DNA from: a virus | Virus record (IMG/VR): IMGVR_UViG_3300029268_000036 | Coordinates: 1 to 43,708 of that record | Direction: 5' to 3' (one strand) | DNA: 43,708 nt | Part shown: positions 1-43,708 of the stretch, piece by piece | How positions within the stretch are numbered: position 1 is the stretch's first letter | How the letters are laid out: every line of letters begins with the position of its first letter | Program-made: the position numbers and the translations under genes | The notes under the pieces: model-generated | The model's input: the letters and a program-made list of their open reading frames with translations, nothing else | Databases searched by the model: none | What the model was told of the DNA's origin: nothing

Positions 1-1
1 T

Positions 2-88
2 GAGAATAATAGGGCTGCTCATTTAGAAAGAACTAATGATAGTGCATCTAAATTACTTAGAAGCGTTGTTAGGAAGAATAATCATTGA
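2..88 (+). CDS. C-terminal end of a plus-strand gene (partial)
   Basis: An open frame enters from the left edge and ends at TGA (86-88), encoding about 28 residues rich in Asn, Arg, Lys and Ser, with a short segment (LERTNDSASKLLRSV) that could form a helix. Its stop overlaps by 7 bases the stop of the minus-strand gene that follows, so the two genes would converge. If real, it is the only plus-strand gene in the window and marks the edge of the minus-strand block. Too little is present to name it. The call rests on the open frame and plausible composition only. Confidence 0.4.
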   Translation, partial: ENNRAAHLERTNDSASKLLRSVVRKNNH

Positions 89-1200
89 CAAACTGTGTGT
101 CTAAAACATAATGTTAAATAATAAGCTAAGAATAATGATAAGTTATATTGTGTTTGATTAGTTAATGATTGTAGTTTTGTCTTGATGCCAACGTCAGTAG
201 CAACCTCTTTTAATAAAATAGCAACTTGTTGTTTAAAATAAATTTCCATTTTTGTTCTTTTTATAGACATTAAAGATTTTACGTAATCAAAAAATGCAAC
301 ACCACAAATATAATCTATTTTTTTAACATCCCTAAGAAATAATTCAAAAATCAATTTCAATCTATCTTGATATTTGACATCGCACAATCCACGAACTATT
401 TGTGAAACAAAAGATAATGATACTGATGATAATTTTTTAGCATCTTCAAGTGCTTTTTGATCTACATGTTTATAAACAGTTATATTTCTTACAACTACTT
501 CAATCTGATGCCCACCTCTTTCAAGATATGACGTTGCAGGGGATTCTTCTTCTGAATCATCAGAAGAAATTTTAACTCCTTCTTCGTAAAATTTTTTATA
601 CAATCCAAAGAAACTATTGAAACTCTGTTGTATTCTTGTTCTTAAAGCATATAGAAATTTTCCAACATTTTCAAAATTATCAAATTTTTCTAGATCGTGC
701 TGATATATTCTTACCATATTTTTTGTGGTCCAAAATAATGCACCAGCAATTGTTTTTTCTCTTACATATAAATGTGATTTACTTAAATGATTTAGAGTGT
801 ACATATAAAGATCTGGGTCACAAAATTTTGTGAAAGCTTTTCTAGTTGCGCTTCCTTGAAATTTAATTGATAGAAATAACATGCAAGTAAAAAATGTTTT
901 AATATCTTTCTTCTTTAAGAAATAATATATTGCGCTTAAAACAACATTTGTTCCTAAATCTTTAACCATATTGAACTTTGCATATTGATGGTCATAAAGA
1001 TAAAAACTTTTTATAAATTCTCTATAGTCATTTTCTGTTAATCCCATGTATTTAAGAATTGTTAAATATGACATTTGAACAGATGGCATATAACAAGGTT
1101 CTGATATATTTCCAAGTTCTTCGGCTGTTATTGTATTCATATGTGTTCTCAATTTTGCTTCATTAACATTCGCTTTTTTTAATAAATCATCCATTGTCAT
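82..1200 (-). CDS. hypothetical protein, end of the baseplate operon
   Basis: A 372-residue protein, mostly alpha-helical by appearance, with an acidic Ser/Asp/Glu linker near residues 213-221 (SSDDSEEES) and a hydrophobic C-terminal stretch. I do not recognise the family. It starts 3 bases after the stop of the gp6-like baseplate gene, so it is cotranscribed with it and may be a virion or tail-assembly protein; that is an inference from position. The start has AAGGATT upstream and an in-frame second ATG two codons on. It is the last gene of the minus-strand operon in the window. Confidence 0.75.
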   Translation of the reverse strand: MTMDDLLKKANVNEAKLRTHMNTITAEELGNISEPCYMPSVQMSYLTILKYMGLTENDYREFIKSFYLYDHQYAKFNMVKDLGTNVVLSAIYYFLKKKDIKTFFTCMLFLSIKFQGSATRKAFTKFCDPDLYMYTLNHLSKSHLYVREKTIAGALFWTTKNMVRIYQHDLEKFDNFENVGKFLYALRTRIQQSFNSFFGLYKKFYEEGVKISSDDSEEESPATSYLERGGHQIEVVVRNITVYKHVDQKALEDAKKLSSVSLSFVSQIVRGLCDVKYQDRLKLIFELFLRDVKKIDYICGVAFFDYVKSLMSIKRTKMEIYFKQQVAILLKEVATDVGIKTKLQSLTNQTQYNLSLFLAYYLTLCFRHTVCQ

Positions 1201-1202
1201 TG

Positions 1203-3761
1203 TTAAATAATCCTTATTGAGATACTTCCTGATTTTGTTCCAGTAGGCGCAACAAAATAAACATATTCTGGGGAATATAACATCAATTCATCTTGAGTCA
1301 AATCTTTCAAATCAAAATCAAAGAATATATCACAGTTTGGTTCAATCAGATTGCAGTGGTCAACACCATCAACAGATTGAACAACCTTGATTATTTCGGA
1401 TCTATACAATTGTATATTTATACCAAATCTGCTACTGAAATTATCAAATAGAGCTGTGGTAATAGCATTCTTTAATTCATCAGAACTTCCAAAATATGAA
1501 CTTTCTTTAAATGCTTCAATTTTTATTTCTAGTGGTATTTTAAATACCGGAATTATCCATGAACTCCCATTAAAAATATATTTTTGATCTCTTTGTATAA
1601 CATAAACAACATCGTTTGTGCTTGGTCTTTCTAGTTTCCATCCTGAACTCAATTTTGTTAAATAGTTTCCTTTGTAGTCCATCAGTTCAGCAACTGGATC
1701 AGAACTTATAATATATTTATACCCAGTAGATGAATCTATTGGATAATTAAATACAAAATCTATAACCGGAGGCTTTCTAGCCACATTGTATTTCATATTT
1801 ACCAAATTACCAAATGTATTTGCAAATTTTAAATTCACAAAGTCCGTAAGCATACGATTATTTTCAAAATATGTATTATTAACTAGCTTCTGTAAACAAT
1901 TACTTTCAAATGCATCTTTATCTGCCAACCCTCGATAATAATCTGTCAGAACAACTGGGATATCAAAAATAACCAGAGTGCTACTTGTTGTATCGTAGGT
2001 TAAATTAGATTGCATTGTATCAAATAAATCTCTTCTTAATGTTAATGAAACTTCATAAGAAGCTTTTGTTTCTATTGACTCAATATCAAGAATTATATTC
2101 ACAAATCCTTCTGGAAATAATGTATAAGGTGAAAAAGTTAAAGTAAATGTTTTTTGTATTGGATCGTGATCCATCACATATTCAACACTTAATGCAGGAA
2201 TCTTAAATGTGCACGCAGCAGTTGGATCTACTGAAACCGCATTATAATTAAGAACAAAAACGGCTGCATTACTCGTTGAGTCAACACTTACATCCATTTT
2301 TCCAATTTCAATTCCGTAATAGCTCTGTCTTTCTGTATTAACTAGAGACGGATCAACGGATATAGAGTTTAAAACATATTCATAAACTGCAACAGTATTC
2401 ATAATTTCTGGTTTAATATCAAACATTGTCAAATACGATGTTCCATCAGAAATAATTTCTGTGTATTTTGGAATTCTATTTGATGGTGTAGTAGTTACTT
2501 CACTATAAGATGCATTGATTGTTGGAACAATTTCAACTACATTTGTGCTATCTTGATATTTTAATGTTGTATAAACCTGAATTTCATTACATCTTACATC
2601 TGATCTTTTAAGAATTGCTAATGAGTTACTTCCAAATGGTGTTCCTTCTAAAATAACGTCTGCATTTTTATAATCTTGTTCCGACACAAATCTATCCATT
2701 GATACAAGACTTTTTATAGCATTGCTTCTTATTTCGTCTGTGCTTTCTTCATCTGCGCCATTTTCAGCAGCGATTGTATTTATACAAGTATATTCAATTA
2801 AGAAAGTTTGATTATCAATTGTGCAATAAACCTTGTCACCACGAAGTATTGTACCTGCTGGAACATTTCCTAATGCACCATAAGTTAGATATGAATTAAT
2901 ATCTACTTTTGATCCTCCTGTTGGTTGAACACCAACAAGACCATTACCAAATGTTATTCTTCTTCCTTCCTGTGTTTTTCTTGAAACATACCCTCTTTCA
3001 TTTAATGGAATGAGATACAAACTTTGATATTCGGTATAATATTCTATATATTCAGAAATAGGAACTGTTGTATCAGGAGGCGTAACATAAACATCAGTTT
3101 TAAATAATTGTTGTGAGTTATCGACATCGATCATTACTTCAGGAAATTGATAGTCTTTGATATCCGCATCAATATATTTGACATCTGGAACAATCTTTTG
3201 TTGTAAAACTGGAAGATCAAATTTGAATGCCGGCCCACCATCAGTGGTATCAACATATGTATATGGAATTCTATATCTGTATGATTCAAAATCAGCTTCA
3301 ATTTTTACATCAATATTGTTAGTTACTTCAATATATGTTGTGTAAGTTGTCATAAAAGAACACGCATCGGTATAAAAATTGAAATATTTTGGTATTTGAA
3401 ATTTTACAGAATTTGAACTAAATCCCAAAGGAACATTCATTGTTACTGAAGCATCTGCAGGAACTGCTTTGACAATATCATACCCTAAAAATGCTGATAA
3501 ATTGATTACCGATTCTGGGAGTTGTGCTTTAGTTAAAAAGAATTCTTTATATATTGATCCTTCGTAAAACAAAAGATTAGATGTAAGGGTTGATATTATA
3601 TTAATTAGATAAGATAAAAATGAACTTTTCGTTAGGTCAACATTCTCAAGCTCAAGATAATCTTTCATATATTCACATATCATCGATCTTATTTGATCTC
3701 TAGACATGAAAATCTGTGAAGACAATTTTTGAGTTGAAGACGTATTAAAAATATCGGCCAT
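1203..3761 (-). CDS. 6: baseplate wedge protein, gp6 / baseplate J-like
   Basis: An 852-residue protein with two signatures of the gp6/baseplate-J family. The first, near residues 265-300, is FGNGLVG followed by a P-x-G-G segment and GALGNVPAG. The second, near residue 335, is GADEESTDEIR followed after about 17 residues by a V-S-x-x-DY motif. In T4, gp6 (660 residues) dimerises and joins neighbouring wedges into the ring that opens on tail contraction. This copy is longer, with an extended beta-rich C-terminal half. An AAGGAG lies somewhat far (about 13 bases) upstream of the start. It sits next to other tail genes on the same strand, which supports the role. I am confident of the family and less so of a one-to-one match with gp6. 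Confidence 0.85.
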   Translation of the reverse strand: MADIFNTSSTQKLSSQIFMSRDQIRSMICEYMKDYLELENVDLTKSSFLSYLINIISTLTSNLLFYEGSIYKEFFLTKAQLPESVINLSAFLGYDIVKAVPADASVTMNVPLGFSSNSVKFQIPKYFNFYTDACSFMTTYTTYIEVTNNIDVKIEADFESYRYRIPYTYVDTTDGGPAFKFDLPVLQQKIVPDVKYIDADIKDYQFPEVMIDVDNSQQLFKTDVYVTPPDTTVPISEYIEYYTEYQSLYLIPLNERGYVSRKTQEGRRITFGNGLVGVQPTGGSKVDINSYLTYGALGNVPAGTILRGDKVYCTIDNQTFLIEYTCINTIAAENGADEESTDEIRSNAIKSLVSMDRFVSEQDYKNADVILEGTPFGSNSLAILKRSDVRCNEIQVYTTLKYQDSTNVVEIVPTINASYSEVTTTPSNRIPKYTEIISDGTSYLTMFDIKPEIMNTVAVYEYVLNSISVDPSLVNTERQSYYGIEIGKMDVSVDSTSNAAVFVLNYNAVSVDPTAACTFKIPALSVEYVMDHDPIQKTFTLTFSPYTLFPEGFVNIILDIESIETKASYEVSLTLRRDLFDTMQSNLTYDTTSSTLVIFDIPVVLTDYYRGLADKDAFESNCLQKLVNNTYFENNRMLTDFVNLKFANTFGNLVNMKYNVARKPPVIDFVFNYPIDSSTGYKYIISSDPVAELMDYKGNYLTKLSSGWKLERPSTNDVVYVIQRDQKYIFNGSSWIIPVFKIPLEIKIEAFKESSYFGSSDELKNAITTALFDNFSSRFGINIQLYRSEIIKVVQSVDGVDHCNLIEPNCDIFFDFDLKDLTQDELMLYSPEYVYFVAPTGTKSGSISIRII

Positions 3762-3793
3762 CTAATGTATTGAACTCCTTTAAGGGGTGAAGC

Positions 3794-4312
3794 TTATTTT
3801 CTAAGTTTTTTTGCAGCAGTTTCTTTTGCTACTTCTTTAGCAGCTTCTTCTTTCTTTTTCTTTGCGTCAAAAAGCTTTTTGTTTAGCATTTGGGCAGTTT
3901 TAAATCCTGCTACACCACCAGCAACATTTCCAAGCACACTCAATTGATGCCCACCATTTTTGCCACCTTCAGGATCCCCATCTTTTCTAAACATTTTATA
4001 TATTTTAGGACCAATATGTTTTCCAGCATGTTTTTCAATAGCTTGTCCTGCACGGCCTCCAGCATACATTCCACCAACTATTCCGCCTGCATAAATAGCT
4101 CCTTTAGCAGCTCCTCTTGCAACTTTCTTCCATTTAGATTCCTTATTATTTTCTTCCTCTTCCCTAATATGAGAAACAACATTTGCACCAGTAAGATTCA
4201 GAATTCCTTCAACAATAAGTTTCTTGGCTCTTCGTTTACTTATTGTTCCTTCATTAACTTTTTGTAAAACTCTTTGTGTTAGTAGTGCTTTAATTGCCTC
4301 TAAATTTGTCAT
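3794..4312 (-). CDS. small glycine-zipper protein, tandem paralog A
   Basis: A 172-residue basic protein. Its first about 45 residues form a helical module (MTNLEAIKALLTQRVLQKV...) nearly identical to that of the next gene upstream (4335-4877). A glycine-rich segment follows (about residues 68-95, GGIVGGMYAGGRAGQA), of the kind found in glycine-zipper helices that pack in or against membranes, and then a Lys/Ala/Glu-rich coiled C-terminus. The start has AGAGGAA upstream. I do not recognise the family. Position among tail genes suggests a virion protein, perhaps ejected or membrane-interacting; this is an inference. Confidence 0.8.
   Translation of the reverse strand: MTNLEAIKALLTQRVLQKVNEGTISKRRAKKLIVEGILNLTGANVVSHIREEEENNKESKWKKVARGAAKGAIYAGGIVGGMYAGGRAGQAIEKHAGKHIGPKIYKMFRKDGDPEGGKNGGHQLSVLGNVAGGVAGFKTAQMLNKKLFDAKKKKEEAAKEVAKETAAKKLRK
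4188..4312 (-). repeat. direct repeat copy 1 (5' end of paralog A)
   Basis: About 125 bases covering the start of this gene match the start of the neighbouring gene (4753-4877) with only scattered, mostly synonymous differences. The downstream halves of the two genes differ strongly. This indicates tandem gene duplication with a conserved N-terminal module. Confidence 0.85.
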
Positions 4313-4334
4313 TATAATTTCCTCTTTTAATTTA

Positions 4335-4877
4335 TTATTTATTTTTTGTAGTCATTTGTTTATTTATTTGTTGTGTTGCTTCTTCCTTTCTTTTTCTTCT
4401 TTCATCCAACTTTCTGTTTAATGCATGCGCGGCAGCTAATCCAACAGCAGCCCCCTGAACTTTTCCTACTTTAGCTCCAAGAGCTCTTCCGTGTACTCCT
4501 CCTGCAAGTTTTCCGTAATGTTTAGCCTCTTTATTCCAATCAGTATTCTGTGTAACTATTGAAGCAGAGTTACTACCAATACCTTCACCGGCTTTCCCAC
4601 CATATTTCTTTCCAAGTTTTCCGCCAGCATACATTCCACCTAATGTTCCTGCTGCATAAATGGCTCCTTTTCTAGCAACTCTAGCAACTTTCTTCCATTT
4701 AGATGGTTTATTTGATTCTTCATCTTCTCTTATTTTTTCAACAACTTTTGTTCCAGTTAGATTCAAGATTCCTTCAATAATAAGTTTCTTGGCTCTTGGT
4801 TTACTAATTGTTCCTTCATTAACTTTTTGGAGTACTCTTCTTGTTAGTAATGCTTTTATTGCTTCTAAATTTGTCAT
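4335..4877 (-). CDS. small glycine-zipper protein, tandem paralog B
   Basis: A 180-residue basic protein sharing its N-terminal module with the adjacent downstream gene (LLTRRVLQKVNEGTISK...AKKLI.EGILNLTG). It has a longer glycine/alanine-rich centre (about residues 70-155: GTLGGMYAGGKLGKKYGGKAG, then GVHGRALGAKVG and GAAVGLAAAHAL) and a charged C-terminus. The glycine spacing would suit one or two packed helices. A GAGGAAAATAAA leader precedes ATG. Function is unknown. With its paralog and the two related genes at 5593-6794 it forms a four-member family inside the baseplate operon. Confidence 0.8.
   Translation of the reverse strand: MTNLEAIKALLTRRVLQKVNEGTISKPRAKKLIIEGILNLTGTKVVEKIREDEESNKPSKWKKVARVARKGAIYAAGTLGGMYAGGKLGKKYGGKAGEGIGSNSASIVTQNTDWNKEAKHYGKLAGGVHGRALGAKVGKVQGAAVGLAAAHALNRKLDERRKRKEEATQQINKQMTTKNK
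4753..4877 (-). repeat. direct repeat copy 2 (5' end of paralog B)
   Basis: Partner of the repeat at 4188-4312: the same length and register relative to the start codon, with a similar leader sequence upstream. Confidence 0.85.
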
Positions 4878-4891
4878 TTTATTTTCCTCTT

Positions 4892-5545
4892 TTAGATATA
4901 GTAAAACCCACTGTTTTCATCGAACATTCCAGTGAGTCTCTCTGCGATTTCTTCATTTTTATTTAACATTCTAGTTAATACAACTGATTCAGGAACTGTA
5001 TGTATTTTTTTATCATAATCAAAAAATACAAATGTTTGATCTAGTTGTCTGTCAACTTCTGTTGTTGTTCTACTCTGATTTACTCTACAATGAACTTGAT
5101 AATATGTTTTATCAGCTGGTGATTGTTTCTTAATTCCTTGAACAGTATATAATGAAAATTTATCATTGCTTAAATTATTAACAAGATATCTCTGATCCAA
5201 TTTGATAATGTCATCTGGATATGGAATAATTCCATAATCACTAGGAATAACAAAGTCTGTCATTTTTTCATTTGTTAAATACCCAGTTTCTTCAGCTGTA
5301 TATGTAGTTTCTGTTTCGGTAATAAAAAATACTGGAAGTGTTAAATATCTATTCCATCTAAGTCCTGAGAGTGATCCTATTTTTTCATAAGGACCTCCCA
5401 TCAATTTTGAATCATCCCAAACTGTTGCTCCTGTACTTATATTGTAATAAGTAACCAAATATGCAATCGCGTGACGAGCATATATGTCATAAATTTCGTG
5501 CCAATACTCATATATGTAGTCGTATGTTCTTTGATAATTTTGCAT
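4892..5545 (-). CDS. probable virion structural protein, unknown family
   Basis: A 217-residue, Tyr-rich protein that appears beta-rich in its middle (WNRYLTLPVFFITETETTYTA, about residues 61-81). I cannot assign a family; it does not resemble T4 gp53 by eye despite its position among baseplate genes. No good ribosome-binding site precedes the ATG, and a strong terminator hairpin ends only 5-12 bases upstream of it, so it either has its own promoter or depends on read-through or RNA processing. A structural role is inferred from the neighbouring baseplate genes only. Confidence 0.7.
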   Translation of the reverse strand: MQNYQRTYDYIYEYWHEIYDIYARHAIAYLVTYYNISTGATVWDDSKLMGGPYEKIGSLSGLRWNRYLTLPVFFITETETTYTAEETGYLTNEKMTDFVIPSDYGIIPYPDDIIKLDQRYLVNNLSNDKFSLYTVQGIKKQSPADKTYYQVHCRVNQSRTTTEVDRQLDQTFVFFDYDKKIHTVPESVVLTRMLNKNEEIAERLTGMFDENSGFYYI

Positions 5546-5550
5546 AATAA

Positions 5551-5587
5551 TTTAAAAAGGATCCTTGTTAAAAACAAGGATCCTTAA
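5551..5587 (-). terminator. intrinsic terminator
   Basis: A perfect 13-bp stem (AAGGATCCTTGTT at 5557-5569 and its complement at 5573-5585) with a 3-base loop. On the minus strand it is followed by TTTTT. It lies just after the stop of the 5593-6159 gene, so it ends or attenuates transcription coming from the gp25-like side before the 4892-5545 gene. Confidence 0.85.
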
Positions 5588-5592
5588 AAATT

Positions 5593-6159
5593 TTAAACTA
5601 CTGTTGCGATTGAGCCCAGTTCTTGATATCTCAGAGCGTTCTTCAGTTTCGCAATCTTTTTGCCAATTTTATTCTTACATTTATCATCTTCGCATCTTGA
5701 CAATAGTTGCTGTAGTCTTGAAACTGTTGCGTTGATAACTTTTGCCTGGCATTTATGATACTTTTCCCTTCTTTGGGTAGCATCTTCAATAGCATTTGCT
5801 GCATCCCTACATGCATCCATTGTTTGGAATATAAAATTATGTATACCAGCAAGCCCCTGAGAAATTATGTTTCCACCTTTAGCTATTCCTGTCATTCGCC
5901 ACCTGTCTTTCATTCCATGCAATCTAGCAACCGAACTGAGATCCTTCATTGCAGTCTTCGACTTTTTAACAGTCTTTCTATCACCTTTACTCATAAAAAA
6001 TTTCTCTGATAATCTAGAAACTTCTACCAAATCCATCTCATTGATTTTTTTGATCAGTATGTCTGCTTTATTTGCCGGGATCTTACCAATTTTCACCTTA
6101 TCTAAAACTTCACTAATGCAATACTCTTGTAAAATAATTGATACTGTGTCTTTTAACAT
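5593..6159 (-). CDS. small helical protein with HKCQA motif, paralog C
   Basis: A 188-residue protein. Its N-terminal module (about residues 18-46, SEVLDKVKIGKIPANKADILI) resembles that of the proteins at 3794-4877 (RVLQKVNEGTISKRRAKKLI). The C-terminal half has a cysteine-containing motif, C-x15-QRR-x3-HKCQA followed by C and CKNK, which is shared with the adjacent 6183-6794 gene. The start is preceded by GAGAGGATT. The family is not recognised. The cysteines might form disulphides in a virion protein or bind metal; neither can be shown here. The gene is followed directly by a strong terminator. Confidence 0.75.
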   Translation of the reverse strand: MLKDTVSIILQEYCISEVLDKVKIGKIPANKADILIKKINEMDLVEVSRLSEKFFMSKGDRKTVKKSKTAMKDLSSVARLHGMKDRWRMTGIAKGGNIISQGLAGIHNFIFQTMDACRDAANAIEDATQRREKYHKCQAKVINATVSRLQQLLSRCEDDKCKNKIGKKIAKLKNALRYQELGSIATVV

Positions 6160-6182
6160 TTTTTTAATCCTCTCTTTAGTTT

Positions 6183-6794
6183 TTATTGTTCTTCATCAGC
6201 ACTATAAGGCGCAGATGCTTTTTCCAGTTTTGAAAGTTTTAACATCTCATCTTGATACTTCTGTTTCCAATGATTGATAACATTCGTTAAATCAATTTGG
6301 CATCTTGTCGGATTTTTTGCACCAGCACAAGCTGACATTCTTGGCGTCAATTCAGCAATAACCCTTCTTGCAGCATTCGCTTGGCATTTATGAACGTGCA
6401 TTCTTCTTTGGGTTATTGTTGCACTTTTTAATTTTACTGCTTGCTGAATACAAGGATTTGAAACTTTTCTGTAAACAAATAATGCAAGCGCTCCAAGAGC
6501 TGCACCCCCAGCAATACCTACACCAACATTTGCTCCCATTTTTGAAGCAGCATAACCACCAATAGCTGCCGCACCCATATATTTTAATTGTCTTGATTGA
6601 TCTGGTTCAAGATCTTGAATGGTTCCTTGTTCATTCATAAATACTTTTTTTAAGATAACATCATTATTCATATTATAAATTTCTTTCGCAAATTTATATT
6701 TCATGTTGTTATCCAAATCTTCGCATTCCTTAATTATAGATATTAAATTCTTTTTACAGCACAACGCTAATACTTTTTTGTCGTTCTTGTGCAT
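6183..6794 (-). CDS. glycine-zipper membrane-type protein with HKCQA motif, paralog D
   Basis: A 203-residue protein with a Gly/Ala-rich hydrophobic segment (about residues 72-101, with GVGIAGGAALGALALFVY) that looks like a transmembrane or glycine-zipper helix. It is followed by a C-x15-QRR-x3-HKCQA motif and later cysteines matching the 5593-6159 neighbour. The N-terminus is helical, with two adjacent cysteines (LCCKK). The ribosome-binding site GAGGAAAG lies 8 bases before ATG, and the start falls right after the stop of the upstream gene. Function is unknown. The paired motif shows it is a diverged paralog of its neighbour. Confidence 0.75.
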   Translation of the reverse strand: MHKNDKKVLALCCKKNLISIIKECEDLDNNMKYKFAKEIYNMNNDVILKKVFMNEQGTIQDLEPDQSRQLKYMGAAAIGGYAASKMGANVGVGIAGGAALGALALFVYRKVSNPCIQQAVKLKSATITQRRMHVHKCQANAARRVIAELTPRMSACAGAKNPTRCQIDLTNVINHWKQKYQDEMLKLSKLEKASAPYSADEEQ

Positions 6795-6796
6795 GA

Positions 6797-7309
6797 CTAA
6801 TCTTTCCTCATAATTGATTTTCTTAAAATACTTTTTGTTATAGATCTTTTTTTCATTGCAACCGATCTCATATCAGTTTCGATTCCAACCATTTCTGTTT
6901 CCATAAAATCAAATTTTCCTGATATAAAAAATATATAGACTGGTGATTGACTGTGGTCTGGGTCAAATTCAATTGATAGATTAGATTTTATGAATTGACT
7001 TTTTTCAAGAAGTCTAATTCTTGATTTTGTTGTTGTTCCAGTAACACTAACTGGAATCTTATCTAATCTTTCAAATTTCCATCCAAACTCATCCATTTGT
7101 CTGAGCACTATATCATCAACCATATCAGTTGGAACCATATACACCAAAACTGATGAATATAAATCCTCTTCTCCTTCAATTTTTCCAACTAATCCTAAAA
7201 TTAGTGTTTTTCCATTTGGGAGAGGACAATATAAAATATGTGAATTCCCAGCATGTCTCTTTTTAAAAATTCCTTTATACTTTTTTAGTACACAATAATA
7301 GAGAAACAC
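6797..7309 (-). CDS. hypothetical tail-region protein, GTG start
   Basis: A 170-residue beta-rich protein with a strongly basic C-terminus (KKRSITKSILRKS). It starts with GTG at 7307-7309; GGAGG lies about 11 bases upstream inside the end of the gp25-like gene, and the two genes are separated by one base, so translation is probably coupled. I do not recognise the fold. The location between the gp25-like gene and the glycine-zipper cluster suggests a baseplate or tail-completion role, an inference from order alone. Confidence 0.7.
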   Translation of the reverse strand: MFLYYCVLKKYKGIFKKRHAGNSHILYCPLPNGKTLILGLVGKIEGEEDLYSSVLVYMVPTDMVDDIVLRQMDEFGWKFERLDKIPVSVTGTTTKSRIRLLEKSQFIKSNLSIEFDPDHSQSPVYIFFISGKFDFMETEMVGIETDMRSVAMKKRSITKSILRKSIMRKD

Positions 7310-7310
7310 T

Positions 7311-7721
7311 TTATGTTAATCCTCCAACTGTTACAGTTATTTCTCCATATTGATTTCTATAAGCTACATATACTTTTATAATTATTAACTTTTCAGCTAT
7401 ATTTCTCATAATATCAACATTTTCTATAATCGCTCGATTATCAAATTTCATTATTTGATTTTTAACAGTAAACACAATATCCTCTTCTGTTTTACTATCA
7501 AATTGTTCAAATACATACTTATACAAATCACATCCAAATTCTGGATCGTTATCATATGAACCTATAAATGTTTCAAGAATATTATTCCAAGAATTAAGAA
7601 TAACATCAATTCCTGAAATTCTTACAAAATCACCACTAGAAGAGATAACAGGAATGTAATCATAAATTTGGTTGTTAGATCCAACAACATTATTGTTAAA
7701 TCTATCCATTATATTTGGCAT
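7311..7721 (-). CDS. 25: baseplate wedge protein, gp25 / GPW family
   Basis: A 136-residue protein of the usual gp25 length. The middle carries the family pattern: a helix, then D-P-E-F-G (about residues 67-71, the position of R-P-D-F-G in many homologs), then a second helix with paired acidic residues. The C-terminus ends in beta strands (IIIKVYVAYRNQYGEITVTV). In T4, gp25 lies at the core of the wedge and resembles the sheath-binding end of contractile systems. It is preceded by the frameshift extension of the gp26-like gene, whose stop lies 8 bases before the ATG. Its residues match the family pattern rather than any single homolog that I can cite. Confidence 0.8.
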   Translation of the reverse strand: MPNIMDRFNNNVVGSNNQIYDYIPVISSSGDFVRISGIDVILNSWNNILETFIGSYDNDPEFGCDLYKYVFEQFDSKTEEDIVFTVKNQIMKFDNRAIIENVDIMRNIAEKLIIIKVYVAYRNQYGEITVTVGGLT

Positions 7722-7728
7722 TTATTTA

Positions 7729-7956
7729 TTACCTCTTCCTCATGTTGGTTCTGCCCATCTGAGCTTTAGCAGCGTCAAGCATTTTTGCTTTCTGTTCCTC
7801 AAGATCAGCTTTCCATTTAAGAAAATCTTTAAATCTTTTAACAGGCATTGATATTAAAGATTCATATGGTTGTTTTGTTGCTTCCATTGCATTAAATAAT
7901 TCTTCCTGGAGATCTTTTCTATAATTAGAAATCCAATCAGGATGTGTACACCATTC
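7729..7956 (-). CDS. +1 frame extension of the gp26-like gene (75 codons, no own start)
   Basis: An open frame of 75 codons follows on from the gp26-like gene in the +1 frame and ends at TAA (7729-7731). It encodes a charged helical tail: EWCTHPDWISNYRKDL, then EELFNAMEATKQPYES, then a K/E/A-rich end. Upstream the frame is open only back to a TAG about 18 bases before the shift site, with no ATG, GTG or TTG start there. The first ATG lies at codon 24 and has no well-spaced ribosome-binding site. The simplest reading is that the ribosome shifts +1 at TTT TTT CGA and makes a 331-residue fusion (256+75). A separate 52-residue protein from the internal ATG is the alternative. Confidence 0.65.
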   Translation of the reverse strand, partial: EWCTHPDWISNYRKDLQEELFNAMEATKQPYESLISMPVKRFKDFLKWKADLEEQKAKMLDAAKAQMGRTNMRKR

Positions 7957-8725
7957 GAAAAAAGTTTTCCACCAAATCTATGGGAATAACATCAGTATGC
8001 CCACAATAAATACAATGAACTTTTATTTTTAATTCAATTCCATATTTCCCGAATTCTTCAATATACTTTTCAAGAATCAACTTCTTATCTTTTGGAGGAA
8101 TATTTTTAAATGCGTCAATCTTATCTGCTATTGCAATATATTTAATTGGTTCTTTTGCAACATCAACATCTTGTTCAAATCTTTCAATTGCCAAGGTATT
8201 TATAATACTATCGGTCGAAATTGTTGAACTTGTTCCTAGTTCTTTAAATGCAGATTCTTCATCCGCAAGTGTTGGTTGCCTAAGATAAACAGATATTCCT
8301 TTCAGAGTTACAAGATCAACTTTAACTCTTTTTTCCAGAATATCATCATCTGGGTATGGATTTATAGAAAATGCATCTGACATTTGAAATGTTATTGGAA
8401 ACTCTTTTTTGCAGTCTCCACATCTTATGTCGTATTCTCTAACTTCTCCATAAGTTATGTGATACACACCAAATAGAATTGCATCTCTGTCTTTCATGGT
8501 TGTATTTCTCAGAAAAGTTTGATAATCAATTATCTTTTCTGGTTTTAAAACCATAACATCATAAAGACATCTATTGAGATGCTCTGTTACTTTTCCAGGT
8601 GTCATAACACTTGTTTTAAGTTTTTCTTCATCCTTAACCATCATTGTTCTCAGTGTAAACGAATTTTTCGTTTGTGGTGTCACTACTTCGTATTCTGGTA
8701 ACTTTACATCGAATCCTGTAAACAT
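7937..8725 (-). CDS. 26: gp26-like baseplate hub assembly / tail assembly protein
   Basis: A 262-residue protein in the slot between the tail tube and the baseplate genes. It resembles T4-type gp26 proteins in layout: an N-terminal stretch of about 90 helical residues, a zinc-ribbon-like half-site C-G-D-C near residue 104, a Q-P-T-L-A-D-E motif near 150, and a second half-site C-I-Y-C-G near 240. The paired CxxC motifs could bind one zinc. GGGG lies 8 bases before ATG. Near the 3' end the gene carries the candidate +1 shift that would add 75 residues, a layout recalling tail-assembly chaperones made by frameshifting. The gp26 assignment is moderate; the frameshift is separate evidence for a chaperone-like role. 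Confidence 0.6.
   Translation of the reverse strand: MFTGFDVKLPEYEVVTPQTKNSFTLRTMMVKDEEKLKTSVMTPGKVTEHLNRCLYDVMVLKPEKIIDYQTFLRNTTMKDRDAILFGVYHITYGEVREYDIRCGDCKKEFPITFQMSDAFSINPYPDDDILEKRVKVDLVTLKGISVYLRQPTLADEESAFKELGTSSTISTDSIINTLAIERFEQDVDVAKEPIKYIAIADKIDAFKNIPPKDKKLILEKYIEEFGKYGIELKIKVHCIYCGHTDVIPIDLVENFFRMVYTS
7955..7963 (-). other. candidate +1 ribosomal frameshift site
   Basis: In the zero frame the minus strand reads TTT TTT CGA ATG. A P-site tRNA-Phe on TTT could slip one base to TTC while the (typically rare) CGA codon waits, giving GAA TGG in the +1 frame. The zero-frame stop comes only six codons later. The mechanism is inferred from sequence; no stimulating structure was modelled. 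Confidence 0.55.
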
Positions 8726-8768
8726 CTTTGATCCCCTTTCTTTTTAATCTATTTTTATTTTTTAAAAC

Positions 8769-9476
8769 TTAATATGATGAACCGTTTGCATTCACTTCTA
8801 TTGCACTAGTTCTGAACTCTTCTAACTGTGCTGTTGCTTTCTCATAAACCCAATCCTGATGCCAAACATAATCGACATTAAAATCAAGTTCAATTTCAAG
8901 TTTATCACTTGCTGTTATATCACCAGTGAACAGATCCTGAGGATCTTTCAGTGGGAATACGCCATCATAATATGCATAATATTCAATTCCTTTCAAATCT
9001 GGTGTTGACGTAAAATAGAGAAGAGTCCCCGAATATTCATTCTTTGAGTAACTTGCTAAATTAGAATCAAAATCAGCCATACCCGTTATGGAATCTCTCA
9101 TTAATTCAAACCATCCGTGCAAGATTTCAAGAATTGGTGTATTACTAAATTCTAGGAATTGTATTCCAACCTGATTTCCATAATCAACATTTCCTGGTAC
9201 GCCCCATTTTGTTCCACCGAGAGCATTAAACTCAATTCTGTTTAAAGTTCCACCTGGGGGGGTTACCCTCATACAAGAAGCAGCAAGAAGCTGTTTAATC
9301 TGGGTTGGAGAAGATATATCTTCATTTAAAACATATGCCGGCAATTGCGCTGGCAACCTTTCAAACCAAATAAAATGATATCCTGAAACATATGGATCAG
9401 CCCATCCAATATTTCCTCCAAACCTTCTTGTTGCAATATTTCCAAACACATTTGCATACGCATCAGACCTTGGCAT
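8769..9476 (-). CDS. 19: tail tube protein, gp19-like
   Basis: A 235-residue protein with features of contractile-tail tube subunits: an N-terminal arm, a P-P-G-G-T-L-N motif (about residues 73-79), an aromatic tail-polymerisation middle (ILEILHGWFELMRDSI), and a C-terminal D-x-L-E-I-E-L-D-F-N strand like the sheet that lines the tube. The ribosome-binding site is GGAGG, 7 bases before ATG. It is the first gene of the tail run downstream of the acidic 9551-9895 gene and is directly followed by the gp26-like gene, the usual order tube then assembly protein. The identification rests on overall pattern, size and order. Confidence 0.65.
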   Translation of the reverse strand: MPRSDAYANVFGNIATRRFGGNIGWADPYVSGYHFIWFERLPAQLPAYVLNEDISSPTQIKQLLAASCMRVTPPGGTLNRIEFNALGGTKWGVPGNVDYGNQVGIQFLEFSNTPILEILHGWFELMRDSITGMADFDSNLASYSKNEYSGTLLYFTSTPDLKGIEYYAYYDGVFPLKDPQDLFTGDITASDKLEIELDFNVDYVWHQDWVYEKATAQLEEFRTSAIEVNANGSSY

Positions 9477-9550
9477 TTTTAAATCCTCCGTTGAAACTAT
9501 TTTTTCAATAAAAGTAGTTATTTTACATTTGTTCTAAGTATTTTTCGACT

Positions 9551-9895
9551 TTAGTCTTCTAATGGAACATTATCTATTTGACTATTTAAATCGTCTTCAG
9601 ATTTAACTTTATCGGGTTCTTCTTCAATTGGTTCCCCATTTTCATCACTAGTATCGTTCATTTTTCTTTTAATGTCTTTTAAAAGTTCTGGAAACATATC
9701 AACTTTCTTTAAAATATCTGAAATCTTCATGTCATAACGATTTGGATCTTCTTCTTTTGAAGAATGTTCCTCTTCCACAGCTGATACATAATGAGGTGAA
9801 GGATCAAATTTCTTACCCGTATGAGCTGAATCCATTGGAAAAACAGATTCTGAAGAAGACTGAATTTTTCTTAAATATTTTTCTAATATGTTCAT
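9551..9895 (-). CDS. hypothetical acidic protein
   Basis: A 114-residue protein with a highly acidic C-terminal half (EEEPDKVKSEDDLNSQ) and low hydrophobicity, probably largely disordered apart from a short helix (SDILKKVDMFPELLKDI). ACAGGAAG precedes the ATG. It is the first gene after the 9938-9971 terminator and so should open the tail-gene transcription unit. Its small size and acidity would suit a scaffold-like or assembly role, but nothing in the sequence proves that. Confidence 0.7.
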   Translation of the reverse strand: MNILEKYLRKIQSSSESVFPMDSAHTGKKFDPSPHYVSAVEEEHSSKEEDPNRYDMKISDILKKVDMFPELLKDIKRKMNDTSDENGEPIEEEPDKVKSEDDLNSQIDNVPLED

Positions 9896-9937
9896 AGATT
9901 ATACTTCCTGTCTTTTATATTTTGTTAGGAAATAAAA

Positions 9938-9971
9938 GCAAAAAAAAGAGGAGTCGATTTGACTCCTTCTT
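9938..9971 (-). terminator. intrinsic terminator
   Basis: On the minus strand AGGAGTC pairs with GACTCCT across a 5-base loop, then a run of seven Ts follows after one C. It lies just after the 28-codon membrane peptide gene and separates the 9990-11607 unit from the tail genes. Confidence 0.85.
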
Positions 9972-9989
9972 GTTTAGATTATTGTCAGT

Positions 9990-10076
9990 TTAACATATTG
10001 CTCCCCCACCAGCAATTGCGATCATTATACCAAAGCCAATGAGGACTATTTTTACAAATTTTTTAAATGTTTCCAT
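9990..10076 (-). CDS. 28-residue single-span membrane peptide
   Basis: A short gene with a strong ribosome-binding site (AAGGAG, 7 bases before ATG). The peptide has a basic N-terminus (METFKKFVK) and one hydrophobic span (IVLIGFGIMIAIAGGGA) ending in Cys. It lies 13 bases downstream of the 10090-10827 gene and is followed by the intrinsic terminator, so it closes this transcription unit. Function is unknown; small phage membrane peptides often act on the host envelope or lysis timing, but that is only a possibility here. Confidence 0.65.
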   Translation of the reverse strand: METFKKFVKIVLIGFGIMIAIAGGGAIC

Positions 10077-10089
10077 GTTTAACTCCTTC

Positions 10090-10827
10090 TCAAATGAAGT
10101 CATAAACAATAGACCTTATAAAGGTCTTTAAATATACATCATAATATACATTTGTATCTATGTCGTTTCCATCAATAGAAAGTATATCTGTATCAATGGA
10201 AACTTTTGATAATCTTATTCTGCCAAATTCTTTAAAATATACAGAATAATATTCTCCATCTGGGATTAGATAAATCTCAATATCAATTCCTTTAATGATA
10301 TTCTCTTTTATTTTTTCTAAACTCTTGAAAACATCTGTTTTAGATATGAAATTAATATTCAATATTTTTTTATAAACATTATCCATCGCTTCGTATTTAT
10401 TTGAAACACCTTTTACAATAACTTCACCAGATTCATTCACCGCAATATATTTCTGTCTATCTGATGAAATTATCATTATTGTATAAATCTCTTTTAGCAA
10501 AAGAGGAATATACCTGTCTAGTATTTCAAACTTTTTCAAGGATAAGACACCATCATATTGCCTTGTGATGATGTCTACATCCTCTTTAATATTATTAACA
10601 TTGAGGTATTCCGAAATCAAACTGTTTGTTGTTTCTCTCAACATTGTTGTGATTCTCGGATTTTCCTTCATCATTTGTCCAATTTGGATATTTCTTTTAT
10701 CTTTATCTTCCTTATCTAATTTAGATACATCGAACCCTAAATTAGAAAGGATCGTGTGATGACAAGCTGCAATATCGTAACTATAAACATTCCTTAAAAA
10801 GAAATTACAGCTTTTGTTTATTAACAT
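10090..10827 (-). CDS. protein with family-B DNA polymerase-like palm motifs
   Basis: A 245-residue protein in which three motifs occur in the order seen in family-B DNA polymerases. These are an A-like motif, Y-D-I-A-A-C-H (about residues 17-23); a B-like helix, LRETTNSLISEYL (about 63-75); and a C-like turn, RQYDGVL (about 88-94), where D-T-D normally stands. A KxY-like segment follows (about 124-139, R-Q-K-Y-I-A-V with V-K-G-V). The fingers, exonuclease and thumb domains are absent or very reduced. It may be a small polymerase relative with altered or lost activity. The next gene upstream stops 3 bases before the ATG, and no clear ribosome-binding site is seen, which suggests coupled translation. 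Confidence 0.4.
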   Translation of the reverse strand: MLINKSCNFFLRNVYSYDIAACHHTILSNLGFDVSKLDKEDKDKRNIQIGQMMKENPRITTMLRETTNSLISEYLNVNNIKEDVDIITRQYDGVLSLKKFEILDRYIPLLLKEIYTIMIISSDRQKYIAVNESGEVIVKGVSNKYEAMDNVYKKILNINFISKTDVFKSLEKIKENIIKGIDIEIYLIPDGEYYSVYFKEFGRIRLSKVSIDTDILSIDGNDIDTNVYYDVYLKTFIRSIVYDFI

Positions 10828-10830
10828 TTT

Positions 10831-11607
10831 TTAATACTTTGTAGTAAATATCAGGATTTGGTCTAAGACCTTTTGATGATGTGCGTCATACATTGACGAC
10901 TCCCTTTTAAGAAGCCAATCAATCGCATCTAACCGATCAGATATTTGATCCTTTACCTTCAAAATCTGTGGATAATCTTGGAGGGCAATGTCTTCAATAT
11001 TTACCGGTGAGGATATTCCTTCGAACAGCCTGTCCAAATCAGGTTTAACAACATCAATTGCTTCTATGTCTGTTCTTTTCTTCTTGACGCTTGAAAATGG
11101 AACAATGTAAACCTTGCTAGTTTTTACTTTGACATCATTTTCAAGAACATCTACTTCTCGTTCTATTTCAGTCATCCAAACCAATATGTTGTTAGATTTT
11201 CCAACATATTCTTTCAGAAAAACTGGTGGTGTCGCCCTGTCCTTCTCTGTCCAATCAATTAGTCCTGAAACATCATAGACTACTTTTAATTCCCCATTGT
11301 TGTAAAAGTAACAACTGATTGGTGGGAGATCCGGAAGACTCATACTCGTTGCATTTTTAATAATGTAGATATCCTTTTTGGATTTTGGTGATGTCGCTTT
11401 GAATAATAGCGTTTCTTCGGGATCTACATCATCACTCTTTGTTTGAATCAATTTTACATCACAAGTATTTAAATCTTCTCGGTACTTCTTTGCCCACACA
11501 TTTAGAGTTACAAAACTTATTTTTTTCGGTTCCACCTTAACCTCCTTTGTTGTTTCTTCAACAACTTCCTCTTTAAAACTTTCTATTAACTCTGCAAGAT
11601 TCTCCAT
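10831..11607 (-). CDS. hypothetical protein, first gene of its unit
   Basis: A 258-residue protein starting at the ATG 11605-11607, chosen because GGAG sits 8 bases upstream; the open frame continues 18 codons further but without a ribosome-binding site. It has an acidic, Lys-rich N-terminus (residues 9-27) and a helical C-terminal part. I do not recognise the family. It follows the promoter-like element at 11658-11680 and leads a short operon with the polymerase-like gene and the 28-residue peptide. That grouping suggests a replication-related or early role, but this is an inference. Confidence 0.75.
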   Translation of the reverse strand: MENLAELIESFKEEVVEETTKEVKVEPKKISFVTLNVWAKKYREDLNTCDVKLIQTKSDDVDPEETLLFKATSPKSKKDIYIIKNATSMSLPDLPPISCYFYNNGELKVVYDVSGLIDWTEKDRATPPVFLKEYVGKSNNILVWMTEIEREVDVLENDVKVKTSKVYIVPFSSVKKKRTDIEAIDVVKPDLDRLFEGISSPVNIEDIALQDYPQILKVKDQISDRLDAIDWLLKRESSMYDAHHQKVLDQILIFTTKY

Positions 11608-11657
11608 TGTAAATTCTCCTTTTTCACTTTTAAATAAAAACAATGTGTTTCTTTTTT

Positions 11658-11680
11658 TCACAAATTAATATATATAGTAA
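11658..11680 (-). promoter_or_regulatory. promoter-like element, copy A
   Basis: On the minus strand this reads TATATATATTAATTTGTGA, and 19 bases match the element at 33151-33173 exactly. It lies in the gap before the 10831-11607 gene, about 50 bases from its start codon. A related form is at 26433-26456. The position before three separate units argues for a promoter or operator used by a phage or host RNA polymerase; which one cannot be told. Confidence 0.55.
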
Positions 11681-11681
11681 T

Positions 11682-12545
11682 TTAAAGAAATAAAAGGCCA
11701 TCGAAACCTCCCTTTATTCCCTTCCAATTTATTGCGATTGCTTCAGATGTATGAATTGATTCTTCATGAACACTTTTTGCAATCCAATCAAAAATTCTAG
11801 GATCACTATTTAATCCTTTTGAAATGAATCTAATTGCATCTTCCACAAACATCGGATTCTCTGCTGCAATTCTTGCAACTTCCTGTTCATCTTTCCTTCT
11901 CAAAAGTGGATATGTTTCATTGACGACCGCTTTTTCAACAATGTCAATTATATCTTCTAGCCACAATATTTCTGGGAGAAGAACTTCTACCAAAACAGTT
12001 GCAAATGCTCTCTGTGCATGAGGAAATCCTTTCTTACCATTTAATTCCAAATGACTACACAAAGATGCCGAGCAAACACAATATGATTGATACGGAACAA
12101 CAACTTTTTGATAAAAGTTAAATTTGTCTCCAATCAATCTTCCTTCAAATGTACATTTGTAAAATTGAGGGAATTCCAATTTAGAAATTGGTGCTTGTTT
12201 CAATATTGGATATTCAAAATCAAATCTAATAAAACTATTACTTGAATTTGTTTCAACTTCTATTCTAAATTCTCTCAAAATTTCATCAATAACATCATGA
12301 TTTAATGGTGTGTCTAGATATTTTATTAAAGTTCTCAATAATTTTGACATTGAGATTCCTTTAATATCTGATGATAGATCAGTTGACATTGAAACATTCG
12401 CCAGTATGTGATTTACACTTCCATCTTTTCCTCTTAGTAGAAATTTTGTTTTAACGTTTTCAACTCCTACTTGATAAATTGGTAATTTAACTTCAGGAAG
12501 CATTGTGTGTTGAATATCTGGTAAAGTATCTATATTATCCATCAT
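11682..12545 (-). CDS. folE2: GTP cyclohydrolase IB (FolE2)
   Basis: It converts GTP to 7,8-dihydroneopterin triphosphate, the first step to folates and to preQ0/queuosine. The protein (about 287 residues) matches bacterial FolE2 along its length. It has LPIYQVGVEN near the N-terminus, D-I-K-G-I-S-M-S (the D-x-K-G-x-x-M-S motif), L-K-Q-A-P-I-S, the catalytic-Cys region SYCVCS (around residue 153) and a late E-E-S-I-H motif. The usual CPCS and GAHNQRS appear as CVCS and a diverged F-P-H-A-Q-R. Start choice among three in-frame ATGs (12554, 12545, 12542) is uncertain; none has a good ribosome-binding site, and the gene overlaps the stop of the upstream gene, so translation is probably coupled. 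With QueD (25063-25434) it points to 7-deazaguanine synthesis. Confidence 0.85.
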   Translation of the reverse strand: MMDNIDTLPDIQHTMLPEVKLPIYQVGVENVKTKFLLRGKDGSVNHILANVSMSTDLSSDIKGISMSKLLRTLIKYLDTPLNHDVIDEILREFRIEVETNSSNSFIRFDFEYPILKQAPISKLEFPQFYKCTFEGRLIGDKFNFYQKVVVPYQSYCVCSASLCSHLELNGKKGFPHAQRAFATVLVEVLLPEILWLEDIIDIVEKAVVNETYPLLRRKDEQEVARIAAENPMFVEDAIRFISKGLNSDPRIFDWIAKSVHEESIHTSEAIAINWKGIKGGFDGLLFL

Positions 12546-12915
12546 ACCAGCCATCCGTGAGTATTTCTGCATTCTTTTTATCACCAAAAAGATTATTAAA
12601 AACTTTAGCAACTTCTTCCTTATGTTCTTTTATTGTCTTATTCTCATCACATGCATGAATATCTTTTCCAAAATATACATTATCATCGCCATATTGAGAA
12701 TATGAATTATATCCTGAAAATTCTTTATGTTTTCTTTTCAGTTCATACAATAAATTACTTACTACATCCTTATCAAGAACATAGCCAGGAAGCAACTCTT
12801 TAATTTTCTTAATAAAATGTTCATTTTCGATTATTTCATTTTCATCAAATACTCTTCCAATTATACAAAAAGAAGTGCTCGAACTATTCGTCACATTAGA
12901 AACCCTTATCTTCAT
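12535..12915 (-). CDS. hypothetical protein with N-terminal NSSSTSF motif
   Basis: A 126-residue protein beginning MKIRVSNVTNSSSTSF, a start pattern common in small phage and bacterial proteins of unknown role. The rest is helical and charged, with one internal Cys. The ribosome-binding site AAGGAG lies 7 bases before ATG. It follows the hairpin after RNA polymerase beta-1 and overlaps the start of folE2 by several bases, so the two are likely translated together. No function can be assigned. Confidence 0.7.
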   Translation of the reverse strand: MKIRVSNVTNSSSTSFCIIGRVFDENEIIENEHFIKKIKELLPGYVLDKDVVSNLLYELKRKHKEFSGYNSYSQYGDDNVYFGKDIHACDENKTIKEHKEEVAKVFNNLFGDKKNAEILTDGWYDG

Positions 12916-12933
12916 ATTTTTCTCCTTTTAAAT

Positions 12934-12954
12934 TGAGGGGGATTTACCCCCTCA
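12934..12954 (-). terminator. hairpin at the end of RNA polymerase beta-1
   Basis: A perfect 8-bp GC-rich stem (TGAGGGGG / CCCCCTCA) with a 5-base loop, beginning at the beta-1 stop codon. Only ATTTAAAA follows on the minus strand, so the T-run is weak; it may attenuate or stabilise the mRNA rather than fully terminate. Confidence 0.55.
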
Positions 12955-15900
12955 GATTGTTAATCCTAAAACTTTTAAATAATTTTCTAACAATTTTACA
13001 CTTTCTGGAACAGTATCCTCAACTGGTGAATCTTTAACAAATTCTGATCCAATTGCTTCTCTTATATATCTATTTTTTAAATCTATACAATCAGATTTTG
13101 TTGTTAATACTTCAGCTAAGTTCTCCATACCATCATGCCCAATAAAACACCCAGTTTCCATCTCTCCACATCTTTGTCCGCCATTATTTTTTCTACCTCC
13201 AGGTGGTTGCATTGTCTTTTTACTGTATGACCCAATTCCTCTTGCAGCTATTTTGTTTTCTGCAATATGAACCATACGGAAAAAGTACATACTCCCAACA
13301 CCAATTTTATTAACTATATCAATATCTAAAATTGGTTCATGAACTTTATATTCAAGAGGTGTGTTTGTGTATTCACAAGCCTTTAAAACATTTTCATATG
13401 TTGTAGATTCAAATGGAGGTTGTATTATACTTAAATCATTAACGAATTCTTCATCTATTGAGATAGTTTCCAGATGTTTTCCAACTTGAGATAAATACCA
13501 ATTATCTTTTGTTGAGTCAATTATTTTTATATACTCAAGAAAATACTTTTTAATTGACTTTTGGGATTTCCCCTTTTTAATTCTGTTCAATAATTCTTTC
13601 TTTAGATCTAGAACAGACATTCCAATGTGTAACTCAAATAATTGAGCAACATTCATTCTTGAAATTGTTCCTAATGGGTTTATAACAATATCTGCGTTTC
13701 TACCATCTTCAAGTCTTGGCATTTTTTCATGTGGTACTATTTTTGAAATAACTCCTTTGTTTCCATGTCGGTTTCCAATTTTATCACCAACTTCAATCTT
13801 TCTAGTATATATACCATGAATTGAAATAAATGTTCCCGAGATAACTTCATCTTTATATTTGAATTTTCCTCTTTGTGCAAACTTATCAAGACAATTATCT
13901 CTTATAAAAATACCTGCCTCTTCTTTTGGTAGAAACTTTCTGATTGTTTCCTGAATCTTTCGTTCTCTTTTGAGTTGATTTTCAAATTTCTCTTCCATCC
14001 AATCTTTAAATTGTGTTATCTCTTCATTATATCTATTCGGATAAACATCAACATTTGTAATTAGCACATCTCTTTTTGAAAGAATTGGTGTTCTGTCCTC
14101 AAAGATAACACAATAATTTAGTGGGTCATCTGGTATTTCTTTGACAATTGCATAAGGTTGCCCTTTCAATATCAATTCTCTTTTTCTTTTTCTGTAATAT
14201 ATTTCATCTTTCTTTGGTTCATCATTTTCAATGAAAAGATTTGGTGTTGGAAGTGGTTTGTATATTCCATTTTCTAAACTCAAAAGAATTTTATTTATTG
14301 GAAGAATAAAACTTAAATCAATATGGTGAACAGATGTTAAAATATCTTGTTTAACAAGTCTATCTGATACAACAATTGCGTCTTCATAATTGTACCCATA
14401 ATACGGCATCACTGCTGTAAGAAGATTTTTTCCAATACAAATTCTTCCATTTTTAAGAAAACTGCTTTCAGCAACAATATCACCTTTTTTAACAACATCC
14501 CCTATTTCAACCATAACATTCATTACATTTATATTTTCTTCTGTTGTTTCATACGTTTCAACATTAAATACATCATATGTGTTATCATCATAAACAACTA
14601 TTATAAACATTGGGTCAACATAAACAACTTTACCATCTTTTTTTGCTCTGTGTAAAAATGTTGTGTGATTAGTGTACAATCCTTCACACCCAGATTGAAC
14701 TAGTGGTAGATCAGGGTCTGAAAGGCATATTGCTTGTCTCATTTGTGATGCAGCCATTTGAAGTCTTGTTGGGTCATCATGTTCAACCGATGGAACCATT
14801 GAAACTGCAACTGAAATAGGTGTTTTGTCTAAACGTTCATCAGTAAATCTTTTATTTTCATCCAATTTTTCGTTTGGTAAAATGTGTTGCAAAACACCAC
14901 AATTTTCTCGATCAGAAGTATCAACAGGACAAATTCTTCCAAACATACTTGGATTTATGTCCCTTAAATAAACAGGAATATTTTCTTTAGAAAATCCTCC
15001 AGGCCCAACCAATGAACATCTTGTCAATCTAGATAATTGATTAATAGGATTTATTGAGAAATCATATTCAACAATATTTGAAATTGTACAGTCTGACAAT
15101 ATTGCTGAGGAATTAATATTAAATTTAACTTTCTTTGACCCATATGCAGTAATACATAAGTCAAATATAGCTTTGGCTACTCTTCCATAGATCATATATT
15201 CTATACATCTTAATCTTTTATTTTTAACATCTGTGTCATCAATTGACACATCAATTTGAATCATCTTCAGAATCTCAGAAAGAATATCATCGCTTTCGAA
15301 AAATTTTGCAGTTGGTTTATCAATTTTCAATGCAATATCAAGAGCATAAAGAACAACCTCACCTTTTTTCTGTGTGTCTGAAACATTGTAATAAAGACCT
15401 ACTTCATTTTCCATTTCTTTTGCTGATAGTGTTGAATACATTTCATCAAAGAAAACAAAGTCCGCCATGAGTTTTTCATATTTACTTTTTGGTTCTTCAA
15501 TGATATTGTTCTTAAAATTTAATGTATTGCATATATATTCATAACCATATTTTGCAAATAACAAAGCTGCAATTGGAACTTCAGCCCCTAGAAGAGAAAG
15601 ACACATATAAGGTGCAGTTTTCTTTTCAACAATCATTAAAACTAAAACATTAGTTCTTATTTTGATGTTTTCTCCTCTAGTAACAATAGGAGTATCGAAC
15701 AATTGAAACATTGGAACTTTTTTATTTCCTTTTATAACTATAAAATTATCATCAATAAGTTTTGGAATCATCATACTAAAATCAATTTCACTTTCACCTC
15801 TTTTCAGTTTAATAATTAAATTATTTTTCAATGTTCGATCTAGTTCATGCGAAAAAGAATCTTTTATCTCAAAGTCTGTAAGTTCAAAGCCAGCTTCCTC

Positions 15901-16020
15901 AGCTGGCTTCAAAATTTCCCTTACTGTTGGAAGAATTTCATCATATTCAGACTTTCTAATATTAAAAATATTATTTTCTTCATCAATCTTGAAGTTTGGA
16001 TTAATTATATCTAATTGCAT
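12952..16020 (-). CDS. rpoB-like: RNA polymerase beta subunit, pair 1
   Basis: A 1022-residue single-chain beta subunit. It carries the catalytic-core motif GDKIGNRHGNKGVISKI (about residues 735-755), followed by NPLGTISRMNVAQLFE, and near residue 948 GGQRCGEMETGC, all close to bacterial beta. The N-terminal domain is short: the beta motif P-K-L-I-D-D-N-F-I-V-I-K-G comes at about residue 90. The start is the ATG at 16018-16020, chosen because AGGAGG lies just upstream; the frame is open for 41 more codons into the preceding gene, but without a binding site. It lies 8 bases after beta-prime-1, so both subunits come from one operon. No alpha or sigma gene is visible nearby. Unlike phiKZ-type polymerases, the subunit is not split. 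Confidence 0.93.
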   Translation of the reverse strand: MQLDIINPNFKIDEENNIFNIRKSEYDEILPTVREILKPAEEAGFELTDFEIKDSFSHELDRTLKNNLIIKLKRGESEIDFSMMIPKLIDDNFIVIKGNKKVPMFQLFDTPIVTRGENIKIRTNVLVLMIVEKKTAPYMCLSLLGAEVPIAALLFAKYGYEYICNTLNFKNNIIEEPKSKYEKLMADFVFFDEMYSTLSAKEMENEVGLYYNVSDTQKKGEVVLYALDIALKIDKPTAKFFESDDILSEILKMIQIDVSIDDTDVKNKRLRCIEYMIYGRVAKAIFDLCITAYGSKKVKFNINSSAILSDCTISNIVEYDFSINPINQLSRLTRCSLVGPGGFSKENIPVYLRDINPSMFGRICPVDTSDRENCGVLQHILPNEKLDENKRFTDERLDKTPISVAVSMVPSVEHDDPTRLQMAASQMRQAICLSDPDLPLVQSGCEGLYTNHTTFLHRAKKDGKVVYVDPMFIIVVYDDNTYDVFNVETYETTEENINVMNVMVEIGDVVKKGDIVAESSFLKNGRICIGKNLLTAVMPYYGYNYEDAIVVSDRLVKQDILTSVHHIDLSFILPINKILLSLENGIYKPLPTPNLFIENDEPKKDEIYYRKRKRELILKGQPYAIVKEIPDDPLNYCVIFEDRTPILSKRDVLITNVDVYPNRYNEEITQFKDWMEEKFENQLKRERKIQETIRKFLPKEEAGIFIRDNCLDKFAQRGKFKYKDEVISGTFISIHGIYTRKIEVGDKIGNRHGNKGVISKIVPHEKMPRLEDGRNADIVINPLGTISRMNVAQLFELHIGMSVLDLKKELLNRIKKGKSQKSIKKYFLEYIKIIDSTKDNWYLSQVGKHLETISIDEEFVNDLSIIQPPFESTTYENVLKACEYTNTPLEYKVHEPILDIDIVNKIGVGSMYFFRMVHIAENKIAARGIGSYSKKTMQPPGGRKNNGGQRCGEMETGCFIGHDGMENLAEVLTTKSDCIDLKNRYIREAIGSEFVKDSPVEDTVPESVKLLENYLKVLGLTI

Positions 16021-16028
16021 AAGACCTC

Positions 16029-18755
16029 CTAAATTTTTCTTCCTAACAGAATCGTATCCAAAATACCAGAATAAAATCCACTTTGTAGAACACCTCGTAA
16101 AATGTTCTTTTTTGGATTTGAAAAAGCTAATCCTAAGACCCAACTTTCTTTTTCTGGAACTGTAAGAACACTATATAACATTGGTTGAACTTTATCTCTA
16201 TTTGAATATAATCTCCACTTTCTAGCACCATACCACATTAATTGGGCAACAATAACTTCAAAATGAACATGATGAACAAATCTTGATGATGCATAAACTT
16301 TGTAGAGATTATTTACTAAATCAACATGAGACATATTTTTATCACGGATGTGAAGAAGGGCGGATGCTGTCGATAGATCACCAATTATATCCATCTGTCT
16401 TAAGTTATGAACATCCGATTGATGTCCTTTTGCTTGGGCTACACCAGAAGTGTGGAAAGTTCTTAAAACTAGCTGTGTTCCAATTTCTCCTAAAGCTTGC
16501 GCTGCTAAAATTCCAACATATCTACTATTACAGACTCTCCACAAATCACCATAACATTTATTACAAATTTTTTCGCTCAAACAATAAATTGGTGATCTAA
16601 CTTTTATATGTCTCCCAACAATATCTTTACACACTTCTTTTGTAATCATTTCTTCTTTTTCAGTATCAGGATTAAACCACCATCTTAACAATAATGTTTG
16701 AGCCTTTTTTAAATTCTCAACATAAACAGGTAGATATTCCTTACACCCACAATCATCAAGATCTGCATCTTTTTGTAAATTTGCACATGTAAAAATAAGT
16801 TTTCTTGAAAGATACCCTGATGCTCCTGTATTTATTGCAACATCCAATAATCCTTTTCTACATCCATATGCAGATAAGAAAAATTCTTCATGAGACAATC
16901 CTTCAATAAGACTACTTTTTATTGGTGTTGTTATAATTGCACCTTCAAAATTTGCAATATATCCTCTAGAAAGAATTATTTGTCTAGCCTGATCCCAGCT
17001 TCCTCTTGCACCAGAATCTATTAAGTATGAATATTTAAATTCTTTTCTCAAAATAGCTTCTGTCTCTTTACTAGAAATGGCATCAACTTGATCTTTCATT
17101 GTTTCTTTTGAATATATATTATCTCTTTCTTTTCTAACTTCTGATGATATAATATTTTCTAATGAAAGAGAACAACCAAAAATTGTTGAATATTTAAATC
17201 CTTCATCTTTTATTGAATCTAAAACTTTGATGGTTACAGTTTTATCAAATTTTTCTGTTACATCATTAAGAATTTCTAATAACTCATTTTTTCTAATGAC
17301 CATATTTACTAGAGGATATTCCTGAGGTAAACAATCATTGAATATTTTCATTCCTCTCGTTACTTCAACCCCTTTACACATAACTTTGATGTTTAAGTCT
17401 GGGATCATTTCATTTGTAAGAAAATAAATACCCAAAATAATATCTTGACTAGGAATTTGTGTTAATGTTCGGTTTGTTGCATTAAATAAATTTACAGAGG
17501 GTAAAAATTTCTCATGAACCTCTTTTTGAGATTCTTTTGATAGTGGTAGATAAACTGCCATCTGATCTCCATCAAAATCAGCATTAAATCCAAAACATGA
17601 TAGTGGATGTATTTTTATTGTATTTCCTAGTCCAACTTTAATTTTAAATCCCATTAAACTCAATCTGTGCAATGAAGGTTGTCTGTTTAATAAACATGTC
17701 TCATCCTCAACAATTTCTTCACAGAGTGGTAACAATGAAGGATCTGACATTTCAGAACACTGATCCACATATTCAATTGCATTATTCATAAATTTGAATC
17801 GTTCATGTTCAATTAATTTTTTTGCAATTTGAAGTTTAAATAACTCCAAAACCATTGGGTATGGTAAGCAACATTCATCAAAATTCAATAATGGATCCGG
17901 TGTTATTACAGCTCTTCCAGAAAAATCAATTCTTTTTCCAAGTATGTGTTTTCTTATCAATCCTTCCTTTTTTGAAATTTTTGATAAAATATATTCATAT
18001 ATTGAAAAAATTTCTCTCTGAACTAATTTAAAATAAAAATAAAATAATCTTTTATCCCTTTGAATATCAAATAATGTACTTCTCATTTCTTCTGTTTTTG
18101 TCAAAATTGTTACATATGAACGATTAAACGGATCTGTAATTGATGGTTGATCTGATTTTGTTGATTTTGATGTAGGTCTAAGATCGGGAGGAAGTACAAT
18201 TACATCTTGTATCAAAAGTTTATCAATATTGTCTTTTACAAATTTCCACGATGGGGCATCTTGGAGGTCTTCAGCCATTTGTGTGACGATTTTAAGAATT
18301 GCTTCATCTTTTTCGTATTTCTTAAAAATTGATGAAGAATATTTTTCACTATGGTCGTCACTTACATAATAGGCGTTTGTTTGTGTATTTACATATAATG
18401 CAGATTTATCGCTTTTCAATAATGTATCAATATGTCTTTTTAATTCTTTTCCCCCCAACCAGACAATCAAATCATAAAAAATTGGATTTATAACTTTAAA
18501 AGGAAGATGAATTCTTGCAAATCTTCTTCTTCTTTCAATACTTTTTGCTACATCCACACCACACAATTTACATTTATCAACACCAGATGATGATCCATAA
18601 TACGTTCCGCATTGACAAGTATAGTTTTTTACAGGCCCAAAAATTTGTTCAGAAAGAATTCCTTCTGAATGGAACTTTCTACGAGTTATTACATTTTTTG
18701 ATTTAACTTCAGGTAAATCTTTGCAAAATTCAGTGATGTCTAATAATACTGGCAT
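16029..18755 (-). CDS. rpoC-like: RNA polymerase beta-prime subunit, pair 1
   Basis: A 908-residue beta-prime subunit holding the catalytic NADFDGDQMA motif (about residues 388-397), whose three Asp bind the active-site magnesium. The N-terminal zinc ribbon is intact (C47, C49, C62, C65, in EQIFGPVKNYTCQCG). Other motifs are L-G-K-R-I-D-F-S-G-R-A-V, LLNRQPSLHRL, GARGSWDQARQ, the second zinc site (CGC...CNKCYG) and the trigger-loop region GEIGTQLVLRTFHTSG. All are close to bacterial RpoC, but the protein is about 500 residues shorter than E. coli's, lacking most lineage inserts. AAGGAGG precedes the ATG. It leads the pair-1 operon, and two small genes lie upstream. Confidence 0.95.
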   Translation of the reverse strand: MPVLLDITEFCKDLPEVKSKNVITRRKFHSEGILSEQIFGPVKNYTCQCGTYYGSSSGVDKCKLCGVDVAKSIERRRRFARIHLPFKVINPIFYDLIVWLGGKELKRHIDTLLKSDKSALYVNTQTNAYYVSDDHSEKYSSSIFKKYEKDEAILKIVTQMAEDLQDAPSWKFVKDNIDKLLIQDVIVLPPDLRPTSKSTKSDQPSITDPFNRSYVTILTKTEEMRSTLFDIQRDKRLFYFYFKLVQREIFSIYEYILSKISKKEGLIRKHILGKRIDFSGRAVITPDPLLNFDECCLPYPMVLELFKLQIAKKLIEHERFKFMNNAIEYVDQCSEMSDPSLLPLCEEIVEDETCLLNRQPSLHRLSLMGFKIKVGLGNTIKIHPLSCFGFNADFDGDQMAVYLPLSKESQKEVHEKFLPSVNLFNATNRTLTQIPSQDIILGIYFLTNEMIPDLNIKVMCKGVEVTRGMKIFNDCLPQEYPLVNMVIRKNELLEILNDVTEKFDKTVTIKVLDSIKDEGFKYSTIFGCSLSLENIISSEVRKERDNIYSKETMKDQVDAISSKETEAILRKEFKYSYLIDSGARGSWDQARQIILSRGYIANFEGAIITTPIKSSLIEGLSHEEFFLSAYGCRKGLLDVAINTGASGYLSRKLIFTCANLQKDADLDDCGCKEYLPVYVENLKKAQTLLLRWWFNPDTEKEEMITKEVCKDIVGRHIKVRSPIYCLSEKICNKCYGDLWRVCNSRYVGILAAQALGEIGTQLVLRTFHTSGVAQAKGHQSDVHNLRQMDIIGDLSTASALLHIRDKNMSHVDLVNNLYKVYASSRFVHHVHFEVIVAQLMWYGARKWRLYSNRDKVQPMLYSVLTVPEKESWVLGLAFSNPKKNILRGVLQSGFYSGILDTILLGRKI

Positions 18756-18770
18756 CTGTGCCCTCCTTTT

Positions 18771-18986
18771 TTAAAGCTGGTTTTTGATTTTCACTAGGGC
18801 TGACATAAGTTCTTCTTGAATTATTCTTCTCATTTCTTCCCTTAAAGCATCAACAATTGATTTAACATCTTTTTTAGAAATTTCACCAAACTCATTCAGA
18901 ATTTTTGTTTTTTGTTTGGTCAAAATTTCTAAAAGTAATCCTTCAACTGATGTTTTTTTTGTCGCTTCTTCATTTTCTAGTGACAT
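18771..18986 (-). CDS. small helical protein
   Basis: A 71-residue charged, probably coiled-coil protein (KKDVKSIVDALREEMRRII). AAGGAG lies 7 bases upstream of the ATG. It lies 2 bases after another 71-residue gene and 15 bases before beta-prime-1, so it is in the polymerase operon. A role as a small polymerase-associated factor is possible from position, but I see no known motif. Confidence 0.65.
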   Translation of the reverse strand: MSLENEEATKKTSVEGLLLEILTKQKTKILNEFGEISKKDVKSIVDALREEMRRIIQEELMSALVKIKNQL

Positions 18987-18988
18987 AA

Positions 18989-19204
18989 CTATTCTCCTTC
19001 TTTTGTTTCATTTTCGATAGATGCTTCTTTATCATATTCATCAATAATGTCAAGAACTTTTTCTTTAGATTCATTAAAAAATTCTTCAATTCTTGTTAAC
19101 CCTAGCTTAGATAATTTATCAACAACAGTTGTTGATATTGTTGACACACCATCAATTGTTACTTCAGTTATTTCTTTTGCAACTTGTCTTGTGTCATCTC
19201 TCAT
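18989..19204 (-). CDS. small acidic protein
   Basis: A 71-residue protein with a Thr/Val-rich first half (VTIDGVSTISTTVVDKL) and an acidic tail (EYDKEASIENETKEGE). GAGGTGGGGAT precedes the ATG, and the start overlaps the end of the WYL_2-like gene by 11 bases, indicating coupled translation. Unknown function; part of the small-gene run leading into RNA polymerase pair 1. Confidence 0.65.
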   Translation of the reverse strand: MRDDTRQVAKEITEVTIDGVSTISTTVVDKLSKLGLTRIEEFFNESKEKVLDIIDEYDKEASIENETKEGE

Positions 19205-19535
19205 ATCCCCACCTCGCGTCTTTATCGAATTCTTTTTTGTCTAACATAACTTCATACTTAACATTTTTTGAGATTATAAATTGTGTATTCTCTACAGGTA
19301 TACTTCTCCATCCAGCTTTTTCAACATCATATACTCTAAGAATATTTTTCTTTATCATACTAAGAATATTTTCTAATTTAACATCCTTAGGTCGATGTTC
19401 TGCTGGTATTCTTGAAAAATTCAGTGTACATTTCATGAATCTTTCAGTTCCATCTTTTTTAATAAAATAAATAGAAACAACGTCTCCTTCCTTTATTTTT
19501 TTCAAAAGATCAATTGCACTTGTTATTCTTTGCAT
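19194..19535 (-). CDS. WYL_2-like SH3 beta-barrel protein
   Basis: A 113-residue protein matching the small Sm/SH3-barrel domain seen in many phages (Pfam WYL_2). It has F-I-K-K-D-G-T-E-R-F-M-K-C-T-L (about residues 23-37), I-L-R-V-Y-D-V and G-W-R-S-I-P-V-E. Such domains usually bind RNA or small ligands; the exact role is unknown. The start 19533-19535 is preferred to an in-frame ATG five codons upstream because GGAG lies 9 bases before it. It overlaps the 3' end of the 52-residue membrane protein gene by 26 bases. Confidence 0.65.
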   Translation of the reverse strand: MQRITSAIDLLKKIKEGDVVSIYFIKKDGTERFMKCTLNFSRIPAEHRPKDVKLENILSMIKKNILRVYDVEKAGWRSIPVENTQFIISKNVKYEVMLDKKEFDKDARWGYER

Positions 19536-19668
19536 TTTTTTTATCTCCATTATTGTAGTATAGTGGTCTGCCTTTTTCGTCTTCTTCTATATGGGCTCCC
19601 TTCAGAAAAGCAATCACTAATATAAAGAGAAATGCCCACAGACCTCCAAAAAGTAATAAATATTTCAT
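19510..19668 (-). CDS. 52-residue membrane protein
   Basis: A short gene with AGGAGAGG 4-5 bases before ATG. The first 22 residues form a membrane span (KYLLLFGGLWAFLFILVIAFL), followed by an acidic then basic soluble tail ending in Cys-Asn. It overlaps the following WYL_2-like gene by 26 bases, and that gene's ribosome-binding site lies inside it, so translation is likely coupled. Function is unknown. Confidence 0.7.
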   Translation of the reverse strand: MKYLLLFGGLWAFLFILVIAFLKGAHIEEDEKGRPLYYNNGDKKNAKNNKCN

Positions 19669-19678
19669 ACACCTCTCC

Positions 19679-19990
19679 TCATAAAATTAAAGATGAATTA
19701 ACAATTTTAATAGATCCTGTCACGGTTGAAAAGAACTGCTCCAATTCTGGAGATGGATCAAAAGGGTCAACCATTATTTTACTTTTATTAATATGATATG
19801 CAATATTTTGTTTATTCAAAACTGCTGGAATTGGTGTATATGTTAATTTATTATTTTCATTCATAGTCATATTCAAAATGAATGGATTTTCAACAGCATA
19901 AAATGAATCCTCAATCCCAGTCTCATTTTGAAAGTTTTTGATATCACCAATTATTGTAGTAAACCCATCAACAATAAATACTTTTACCAT
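19679..19990 (-). CDS. small protein, possible Sm-like barrel
   Basis: A 103-residue protein starting at the ATG 19988-19990 with GGAG seven bases upstream; a longer open frame exists but lacks a binding site. The pattern VFIVDGFTTIIGDIKN... then ENPFILNM... and a C-terminal P-S-P-E-L-E-Q-F-F resembles small phage Sm/SH3-like proteins with a conserved E-N-P motif. This is a weak resemblance. It lies between the SbcCD-like gene and the 52-residue membrane protein. Confidence 0.6.
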   Translation of the reverse strand: MVKVFIVDGFTTIIGDIKNFQNETGIEDSFYAVENPFILNMTMNENNKLTYTPIPAVLNKQNIAYHINKSKIMVDPFDPSPELEQFFSTVTGSIKIVNSSLIL

Positions 19991-20009
19991 GTTTTTCTCC
20001 TTTTTATTT

Positions 20010-23000
20010 TTATAACTTATAAATTTCATCAGCTTCAATTTGATCGATATGTCTATGTGAAATTATATTGATGCTTTGATTTCCAACCATTTTTCTCAAC
20101 ATATCACTAACATAACTAATGTTACGCTCATCAAGAGTATCAAAAATTTCATCCAATAAAATAATATTCATAGACATATTTTGTATATAACTTTGTAAAT
20201 CTCTTAATGTGAAAATTGTAGCTATATCAACTACCCTTGTTTGCCCACCAGATAATTGTTTTCTCATATTTGCTTTTGTAACTGTATCTAAAACGTTAAC
20301 TGATATCTTATCTCTTATATTTCCTCCTTTTGTTTGAGATAACGTATCAAATGAAACTTGATATCTTTCACCGATTTGTTTCAAATAATATGAAATTCTT
20401 TGATTCATAAATGGAATTGCTTCATCAATTAACATTGACGGAATTCCCGACATTGAAAATCCTATTTTCCAAAATTCATAAACTGTAGTTGACTCTTTTA
20501 GTCCATTCTTTTCTTCTTCTAAAACAGAAAATTTTCCATTCAACTTTTCCAGTTTATCAATCATGTCGCTAACTAAAGTATCGTCAAATTCTCTTGTCAT
20601 TGTTTCTTCAAGTTTTCCAGCTAATAAAGAAATTTGAGAAATAAAATTATTCAAATCTTTTTCTTTTTCTTCTTTTTCTTCTTTCTTTGTTTCTACTTCT
20701 TCTATGTCTACCTGCAGTTTCTCTATCTTTAATTTATATATATCCTCATCAGCCGAATACCTGGAAATTATTTCTTTTGTTTTGGCTTCAAGAATTGAAT
20801 CAACTTTATCCAATGCATTTTCAATCTTCAAATCAATTGATTCAATCTCAGCATCTTTTTCTTCTGTTATCAACTTTTTCTTTTTTAAATAATTTTCTTC
20901 TTTTTCAATTTGTTTCTTTTGTGCTTTTTTATACAATATATTATTATCTGTATGACTATCATTTAGCGCCAATAATTCCTCATTTTTAGAAGAAAGTTTT
21001 TCAAGTGTTTCTTCAAGAATTTTTTCAATATTCTTTCGATGCTCTTCACCAACAACTTGTTTACAAGCAAAACATATTACAACTTCTTTTGATAAATCTT
21101 CTTTTAGAGATTCTGATGAATGAATTAAGTTCAAAATATCAGTGCTAATAGCTGTAGTTTTATTATTGAGGTCAGTTAAAATAGCTTCGTATTTTGAACA
21201 TTCCGAAGAAAGTAATTCAACATTTTTAACTCTTTCTTGCAAAAGATTATTTAAAAGATTCATTTTTTCAGACACTATAGATGTTTTTTTGTCTCCTAAA
21301 GTTTTTTCAATTTCACTTTTCTTTAATAGGCATCTATTTGTAAATTCTGTAATTTCTGTGTTTTTATCTTTTACAATTTGATTTTTCTTCGATGTTACAG
21401 CATTCTTCTCTTTTTCTAACTCAACAATATCTTTATCAATTGTTGATGAATATTTTTTTAACTCCTTCTCTAGTTCAGCTTTTTTAATCTTTAAATCTGA
21501 AATAGCTACATTGATTGCTTCAGCATCTTCTTTTTTCTTCTTGTTAAATATTCTTTTCTTTAATTCTAAATCTTCAAGTTTTTCTGTGTATTCAGAAATA
21601 ATTTCTGTTTTTGCTGAAATTTCATTCTCAATACTAGTTAGTCTTGATTGTATATTTTTTAATGTTTCACTAGTAAATGAATAATAATCATCATATTTAT
21701 CAAGTTGTAATACTTTTCTAAAGATATCTTTTTGTTCAGAATCAGTTAGATCGGTAAAGAATGTTGTAACTTTTTGACCATACAACAAAAGGTTTCCAAA
21801 TAGTTTTTGAGGAATAAAAATGGTTTCAATTTCAGGAACAACTTCTCGATGTCCTTTTTTGATGAGTTCATCGTCTTTATATAAATAGACATTGTTTCCA
21901 TGTTTTGTATGATTAGTGTATCTATCAACCCTATACTTTGATCCATTTGTTTCAAATTCAACATAAGTATGACAATTTTTTCCGACTTTATTATTTACAA
22001 CATCTTCACCTTTTAATCCTTCAGGAGTTGTGCCATAAAAAGTATATGGAATACATCCAAAAATTGTTGATTTTCCTTTTCCATTTTCCCCTGTTACTAA
22101 TGAAATTTTTCCATTTTCAAATTGATATGACATTTCATCAAAATAACATTTGTAGTTTTCCATTCCAACTTTTATAAAGTTAATATCGAGTTTGGATGTA
22201 TATGTTTTTGTGACATGTGTTCCAACTGCATTATTTAAAATCCACAAACCTACTCTTAAATATTCGTCTAAAGATGATTCCTGGATTTCAGAGATCTCGA
22301 GATATTTTTTTAATTTTTCCTCTTCAGACATTGATGAATCTATACCTCTATTGGTAATATCTTTTTCTGTTTTATCAATTATGATAAAACTTTCATTAAT
22401 GTCTGAAACAATAACATTATCTTGTTTGCATAACTTAATTTCATTTCCTTCTTTTTTAAGCTTTTCAGCAAGTTTCAAAACTTCTTTTTTATTTTCTTTT
22501 GTTAAATCAAACTGATAAAACTTTTTATACCCTGTTGTAGGAATACTTTCAACATTATCTGTTTCTGTATCAAGAATTATAAATCTTTTTTCATCTTCTC
22601 TTTCGCCCCAATCTTCTTGAATTGGTGACCCAACATAAGTTACATTTCCAACTGTTTGAGGTTTGTGGTAATGTGATAAGAAACAATGTTTATATTTAGA
22701 AACATCTTTAAGACCAATGTCTGAAACAATTGAAATCCCACTATTTAATGCCCCTTCATTTAGTCCTAGATGCCCAATAAGAAAGTCTGCTCCTTTTGGG
22801 GGATTCTTAATTTCTTCATTCATCTTTTCTGGATGCCAGGGAACAAAATAAAGATTGTTAACTAATGTTGCTTCATGAAACATTTTAACATTTGGTTCAT
22901 TATCTAAACATTTCAATGCAGTAACACCATTTCCAGACCTGCTAGACATATCATGATTACCAGAAATAATATAGAAAGTTATATTTGTGTTGTTTCGAAT

Positions 23001-23219
23001 GAAATCAAGGAAAAAACTTTGTGCTAGTACATGAAGTATTGACTTATTGTGAAAAACATCACCCCCTATGATAATATTAGGGATATTGTTTTTTGATGCA
23101 AATTCAACCATATTTTTAAGAGCATTTCCAGTATAAAATAATTTTTCTGGTAATCCTTCTATCATATTTTCTGAATTTGTGGCAGAAAGATGTAGATCAC
23201 CAGTGATTATATATTTCAT
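20010..23219 (-). CDS. 46/47: fused Mre11-Rad50 recombination nuclease (gp47-gp46 type)
   Basis: One 1069-residue chain holds both halves of the SbcCD/gp46-gp47 complex, which resects DNA ends for recombination-dependent replication. Residues 1-220 are the Mre11-type phosphoesterase: GDLHLS (7-12), GGDVFH (52-57), SGNHD (86-90), GHLG, H-Y-H-K and GSP. Residues about 345 onward are the Rad50-type ATPase: Walker A TGENGKGKST (376-385), a long Lys/Glu coiled coil with a zinc-hook CFAC (near 715), signature LSGGQ (near 988), Walker B ILLDE (near 1019) and a C-terminal I-S-H-R. AAGGAG lies 6 bases before ATG. It overlaps no neighbour and follows the UvsW-like helicase directly. In T4 the two halves are separate genes; no frameshift or internal stop is needed here. 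Confidence 0.93.
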   Translation of the reverse strand: MKYIITGDLHLSATNSENMIEGLPEKLFYTGNALKNMVEFASKNNIPNIIIGGDVFHNKSILHVLAQSFFLDFIRNNTNITFYIISGNHDMSSRSGNGVTALKCLDNEPNVKMFHEATLVNNLYFVPWHPEKMNEEIKNPPKGADFLIGHLGLNEGALNSGISIVSDIGLKDVSKYKHCFLSHYHKPQTVGNVTYVGSPIQEDWGEREDEKRFIILDTETDNVESIPTTGYKKFYQFDLTKENKKEVLKLAEKLKKEGNEIKLCKQDNVIVSDINESFIIIDKTEKDITNRGIDSSMSEEEKLKKYLEISEIQESSLDEYLRVGLWILNNAVGTHVTKTYTSKLDINFIKVGMENYKCYFDEMSYQFENGKISLVTGENGKGKSTIFGCIPYTFYGTTPEGLKGEDVVNNKVGKNCHTYVEFETNGSKYRVDRYTNHTKHGNNVYLYKDDELIKKGHREVVPEIETIFIPQKLFGNLLLYGQKVTTFFTDLTDSEQKDIFRKVLQLDKYDDYYSFTSETLKNIQSRLTSIENEISAKTEIISEYTEKLEDLELKKRIFNKKKKEDAEAINVAISDLKIKKAELEKELKKYSSTIDKDIVELEKEKNAVTSKKNQIVKDKNTEITEFTNRCLLKKSEIEKTLGDKKTSIVSEKMNLLNNLLQERVKNVELLSSECSKYEAILTDLNNKTTAISTDILNLIHSSESLKEDLSKEVVICFACKQVVGEEHRKNIEKILEETLEKLSSKNEELLALNDSHTDNNILYKKAQKKQIEKEENYLKKKKLITEEKDAEIESIDLKIENALDKVDSILEAKTKEIISRYSADEDIYKLKIEKLQVDIEEVETKKEEKEEKEKDLNNFISQISLLAGKLEETMTREFDDTLVSDMIDKLEKLNGKFSVLEEEKNGLKESTTVYEFWKIGFSMSGIPSMLIDEAIPFMNQRISYYLKQIGERYQVSFDTLSQTKGGNIRDKISVNVLDTVTKANMRKQLSGGQTRVVDIATIFTLRDLQSYIQNMSMNIILLDEIFDTLDERNISYVSDMLRKMVGNQSINIISHRHIDQIEADEIYKL

Positions 23220-23220
23220 C

Positions 23221-24645
23221 TTATTCTCCTTTCAAAATTTTTTTCGCTTGTTCCACAGAAATAATTTCTAGTTTCATATCATCTGTAAATCTTAAAAATT
23301 GAACATTCCATCCTTTTGATTCGTAGAATTTGATTCTATTTTTTGCTGAAAATCTTACTTGTTGTTCATCAATATCTACAATATCAATGATTATAGGTAT
23401 CTTTTTTCCTTCATCAGTTCTCACAATTCTACCGGACAATTGTTCAATATTTCTAACTGGTGATCCTAAAATAAGACAATCCTGAGATTTGCAATCAACA
23501 CCATCTCTAACTTTTTGTGTTGTTGCAAAAATCAATTTTGATTTTAATTTATCATTCTTTGCTGATTCTATGAATAAAGATTTATCCTCAGTTTTTGACT
23601 GATTGTGTAATAACTCAAGAACATTTTTTCTATCAGAAACATAAATAATATTTCTGTCTTCTCTTACAAATTTTTCAATAAGAGAATGACTAAGTCTCAT
23701 AAATCTTTCAGATTTTCTTAACATATTTAAATATCTTGCTTTGTTTAGTTGACCATTCCAATAAACATATTTTCTTGTTTTTGATGTAACAATTCCATAC
23801 CTTGTTAATATAATTGTTACTCTTGCATCCATTACTGTTGCGTCACCTTTAGCGATATAAACTTCACCGAGATGATGCCTTATTATATCTGTGTTTCCAT
23901 CAAATCTGTATGGTGTTGCACTAAACCCAAAAACTCTTTTGGAAGGCATCCAAATTGAACATTCAGCAAAAGTTGGTGCCCCAACACTTGTATGAACTTC
24001 GTCAGCTATAAATATACCAATATTAGCTTTATATAATTCAGTTAAAAATTCTTTTTTATTTCTTCTTAACAATGATGTGAATGTTTGGTCTGTTGTAACA
24101 ATAACTGACTTTGTTAAATCATCTTTAAATGTTTTAGATGTTAATCTTGCAATGTCATCTTTTTCAAGATTCGTAAATGCAAGAAATCCTTGAGGTTTAT
24201 TTGGTTCACCTGGACCTATCCATTGATCGACAAGATTATCCCGGTGAACCAAAATTAGTGTTTTTTTCTTTAAAATAGAAGTTACATGAACACCGACAAC
24301 GGTTTTACCACTACCAGGTTGAGCTTGAATTATTCCTTTATTATTTGATAACATGAATTTTACTGCATCAATTTGAAGAGTATCTCTAAGAATTATATTT
24401 GATTCAATTTTTATATCTTCACCATCAGATATATCATCAACAACCGTTGCCCCAATTTTTTCAACTGGATAAAATCTAGGAACTATCAATTCATTATCTG
24501 TTTCAACAAAAAACTTCAAAGTTATTAAATTCACACCTGTATAATCTTTTGATATACGAGTTAAATCTCGTTTCATATCAATATAAAAATTTTCATTAGA
24601 ATATGTTTTTGGGATAATGATTCCAGATTTTCTTGAAAACTTCAA
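23221..24645 (-). CDS. uvsW: SF2 helicase, UvsW-like, TTG start
   Basis: A 474-residue superfamily-2 helicase. It has Walker A QPGSGKT (about residues 106-112), motif Ia L-V-H-R-D-N, motif II A-D-E-V-H, motif III F-S-A-T-P-Y and motif VI Q-L-S-G-R-I-V-R. The order and DEVH box match UvsW/XPB-type enzymes that remodel replication forks and R-loops. Translation probably starts at TTG (24643-24645), because AGGAGG lies 6 bases upstream; the first ATG is about 23 codons later without such a site. The gene starts 9 bases after a small gene and stops one base before the Mre11-Rad50 gene, in keeping with a shared role in recombination-driven replication. Confidence 0.85.
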   Translation of the reverse strand: MKFSRKSGIIIPKTYSNENFYIDMKRDLTRISKDYTGVNLITLKFFVETDNELIVPRFYPVEKIGATVVDDISDGEDIKIESNIILRDTLQIDAVKFMLSNNKGIIQAQPGSGKTVVGVHVTSILKKKTLILVHRDNLVDQWIGPGEPNKPQGFLAFTNLEKDDIARLTSKTFKDDLTKSVIVTTDQTFTSLLRRNKKEFLTELYKANIGIFIADEVHTSVGAPTFAECSIWMPSKRVFGFSATPYRFDGNTDIIRHHLGEVYIAKGDATVMDARVTIILTRYGIVTSKTRKYVYWNGQLNKARYLNMLRKSERFMRLSHSLIEKFVREDRNIIYVSDRKNVLELLHNQSKTEDKSLFIESAKNDKLKSKLIFATTQKVRDGVDCKSQDCLILGSPVRNIEQLSGRIVRTDEGKKIPIIIDIVDIDEQQVRFSAKNRIKFYESKGWNVQFLRFTDDMKLEIISVEQAKKILKGE

Positions 24646-24654
24646 GGAATCCTC

Positions 24655-24831
24655 CTAATAAACTATTTTTGGATTATAACATTTTTCAAATGCTTTTTTA
24701 GTTTGTTTAATTTTTTCTAAAAGACTTCTTTGATCATTTTTATCTTCCATACAAACTATATGTTTTGCAACATCTTTTAAAGATTTTCTCAATTCTACTT
24801 TTTTCTCATATTGTGCTCTAAATTCGCTCAT
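24655..24831 (-). CDS. 58-residue charged protein
   Basis: A small gene with GAGGGG upstream of its ATG. The product is helical, lysine-rich and possibly coiled-coil (YEKKVELRKSLKDVAKHIV), with two Cys. Its ATG overlaps the stop of the 27-codon gene before it (ATGA), and its stop lies next to the ribosome-binding site of the UvsW-like gene. Function is unknown. Confidence 0.6.
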   Translation of the reverse strand: MSEFRAQYEKKVELRKSLKDVAKHIVCMEDKNDQRSLLEKIKQTKKAFEKCYNPKIVY

Positions 24832-24911
24832 GACTTTCCCCTCTTCTTTATTTTATTTTTAATAAAATCGATGATATCTTCCCAAATTAACATCAGTCTG
24901 ATCTCATTCAT
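24828..24911 (-). CDS. 27-residue peptide, overlapping neighbours
   Basis: A tiny gene with AAGGAG 8 bases before its ATG, encoding a hydrophobic-then-basic helix (MLIWEDIIDFIKNKIKKRG). It overlaps the end of the 50-codon gene and the start of the 58-codon gene (ATGA), forming a coupled chain. An amphipathic membrane-binding helix is plausible. The call rests on the ribosome-binding site and overlaps. Confidence 0.45.
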   Translation of the reverse strand: MNEIRLMLIWEDIIDFIKNKIKKRGKS

Positions 24912-25056
24912 TAAAATTTCTCCTTCCTCCTCTTATGATATAACCAATAATGAAACCTATCATAAACATAGAAATTGGTTGGCTTGTTCGTATAAATAAC
25001 ATAGCTATTAGAAAAATACAAATACAAATTGCTAATTCAATGAATTCTTTTTTCAT
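24904..25056 (-). CDS. 50-residue two-span membrane protein
   Basis: A small gene with GAGGTG about 7 bases before ATG. Two hydrophobic spans (residues about 6-22 and 28-41: LAICICIFLIAMLFI, then SMFMIGFIIGYII) are separated by a short polar turn and end in an R-G-G-R-R tail. The gap between queD and the UvsW-like gene is filled by this and the two following tiny genes. Function is unknown. Confidence 0.65.
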   Translation of the reverse strand: MKKEFIELAICICIFLIAMLFIRTSQPISMFMIGFIIGYIIRGGRRNFNE

Positions 25057-25062
25057 AATTAA

Positions 25063-25434
25063 TCACCTCGAGTGTGAATAGTATGCTCCTGATGTTTCCC
25101 AAAGTTTTATTTCGTCTAAAATACTTCCTTCGCCATGACAAACACGAATTTCGTAATCTAATTTATCCCAAATCCATTTACCCATTACTTCAGCGGTAGG
25201 ATTTGTAAATATTAAATTTAAATCTATATGATCTAATACATCAATTATATGTTCATTTACAATTTCTTTTAGTTCTGAAAAATCCATAATCATTCCTGTC
25301 TCCTCATCAACTTCACCAGATACAATTACTTCAAGTTTGTAGCTATGCCCATGAGGACTTCTACATTTTCCGTTATGATTTGGTAGATGATGCCCTGCTT
25401 CAAATTCAAACATTCTGCTTATTTTTCTTTTCAT
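25063..25434 (-). CDS. queD: 6-carboxy-tetrahydropterin synthase (QueD)
   Basis: A 123-residue enzyme of the QueD/6-pyruvoyl-tetrahydropterin synthase family, which turns dihydroneopterin triphosphate into 6-carboxy-tetrahydropterin on the way to preQ0. The zinc site and catalytic cysteine are present: AGHHLPNH (H15/H16), then C24-x3-H28-G-H30. Later come LDHIDLN and, near the C-terminus, W-E-T-x-x-A-Y-Y. AAGGAG lies 7 bases before ATG. FolE2 (11682-12545) would supply its substrate. The later enzymes QueE, QueC and a DNA transglycosylase are not in this window; they may lie elsewhere in the genome or be supplied by the host. Confidence 0.9.
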   Translation of the reverse strand: MKRKISRMFEFEAGHHLPNHNGKCRSPHGHSYKLEVIVSGEVDEETGMIMDFSELKEIVNEHIIDVLDHIDLNLIFTNPTAEVMGKWIWDKLDYEIRVCHGEGSILDEIKLWETSGAYYSHSR

Positions 25435-25472
25435 CTACATCTCCTTTATAATGTTTATTATGTTTCAAAAAT

Positions 25473-25503
25473 AAAAAATCCCGATTTTTACATCGGGATT
25501 TCA
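25473..25503 (-). terminator. intrinsic terminator
   Basis: A 10-bp stem (AAATCCCGAT / ATCGGGATTT) with a 6-base loop and a TTTTTTAT run following on the minus strand. It lies 10 bases after the outer-membrane-protein stop codon and ends that unit. Confidence 0.88.
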
Positions 25504-25512
25504 ATTTAATTT

Positions 25513-26310
25513 TTAGAATCTGTATCCAATAAATGTTTTAACCATCCCACCACTTGAATTGAATGTTGTGTCATTTTCTTTTATCCAATATCCTTCTGAT
25601 GTAGGATCTGAAAAATTAACAAGACACACAGAACCAGTATATCCGACTTCAATACCAAATTCTATTTTTCTAAACAGAAAAATATTTCTTGCTCCTATTT
25701 CATACATGGCAGAGTAACCACTTGTTCCATCATATTTTCCAATATAAGGGAAGTCAAAAGAGGCCGAAGCAATACCAACACCACCTCTTCCTCCTAACTC
25801 CAAGGTATACCAAGGAGTAAATTGGAAAGAATACCCAGCACCAAATATAAAATTGAATGCAGAAACACTAACATCTGTGTCTGAAGTTGAAAATCCTTCA
25901 TCCTCAAAAGTTATATCATCAAATTTATATGTAAAGACCCCAAATCCCATATCCCAGTATAACCCATTTTGTTCCTTAGACTCTTTGAAGGTAAAAAGCA
26001 AATCATAATTTCTACCTTCAGAATTATCTACTGTGTATTTTTCATCCCCTCCTCCTGTATAATCTACTTTGAATTTATTTATGTTTCCGTAGACAGGAGC
26101 ATAACCAAATCTTACTGCTCCATAACTATAATTTGTTTGTGGATAGGTAACAGCCAGTGGTTGAACTGGTGTTTGTGCCGCAGGTGGTAGGGGTTGATCT
26201 GGAATCTGAGGCGAATCAATCGTTGTTGATGTTCCATTTTCTTCTGCAAAAGCAACCTGTGAAAAACAAAACAATAAAACTGACAAAACCAATAGTGTAA
26301 CTTTCCTCAT
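25513..26310 (-). CDS. outer-membrane beta-barrel protein with signal peptide
   Basis: A 265-residue secreted protein. The signal peptide is clear: M-R-K, a hydrophobic core (VTLLVLSVLLFCFSQ) and A-F-A before Glu23. A Pro-rich linker follows (residues about 36-54), then alternating aromatic/polar strands typical of small beta-barrels, ending in Phe (G-Y-R-F), the usual C-terminal signal for Bam-dependent outer-membrane insertion. The start 26308-26310 is preferred because GAGGAG lies 6 bases before it; an ATG two codons upstream sits too close to that site. It has its own promoter-like element and terminator, so it looks like a separately expressed gene. Possible roles are masking a receptor to block superinfection, or another change to the host surface. 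Confidence 0.8.
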   Translation of the reverse strand: MRKVTLLVLSVLLFCFSQVAFAEENGTSTTIDSPQIPDQPLPPAAQTPVQPLAVTYPQTNYSYGAVRFGYAPVYGNINKFKVDYTGGGDEKYTVDNSEGRNYDLLFTFKESKEQNGLYWDMGFGVFTYKFDDITFEDEGFSTSDTDVSVSAFNFIFGAGYSFQFTPWYTLELGGRGGVGIASASFDFPYIGKYDGTSGYSAMYEIGARNIFLFRKIEFGIEVGYTGSVCLVNFSDPTSEGYWIKENDTTFNSSGGMVKTFIGYRF

Positions 26311-26432
26311 AAACATCTCCTCTTTGATTTTTTATTTTTTTGTTACAATTAAAAAAAATTTTGTCTAAAACATTAATGAAAGAGGGCATACTTCAAAAAT
26401 ATTCATATTGAACATATGCCCAAATATCACCT

Positions 26433-26456
26433 TTCATTAATTTATATATATAACTA
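26433..26456 (-). promoter_or_regulatory. promoter-like element, copy C
   Basis: On the minus strand this reads TTAGTTATATATATAAATTAATGAAAG, related to the elements at 11658-11680 and 33151-33173. It lies just after the gp52-like stop and about 120 bases before the outer-membrane-protein start. The rest of the 143-base gap shows no gene. It is less similar than the other two copies, so confidence is lower. Confidence 0.45.
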
Positions 26457-26459
26457 ATA

Positions 26460-27749
26460 TTAATATTGTTTTAATACAAAATCATGAAGATTGTTAAGAC
26501 ACTTTTTAAGTTGATCTACTTTCTTTTGGAGATTACTTGTGTCTGTGCTTGATGAAAGAAGTCTTGTTATTGTGTATTTTCCAAACAAATCTTTGACTAT
26601 CTTTTCATCAATTTTGCTTTCAGATGAAATATTTTTTATTATCTCATCGACTTCAAGCTCTGACTTGATGTACTTTTGAATAAATGGTTTTAATTTAAAC
26701 AAGGTGTTCATCTCATCAATTTTTTCATTCGTCTTGGCAATTTCAGATTGAAGCATAATTTTGTTTACTTCTTTATACATATTGAATGTGTTTAATAACA
26801 TTTCATCAACAGAAGCAGTTCTAACTTTTCTATTTAAGTCAACCACAGTTATTTCAAAACTTATATTTCCAGTTAAAACTGTATCTATCTTTTCAACCAT
26901 TTTTTTAAAAATTTCTTCTTTTCCTCTTTGTCTTGCAACCTCAAAAACAATATCAGTTTCAGTTTTTGCCGATAGATCGACCCACCCTATTTCACCAGAT
27001 GATAATTCTTTTTCAAAAAGTGATAATATTGTTTCAAACTTTTTTCCCGGAGGCCAAGATTTTATATGAATTTTGAATTTTAATGGATCAATTTTATATT
27101 TTCCTTTTACTCGTAATGTTGCTTTTCCAGTAGTAAGAAGATTTTCAAGGTCTTCTTTACTAGACAAAATTTCACAATTAGTTATTGGTTTAATAGTTGA
27201 TGGTTTTTCTTTGTTAATCAATGCAAGCATTCTTTTTTTCAAATCTTCAAGTTCATAACAAGGAATGAATGTTCTAAACCCAAAACCAATTCCCATTGTA
27301 AATTCTTGTCCTAGAAGACAAAGAGGAAATTTTGTTGGTAGGAATGGAGGTTCAGGATCTAATTCTGATTCGACTCTTTCAACATAATCAATCAGTGAAA
27401 AAGTAATTTTTAATGTTTCTTTATTCAGTTTAACCTCAGTGTATCTTGAGCTTGCGGCATCACAAGGTTCAGAACCAATGCTGCTTCCAAAATTTCCTTG
27501 ACCATCAATAAATCCTTGATGAACTAATTGAACAATAGTTGAATATGATGAAGCGTGAGGTGAATAACATGCCATTGTGGTTCCTTCAAGTTTTGCAGAT
27601 TTTACAAAATGATCTCTACATATTTCATATGCTGTTAATAATACTCTACGCTCGATGGGTTTAGCACCATCAATGTCAAGAGGAAATGCTCTAGAATGAT
27701 TACTGTATTCACCATAATCTTTGTAGAATTTTGGAATTAAATTATCCAT
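26460..27749 (-). CDS. 52: type II DNA topoisomerase, medium subunit (gp52 / GyrA-ParC type)
   Basis: A 429-residue breakage-and-rejoining subunit. The catalytic tyrosine is Tyr103 in AASSRYTEV; around it are RRVLLTAYE, H-A-S-S-Y-S and QGNFGSSIGS. The C-terminal beta-pinwheel of GyrA/ParC is absent, as in T4 gp52 (about 440 residues), so the enzyme is probably a T4-like topoisomerase that relaxes rather than supercoils. A coiled-coil region occupies the C-terminal third. The ATG 27747-27749 is preferred over an in-frame GTG three codons earlier because GGAG lies 10 bases upstream. It overlaps the stop of the large subunit (TAATG), so the two subunits are translationally coupled. Confidence 0.93.
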   Translation of the reverse strand: MDNLIPKFYKDYGEYSNHSRAFPLDIDGAKPIERRVLLTAYEICRDHFVKSAKLEGTTMACYSPHASSYSTIVQLVHQGFIDGQGNFGSSIGSEPCDAASSRYTEVKLNKETLKITFSLIDYVERVESELDPEPPFLPTKFPLCLLGQEFTMGIGFGFRTFIPCYELEDLKKRMLALINKEKPSTIKPITNCEILSSKEDLENLLTTGKATLRVKGKYKIDPLKFKIHIKSWPPGKKFETILSLFEKELSSGEIGWVDLSAKTETDIVFEVARQRGKEEIFKKMVEKIDTVLTGNISFEITVVDLNRKVRTASVDEMLLNTFNMYKEVNKIMLQSEIAKTNEKIDEMNTLFKLKPFIQKYIKSELEVDEIIKNISSESKIDEKIVKDLFGKYTITRLLSSSTDTSNLQKKVDQLKKCLNNLHDFVLKQY

Positions 27750-29542
27750 TATATCCACACTCCTTCTAATAATTTTCTTTTTTCATTTGAATCGCTGAAT
27801 AATTTTGACATTTTTGTTAAATCTTTACAAAATTCAATTTTTATTAGTTTTCTAGTTTTGTCATCAGTAAGAAAAACTTTAAGTTGTTGGGGGTTAAGCT
27901 GCCCAAGCCCTTTGGCTCTTAATAAATGTACATTTTCTTTTTTAGCAGTTTCAACTTCTTCAGCAGTCCATAATGGATATAATTCATCTTTTTTAATAAT
28001 ACTATATAAAGGAATTGCTGACATATATAAAAATCCTTTTTTGACGACTTCTGGCACCAATACTGATAACATCATCATCAACAAACAAGCTATATGCTTT
28101 CCATCCTCATCAGGGTCTACAGCTATTATAATTTTGCTATATCTCATTTTTGAAATATCAAAATGTGCTCCAGCAACACCAGTTCCTAAAGATTGAATAA
28201 TTTCATTAACTTCTACATTCTTAAAAATATCTTTCTTACTAACAACATTTAAAACTTTTCCCTTCAAAGGAAGCACCGCATGTTTTTTTGGGTCTCTACA
28301 TTGAATAAGACTTCCAGCTGCTGAATCACCTTCAACTATGAATAATTCCCCATTTCTATCTTGACAGTCGCGAAGTTTTGTAAATTTGGTTGATAATCTT
28401 TTTGTTTCATTTTTACTTTTCAAATTTTTTGATTCTTGTTTTAGTCGATAATCATTAAAGAATGTTAATATTTGTGTTAATTCTTCAGAATTTGCTTTGA
28501 AGTGCGCATCTAATGAGATACGCAATTTGGGCAAAAACTTTTCAATCATATCTTTCTTAACAGAAAGTTTCTCTTTTGATTGACTAGCAAATTCTGGGTC
28601 AATAATATCCAAAGTTACATATGCTCTCAATCCACACAAAACATCACTTGGTTGAAATTTAACATTGTTTCTTTTTTGAAGAGATCCAAAATATTCCTTC
28701 AAAAAATCATTCATTACAGAAATATGTGTTCCTCCTTCATAAACAGGCAAAAGATTAACAGCAGAAAATATTCTTGCTGTGGTTGCCCCCGTATATGAAT
28801 ATGCAAACATAATATCAAATTCTTCAATTTTATCTTTTGATTTTATCTCAATAATTTTTGAAGTTTCTGTGTCTGCAGATGTCAATACTTCTTTTCTAAA
28901 GAATTCTTCCTTTTTTAATTTAATAACTTCTTTTTTCTTATCAATAATCAGAACAAGATGAACATCTGGTAATTCCACTGATGCTGCTAGTAATCTTCTT
29001 CTAATTCTTTCAATATCAATATCAAGAGATTCAAAATATTTCTTATCTGGGGTAAAACAAATTTTTGTTGAGAATGGTTTTTCCCCTTCGAAATCTTCAA
29101 TTTTTTTAGATTTTAATTCACCATTTTCAAAGTCAAAGATTGCATGTTTGTCGCGATAAATTTCAATTGAATATTTTTTACTTAATGCATTCGCAATTAC
29201 AATTCCTACACCATGTTTACCTGTGCATATTTTGTATGCCTTTTTATCGCCTTTAAATTTTGACCCAGAAAATAGTTTAGTTGATATTATGACGGGGGTA
29301 TCTTTTTCATAGGGAATTCCCCTCCCGCTATCTAGAACACAATATGTTTTACTTATAGTGTTAATGTTAATAGCAACAATTTTTGCATATCCATCAAAAC
29401 ATTCATCTAAAGCATTATCAAGACATTCTTCAAGAAGATGTGTTGGGGTCTCTGTAGACCCCATGTACATTGAACTATTTTTTCGAATGTGTGTCAGCTC
29501 ATCTAAAACCTTAATATCATCTGCTGTATAATTTTCACTCAT
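27749..29542 (-). CDS. 39: type II DNA topoisomerase, large subunit (gp39 / GyrB-ParE type)
   Basis: A 597-residue ATPase/TOPRIM subunit. The GHKL ATP-binding motifs are present: ECLDNALDE near 38, DSGRGIPYE near 75 and GKHGVG near 110. The TOPRIM metal site follows: E-G-D-S-A near 400 and D-P-D-E-D-G near 475. Between them is a transducer domain with the Q-T-K-like region diverged. GGAGAG lies about 8 bases before ATG. T4 makes its large subunit from gp39 and gp60; here a single chain carries both the ATPase and TOPRIM parts. It is followed directly by the medium subunit and preceded by the VWA protein 2 bases upstream. Confidence 0.93.
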   Translation of the reverse strand: MSENYTADDIKVLDELTHIRKNSSMYMGSTETPTHLLEECLDNALDECFDGYAKIVAININTISKTYCVLDSGRGIPYEKDTPVIISTKLFSGSKFKGDKKAYKICTGKHGVGIVIANALSKKYSIEIYRDKHAIFDFENGELKSKKIEDFEGEKPFSTKICFTPDKKYFESLDIDIERIRRRLLAASVELPDVHLVLIIDKKKEVIKLKKEEFFRKEVLTSADTETSKIIEIKSKDKIEEFDIMFAYSYTGATTARIFSAVNLLPVYEGGTHISVMNDFLKEYFGSLQKRNNVKFQPSDVLCGLRAYVTLDIIDPEFASQSKEKLSVKKDMIEKFLPKLRISLDAHFKANSEELTQILTFFNDYRLKQESKNLKSKNETKRLSTKFTKLRDCQDRNGELFIVEGDSAAGSLIQCRDPKKHAVLPLKGKVLNVVSKKDIFKNVEVNEIIQSLGTGVAGAHFDISKMRYSKIIIAVDPDEDGKHIACLLMMMLSVLVPEVVKKGFLYMSAIPLYSIIKKDELYPLWTAEEVETAKKENVHLLRAKGLGQLNPQQLKVFLTDDKTRKLIKIEFCKDLTKMSKLFSDSNEKRKLLEGVWI

Positions 29543-29544
29543 TG

Positions 29545-30804
29545 TTATCTCTCCACTCTAACAGTATAACCACTTCTATTGATTTTATCATCTATACCTC
29601 CCTTATCCAGAATCCAAATTATTTTTCGTGGTAGTAATCGTCTATCAATATTGTTAATGTTGTCACAAAATCCATCTGTAAAAACTATAGTTGCATCAGT
29701 TTTTAATTCTTTGCATCTTTGCAATCCTGGAAATAAGATGGTTCCGCCTCTTCCTTTAAAACTATTCTTATGTTTAATATCAGATATTTTCTTTATTTTA
29801 TATTCATCTTGAACTTTTGTATCTACTTCAATAACTGTAATTTTAACATCTTTATCTTTTTCAAGAATTTCTGAACATGCTGATAAAGCTTCCATCATAT
29901 CCTCTTTTGATCTACTGGCGGATGTATCATCAATAATTGAAATGTTAAAAGTTGCATCTTTTGTTTTTCCTGGAAAAGGTAGAATTGGAAATTCATCGTT
30001 ATAAAAAAGCATCGTTCTTTTTTTGTTTGGTCTTGAATATGCTCTTTTTACTTTTTCGACTCTGCATTCTTTCACATATTTTTTAATCAAATAATAATAT
30101 GGAACTTTTGGTAATTGCAATGCAGATTCAATTAAATCTTTAATATGACCAGGAAGATTTCCTTTGTCTCTTACAGATTTAAATGAATTAAATACTAGAT
30201 CCTGAATTTCTTTTTCCGCTTTTTTCATAATAAATGACGCATCATCATTTTCAGGAATCCAATTGCTATGGTCACCTACTAATCCATTATTTTGAGGGGA
30301 TCCTCCACTCTGTTGATTTTTCTGCTGTTCATCTTTCATGTCATAGAATTTAAGAAAATACCATTCAGATGATTGTCCTAAAGGAAGATTATATTTTTCA
30401 GCAGAAACTACTTCAAAATCATCACCTTTTATTTTTATTGTTTTTGGCATTTTACATAATTGATTTACAGCAGTGTCCGATCCGTAATTCCAAGCTTTAA
30501 TAACATTATCTCTGCTTTCCTCTGGAAATTCATCAATAAGTTTAAAAAGTCTTATTAAATCTTTTTTCAATAAATGTGTTCCTTCATGTTCAAGAATCTT
30601 CTCTAGATCAGAATCATTGATTGTATCTAGAAGAATTGGATTATACAAAAGATTAATATGGGAGTCATCATCATACATGACCCCCATTGGATAAGTTATT
30701 GTTTGTGATTCTTTTTTTATTACATTGGAAAACATGTATCCCCAAAGAGAGTCTTTGAGAACCATTTTTGTTATAAATTCGCCCATCCTCTCTTCGCAAT
30801 TCAT
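29545..30804 (-). CDS. putative metallopeptidase with C-terminal VWA-like domain
   Basis: A 419-residue protein of the DUF2201/VWA-like type. The N-terminal domain has HExxH as H73-E74-G-T-H77, a zinc-peptidase motif, in LEHEGTHLL. The C-terminal third has a VWA fold with a metal-adhesion motif D-x-S-x-S (DDTSASRS, near 290), then F-K-G-R-G-G-T-I and I-V-F-T-D-G-F. A Gln/Gly/Asn linker separates the two. AAGGGAGG lies 5 bases before ATG. It begins 1 base after the MoxR-type ATPase, and such ATPase-VWA pairs often work together in assembling or remodelling other complexes. The target here is unknown. Confidence 0.8.
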   Translation of the reverse strand: MNCEERMGEFITKMVLKDSLWGYMFSNVIKKESQTITYPMGVMYDDDSHINLLYNPILLDTINDSDLEKILEHEGTHLLKKDLIRLFKLIDEFPEESRDNVIKAWNYGSDTAVNQLCKMPKTIKIKGDDFEVVSAEKYNLPLGQSSEWYFLKFYDMKDEQQKNQQSGGSPQNNGLVGDHSNWIPENDDASFIMKKAEKEIQDLVFNSFKSVRDKGNLPGHIKDLIESALQLPKVPYYYLIKKYVKECRVEKVKRAYSRPNKKRTMLFYNDEFPILPFPGKTKDATFNISIIDDTSASRSKEDMMEALSACSEILEKDKDVKITVIEVDTKVQDEYKIKKISDIKHKNSFKGRGGTILFPGLQRCKELKTDATIVFTDGFCDNINNIDRRLLPRKIIWILDKGGIDDKINRSGYTVRVER

Positions 30805-30805
30805 A

Positions 30806-32062
30806 TTACCTCCCTTTGGTTTTTTCTTTTTGTGCCCTTTCTGAAATTTCCTTCATAACTTGATAAAATCTTTCTTTAAATTCTGGATTTGACATTAGAG
30901 AGGTTTGAATATTTGCAAGGTGCATGTAACCATCAAAATCTTCATTCTTTATTTCGTATTGTGTTGTAATGTACATTACACCAATATCTAATGGAAGTGA
31001 AAGAATGAAATCTTTAAGATTTGTAATCTCACCATTTGTTACTTTAGGTTTTTCTGATGATAAATATCTAAGAAGAGATGTCATCAATTGTCCTAACTTA
31101 ATATTGTTTGCCTCATCAATAAATTTTTTAATTTTTGGTTTGACTAATTGATAGTTCTTAAATATTTCTTCAGGTTTAACTTCGCATTCATGATTCTTTA
31201 CAAAATCTATAAAAACTCTGGATATAGAAGTATTTATCAGTCCTGATATAGTTTCTTCAATTAGTGTTAAACATTTTTCGATATTATCTCCAAACTCATA
31301 CCCCCATAATATATCAGAAACTCTTTCCCACGAAGCAGGATTTGCGTAAACTCTTCCTAGCTTTTGTGCTTCAAAATCATATAACATTCCTGGATTTGTT
31401 TCAACAAATGAAACAACCAATGAATGAAAGCCATGATCTTTTGCATAATTCAAAAATGCTTTTGTGCTAAGTTCACAATAAAGTTTACAGCTTCTTCTCA
31501 TTCCCGCCGCGTCTTCAACATAATTCATTGAGTATTGTTCATCGTCTGGATTATCTAAACATATTACAAACCATCCTTTTGGAAATTTATATGTATGAAT
31601 TTTATTTTCATCCATAGCATCCCAAAGTAATTGTTGTAGGTTGTAATCACCGCGAGAGAATTCATCAATTACGAAAATTCCATATTCTTGATTTTGTTTT
31701 GGTACAAAGTCTGAGTAAAGCATTTTAAACGTTGCTTCTTGCGGTACTGGATAAGGACAAAGAATATCGTCCCTTGATTTTGTTGGTGATTTTATCATAG
31801 ATAAATTAAAATTTTTTCCTGTCTCTTCAGTTATTTCATTACATATTTGACTGCATATTCTTGTTTTTCCAAGACCTGCGGGGCCAATTAAATGAAATGT
31901 TTGAGGTTTAACTTCTTTTCCTTTTTCCCAACATACTAAAACATTTTTTATTGATTTTTTAATTACTTCTTTTGCTCTATCAATTGAAACTGTTGATATA
32001 GCTAATCTGTCGCCATGAGATATTCTCGTTGGCATTGAACTGTTTCGATTAACATTACTCAT
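30806..32062 (-). CDS. MoxR-type AAA+ ATPase
   Basis: A 418-residue AAA+ ATPase with Walker A GPAGLGKTR (60-68), Walker B F-V-I-D-E-F-S-R (near 130), sensor-1-like L-D-N-P, and an arginine pair in AAGMRRS. The D-E-F-S-R box and overall order resemble the MoxR/RavA group. GAGGAGG lies 6 bases before ATG. It stands directly before the VWA-metallopeptidase gene, and MoxR-VWA pairs act as chaperone or metal-insertion modules in bacteria. It follows the hairpin after the ssDNA-binding-protein gene. A role in remodelling a phage or host complex is likely, but the target is not shown. Confidence 0.82.
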   Translation of the reverse strand: MSNVNRNSSMPTRISHGDRLAISTVSIDRAKEVIKKSIKNVLVCWEKGKEVKPQTFHLIGPAGLGKTRICSQICNEITEETGKNFNLSMIKSPTKSRDDILCPYPVPQEATFKMLYSDFVPKQNQEYGIFVIDEFSRGDYNLQQLLWDAMDENKIHTYKFPKGWFVICLDNPDDEQYSMNYVEDAAGMRRSCKLYCELSTKAFLNYAKDHGFHSLVVSFVETNPGMLYDFEAQKLGRVYANPASWERVSDILWGYEFGDNIEKCLTLIEETISGLINTSISRVFIDFVKNHECEVKPEEIFKNYQLVKPKIKKFIDEANNIKLGQLMTSLLRYLSSEKPKVTNGEITNLKDFILSLPLDIGVMYITTQYEIKNEDFDGYMHLANIQTSLMSNPEFKERFYQVMKEISERAQKEKTKGR

Positions 32063-32091
32063 TTAATCCTCCTCACTATTCGCTTTATATT

Positions 32092-32115
32092 GGGAGGGAT
32101 ATAAATATCCCTCCC
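32092..32115. other. perfect GC-rich hairpin between genes
   Basis: A 10-bp perfect stem (GGGAGGGATA / TATCCCTCCC) with a 4-base loop, 12 bases after the stop of the ssDNA-binding-protein gene. The minus strand has no T-run after it, so it does not look like a standard intrinsic terminator for this strand. It may protect the 3' end of an mRNA or mark a processing site. Confidence 0.6.
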
Positions 32116-32126
32116 TTTAACTTTCA

Positions 32127-33083
32127 CTAAAATGCTATATCGTTTAGATTAAATGCATCATCAAATGATTCATCTTTTGGTGATGTTTTTGTTTCTGATT
32201 TCTGTTCTGTTGCTGGGGGAATTTCCCCGAATGATTCAGCTTTAGACTGTCTCTGTTCAGATTTACCTTCATCATTATCAAAATAATCAGCTTCTGGCTG
32301 ATCTTTATATCCGATAATTCTATCAAGTTTTTCAGCAACACCAGCTTTAATACTTTTTGCAATTTCAGCAAGTTTAATTAACTGGGTCTTTGGAATTGCA
32401 GAACCTTTTTCAAAAGAAAAAACTGTATGCATATTAAACTGTGATTTCTTCTTTGCTGTCTTTATTATTGTAACAATTCTTTTTGTATTATCAAAATTCT
32501 CCTTTTCCCACTTTTCTGATTCTGGTGTAACTGGTTCAAAAACTGGATCAATTTCTTCTGAAGCAACTTCAACTAGATATGTGTTTGTTGGGTCCCAAGA
32601 CATTCCTTTTGTTACAACAAAAGCATATTCAGGTTTTCCATCAGGACCTACCCAAATCTTTCCGTTTCTGTTTTCACAAAGAATCCCAAATAAAATAATC
32701 CATTGTCTACACTCTGCACAAAAATGCCCAGGTACTTTTTCTTTTGATGTTACACATTTTCTTCCAGAAGATCCCATCCAAGGATTTGTGTCTTTTCTTG
32801 ATGAGCACAAAATATCCCATGATCTTTTTGCTTTATCAAAGACACGATTAACATTTGGTTTAATCACATGTGTTATAATAAGAAAAACTTCGTTCTTATT
32901 ATAATCAACCCCTCTAATTTGCAGCTTGTCAACCAGTTCAGTTATATCTTTGTGGTTTTGTCTTTCTTCACCACAAATATATATACTGTGAAATGGTTCT
33001 TCCTCTGGTGCCAACTGTTTTTTGATTCCAACACCAGTCCCAGTTAATTCCAAAAACTCTTCGTAGCTTCTACCTTTTGCCAT
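32127..33083 (-). CDS. probable single-stranded DNA-binding protein (gp32-like role)
   Basis: A 318-residue protein with the plan of phage ssDNA-binding proteins: a basic N-terminus, a beta-rich centre holding a cysteine cluster (C...C...HFCAEC, about residues 90-125), then a long acidic Ser/Glu/Asp tail ending D-D-A-F-N-L-N-D-I-A-F. Acidic C-terminal tails of this kind recruit replication proteins in SSB and gp32. AAGGAG lies 7 bases before ATG. It has its own promoter-like element (33151-33173) and a 3' hairpin, fitting a highly made protein; T4 gene 32 is similarly set apart. Direct sequence similarity to gp32 could not be confirmed by eye, so this is a moderate call. Confidence 0.55.
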   Translation of the reverse strand: MAKGRSYEEFLELTGTGVGIKKQLAPEEEPFHSIYICGEERQNHKDITELVDKLQIRGVDYNKNEVFLIITHVIKPNVNRVFDKAKRSWDILCSSRKDTNPWMGSSGRKCVTSKEKVPGHFCAECRQWIILFGILCENRNGKIWVGPDGKPEYAFVVTKGMSWDPTNTYLVEVASEEIDPVFEPVTPESEKWEKENFDNTKRIVTIIKTAKKKSQFNMHTVFSFEKGSAIPKTQLIKLAEIAKSIKAGVAEKLDRIIGYKDQPEADYFDNDEGKSEQRQSKAESFGEIPPATEQKSETKTSPKDESFDDAFNLNDIAF

Positions 33084-33150
33084 AAATTACTCCTTATTTA
33101 TTTTTTAAAATAAAAAATATTGGTGTTTATAAACGCAACATCTCTCTTTA

Positions 33151-33173
33151 TCACAAATTAATATATATAACTT
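33151..33173 (-). promoter_or_regulatory. promoter-like element, copy B
   Basis: Nineteen bases (TATATATATTAATTTGTGA on the minus strand) match the element at 11658-11680 exactly. It overlaps the stop of the 33172-33429 gene and lies about 70 bases before the ssDNA-binding-protein start. Confidence 0.55.
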
Positions 33174-33429
33174 AATCGATTTTTGCTGAGACAGGAACTT
33201 TTGGATTACCAACATCAACAACAAGATTTGCTGTTGGAAATGCAGACAGTGTTGTAGTTATTATCTCTTTTGTTACTGTCTGTAGATATGGATCTGTGTA
33301 TGAAAGAAAAAACCCTTGAATAAAATTGAAAACTAACCCATCATAAGTTGACTTGCATTCTACCAAATTGTTTCTTTCGGTTGTCATTAGTACAAAATTC
33401 CCTTTTTTGATTGTTAATGTTTGACCCAT
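33172..33429 (-). CDS. hypothetical small protein
   Basis: An 85-residue beta-rich protein with AAAGGAG well placed before its ATG. It lies between the 194-residue gene and the promoter-like element, which overlaps its stop codon. No family is recognised. Composition and the good ribosome-binding site support a real gene. Confidence 0.65.
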   Translation of the reverse strand: MGQTLTIKKGNFVLMTTERNNLVECKSTYDGLVFNFIQGFFLSYTDPYLQTVTKEIITTTLSAFPTANLVVDVGNPKVPVSAKID

Positions 33430-33440
33430 GATATTCTCCT

Positions 33441-34025
33441 TTACTTTGTGAGGAAGCGTACCGCTAACTCAGTTTTTGATTTTTCAATTTCTTTAAGTAA
33501 AAAACTAATTACATTATCTTTTGTATTTGTTCTAAGGAATGCAGAAATAAACCCAATCGTTGGTAATGAGTAAATTCTCTTTTCAAGATCTTTCCAATTA
33601 TCATTTAAAAAATTTGGAATATCGAGTTTCATAATATCTATAACAAATCCATCAAGCAACTTCTCTAAAAAATCAATATTATTGAATTCAATAAAAGAGA
33701 CCAACGAATAAATGTCTTCAACTTGACTTTCATTTTTAATATCTACTTCTCTATAGAATTCAAAATTATAAACTTCATTTATTTTATCAATAATTCTATA
33801 ACATAATTCTATTTGTTTTTTTATTGGTGCTTTTCTTATATCTGAAATTACATTTGTAAATACATGTTTGAAGTCTTCTTCTCCTATTGCTTCAATCACA
33901 TCAATAAAAATTGCTTCAGTCTGAGCATTTTCAAATGATCTATCGGTATCATCTTCATCTGTTTCAACTTCATTTAATGGATTTGAATACAGAAGTAATG
34001 TTTTAATTGCTAGATTTTCTTTCAT
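33441..34025 (-). CDS. hypothetical helical protein
   Basis: A 194-residue acidic helical protein with an acidic cluster near residue 23 (DEDDTD). AAAAGGAG lies 7 bases before ATG, and its start overlaps the stop of the upstream HNH endonuclease gene by 4 bases (ATGA-type). No family is recognised. The junction may be where the homing endonuclease gene was inserted into an older operon. Confidence 0.7.
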   Translation of the reverse strand: MKENLAIKTLLLYSNPLNEVETDEDDTDRSFENAQTEAIFIDVIEAIGEEDFKHVFTNVISDIRKAPIKKQIELCYRIIDKINEVYNFEFYREVDIKNESQVEDIYSLVSFIEFNNIDFLEKLLDGFVIDIMKLDIPNFLNDNWKDLEKRIYSLPTIGFISAFLRTNTKDNVISFLLKEIEKSKTELAVRFLTK

Positions 34026-35008
34026 TTGTTATCTCCTTTTTTATAATCATCTATCAATTCATATAGTTCATTAAGAGTTATATCAGATTTAGATTTTTTA
34101 TCATCATTATATTCCCATGTAGTTAATTGAAGATTAGCTGGGTGCCCGATTATTTCTGGAGAAATATTATTAATAAATCCTTCAAAAATACTATAGATGT
34201 GATCAATTTGAAGTGCCCCATCCATTCCAGATTTTCCACGTTTTGATAATTCCTCTTTTTTAAATTTAATTTTTTTAGCTTTATGTGTAAAATGAAAGAC
34301 TTTTCTTTTATAAATACTATATAAAGATAGTAACTCATCAGGAACTTGTGCTCCATTTTTGATTCTTGTTTGTTTTGCTTTTTCTAATAATTCTTTTGAT
34401 AAAGCAGAATACTCAGCACCATATCTTTCTAACATTGTTTTTTTGCATTTTTCTCTAACTTCTAAGAGATGCATATTGCTTTCAACACCATATCTTTCAA
34501 GTATAGTATTCTTATACTTCTTTTTTATGTCTGGTGATCTCATTGACTCGTCAAAACCATATCTCTCTATATTTGTATCCTTTCTTTTTCTTTTGGTCTC
34601 ATCTGATGTTTTTGGTCTTCCACCATATCTTTCAAAAAAAGTTTTTTCTTTCTTTTCTAAAAATTCTTTTGAATAGCTAGGATTTTCAACACCATATCTT
34701 TCAAGCATTGTATTTTTAATTTGGTTTTTAATACTAGTTAAAGACATTACATGATAAACACCAAATCTTTCATAAGTAGTATTTCTTCTTTTCTCTTTAC
34801 ATCCTTCATGTCTCGAAGGATTATCGACACCATATTTTTTTAAGAAAGTTTCTTTTTGTTTGTTTGTGACCTTATCTGAGGCTATTTTTATACCATAAAA
34901 TTCACTTCTCATCTCTTGCATCGTTTTTCCGTGTGTTTTAATATGAGTATATGTAAGTTGAGAAAATTGATTTTTGCAATATGGGCATACTACATATTCG
35001 GTCATCAT
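34022..35008 (-). CDS. HNH homing endonuclease with C2H2 finger and E-R-Y-G repeats
   Basis: A 328-residue free-standing endonuclease. The N-terminus has a C2H2 finger (C8, C11, H22, H26), then six to seven repeats of a KxYG/ERYGV unit separated by Lys/Arg-rich spacers (about residues 45-210), which probably bind DNA. The C-terminal HNH-like nuclease has I-D-H-I-Y-S then G-H-P-A-N-L-Q and a closing N-x-x-K. The gene starts inside the end of the RNA polymerase beta-2 gene (4-base overlap) and ends overlapping the 33441 gene. This placement, next to a conserved gene, is typical of selfish homing genes. Confidence 0.85.
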   Translation of the reverse strand: MMTEYVVCPYCKNQFSQLTYTHIKTHGKTMQEMRSEFYGIKIASDKVTNKQKETFLKKYGVDNPSRHEGCKEKRRNTTYERFGVYHVMSLTSIKNQIKNTMLERYGVENPSYSKEFLEKKEKTFFERYGGRPKTSDETKRKRKDTNIERYGFDESMRSPDIKKKYKNTILERYGVESNMHLLEVREKCKKTMLERYGAEYSALSKELLEKAKQTRIKNGAQVPDELLSLYSIYKRKVFHFTHKAKKIKFKKEELSKRGKSGMDGALQIDHIYSIFEGFINNISPEIIGHPANLQLTTWEYNDDKKSKSDITLNELYELIDDYKKGDNK

Positions 35009-38000
35009 TTCAGTTTACTCTCTCTAGAATCAAGAAGAAGTCCTATGAGATAGGCTCCCATAAAATCTCTAGCCATTGATTCTGTTGACACTCTAAAAGT
35101 TGCGGCTCCAGATGTTATTATTTCTGAAATCATTTCGTCTCTGCTCCTTTGATCGTCAGATAAAGGTCCCATTAACTCTGATAATAGATGTGGTGCGTTG
35201 TAGCCCATTATTGCGTACGAATCTTGTTCCCCGAGTCTCTGACCACCTTCTCTGCTTTTTCCTTGTGTAGGTTGTCTTGTTGCAGTTGTTGGGCCTGTTG
35301 ATCTAACATGAGCTTTTAAATCACCCATATGCTCAAGTTTAGTAATATATGAATATCCAACTGGAACTTTACTTTTTGTATTTATTCCAAGATCTGGTAA
35401 AAATAAATTATAACCATCAGACAATCCTAACGCTTTCATTGCCATATGAATTTGTTTATGCGTTGGAGATTTGAATGGTGGAACTATTATTGGTACAAAA
35501 CCATTTTTCTTAATTGAGTTAACCATTGCTAAAAAGTTTTGTTCCGATAATCCTGCTAATGTAGCTACAGTTTTTTTACTGTATTCAAAATTCTTTGTAT
35601 TATCGAGAAGTGGTAAAACTGTTCTAAATACTGCCATAATTTGAGATTTATTTCTAGCTACACTAATTCTAATAGCCATTGCTTTAGCAATCAATCCACA
35701 ATAAAGTTCAAAAATTTGACCCATATTCATTCTACCAATAACACCCAAAGGATTCAATATTATATCAAGATTTTCGTTCCAAGGTGTTTTTGGCATTTTA
35801 TCGTCATCTTCAATTAAACAGACGACCCCCTTATTTCCATATCTTCCTGTTAATTTGTCACCCAATCCTATTTTTAATTCTTGTTGTATTTTGAATTTTA
35901 TAGTAATTCCTTTTAAAGTCTTTCTTCTATCACTAAATTTTTCATTTGCAGCCATTCCATATCTAGATCTAGTTTTTACAGATAATTCTTTTAATAATGG
36001 ATATCTATCAATTGGAATATTTGAAAATACTTCAATATCAACAATTGTCCCGCCAGGACTTTTTTTAATCATTTCTTGGCCATAAACGACTACACTATCA
36101 TCATCTTCACTATATCCCAAAAGTTCCTCAAGCTCACCTATCGTTTTTCTAATGAGTGGATTTCCAGCTTCAATGTACTCACCAATTTTTGCAATGTAAA
36201 GAACCCTATCCTTGTCAGATACGTCAATTTCTTCGATTACCCCATGTAGCGACGTCAATTTTTCACTCTGTGCTAACTTGTTACTTATAACAATGCCATC
36301 TTCAAAGTTATACCCTTTATATGGCATATATGCAGTTAACAGTGTTTTTCCTAATGAAATTGATCCATCTTTTATACAACTTCCTTCTGCCAACAATGTC
36401 CCTTGTTTAACATATAATCCTTTTTTAACTAGAGGAACAAATACACTGAGAGTGTCTCTTCCAAATCCAGATTTTAGATGGATTGGCGATATATCTATTG
36501 CATCACTTTTTCCACTTCTATTTTTTATTTTTATATAATCCTCAGTTACTTCAACAATCATACAATCATATGGTGCCTTTTTAACAAAATTTTCAGACAA
36601 TGAGGTTGTAAGAATTGATTCATACCCAGTCATTACAATTGGTGGTTCTGGATTCTTAAGTGGAAGCATCTGTTTAATTTGGCTATCTGCCATTATTATC
36701 CTACCACCATCATTGCTTCCAACAAAAGGAATAAGTGCAGATGAGGTTGATAGTATTCCTGAACCTTCTTTATCATCTATATCTTTCTTTCCAAATAATC
36801 CTCTAGCATTGGTGATTTCAGCACCCATTGCAAGTTGTTGTGTTACACCTATATTTTCACCTTCAGGAGTATCGACAGGATCTATATTTCCAAAATATGT
36901 GTCATGAACATTTCTGGCTTTTCCTGTTAATGCTGCTGGTGTTGCAACACCACCAATATGTTTTCCAACTGGTGAGATTCTGGTCATTGTAGCCATTTCT
37001 TCAATTGGATTTGCATACTCCATATTAGTAACAATTTCAGTTTTCAAAAATTCGCTTAGTAATTGTGTTCTATTTATGTCGAATTTTGCACTTTTATCCC
37101 CAGACATAACTTTCATTCTATAAGTTGTGTATGCAGATTTCAATTGGTCTCTTATCAACATGCTTATAACTTCAGACCCACGAATTCTTTGATTTGATAA
37201 ATCATTTCTCTCTATAACTTTTCCACTAACAACATGATAAGTCATATAATACATTATTTCTTCAAGTTCAAAAGGAAGTCCTTGATTTATAAGAACCTGT
37301 TTTGATGCAGGGTCAACCAAGTATTTTATATTATCAGAAATCAAATAGGTTGAACTAATGGATCCTGTTATTTCCTGAAGTAGATCAGCAAAATAATCTT
37401 TTGTTCCAAATACTGCTTTTGGCTTATATTTATAAATATTTTCAACAATAACAGCTTCTATAAGTTGAACCTTTAAATCGTTATTCACATTGTCAAAAAT
37501 CACATACTGGTTTGTATCAATACGAATATAAGGTCTTGTTTCAGCTTTTCCGGGAGCCTCAGAAACAAGTGTATATTTCATTCCATACTTTTCCATTACT
37601 CTATCCCAACCAAATGCATACGCAAGAACAATCAATAATGGAAGACTTTTAAAGGATCCCATATATATTTGAAGATATTTTCTTGTTTTTGTTATTTTAC
37701 TATATATATGAAATTTTGAATATGATGAATGAAATAGTGAATCATATCTTTTTGGAAATGTTATTGGGCACAAAACAATCTGATTAATAAGACATTTTGT
37801 TTCTCCATAAATTCTGAAGGTTCCTGTTTTAAAATTTATTCTCGGTATATCAATTAGAACTTCTTGTTCAGATCCATCATTTTTTTTAAGTGTGACCACA
37901 ACAGTATTTACATCAGATTGAGACAATTCTCCTTTTCTCTGTGGGGATTCAACAATTTCAAAAGATTTTATTTTCAAGGGAACTTCTTGATTTTCAAAAA

Positions 38001-39186
38001 TTTTAAACGATTCATGAATATCATTTTTTAAATTTGTATGAAAGTCAATAGCTCTTTTTTCTAATAAGTGAGATGGATTTTTATTATCTACTAGAGATGG
38101 AACATCGGCTGCAATTACAATATGATCTGTACTAGTATTTTTAGATGGTGTTTTTGTAACTAACTGATCTGTATATGCTTTCTTAACAGCTGCTGAGACT
38201 TTTTCAATTTTTTTGTCATCTAGTTTATCTACAATTTTATTAGCATGAGATAAATTTTTTGTTGCTGAATATATAACAGATTTTATAACTGCTCTTGAAG
38301 CTTCAGGTTTAGACATACCCATATCTGATTTTATTTTTAAATCTTGTCTGACATCATCTGATTTTTTCAAATATTGTTTAACAGCAGTATGAATCTCATT
38401 CTTTTTTTCTTCTGGAACAACTTCAACAGGTGCATTTTTAATAACAACTGTTGCAATATCGTGAGATTCTATATCTTTTTCTATCTCTTCATTGTCTAAT
38501 TGTTCATCAACATCTTTATGCATATCCTCAATATCTTTATGAGTCATGTGTGGCATCACATTTCTTAAAAAGAGATATAAACGATTAAAGTTATAAACCC
38601 CATCTGCCATTAATAATCTATGTCTACATTTGCCACCCTGAAGTATTGATAAAACGAAATAATCAAATGGAAAAACACCTGCTTTAATATCTCTTATAAT
38701 TAAAAATATTTTTCTATTAACAATATTTTTACTAAATGGTTTATCTAAATCAACACCATACATAAAAATCTTTGTAAAACTTGGAAATAAATCAATAGAT
38801 CTATATGCATTTCCTTTAATCAATACACCAGCTCTCTGTCTAAATTGTAGTGATTTATAAAATTTCTCAACAGCAGTTGAGTAAATCGAACAATCATATA
38901 TAATATTTTGTTTTGCTGGTGGTTTGATATTTGATTGATAAGCATTTAGTCTAATCTTTTTATATAATCCTTTAGTTGCTGGTAGCAACCCTGTTCTTGG
39001 AATTTTTGTAAGTGGAACAATTGCATATCTTAACTCTTGTGCTCTTAAACCAAAATGCAAGTAGTCATCAAATAGATTAGAATTTTCAGGAAAATAAGTT
39101 ATCATATACTGGCGGTCACGCCTCAAAAGTCGAATGCCATCCGCAGTCTGTGTATAAGGTTTAAAATTTTCTAATTTTACTATCAT
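35005..39186 (-). CDS. rpoB-like: RNA polymerase beta subunit, pair 2, with long N-terminal extension
   Basis: A 1393-residue beta subunit. Core motifs are G-D-K-L-T-G-R-Y-G-N-K-G-V (near 1110), NPLGVIGRMNMGQIFE and GGQRLGEQDSYAI (near 1311). The beta motif P-R-I-N-F-K-T-G-T-F-R-I-Y-G appears only at about residue 445, against about 90 in the other beta, so some 350 extra residues stand in front. Part of this extra region (about 220-390) is charged and Lys/Asp/Glu-rich. The start follows the beta-prime-2 stop directly (TAAATG) with GAGGAAAAA upstream. Both pair-2 genes lie between two homing endonucleases. Whether this is the virion-packaged enzyme is unknown. Confidence 0.93.
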   Translation of the reverse strand: MIVKLENFKPYTQTADGIRLLRRDRQYMITYFPENSNLFDDYLHFGLRAQELRYAIVPLTKIPRTGLLPATKGLYKKIRLNAYQSNIKPPAKQNIIYDCSIYSTAVEKFYKSLQFRQRAGVLIKGNAYRSIDLFPSFTKIFMYGVDLDKPFSKNIVNRKIFLIIRDIKAGVFPFDYFVLSILQGGKCRHRLLMADGVYNFNRLYLFLRNVMPHMTHKDIEDMHKDVDEQLDNEEIEKDIESHDIATVVIKNAPVEVVPEEKKNEIHTAVKQYLKKSDDVRQDLKIKSDMGMSKPEASRAVIKSVIYSATKNLSHANKIVDKLDDKKIEKVSAAVKKAYTDQLVTKTPSKNTSTDHIVIAADVPSLVDNKNPSHLLEKRAIDFHTNLKNDIHESFKIFENQEVPLKIKSFEIVESPQRKGELSQSDVNTVVVTLKKNDGSEQEVLIDIPRINFKTGTFRIYGETKCLINQIVLCPITFPKRYDSLFHSSYSKFHIYSKITKTRKYLQIYMGSFKSLPLLIVLAYAFGWDRVMEKYGMKYTLVSEAPGKAETRPYIRIDTNQYVIFDNVNNDLKVQLIEAVIVENIYKYKPKAVFGTKDYFADLLQEITGSISSTYLISDNIKYLVDPASKQVLINQGLPFELEEIMYYMTYHVVSGKVIERNDLSNQRIRGSEVISMLIRDQLKSAYTTYRMKVMSGDKSAKFDINRTQLLSEFLKTEIVTNMEYANPIEEMATMTRISPVGKHIGGVATPAALTGKARNVHDTYFGNIDPVDTPEGENIGVTQQLAMGAEITNARGLFGKKDIDDKEGSGILSTSSALIPFVGSNDGGRIIMADSQIKQMLPLKNPEPPIVMTGYESILTTSLSENFVKKAPYDCMIVEVTEDYIKIKNRSGKSDAIDISPIHLKSGFGRDTLSVFVPLVKKGLYVKQGTLLAEGSCIKDGSISLGKTLLTAYMPYKGYNFEDGIVISNKLAQSEKLTSLHGVIEEIDVSDKDRVLYIAKIGEYIEAGNPLIRKTIGELEELLGYSEDDDSVVVYGQEMIKKSPGGTIVDIEVFSNIPIDRYPLLKELSVKTRSRYGMAANEKFSDRRKTLKGITIKFKIQQELKIGLGDKLTGRYGNKGVVCLIEDDDKMPKTPWNENLDIILNPLGVIGRMNMGQIFELYCGLIAKAMAIRISVARNKSQIMAVFRTVLPLLDNTKNFEYSKKTVATLAGLSEQNFLAMVNSIKKNGFVPIIVPPFKSPTHKQIHMAMKALGLSDGYNLFLPDLGINTKSKVPVGYSYITKLEHMGDLKAHVRSTGPTTATRQPTQGKSREGGQRLGEQDSYAIMGYNAPHLLSELMGPLSDDQRSRDEMISEIITSGAATFRVSTESMARDFMGAYLIGLLLDSRESKLK

Positions 39187-42100
39187 TTACTTTTTTTCCT
39201 CATCTTCAACAAGAGTTCCAGTAAGTATTTTCTCTAAGACCGATGGTTCTAGTTCATATTTACTTGTCAGACCAGAACTTATTGCCTCACCAACATTTTC
39301 GAATGCAAGCCCCTGTAAAAATCCTGAATTAAAAACTGTTTTTTTTATGTTGAACATAACTGGATTATCTGGATCTTTCCCTAATCTTGCAGGAAGTATT
39401 GGTCTTTCTTTATCTCTTAAACATTGTGAAACAACAATTTCCATGTGAACTAAATCCATATCTGATAAATCTGCATACAATCTATATAGTTTCATAAGGA
39501 GATGTGTTGTATCTTTAAAAATCTCTCCACCACCAATTAATCTTCTCATATATAAAACTATTTCTTTTACTTCTTGTTTTTCAACTGGAATTTCAAAAAT
39601 TTCTTCACCTTCTTCGTATTGAACAACAATTTTATTTTTCTTTTCAAAAATAAATTCTCTAGGAACTAGAGTGTTAACTTCACAATCTAGAATAACATTT
39701 ATTTTTATTCCATCTGTCGTTTCATAAACACCTAGTAAACTTTTAACCCAAATATTATCTTCTTCCTCATTTACAATTAGATCATCATTCAGTGTATATT
39801 GTTCAAAACTTAAAGTTAGTGTTCCTCCTTTAAGTGTTGTTATCATGCTTCCTTCTTGTTTAAAGGTTTGATGAATATGGTCTTTATTTGAATTTGGGTC
39901 ATTGTCGAACAATTCTTTTAATATATCTCTGGTAACAATTTTAACTGCTCCTCCAGTATGAAATGCCCGCATAATTAATTGTGTTCCTCTTTCTCCTATA
40001 ATTTGAGCAGCTACTAGACCAACATAAGGTGTTCTATGCCTTTTTAATAACTCGCCATAACAAGTATGACAAATCTTCTTACTTGTACAATATATAGGCG
40101 TTCTTAAATTAATTACATCACCAGATTTATATTTTGTTTTATCGAAGGGTACAACTTTTCTATTTTCAACAACGTATCTTCCTTCTAACTTTTTAATTAA
40201 ATCATCCACTAATTTTATTTGAATTGTTCTAGTAGTTTCACAATCCTTTTTTAACCAATCTAATTCAACACCATTTAACAGATATGCGAGTTGTCTTGAT
40301 GTATATCCAGTATCTGCTGTGTTAATAACCCTATCAACAATTCCTTTTCTAGCTCCAAGAGATGCCGCAAAATATTCTTTTGGTGTGAGTCCTTCTGAAA
40401 AAGATCCTTTAATTGGTTTTAGAAGATTTCCTTCAACATCAGCAATAACACCTTTTGCTATCAATATTTGTGTTGGTTGGTCCCATCCTTTTGATGCTCC
40501 AGATTCACATAAATCATACAATCCTGTATCTTTCAGATGTTCAATCATTAAGTTCTTCATATGTTTAATTATATCAGCAGCAGTAGTTGGATCTACTTTA
40601 TCAAGTTTTTCTTTTAATTTCATTATTGATTGTGGTATATCAATCATATCAATTGTTATTGATGAACCTACATATGTTGCATATGCATACCCAATTGTTT
40701 GAACATCAAAGGCAAATTTTCTTGCAATATCGGATCCTCTTGTTTTAAAAATATTTGAGATTATATTATTTACAACCTTTTTGGTTACTGGAATATTAAT
40801 GAATCCATAATTTTCAGGAAGTAAGCTATTAAAAACTGCCTTTCCAAATGTTGTTGTTCTATTTCCAAATTTAACTATTTGAGCAGGATCTGAAATCTTT
40901 TTAAGATCTTCTTTGTTAATAATTTTTGTAGAAGTTGTTTTTTTATAATCTTTTGTAAGAAGATAAGTCCCTAAAGTAGATTCCTTTGAGAGTTCATATG
41001 ATATAGAATTCATATTGGTTCCAGTTTCGTCTCTCAATAGCTTCTTGCAATCTTCTTGTGCTTTACTTGATAAAGGATGAAATATTGCCATCTGATCTCC
41101 ATCAAAATCAGCATTGAATCCACCGGTTTGAAGGTTATTGACTCGAACAATACTACCATTGATTAAAATTGGTTTGAATGCTCTTACGGATTCTGGTATT
41201 AGTACTGGGTCTCTCTTCGCTAAAACTAGTCTTCCTTCCATTGCCATTTTAGTTGCTTCAAAAATAATTTTATATAATTCAGCAGGGGCAACATCTTTTG
41301 ATTTTATAGAATTTAGAACTTTTTTTATAGAATCAACCGATAAGGGCTGATCGATAAAACTTAATATTTCTGTTTCCAAAGTAGCTTTATCAAATTTATC
41401 TGTATATAAAAGAATGTGAATGATGAATGGTTCAAAAAGTCCTACAGCAATTGTGAAAGGAATTCCTATTTCATTCACTTCTAATGTTGGTCCATTCATT
41501 ATAACTGCTCTTGCTGAAAAATCTACTCTTTTCCCCATAAGTTGTTCTCTGACAAGACCAAACTTTTTTGATAATTTCGTTCTTATAAACCCATCCAAAT
41601 CCATAACAGAATTTTGAATTCCATATGTTAAAAGATCCTTTAATGGTCCTTTAGCTGTAGCAATTGCTTTTATACCTAATGATCTTTTTAAAATTTGAGT
41701 ATAATAATTATTTATTTCCTCTACTCTGATTTCACCAGTTTTTGGATCTCTTGTCATTTCTCTAAATGCCGGAGGGATAACTGGAATTTTATCAATAAAC
41801 AAAACCTCATCTTTATATGCTTTTTTCAAAAGTTCAATAACTTTTGTACCAACCTCAGATGCTTTAAAGTTTATTTTTGGAAATAAGTCTATGAAAGCAT
41901 TAATTCCAGTAACACCATTTGGGTCTTCAATTAATCTTCCAGCTGAATCTAATGAAAATGATATCTCGGTTGATAAAAATTTTTTAATATTTCTACTAAC
42001 CTTTAGAAGAAGAGATAATGCAGCTGGATGAATAACTTTTACATTAAGATTTATGTATCCAAAAGTTGTTTTTCTTTCCTTAGTTTTTTCCTTTCCAAAA

Positions 42101-42219
42101 ATAACTTCAGAGAATAATCCTTCATCATGAAATTTTTCACCTTTGGTTAGTATCATTGTTGAGGTCACTTGTTTATATAAACTACAGAAGTGTGATACAT
42201 CGAGAAGTTTAAGGAGCAT
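39187..42219 (-). CDS. rpoC-like: RNA polymerase beta-prime subunit, pair 2
   Basis: A 1010-residue beta-prime subunit with the catalytic N-A-D-F-D-G-D-Q-M-A motif near residue 370, L-M-G-K-R-V-D-F-S-A-R-A-V, G-A-S-K-G-W-D-Q, CHTCYGEL and G-E-R-G-T-Q-L-I-M-R-A-F-H-T-G-G. It is more diverged than beta-prime-1. The N-terminal zinc ribbon is missing (F-G-K-E-K-T-K-E-R where CxCG stands), and the usual L-L-N-R-x-P-x-L-H-R becomes L-A-K-R-D-P-V-L-I-P. Some 120 residues between the trigger region and the C-terminal motif form a beta-rich insert (about 790-900). The start overlaps the upstream HNH stop (TAATG) with a GAGG site upstream. Confidence 0.94.
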   Translation of the reverse strand: MLLKLLDVSHFCSLYKQVTSTMILTKGEKFHDEGLFSEVIFGKEKTKERKTTFGYINLNVKVIHPAALSLLLKVSRNIKKFLSTEISFSLDSAGRLIEDPNGVTGINAFIDLFPKINFKASEVGTKVIELLKKAYKDEVLFIDKIPVIPPAFREMTRDPKTGEIRVEEINNYYTQILKRSLGIKAIATAKGPLKDLLTYGIQNSVMDLDGFIRTKLSKKFGLVREQLMGKRVDFSARAVIMNGPTLEVNEIGIPFTIAVGLFEPFIIHILLYTDKFDKATLETEILSFIDQPLSVDSIKKVLNSIKSKDVAPAELYKIIFEATKMAMEGRLVLAKRDPVLIPESVRAFKPILINGSIVRVNNLQTGGFNADFDGDQMAIFHPLSSKAQEDCKKLLRDETGTNMNSISYELSKESTLGTYLLTKDYKKTTSTKIINKEDLKKISDPAQIVKFGNRTTTFGKAVFNSLLPENYGFINIPVTKKVVNNIISNIFKTRGSDIARKFAFDVQTIGYAYATYVGSSITIDMIDIPQSIMKLKEKLDKVDPTTAADIIKHMKNLMIEHLKDTGLYDLCESGASKGWDQPTQILIAKGVIADVEGNLLKPIKGSFSEGLTPKEYFAASLGARKGIVDRVINTADTGYTSRQLAYLLNGVELDWLKKDCETTRTIQIKLVDDLIKKLEGRYVVENRKVVPFDKTKYKSGDVINLRTPIYCTSKKICHTCYGELLKRHRTPYVGLVAAQIIGERGTQLIMRAFHTGGAVKIVTRDILKELFDNDPNSNKDHIHQTFKQEGSMITTLKGGTLTLSFEQYTLNDDLIVNEEEDNIWVKSLLGVYETTDGIKINVILDCEVNTLVPREFIFEKKNKIVVQYEEGEEIFEIPVEKQEVKEIVLYMRRLIGGGEIFKDTTHLLMKLYRLYADLSDMDLVHMEIVVSQCLRDKERPILPARLGKDPDNPVMFNIKKTVFNSGFLQGLAFENVGEAISSGLTSKYELEPSVLEKILTGTLVEDEEKK

Positions 42220-43106
42220 TACTTTCTTTCCTCTCTTGTGTTAGATAAAATTTCTTTATTTCTATAGGTTTTTTTAAGAGATACCGATATTTTAATTTTA
42301 GTCTCCTCAGAAAGTTTTCTTCCTTTTTTAGCACCTAATCCTTTTTTTCTTCTTGTCTCACTCATTTTATTCTTACTTTCTTCTGTATGTTTTTTTTCTG
42401 TCATTGGGCCAACTGTTCCTTTTTTATTTTCACTAATTTTTCTTAATAAGAGGCTCGTTTCTTTTGTAAGACCTGAATTCCAAGGAACTTTACCTTTATG
42501 TTTATCACTCATTTTTTGTTTTGTTTCTTCTGTTAAAACTTTTCCTTTATTTCCTATACTAATTTTATTTCGAGTAGCTTCAGATACTTCTTTTCCATAC
42601 CTACCATTCTTTTCACCCGAATGTTTTCCAACCAATGCATTTCTCATATGCTCTTTTTCTATTTCTGTTCTTGGTATATTTTTATTCCAAGCAGTTCTTC
42701 CTCTCATTTTTTCTTTTGCTTCTTTTGAATGTTTTCTTCCAATAGCTTTATTTCTTATTTTTTCTTTTGTTTCCTCAGAGTGCTTCTTTCCTTTCATTGG
42801 GCATTTTTCTTTTTGATATTCACTAACTTTTATCATAATTTTTTCATATTCTCTAGTATTTTTAATACATCCATTATTGAACATATAAAAGACTGCTAAA
42901 TAAGTTTTATAACAAGGATTTATTTTTGTTAGAAGAAGATGAACTAATCCATGTTCTCTTATAGTTAAACGAACTAGATTTTCTCCTGAATTGCCACCAC
43001 CTAGTGAGCGCATTATAATATGATGTTTATGTGTTTTTTCTTCTGGTGGAAGTATTCTATTTTTAGCTCTATCAAAAATAGAATCAATAACTAATTGATA
43101 ATTCAT
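42219..43106 (-). CDS. HNH homing endonuclease with NUMOD3 repeats
   Basis: A 295-residue endonuclease of a different type from the one at 34022-35008. The N-terminal H-H-I-I-M-R-S-L-G-G-G-N (about residues 28-39) and N-L-V-R-L-T-I-R-E-H-G-L-V-H-L-L form the HNH-type nuclease. After it come repeated NUMOD3 units (G-K-K-H-S-E-E-T-K-E-K and variants, about 110-285) that bind DNA. No strong ribosome-binding site precedes the ATG. Its stop overlaps the start of beta-prime-2, so it sits at the other end of the pair-2 polymerase genes. Codon use is very Lys/Glu/Thr-rich, in keeping with the repeats. Confidence 0.88.
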   Translation of the reverse strand: MNYQLVIDSIFDRAKNRILPPEEKTHKHHIIMRSLGGGNSGENLVRLTIREHGLVHLLLTKINPCYKTYLAVFYMFNNGCIKNTREYEKIMIKVSEYQKEKCPMKGKKHSEETKEKIRNKAIGRKHSKEAKEKMRGRTAWNKNIPRTEIEKEHMRNALVGKHSGEKNGRYGKEVSEATRNKISIGNKGKVLTEETKQKMSDKHKGKVPWNSGLTKETSLLLRKISENKKGTVGPMTEKKHTEESKNKMSETRRKKGLGAKKGRKLSEETKIKISVSLKKTYRNKEILSNTREERK

Positions 43107-43152
43107 ATTTTTATCATACCGTAATATATCATTTTTAACAATCTCGTTTACA

Positions 43153-43521
43153 TTATTCCTCTGAATCTGGCTTAATACTTTTTAATTTAGCAATAACAGC
43201 CTTTGCATGTTGTTTATCCACATTAGGATTCTCTCTTATTTCTGATGCCAATTTTATTGCCATTTTTATAAAGTTTGGATCCTTTAATGCCATTCTATTA
43301 CACATTGGAAAAAATGGAACTTCACCACCTGCAAGATTTTTTATAGTTAGAAAGCATTCAGGATTCTCTTCAAAAATCTGATGTCTGTATGGTTTATCGA
43401 GAAGCCATTTAGTTGCAGGCGGATAACTCCCATATACTATATTTTCAGCATCTTTCAAATAAGAAACAAGATCTTTAACTTCTTGTTCAAACAATCTATG
43501 TTTTTTCGATTTATTTATCAT
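43153..43521 (-). CDS. hypothetical protein
   Basis: A 122-residue basic protein, starting at the ATG 43519-43521 because GGAGG lies 7 bases upstream; the frame is open 20 codons further without a binding site. It is helical with a Pro/Phe/Cys-containing middle (EVPFFPMCNRMALKD). No family is recognised. It lies upstream of the NUMOD3 endonuclease and would be in the same operon as RNA polymerase pair 2. Confidence 0.65.
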   Translation of the reverse strand: MINKSKKHRLFEQEVKDLVSYLKDAENIVYGSYPPATKWLLDKPYRHQIFEENPECFLTIKNLAGGEVPFFPMCNRMALKDPNFIKMAIKLASEIRENPNVDKQHAKAVIAKLKSIKPDSEE

Positions 43522-43581
43522 TATTTTTCCTCCAAATCTAGTTATGAGACACTTTTTAATTTTGTTCTGAATACCACACAT

Positions 43582-43708
43582 CTAATAATTTTTGTATCTA
43601 CAATCTATACAATTATATGGGCATTGGCAACATTTAAAATTTGGGCAAGAATAACTTGGAGGATCAATAGCATGATAAACAGTTAAAACTATACCCTTTG
43701 ATATAATA
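43582..43708 (-). CDS. Cys-rich protein, C-terminal end (partial)
   Basis: A frame open to the right edge ends at TAG (43582-43584). Its last about 25 residues are cysteine-rich (S-C-P-N-F-K-C-C-Q-C-P-Y-N-C-I-D-C-R), with six Cys that look like a zinc-binding knot. About 41 residues are present, so the gene continues outside the window. No ATG is seen within it. The composition supports a real gene, but the family is unknown. Confidence 0.55.
   Translation of the reverse strand, partial: IISKGIVLTVYHAIDPPSYSCPNFKCCQCPYNCIDCRYKNY

Follow-up and report, generated by a model that had tools for sequence, protein, structure and literature searches.

Tail assembly chaperones of T4-like phages are described as a short gene accompanied by a longer fused copy (Vladimirov, Gautam and Davidson 2022, Virology 566:9-15, as cited in PMC10885494 and PMC12846349), and the citing literature likewise treats poly-T −1 signals as known for the chaperone genes of T4-like phages. 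T4 itself is named as the exception to G-T frameshifting in a 2016 review (PMC5009743). The short and long genes of the 2022 work presumably correspond to gp26 and gp51, as suggested by the match of gp51 to PF12322. The T4 duplication, with gp26 as the short form and gp51 as the long form, was considered as an unreported observation and was dropped, since the T4-like chaperones had been identified in 2022, as far as the citing text indicates; because both these chaperones and the poly-T −1 signals are already in the literature, neither is claimed as new. A shift from UUU_CGN to U_UUC_GNN is the +1 motif of plant amalgaviruses and has also been noted in Zygosaccharomyces bailii virus Z and influenza A (PMC6356274), where the influenza A shift has no evident stimulatory signal and occurs at a very low level (PMC5009743). 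No report of the UUU_CGN +1 motif in a phage was found in the literature searched, which is not proof of its absence. In the gp26-like phage gene analyzed here, a programmed +1 ribosomal frameshift at UUU_CGN very probably produces a longer predicted protein.

The window, i.e., the whole stretch of DNA analyzed, is a 43,708-base IMG/VR virus record obtained as a metagenomic contig, and represents a fragment of the genome of an uncultured jumbo myophage. Two RNA-polymerase beta/beta' pairs are located on the minus strand at 12952-18755 and 35005-42219, and the pair at 12952-18755 shows approximately 50% identity to uncultured relatives. A T4-like baseplate region is also present. The only cultured phages matched by the gp26-like protein are jumbo phages of the AR9/PBS1-like and S6-like types, LPJP1 and phiR1-37, with an identity of about 20-34% over part of the gene. 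Several other features of the minus strand were observed: a 267-aa ORF (25513-26316) with a signal-peptide-like start and the look of an outer-membrane barrel, which is odd for a phage and has no Pfam match; a 6-pyruvoyl tetrahydropterin synthase family protein (25063-25434; PF01242, E=9.6e-34); a single 1069-aa ORF (20010-23219) comprising a metallophosphatase and a Rad50/SbcC-like ATPase, which resembles T4 gp47 and gp46 fused; and tandem paralogues (3794-4312 and 4335-4877) with nearly identical N-termini, one of which was searched and gave no family match.

The gp26-like gene occupies 7937-8725 on the minus strand and matches PF12322 above the family cut-off (E=5.6e-16) and phrog_150, baseplate hub (E=4e-18). 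A Shine-Dalgarno-like AAAGGGG, read from the sequence, precedes its ATG at 8733-8739. The zero frame, running from 8725 to 7937, has 262 codons and corresponds to the short (G-type) form; its 3' end reads ...GAA AAC TTT TTT CGA ATG GTG TAC ACA TCC TGA. The putative shift site, TTT TTT CGA, lies at 7963-7955, with the P-site codon at 7960-7958 and the A-site codon at 7957-7955, and the zero-frame stop follows six codons later. The +1 frame is open from 7956 for 75 codons, down to the stop at 7731-7729 (7729-7956 in total), and its translation is EWCTHPDWISNYRKDLQEELFNAMEATKQPYESLISMPVKRFKDFLKWKADLEEQKAKMLDAAKAQMGRTNMRKR. The fusion computed from the minus strand, corresponding to a long (GT-type) form, has 331 residues. 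The gene length, stop position, open frame and fusion length given in the preliminary description were thus all reproduced. In the 28 genes of the window (12,730 codons), an in-frame UUU_CGN was expected 2.2 times and occurs once, at the gp26 site. CGN codons are scarce in the window (57 of 12,730), which fits a slow A site.

A scan of IMG/VR with gp26 as a single protein gave no matches, and relatives were instead sought with the RNA-polymerase beta gene as bait. Five relatives carrying gp26 at 47-48% identity were obtained in this way, all with the same split codon, and a profile constructed from them was used to collect IMG/VR loci, where the best 80 of 172 matches were taken. The comparison set consists of 65 distinct sequences, including the window, with a median protein identity of 61%. 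These sequences form 59, 32 and 8 clusters at 90%, 70% and 60% identity, respectively, which indicates that the conservation does not arise from one genome counted repeatedly; because the sequences share ancestry, the conservation percentages are only descriptive.

Among these best 80 of 172 loci, a homologous +1-frame extension is found in 79, i.e., in all those with a readable extension; the 80th locus ends at a contig edge, yet the shift site is present. A lone shifted open frame might be due to chance, but the identical architecture recurs in 79 of the 80. In the 65 distinct sequences from the same loci, the second Phe codon is TTT without exception and is always followed by CGN (CGT 27, CGC 22, CGA 11 and CGG 5), while the first Phe codon is TTT in 63 and TTC in two. 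The zero-frame stop is located 5-9 codons past Phe-Phe (six in 55 sequences), and the complete extensions have 63-78 residues. As background, TTT accounts for 77% of the Phe codons and CGN for 21% of the Arg codons in these same gp26 genes, where CG does not follow any of the 501 remaining in-frame TTT codons. The check that had been proposed for the candidate, namely whether relatives conserve the site and both frames, thereby comes out in its favor in the 65 distinct sequences from the best 80 of 172 loci. A bacterial and archaeal genome collection yielded only two matching loci, one on a contig of a Lokiarchaeota MAG and one on a contig of a Thermoplasmatales MAG, and each has TTT TTT CGT and a +1 extension. 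These contigs are probably misbinned phage, and the phages may have an archaeal host.

The coding status of the extension was examined over its codons 8-22, which in most sequences lie past the zero-frame stop, in 55 sequences ungapped before the internal Met. The +1 frame contains no stop, whereas the remaining two contain 51 and 106; the mean BLOSUM62 score is 2.86 in the +1 frame versus 0.78 and 1.53 in the others; and the variability of the +1-only stretch is highest at third positions. As judged from these substitution patterns, the +1-only stretch evolves as protein.

Such a stretch could also be a separate small gene, namely the 52-aa ORF starting from the ATG at 7885-7887 (minus strand) or from an upstream start, expressed by its own translation or by reinitiation past the gp26 stop. 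A Met at the same index is common, being present in 45 of the 65 distinct sequences from the best 80 of 172 loci. However, the start is not conserved, as Ile or Lys replaces the internal Met in some relatives, and the frame is conserved as protein also upstream of this position. A Shine-Dalgarno-like site precedes gp26 in 63 of the 65 sequences (best 80 of 172 loci), whereas none precedes the internal Met in any of the 45 sequences having it; an ATG kept together with a binding site for the second frame, which the preliminary description had named as evidence against a frameshift, was therefore looked for in the relatives and did not appear, and its remark that the second frame lacks a good start agrees with this result. 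Moreover, in 55 of the 65 sequences (best 80 of 172 loci), the stretch from the upstream +1 stop to the site offers no possible start, and a separate gene leaves the invariant TTT CGN unexplained. A separate gene is accordingly considered very improbable. It is a still more distant prospect that the split is peculiar to this contig, whether as a mistake in sequencing or assembly or through decay of the gene: although the window is a metagenomic contig, the same codon split is found in 65 distinct sequences on many contigs (best 80 of 172 loci), and none of these relatives is fused in a single frame.

The same extension frame can be reached by events other than a +1 ribosomal shift. In a −2 ribosomal shift on the six-T run, tRNA-Phe would re-pair perfectly in 63 of the 65 sequences (best 80 of 172 loci), giving NFFFEW and a product of 332 residues, and in transcriptional slippage the polymerase would drop one U, or add two, on the T6 run, which most sequences possess. 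The sequences that discriminate are those of two divergent relatives, L080 and L096, which carry TTC TTT CGC: the T6 run is broken and TTT C is retained. The +1 shift requires TTT followed by C, whereas the −2 shift requires the T run, so that these two relatives argue for +1 ribosomal slippage over both alternatives. The −2 shift, whose re-pairing is broken in them and which leaves the invariance of CG after the T run unexplained, is regarded as very improbable; transcriptional slippage, for which the run is missing in the same relatives and CG past it need not be invariant, is regarded as highly improbable. A −1-frame extension, as expected of an X_XXY_YYZ programmed −1 site, was found in none of the best 80 of 172 loci, one of which (L064) is cut by the contig end. 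The pattern also differs from a +1 shift of the prfB type, since the A-site codon is CGN rather than a stop and a Shine-Dalgarno-like site within 20 nt upstream occurs in 0 of 65.

In the proposed +1 shift, most ribosomes would stay in the zero frame of gp26 and terminate after 262 codons. In a minority, peptidyl-tRNA-Phe would occupy the P-site UUU while the rare Arg codon CGN waits in the A site; the tRNA-Phe would then slip one base forward, from UUU to UUC, and GNN would be read next. The outcome would be a 262-residue short form and a 331-residue fusion. The preliminary description had placed the slip from TTT to TTC at a slow CGA codon, and its first part is consistent with TTT CGN in 65 of 65 sequences (best 80 of 172 loci), whereas the A-site codon can be any CGN and not CGA specifically. 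Stimulators appear to be lacking: downstream RNA structure is not evident, with a mean folding z of −0.34 for 60 nt versus −0.14 for the control, and the shift-site region has no match in Rfam.

The genomic position is that of a tail gene. The upstream neighbor (8769-9476, minus strand) is a tail tube, whose AlphaFold model matches the tail tubes of phiKZ, phi-kp24 and T4 (best E=4.7e-10) and whose relatives match phrog_45, tail tube; the position just after the tail tube, claimed in the preliminary description, is consistent with this predicted fold. The downstream neighbor (7311-7721, minus strand) is the gp25 baseplate wedge (PF04965, E=7.9e-9). Among the best 80 of 172 loci, a tube homologue lies upstream of gp26 in 58 of the 65 with room, and gp25 follows gp26 in all 78 with room.

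The gene, which had been described as gp26-like and tail-assembly-chaperone-like, belongs to the T4 gp26/gp51 family (PF12322). T4 gp51, with a match of E=3.9e-52 in this family, consists of PF12322 plus a C-terminal extension, and T4 gp26 is PF12322 without the extension, with its stop three codons past its own Phe-Phe. In the window family, a short form and a longer, C-terminally extended form, as expected of a chaperone pair, are present at the sequence level. No tape measure gene was identified, which counts against the reading as a chaperone frameshift. The extension of the window alone has no significant match in Pfam or PHROGs, and the extension profile gives E=0.0087 against the cyanophage extension and 0.039 against the gp51 tail, with reversed controls of 0.075 and 0.59. 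The extensions share a similar pattern, an MP motif followed by a charged stretch. Given such weak profile similarity, equating the extensions depends on where they lie, on the N-terminal domain that the proteins have in common and on this pattern. In a model of the fusion of one relative (L079; mean pLDDT 79), a mixed alpha/beta domain is followed by a low-confidence joint and by two helices; the model matched nothing significant in a fold search of the PDB and matched T4-like baseplate-hub proteins in a viral library. Taken together, the frameshift pair is probably a G/GT tail assembly chaperone of the kind represented by T4 gp26/gp51.

In the cyanophage-type gp26, T TTT TTC is followed by one codon and the stop in all 77 distinct loci (L118-L197, L113), and the −1 frame stays open as an extension; a profile of this extension matches the tail of gp51 with E=4.5e-8. 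The S-RIM8 annotation assigns part of the −1 extension to a short hub assembly catalyst gene of its own. The cyanophage type resembles the window family in belonging to the same protein family and in having an extension joined by frameshift at Phe-Phe codons. However, the cyanophage shift is −1 at U_UUU_UUC with the stop one codon on and a moderately structured downstream region (mean z −1.79), whereas that of the window family is +1 with the stop mostly six codons on and no evident structure. The gp26 homologues of AR9, BpSp, S6, phiR1-37 and SA1 (L002, L003, L004, L005 and L007) have an open −1 extension from CTT TTT, although these are few sequences; the extension is not annotated as a fusion, and PBS1 also has one at CTT TTT. 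Between S6 and SA1, the differences in the −1 extension are mostly at third positions, with 16 synonymous and 6 non-synonymous codons.

Compared with the known systems, what is new here is the +1 direction and the UUU_CGN site within the known frameshift scheme of tail assembly chaperones. In lambda gpG/gpGT the chaperone frameshift is −1, whereas that of the window family is +1. Listeria phage PSA and HSTV-2 share a +1 shift in a structural or tail gene of a phage or archaeal virus (PMC5009743); in PSA, however, the capsid and tail-shaft genes shift at a CCC codon. A +1 site that does not involve a stop codon is hard to spot. The window family offers a conserved series of natural cases with a simple motif and no evident stimulator, and annotators gain a rule to recover an unannotated tail protein. 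The jumbo-phage group also joins the scheme to which T4 has long been the exception. T4-like chaperones are alike in the PF12322 family and in having a short form plus a C-terminally extended form; the two forms are separate genes in T4, whereas the window phage has one gene and a +1 shift, and the direction of the shift varies among homologues. Influenza A PA-X, the amalgaviruses and virus Z share the UUU_CGN motif, and influenza A likewise lacks an evident stimulator; however, these are eukaryotic RNA viruses with unrelated genes, which indicates convergence and not kinship. On balance, it seems fairly likely that UUU_CGN is a cross-domain +1 motif, where the stimulator-free site of influenza A and amalgaviruses has become fixed, for bacterial or archaeal hosts, in a large clade of uncultured jumbo phages, and that one chaperone family produces its two isoforms in three ways: by a +1 shift at UUU_CGN, by a −1 shift at U_UUU_UUC or CUU UUU, and by two genes in T4.

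What the first reader, a model, noticed from the sequence alone, without database searches (positions are those of the whole stretch)
25470..26456. Phage-encoded outer-membrane beta-barrel in its own transcription unit
A signal peptide with an A-F-A cleavage site, a Pro-rich linker, barrel-like strands and a terminal Phe make a convincing outer-membrane protein. It has its own promoter-like element and a strong terminator, unlike its neighbours. It could block receptor use by competing phages or alter host permeability, and it points to a Gram-negative host.
Basis: partly seen in the sequence, partly recalled or inferred. Interest (0 to 1): 0.75.

Follow-up and report, generated by a model that had tools for sequence, protein, structure and literature searches.

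The report
Phage gene for outer-membrane beta-barrel
A very large, uncultured tailed phage carries, inside its DNA-replication gene cluster, a stand-alone gene for a small barrel-shaped protein that should insert into its host's outer membrane, probably to alter the surface of the infected cell; some distant relatives carry different barrels in other places.

Summary
A minus-strand gene (25513-26310, or 26316 from the first ATG) encodes a secreted protein with a signal peptide (…AFA|EE), a Pro-rich segment, about eight alternating strands and a C-terminal Tyr-Arg-Phe. The strand score beats 1000/1000 shuffles and all 22 negative controls, and resembles OmpW. AlphaFold failed without homologues (pLDDT 36 and 31), so the fold is inferred.

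The gene stands alone. It has a strong terminator. Its upstream motif occurs at two other window sites and recurs among relatives: 30 exact copies against 0.02 for permuted motifs. This is a candidate promoter of this phage group, which resembles the described multimeric-RNA-polymerase Caudovirales.

In most of 15 related contigs the TopB-TopA-QueD-UvsW-SbcD-SbcC order is kept and none has this gene. Three other contigs carry unrelated outer-membrane-barrel candidates elsewhere. No homologue was found in Pfam, PHROGs, NCBIfam, PDB sequences, 50,697 phage records, or (close relatives only) viral and genome contigs.

Most likely it is late-acquired phage cargo that remodels the host outer membrane during infection. 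Superinfection exclusion is the favoured role but untested. PagL-type lipid A deacylase is unlikely: the protein has no histidine.

The parts
25513..26316 (-). Coding sequence of the outer-membrane protein, 267 aa from the first ATG; the more likely start is the second ATG, 26310 (265 aa)
   Evidence: ribosome-binding site AAAGAGGAG at 26317-26325 favours the second ATG
26245..26310 (-). Signal peptide MRKVTLLVLSVLLFCFSQVAFA, cleavage after A-F-A
   Evidence: sequence; simple n/h/c-region and -3/-1 rule scoring
26137..26244 (-). Mature N-terminal segment, Pro-rich (about residues 34-58), presumably periplasmic
   Evidence: sequence
25516..26136 (-). Predicted beta-barrel, about 8 strands with longer loops on one side and short turns on the other
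   Evidence: amphipathic-strand analysis against shuffles and controls; AlphaFold uninformative
25516..25542 (-). C-terminal strand VKTFIGYRF with terminal Phe and Tyr at position -3, as in BAM-recognised outer-membrane proteins
   Evidence: sequence; general knowledge of outer-membrane protein C-terminal signals
26434..26452 (-). Candidate phage promoter motif TATATATATAAATTAATGA
   Evidence: three matches without mismatch to TATATATATWAATTNRTGA in the window (also 11658-11676 and 33151-33169, minus); clade-wide motif
26372..26441 (-). Hairpin-forming inverted repeat in the 5' leader (overlaps the 3' end of the motif); role unknown, possibly mRNA stability or regulation
   Evidence: (-24.2 kcal/mol, z -3.8)
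25475..25502 (-). Intrinsic terminator after the gene
11658..11676 (-). Second copy of the promoter motif, upstream of the ORF starting at 11607
33151..33169 (-). Third copy of the promoter motif, upstream of the ORF starting at 33083

Best explanation
The gene is phage cargo inserted between topoisomerase subunit A and QueD in a conserved replication cluster. It is transcribed as a single gene from a promoter of a kind used across this phage group, and ended by its own terminator (promoter and terminator inferred from sequence). The product is exported by Sec, trimmed after A-F-A, and inserted by the BAM machinery as a small, probably eight-stranded, barrel with long surface loops and a periplasmic Pro-rich N-terminal segment (inferred from sequence). 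While the phage takes over the cell, the barrel changes the host surface; the most likely benefit is to reduce adsorption of further phages, by masking or displacing a receptor (inferred, untested).
For: Signal peptide, strand pattern and C-terminal signal. Own motif, long leader and terminator; the motif is clade-wide (30 exact copies against a mean of 0.017 for permuted motifs) and most copies within 2 mismatches are intergenic (77 of 105). Conserved neighbours and no such gene in 15 relatives point to late acquisition. Three other members carry different secreted barrel candidates: Phenol_MetA_deg (E 4.9e-6), Porin_5 (E 9.9e-5, just under cut-off), OMP_b-brl (E 2.9e-8), which suggests repeated selection for outer-membrane cargo. 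Phages that alter outer-membrane receptors to exclude others are established (T5 Llp on FhuA, PMC9586334; Cor of phi80 and N15, PMC11436027).
Against: No homologue and no confident structure, so the barrel fold is not shown. Nothing links the protein to any receptor. The receptor blocker with a solved mechanism cited here (Llp) is a small lipoprotein, not a barrel. Host unknown. The three other candidates are not homologous to this one, and two of them score weakly in my strand test (z 1.5 and 2.0).
Confidence: 0.42

Rival explanations
1. Outer-membrane barrel that changes permeability or nutrient uptake of the infected cell (an auxiliary metabolic role) rather than phage exclusion.
For: Two of the other clade barrels resemble transport-type families, Phenol_MetA_deg and Porin_5. 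A viral porin OmpL next to an ammonium transporter has been reported in marine phage contigs (PMC8115048).
Against: The predicted barrel has only about 8 strands, a size usually too narrow for an open diffusion pore (general knowledge); no transport gene is next to it.
Confidence: 0.25
2. Outer-membrane enzyme or adhesin, for example a PagL-like lipid A deacylase that changes LPS and so phage binding.
For: PagL is the only Pfam match, very weak (E 0.17, 12.5 bits against a cut-off of 23).
Against: The mature protein contains no histidine, whereas PagL catalysis uses a His-Ser pair (general knowledge); the match is at chance level.
Confidence: 0.08
3. A secreted or virion-associated beta-rich protein that is not an integral outer-membrane barrel, for instance a periplasmic or surface beta-sandwich.
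For: No confident model; the best PDB sequence match, insignificant, is a fimbrial lectin (E 0.22).
Against: Signal peptide plus terminal Phe/Tyr pattern plus eight amphipathic strands at OmpW-like significance.
Confidence: 0.15

Closest known systems
Small 8-stranded outer-membrane proteins (OmpX, OmpW, OmpA barrel; Pfam OMP_b-brl PF13505)
   Same: Signal peptide, about 8 amphipathic strands, C-terminal aromatic residue; strand score near OmpW
   Different: No PF13505 match; N-terminal Pro-rich extension; encoded by a phage
Phage-encoded outer-membrane proteins: lambda Lom and the PA-2 porin (from memory); viral OmpL of marine phage contigs (PMC8115048)
   Same: Outer-membrane barrels carried by phages as extra genes
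   Different: No similar protein in 50,697 phage records; here in a large phage with its own multisubunit RNA polymerases, under a phage-type motif, as a single-gene unit
Superinfection-exclusion proteins acting on outer-membrane receptors (T5 Llp, PMC9586334; Cor, PMC11436027)
   Same: Phage protein proposed to act at the host outer membrane during infection
   Different: Llp is a small periplasmic lipoprotein, not a barrel; function here untested
Multimeric-RNAP-encoding Caudovirales, mReC (Weinheimer and Aylward 2020, PMC7481178)
   Same: Unsplit beta and beta-prime genes; relatives encode gp23-type capsid protein
   Different: That paper's text does not mention outer-membrane proteins, porins or promoters

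Membership tests
Outer-membrane beta-barrel protein | Sec signal peptide | tested here: met
   (simple rule-based scoring)
Outer-membrane beta-barrel protein | Alternating amphipathic strands covering the mature protein | tested here: met
   z 3.06, 0 of 1000 shuffles; negatives at most z 1.5
Outer-membrane beta-barrel protein | C-terminal aromatic residue in a final strand | tested here: met
   VKTFIGYRF at the C-terminus
Outer-membrane beta-barrel protein | Closed barrel fold | tested here: inconclusive
   AlphaFold without homologues, pLDDT 36 and 31
OMP_b-brl (PF13505) | Score over the curated cut-off | tested here: not met
PagL lipid A deacylase (PF09411) | Score over the curated cut-off | tested here: not met
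   12.5 bits against 23
PagL lipid A deacylase (PF09411) | Catalytic histidine | tested here: not met
   no His in the mature protein
Superinfection-exclusion protein | Blocks adsorption or infection by other phages | not testable with these tools
   needs an experiment
mReC phages | Encodes beta and beta-prime RNA polymerase subunits that branch apart from cellular ones | tested here: inconclusive
   two beta/beta-prime pairs present; no tree was built
mReC phages | gp23-type major capsid protein (PF07068) | tested here: inconclusive
   absent from the window fragment, present in relatives G011 and G017

The most novel reading that the evidence does not exclude
This group of large phages repeatedly acquires unrelated outer-membrane barrels as interchangeable surface cargo, placed downstream of the phages' own promoter motif, so that the infected cell is given a new outer surface.
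Probability: 0.25. Interest if true: 0.7.

Novelty: new variant of a known kind. Interest (0 to 1): 0.5.

Why it matters
Phage-encoded outer-membrane proteins are known mainly from temperate phages (from memory). A barrel gene in a large phage with its own RNA polymerases, under a candidate promoter of that group, would show that such phages also rebuild the host surface during infection. The clade-wide motif is useful on its own: it gives a testable promoter for phages whose promoters are not described in the paper that defined the lineage.

Tried and rejected
Homologue searches: Pfam, PHROGs, NCBIfam, PDB sequences, tblastn of 50,697 phage records, two pattern scans of viral contigs, one of genome contigs, 40 related or RNAP-bearing records, and a filter-free phmmer of all fetched ORFs: nothing significant. 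Structure: two AlphaFold jobs, both far below confidence, so no fold search was run. Host by QueD: best matches in mixed phyla, mostly Bacteroidota, identity 30-55%, so no host is claimed. Sigma-70 promoter: not above chance. PagL enzyme: rejected for lack of histidine. The pairwise motif similarity alone was not significant (306 of 2000 shuffles); the promoter claim rests on the clade-wide count. Rfam: no match.

Full report
What was claimed.

The gene. The ORF is on the minus strand, 25513-26316, 267 aa. The likely start is the second ATG at 26310, because the ribosome-binding site AAAGAGGAG touches the first ATG. The protein begins with a basic n-region, a hydrophobic core and A-F-A followed by Glu-Glu. 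It then has a Pro-rich stretch and ends GMVKTFIGYRF. Among ORFs of 90 aa or more in the window it was the only one to pass a signal-peptide filter that excluded other membrane spans.

Is it a barrel? I scored alternating amphipathic strands with a scale of my own, set by general facts about barrel strands. The mature protein has 8 such strands and z = 3.06 against 1000 shuffles (none as high). On the same test OmpW gives 3.3, OmpX 4.2 and the OmpA barrel 5.3. The highest of 22 negative controls (E. coli and phage proteins) is 1.5. AlphaFold, run without homologues on the whole protein and on the barrel region, gave pLDDT 36 and 31. So the fold is supported by sequence only.

Family. No significant match in Pfam, NCBIfam, PHROGs, PDB sequences or 50,697 phage records. 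Pattern scans of viral and genome contigs, which find close relatives only, gave none. The weak PagL match (E 0.17) fails both its cut-off and the catalytic histidine: the mature protein has no His.

The phage. The window encodes two pairs of unsplit beta and beta-prime RNA polymerase subunits, a T4-type baseplate protein, topoisomerase II subunits, a helicase with ResIII/DEAD domains, and a protein with SbcC-type and phosphoesterase domains. Related contigs were found through beta-prime (the closest at 40-52% identity). Two of them encode a gp23-type capsid protein. This resembles the mReC lineage of Weinheimer and Aylward (PMC7481178), but I built no tree.

Placement. Of the 15 related contigs with topoisomerase subunit A, most keep the order TopB-TopA-QueD-UvsW-SbcD-SbcC with various small genes between; QueD was not matched in G011 (part of the output was cut). 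None holds a match to this protein. I infer a late insertion in this phage.

Transcription unit. The gene has 143 nt before it and 78 nt after it; the median gap in the window is 9 nt. The terminator at 25475-25502 folds at -15.5 kcal/mol, z -4.0. A leader hairpin at 26372-26441 folds at -24.2 kcal/mol, z -3.8. Sigma-70 sites are no more frequent than chance.

A candidate promoter of the group. The upstream region shares a motif with two other upstream regions of the window. The pairwise similarity alone could arise by chance in such AT-rich DNA (306 of 2000 shuffles). But TATATATATWAATTNRTGA, written from those three sites, has exactly three matches without mismatch in the window, all on the coding strand and upstream of ORFs. 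In the window plus fetched related contigs the form TATATATATTAATNNNTGA occurs 30 times exactly, against a mean of 0.017 and maximum of 1 for 60 letter-permuted motifs. The window's copy before this gene differs from that stricter form by one base. Allowing two mismatches gives 105 sites, 77 of them between genes, with a median of 117 nt to the next same-strand ATG; permuted motifs at two mismatches gave 21-42, so part of the 105 is noise. RNAP-encoding jumbo phages are known to have AT-rich conserved early promoters centred near -10 (PMC7598289). I infer, without transcript data, that this is a promoter.

Other barrels in the group. Screening the relatives' DNA for signal peptides gave 26 further candidates, many of them spurious. 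Three look like outer-membrane barrels by Pfam: P0001 in G003 (Phenol_MetA_deg, E 4.9e-6, over cut-off), P0002 in G011 (Porin_5, E 9.9e-5, just under cut-off), P0003 in G016 (OMP_b-brl, E 2.9e-8, over cut-off). Their strand z-scores are 1.5, 2.0 and 3.9. P0001 and P0003 have no tblastn match in the phage records; P0002 was not searched there. P0002 lies about 370 nt downstream of an exact motif and P0001 about 1 kb downstream of a one-mismatch motif, each with other small genes between. They sit in different places from the window gene. This hints at repeated acquisition, but the numbers are small and the contigs are fragments.

Function. I favour surface remodelling that lowers adsorption of other phages, at 0.42. 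Permeability or uptake is the main rival. Nothing here tests function.

Noticed in passing
window 11658-11676, 26434-26452, 33151-33169 (minus) and exact copies in related loci: Clade-wide motif TATATATATTAATNNNTGA, a candidate promoter of this phage group.
   Followed up: partly
window 20010-23219: SbcD-like and SbcC-like domains lie in one 1069-aa ORF; the relatives whose output was seen have two separate ORFs.
   Followed up: no
L116:15004-15075: A tRNA with anticodon CTA (called tRNA-Pyl by ARAGORN) directly upstream of the P0001 barrel gene; a possible amber suppressor.
   Followed up: no
L175:10256-10271 and 10887-10902: A perfect 16-nt inverted repeat TCTCTAGACGCAGAGA flanks the P0003 barrel gene.
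   Followed up: partly
window 12535-12915; L098, L099, L100, L102, L111: Many small ORFs share an N-terminal motif like FVTNSSSTSF.
   Followed up: no
L132:8759-9214: A phage ORF with a signal peptide and a weak match to outer-membrane cytochrome domains, ending in CTACHRRI (a CxxCH motif).
   Followed up: no
L168:16555-16929: A 124-aa ORF with a signal peptide and a high strand score (z 3.6) but no C-terminal aromatic residue; a possible further secreted beta protein.
   Followed up: no
window 32092-32115: Strong palindrome GGGAGGGATATAAATATCCCTCCC in the gap before the ORF 30806-32062.
   Followed up: no
window 12952-16143 and 16029-18755: The beta and beta-prime ORFs of the second RNA polymerase overlap by 115 nt as called from the first start codon.
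   Followed up: no
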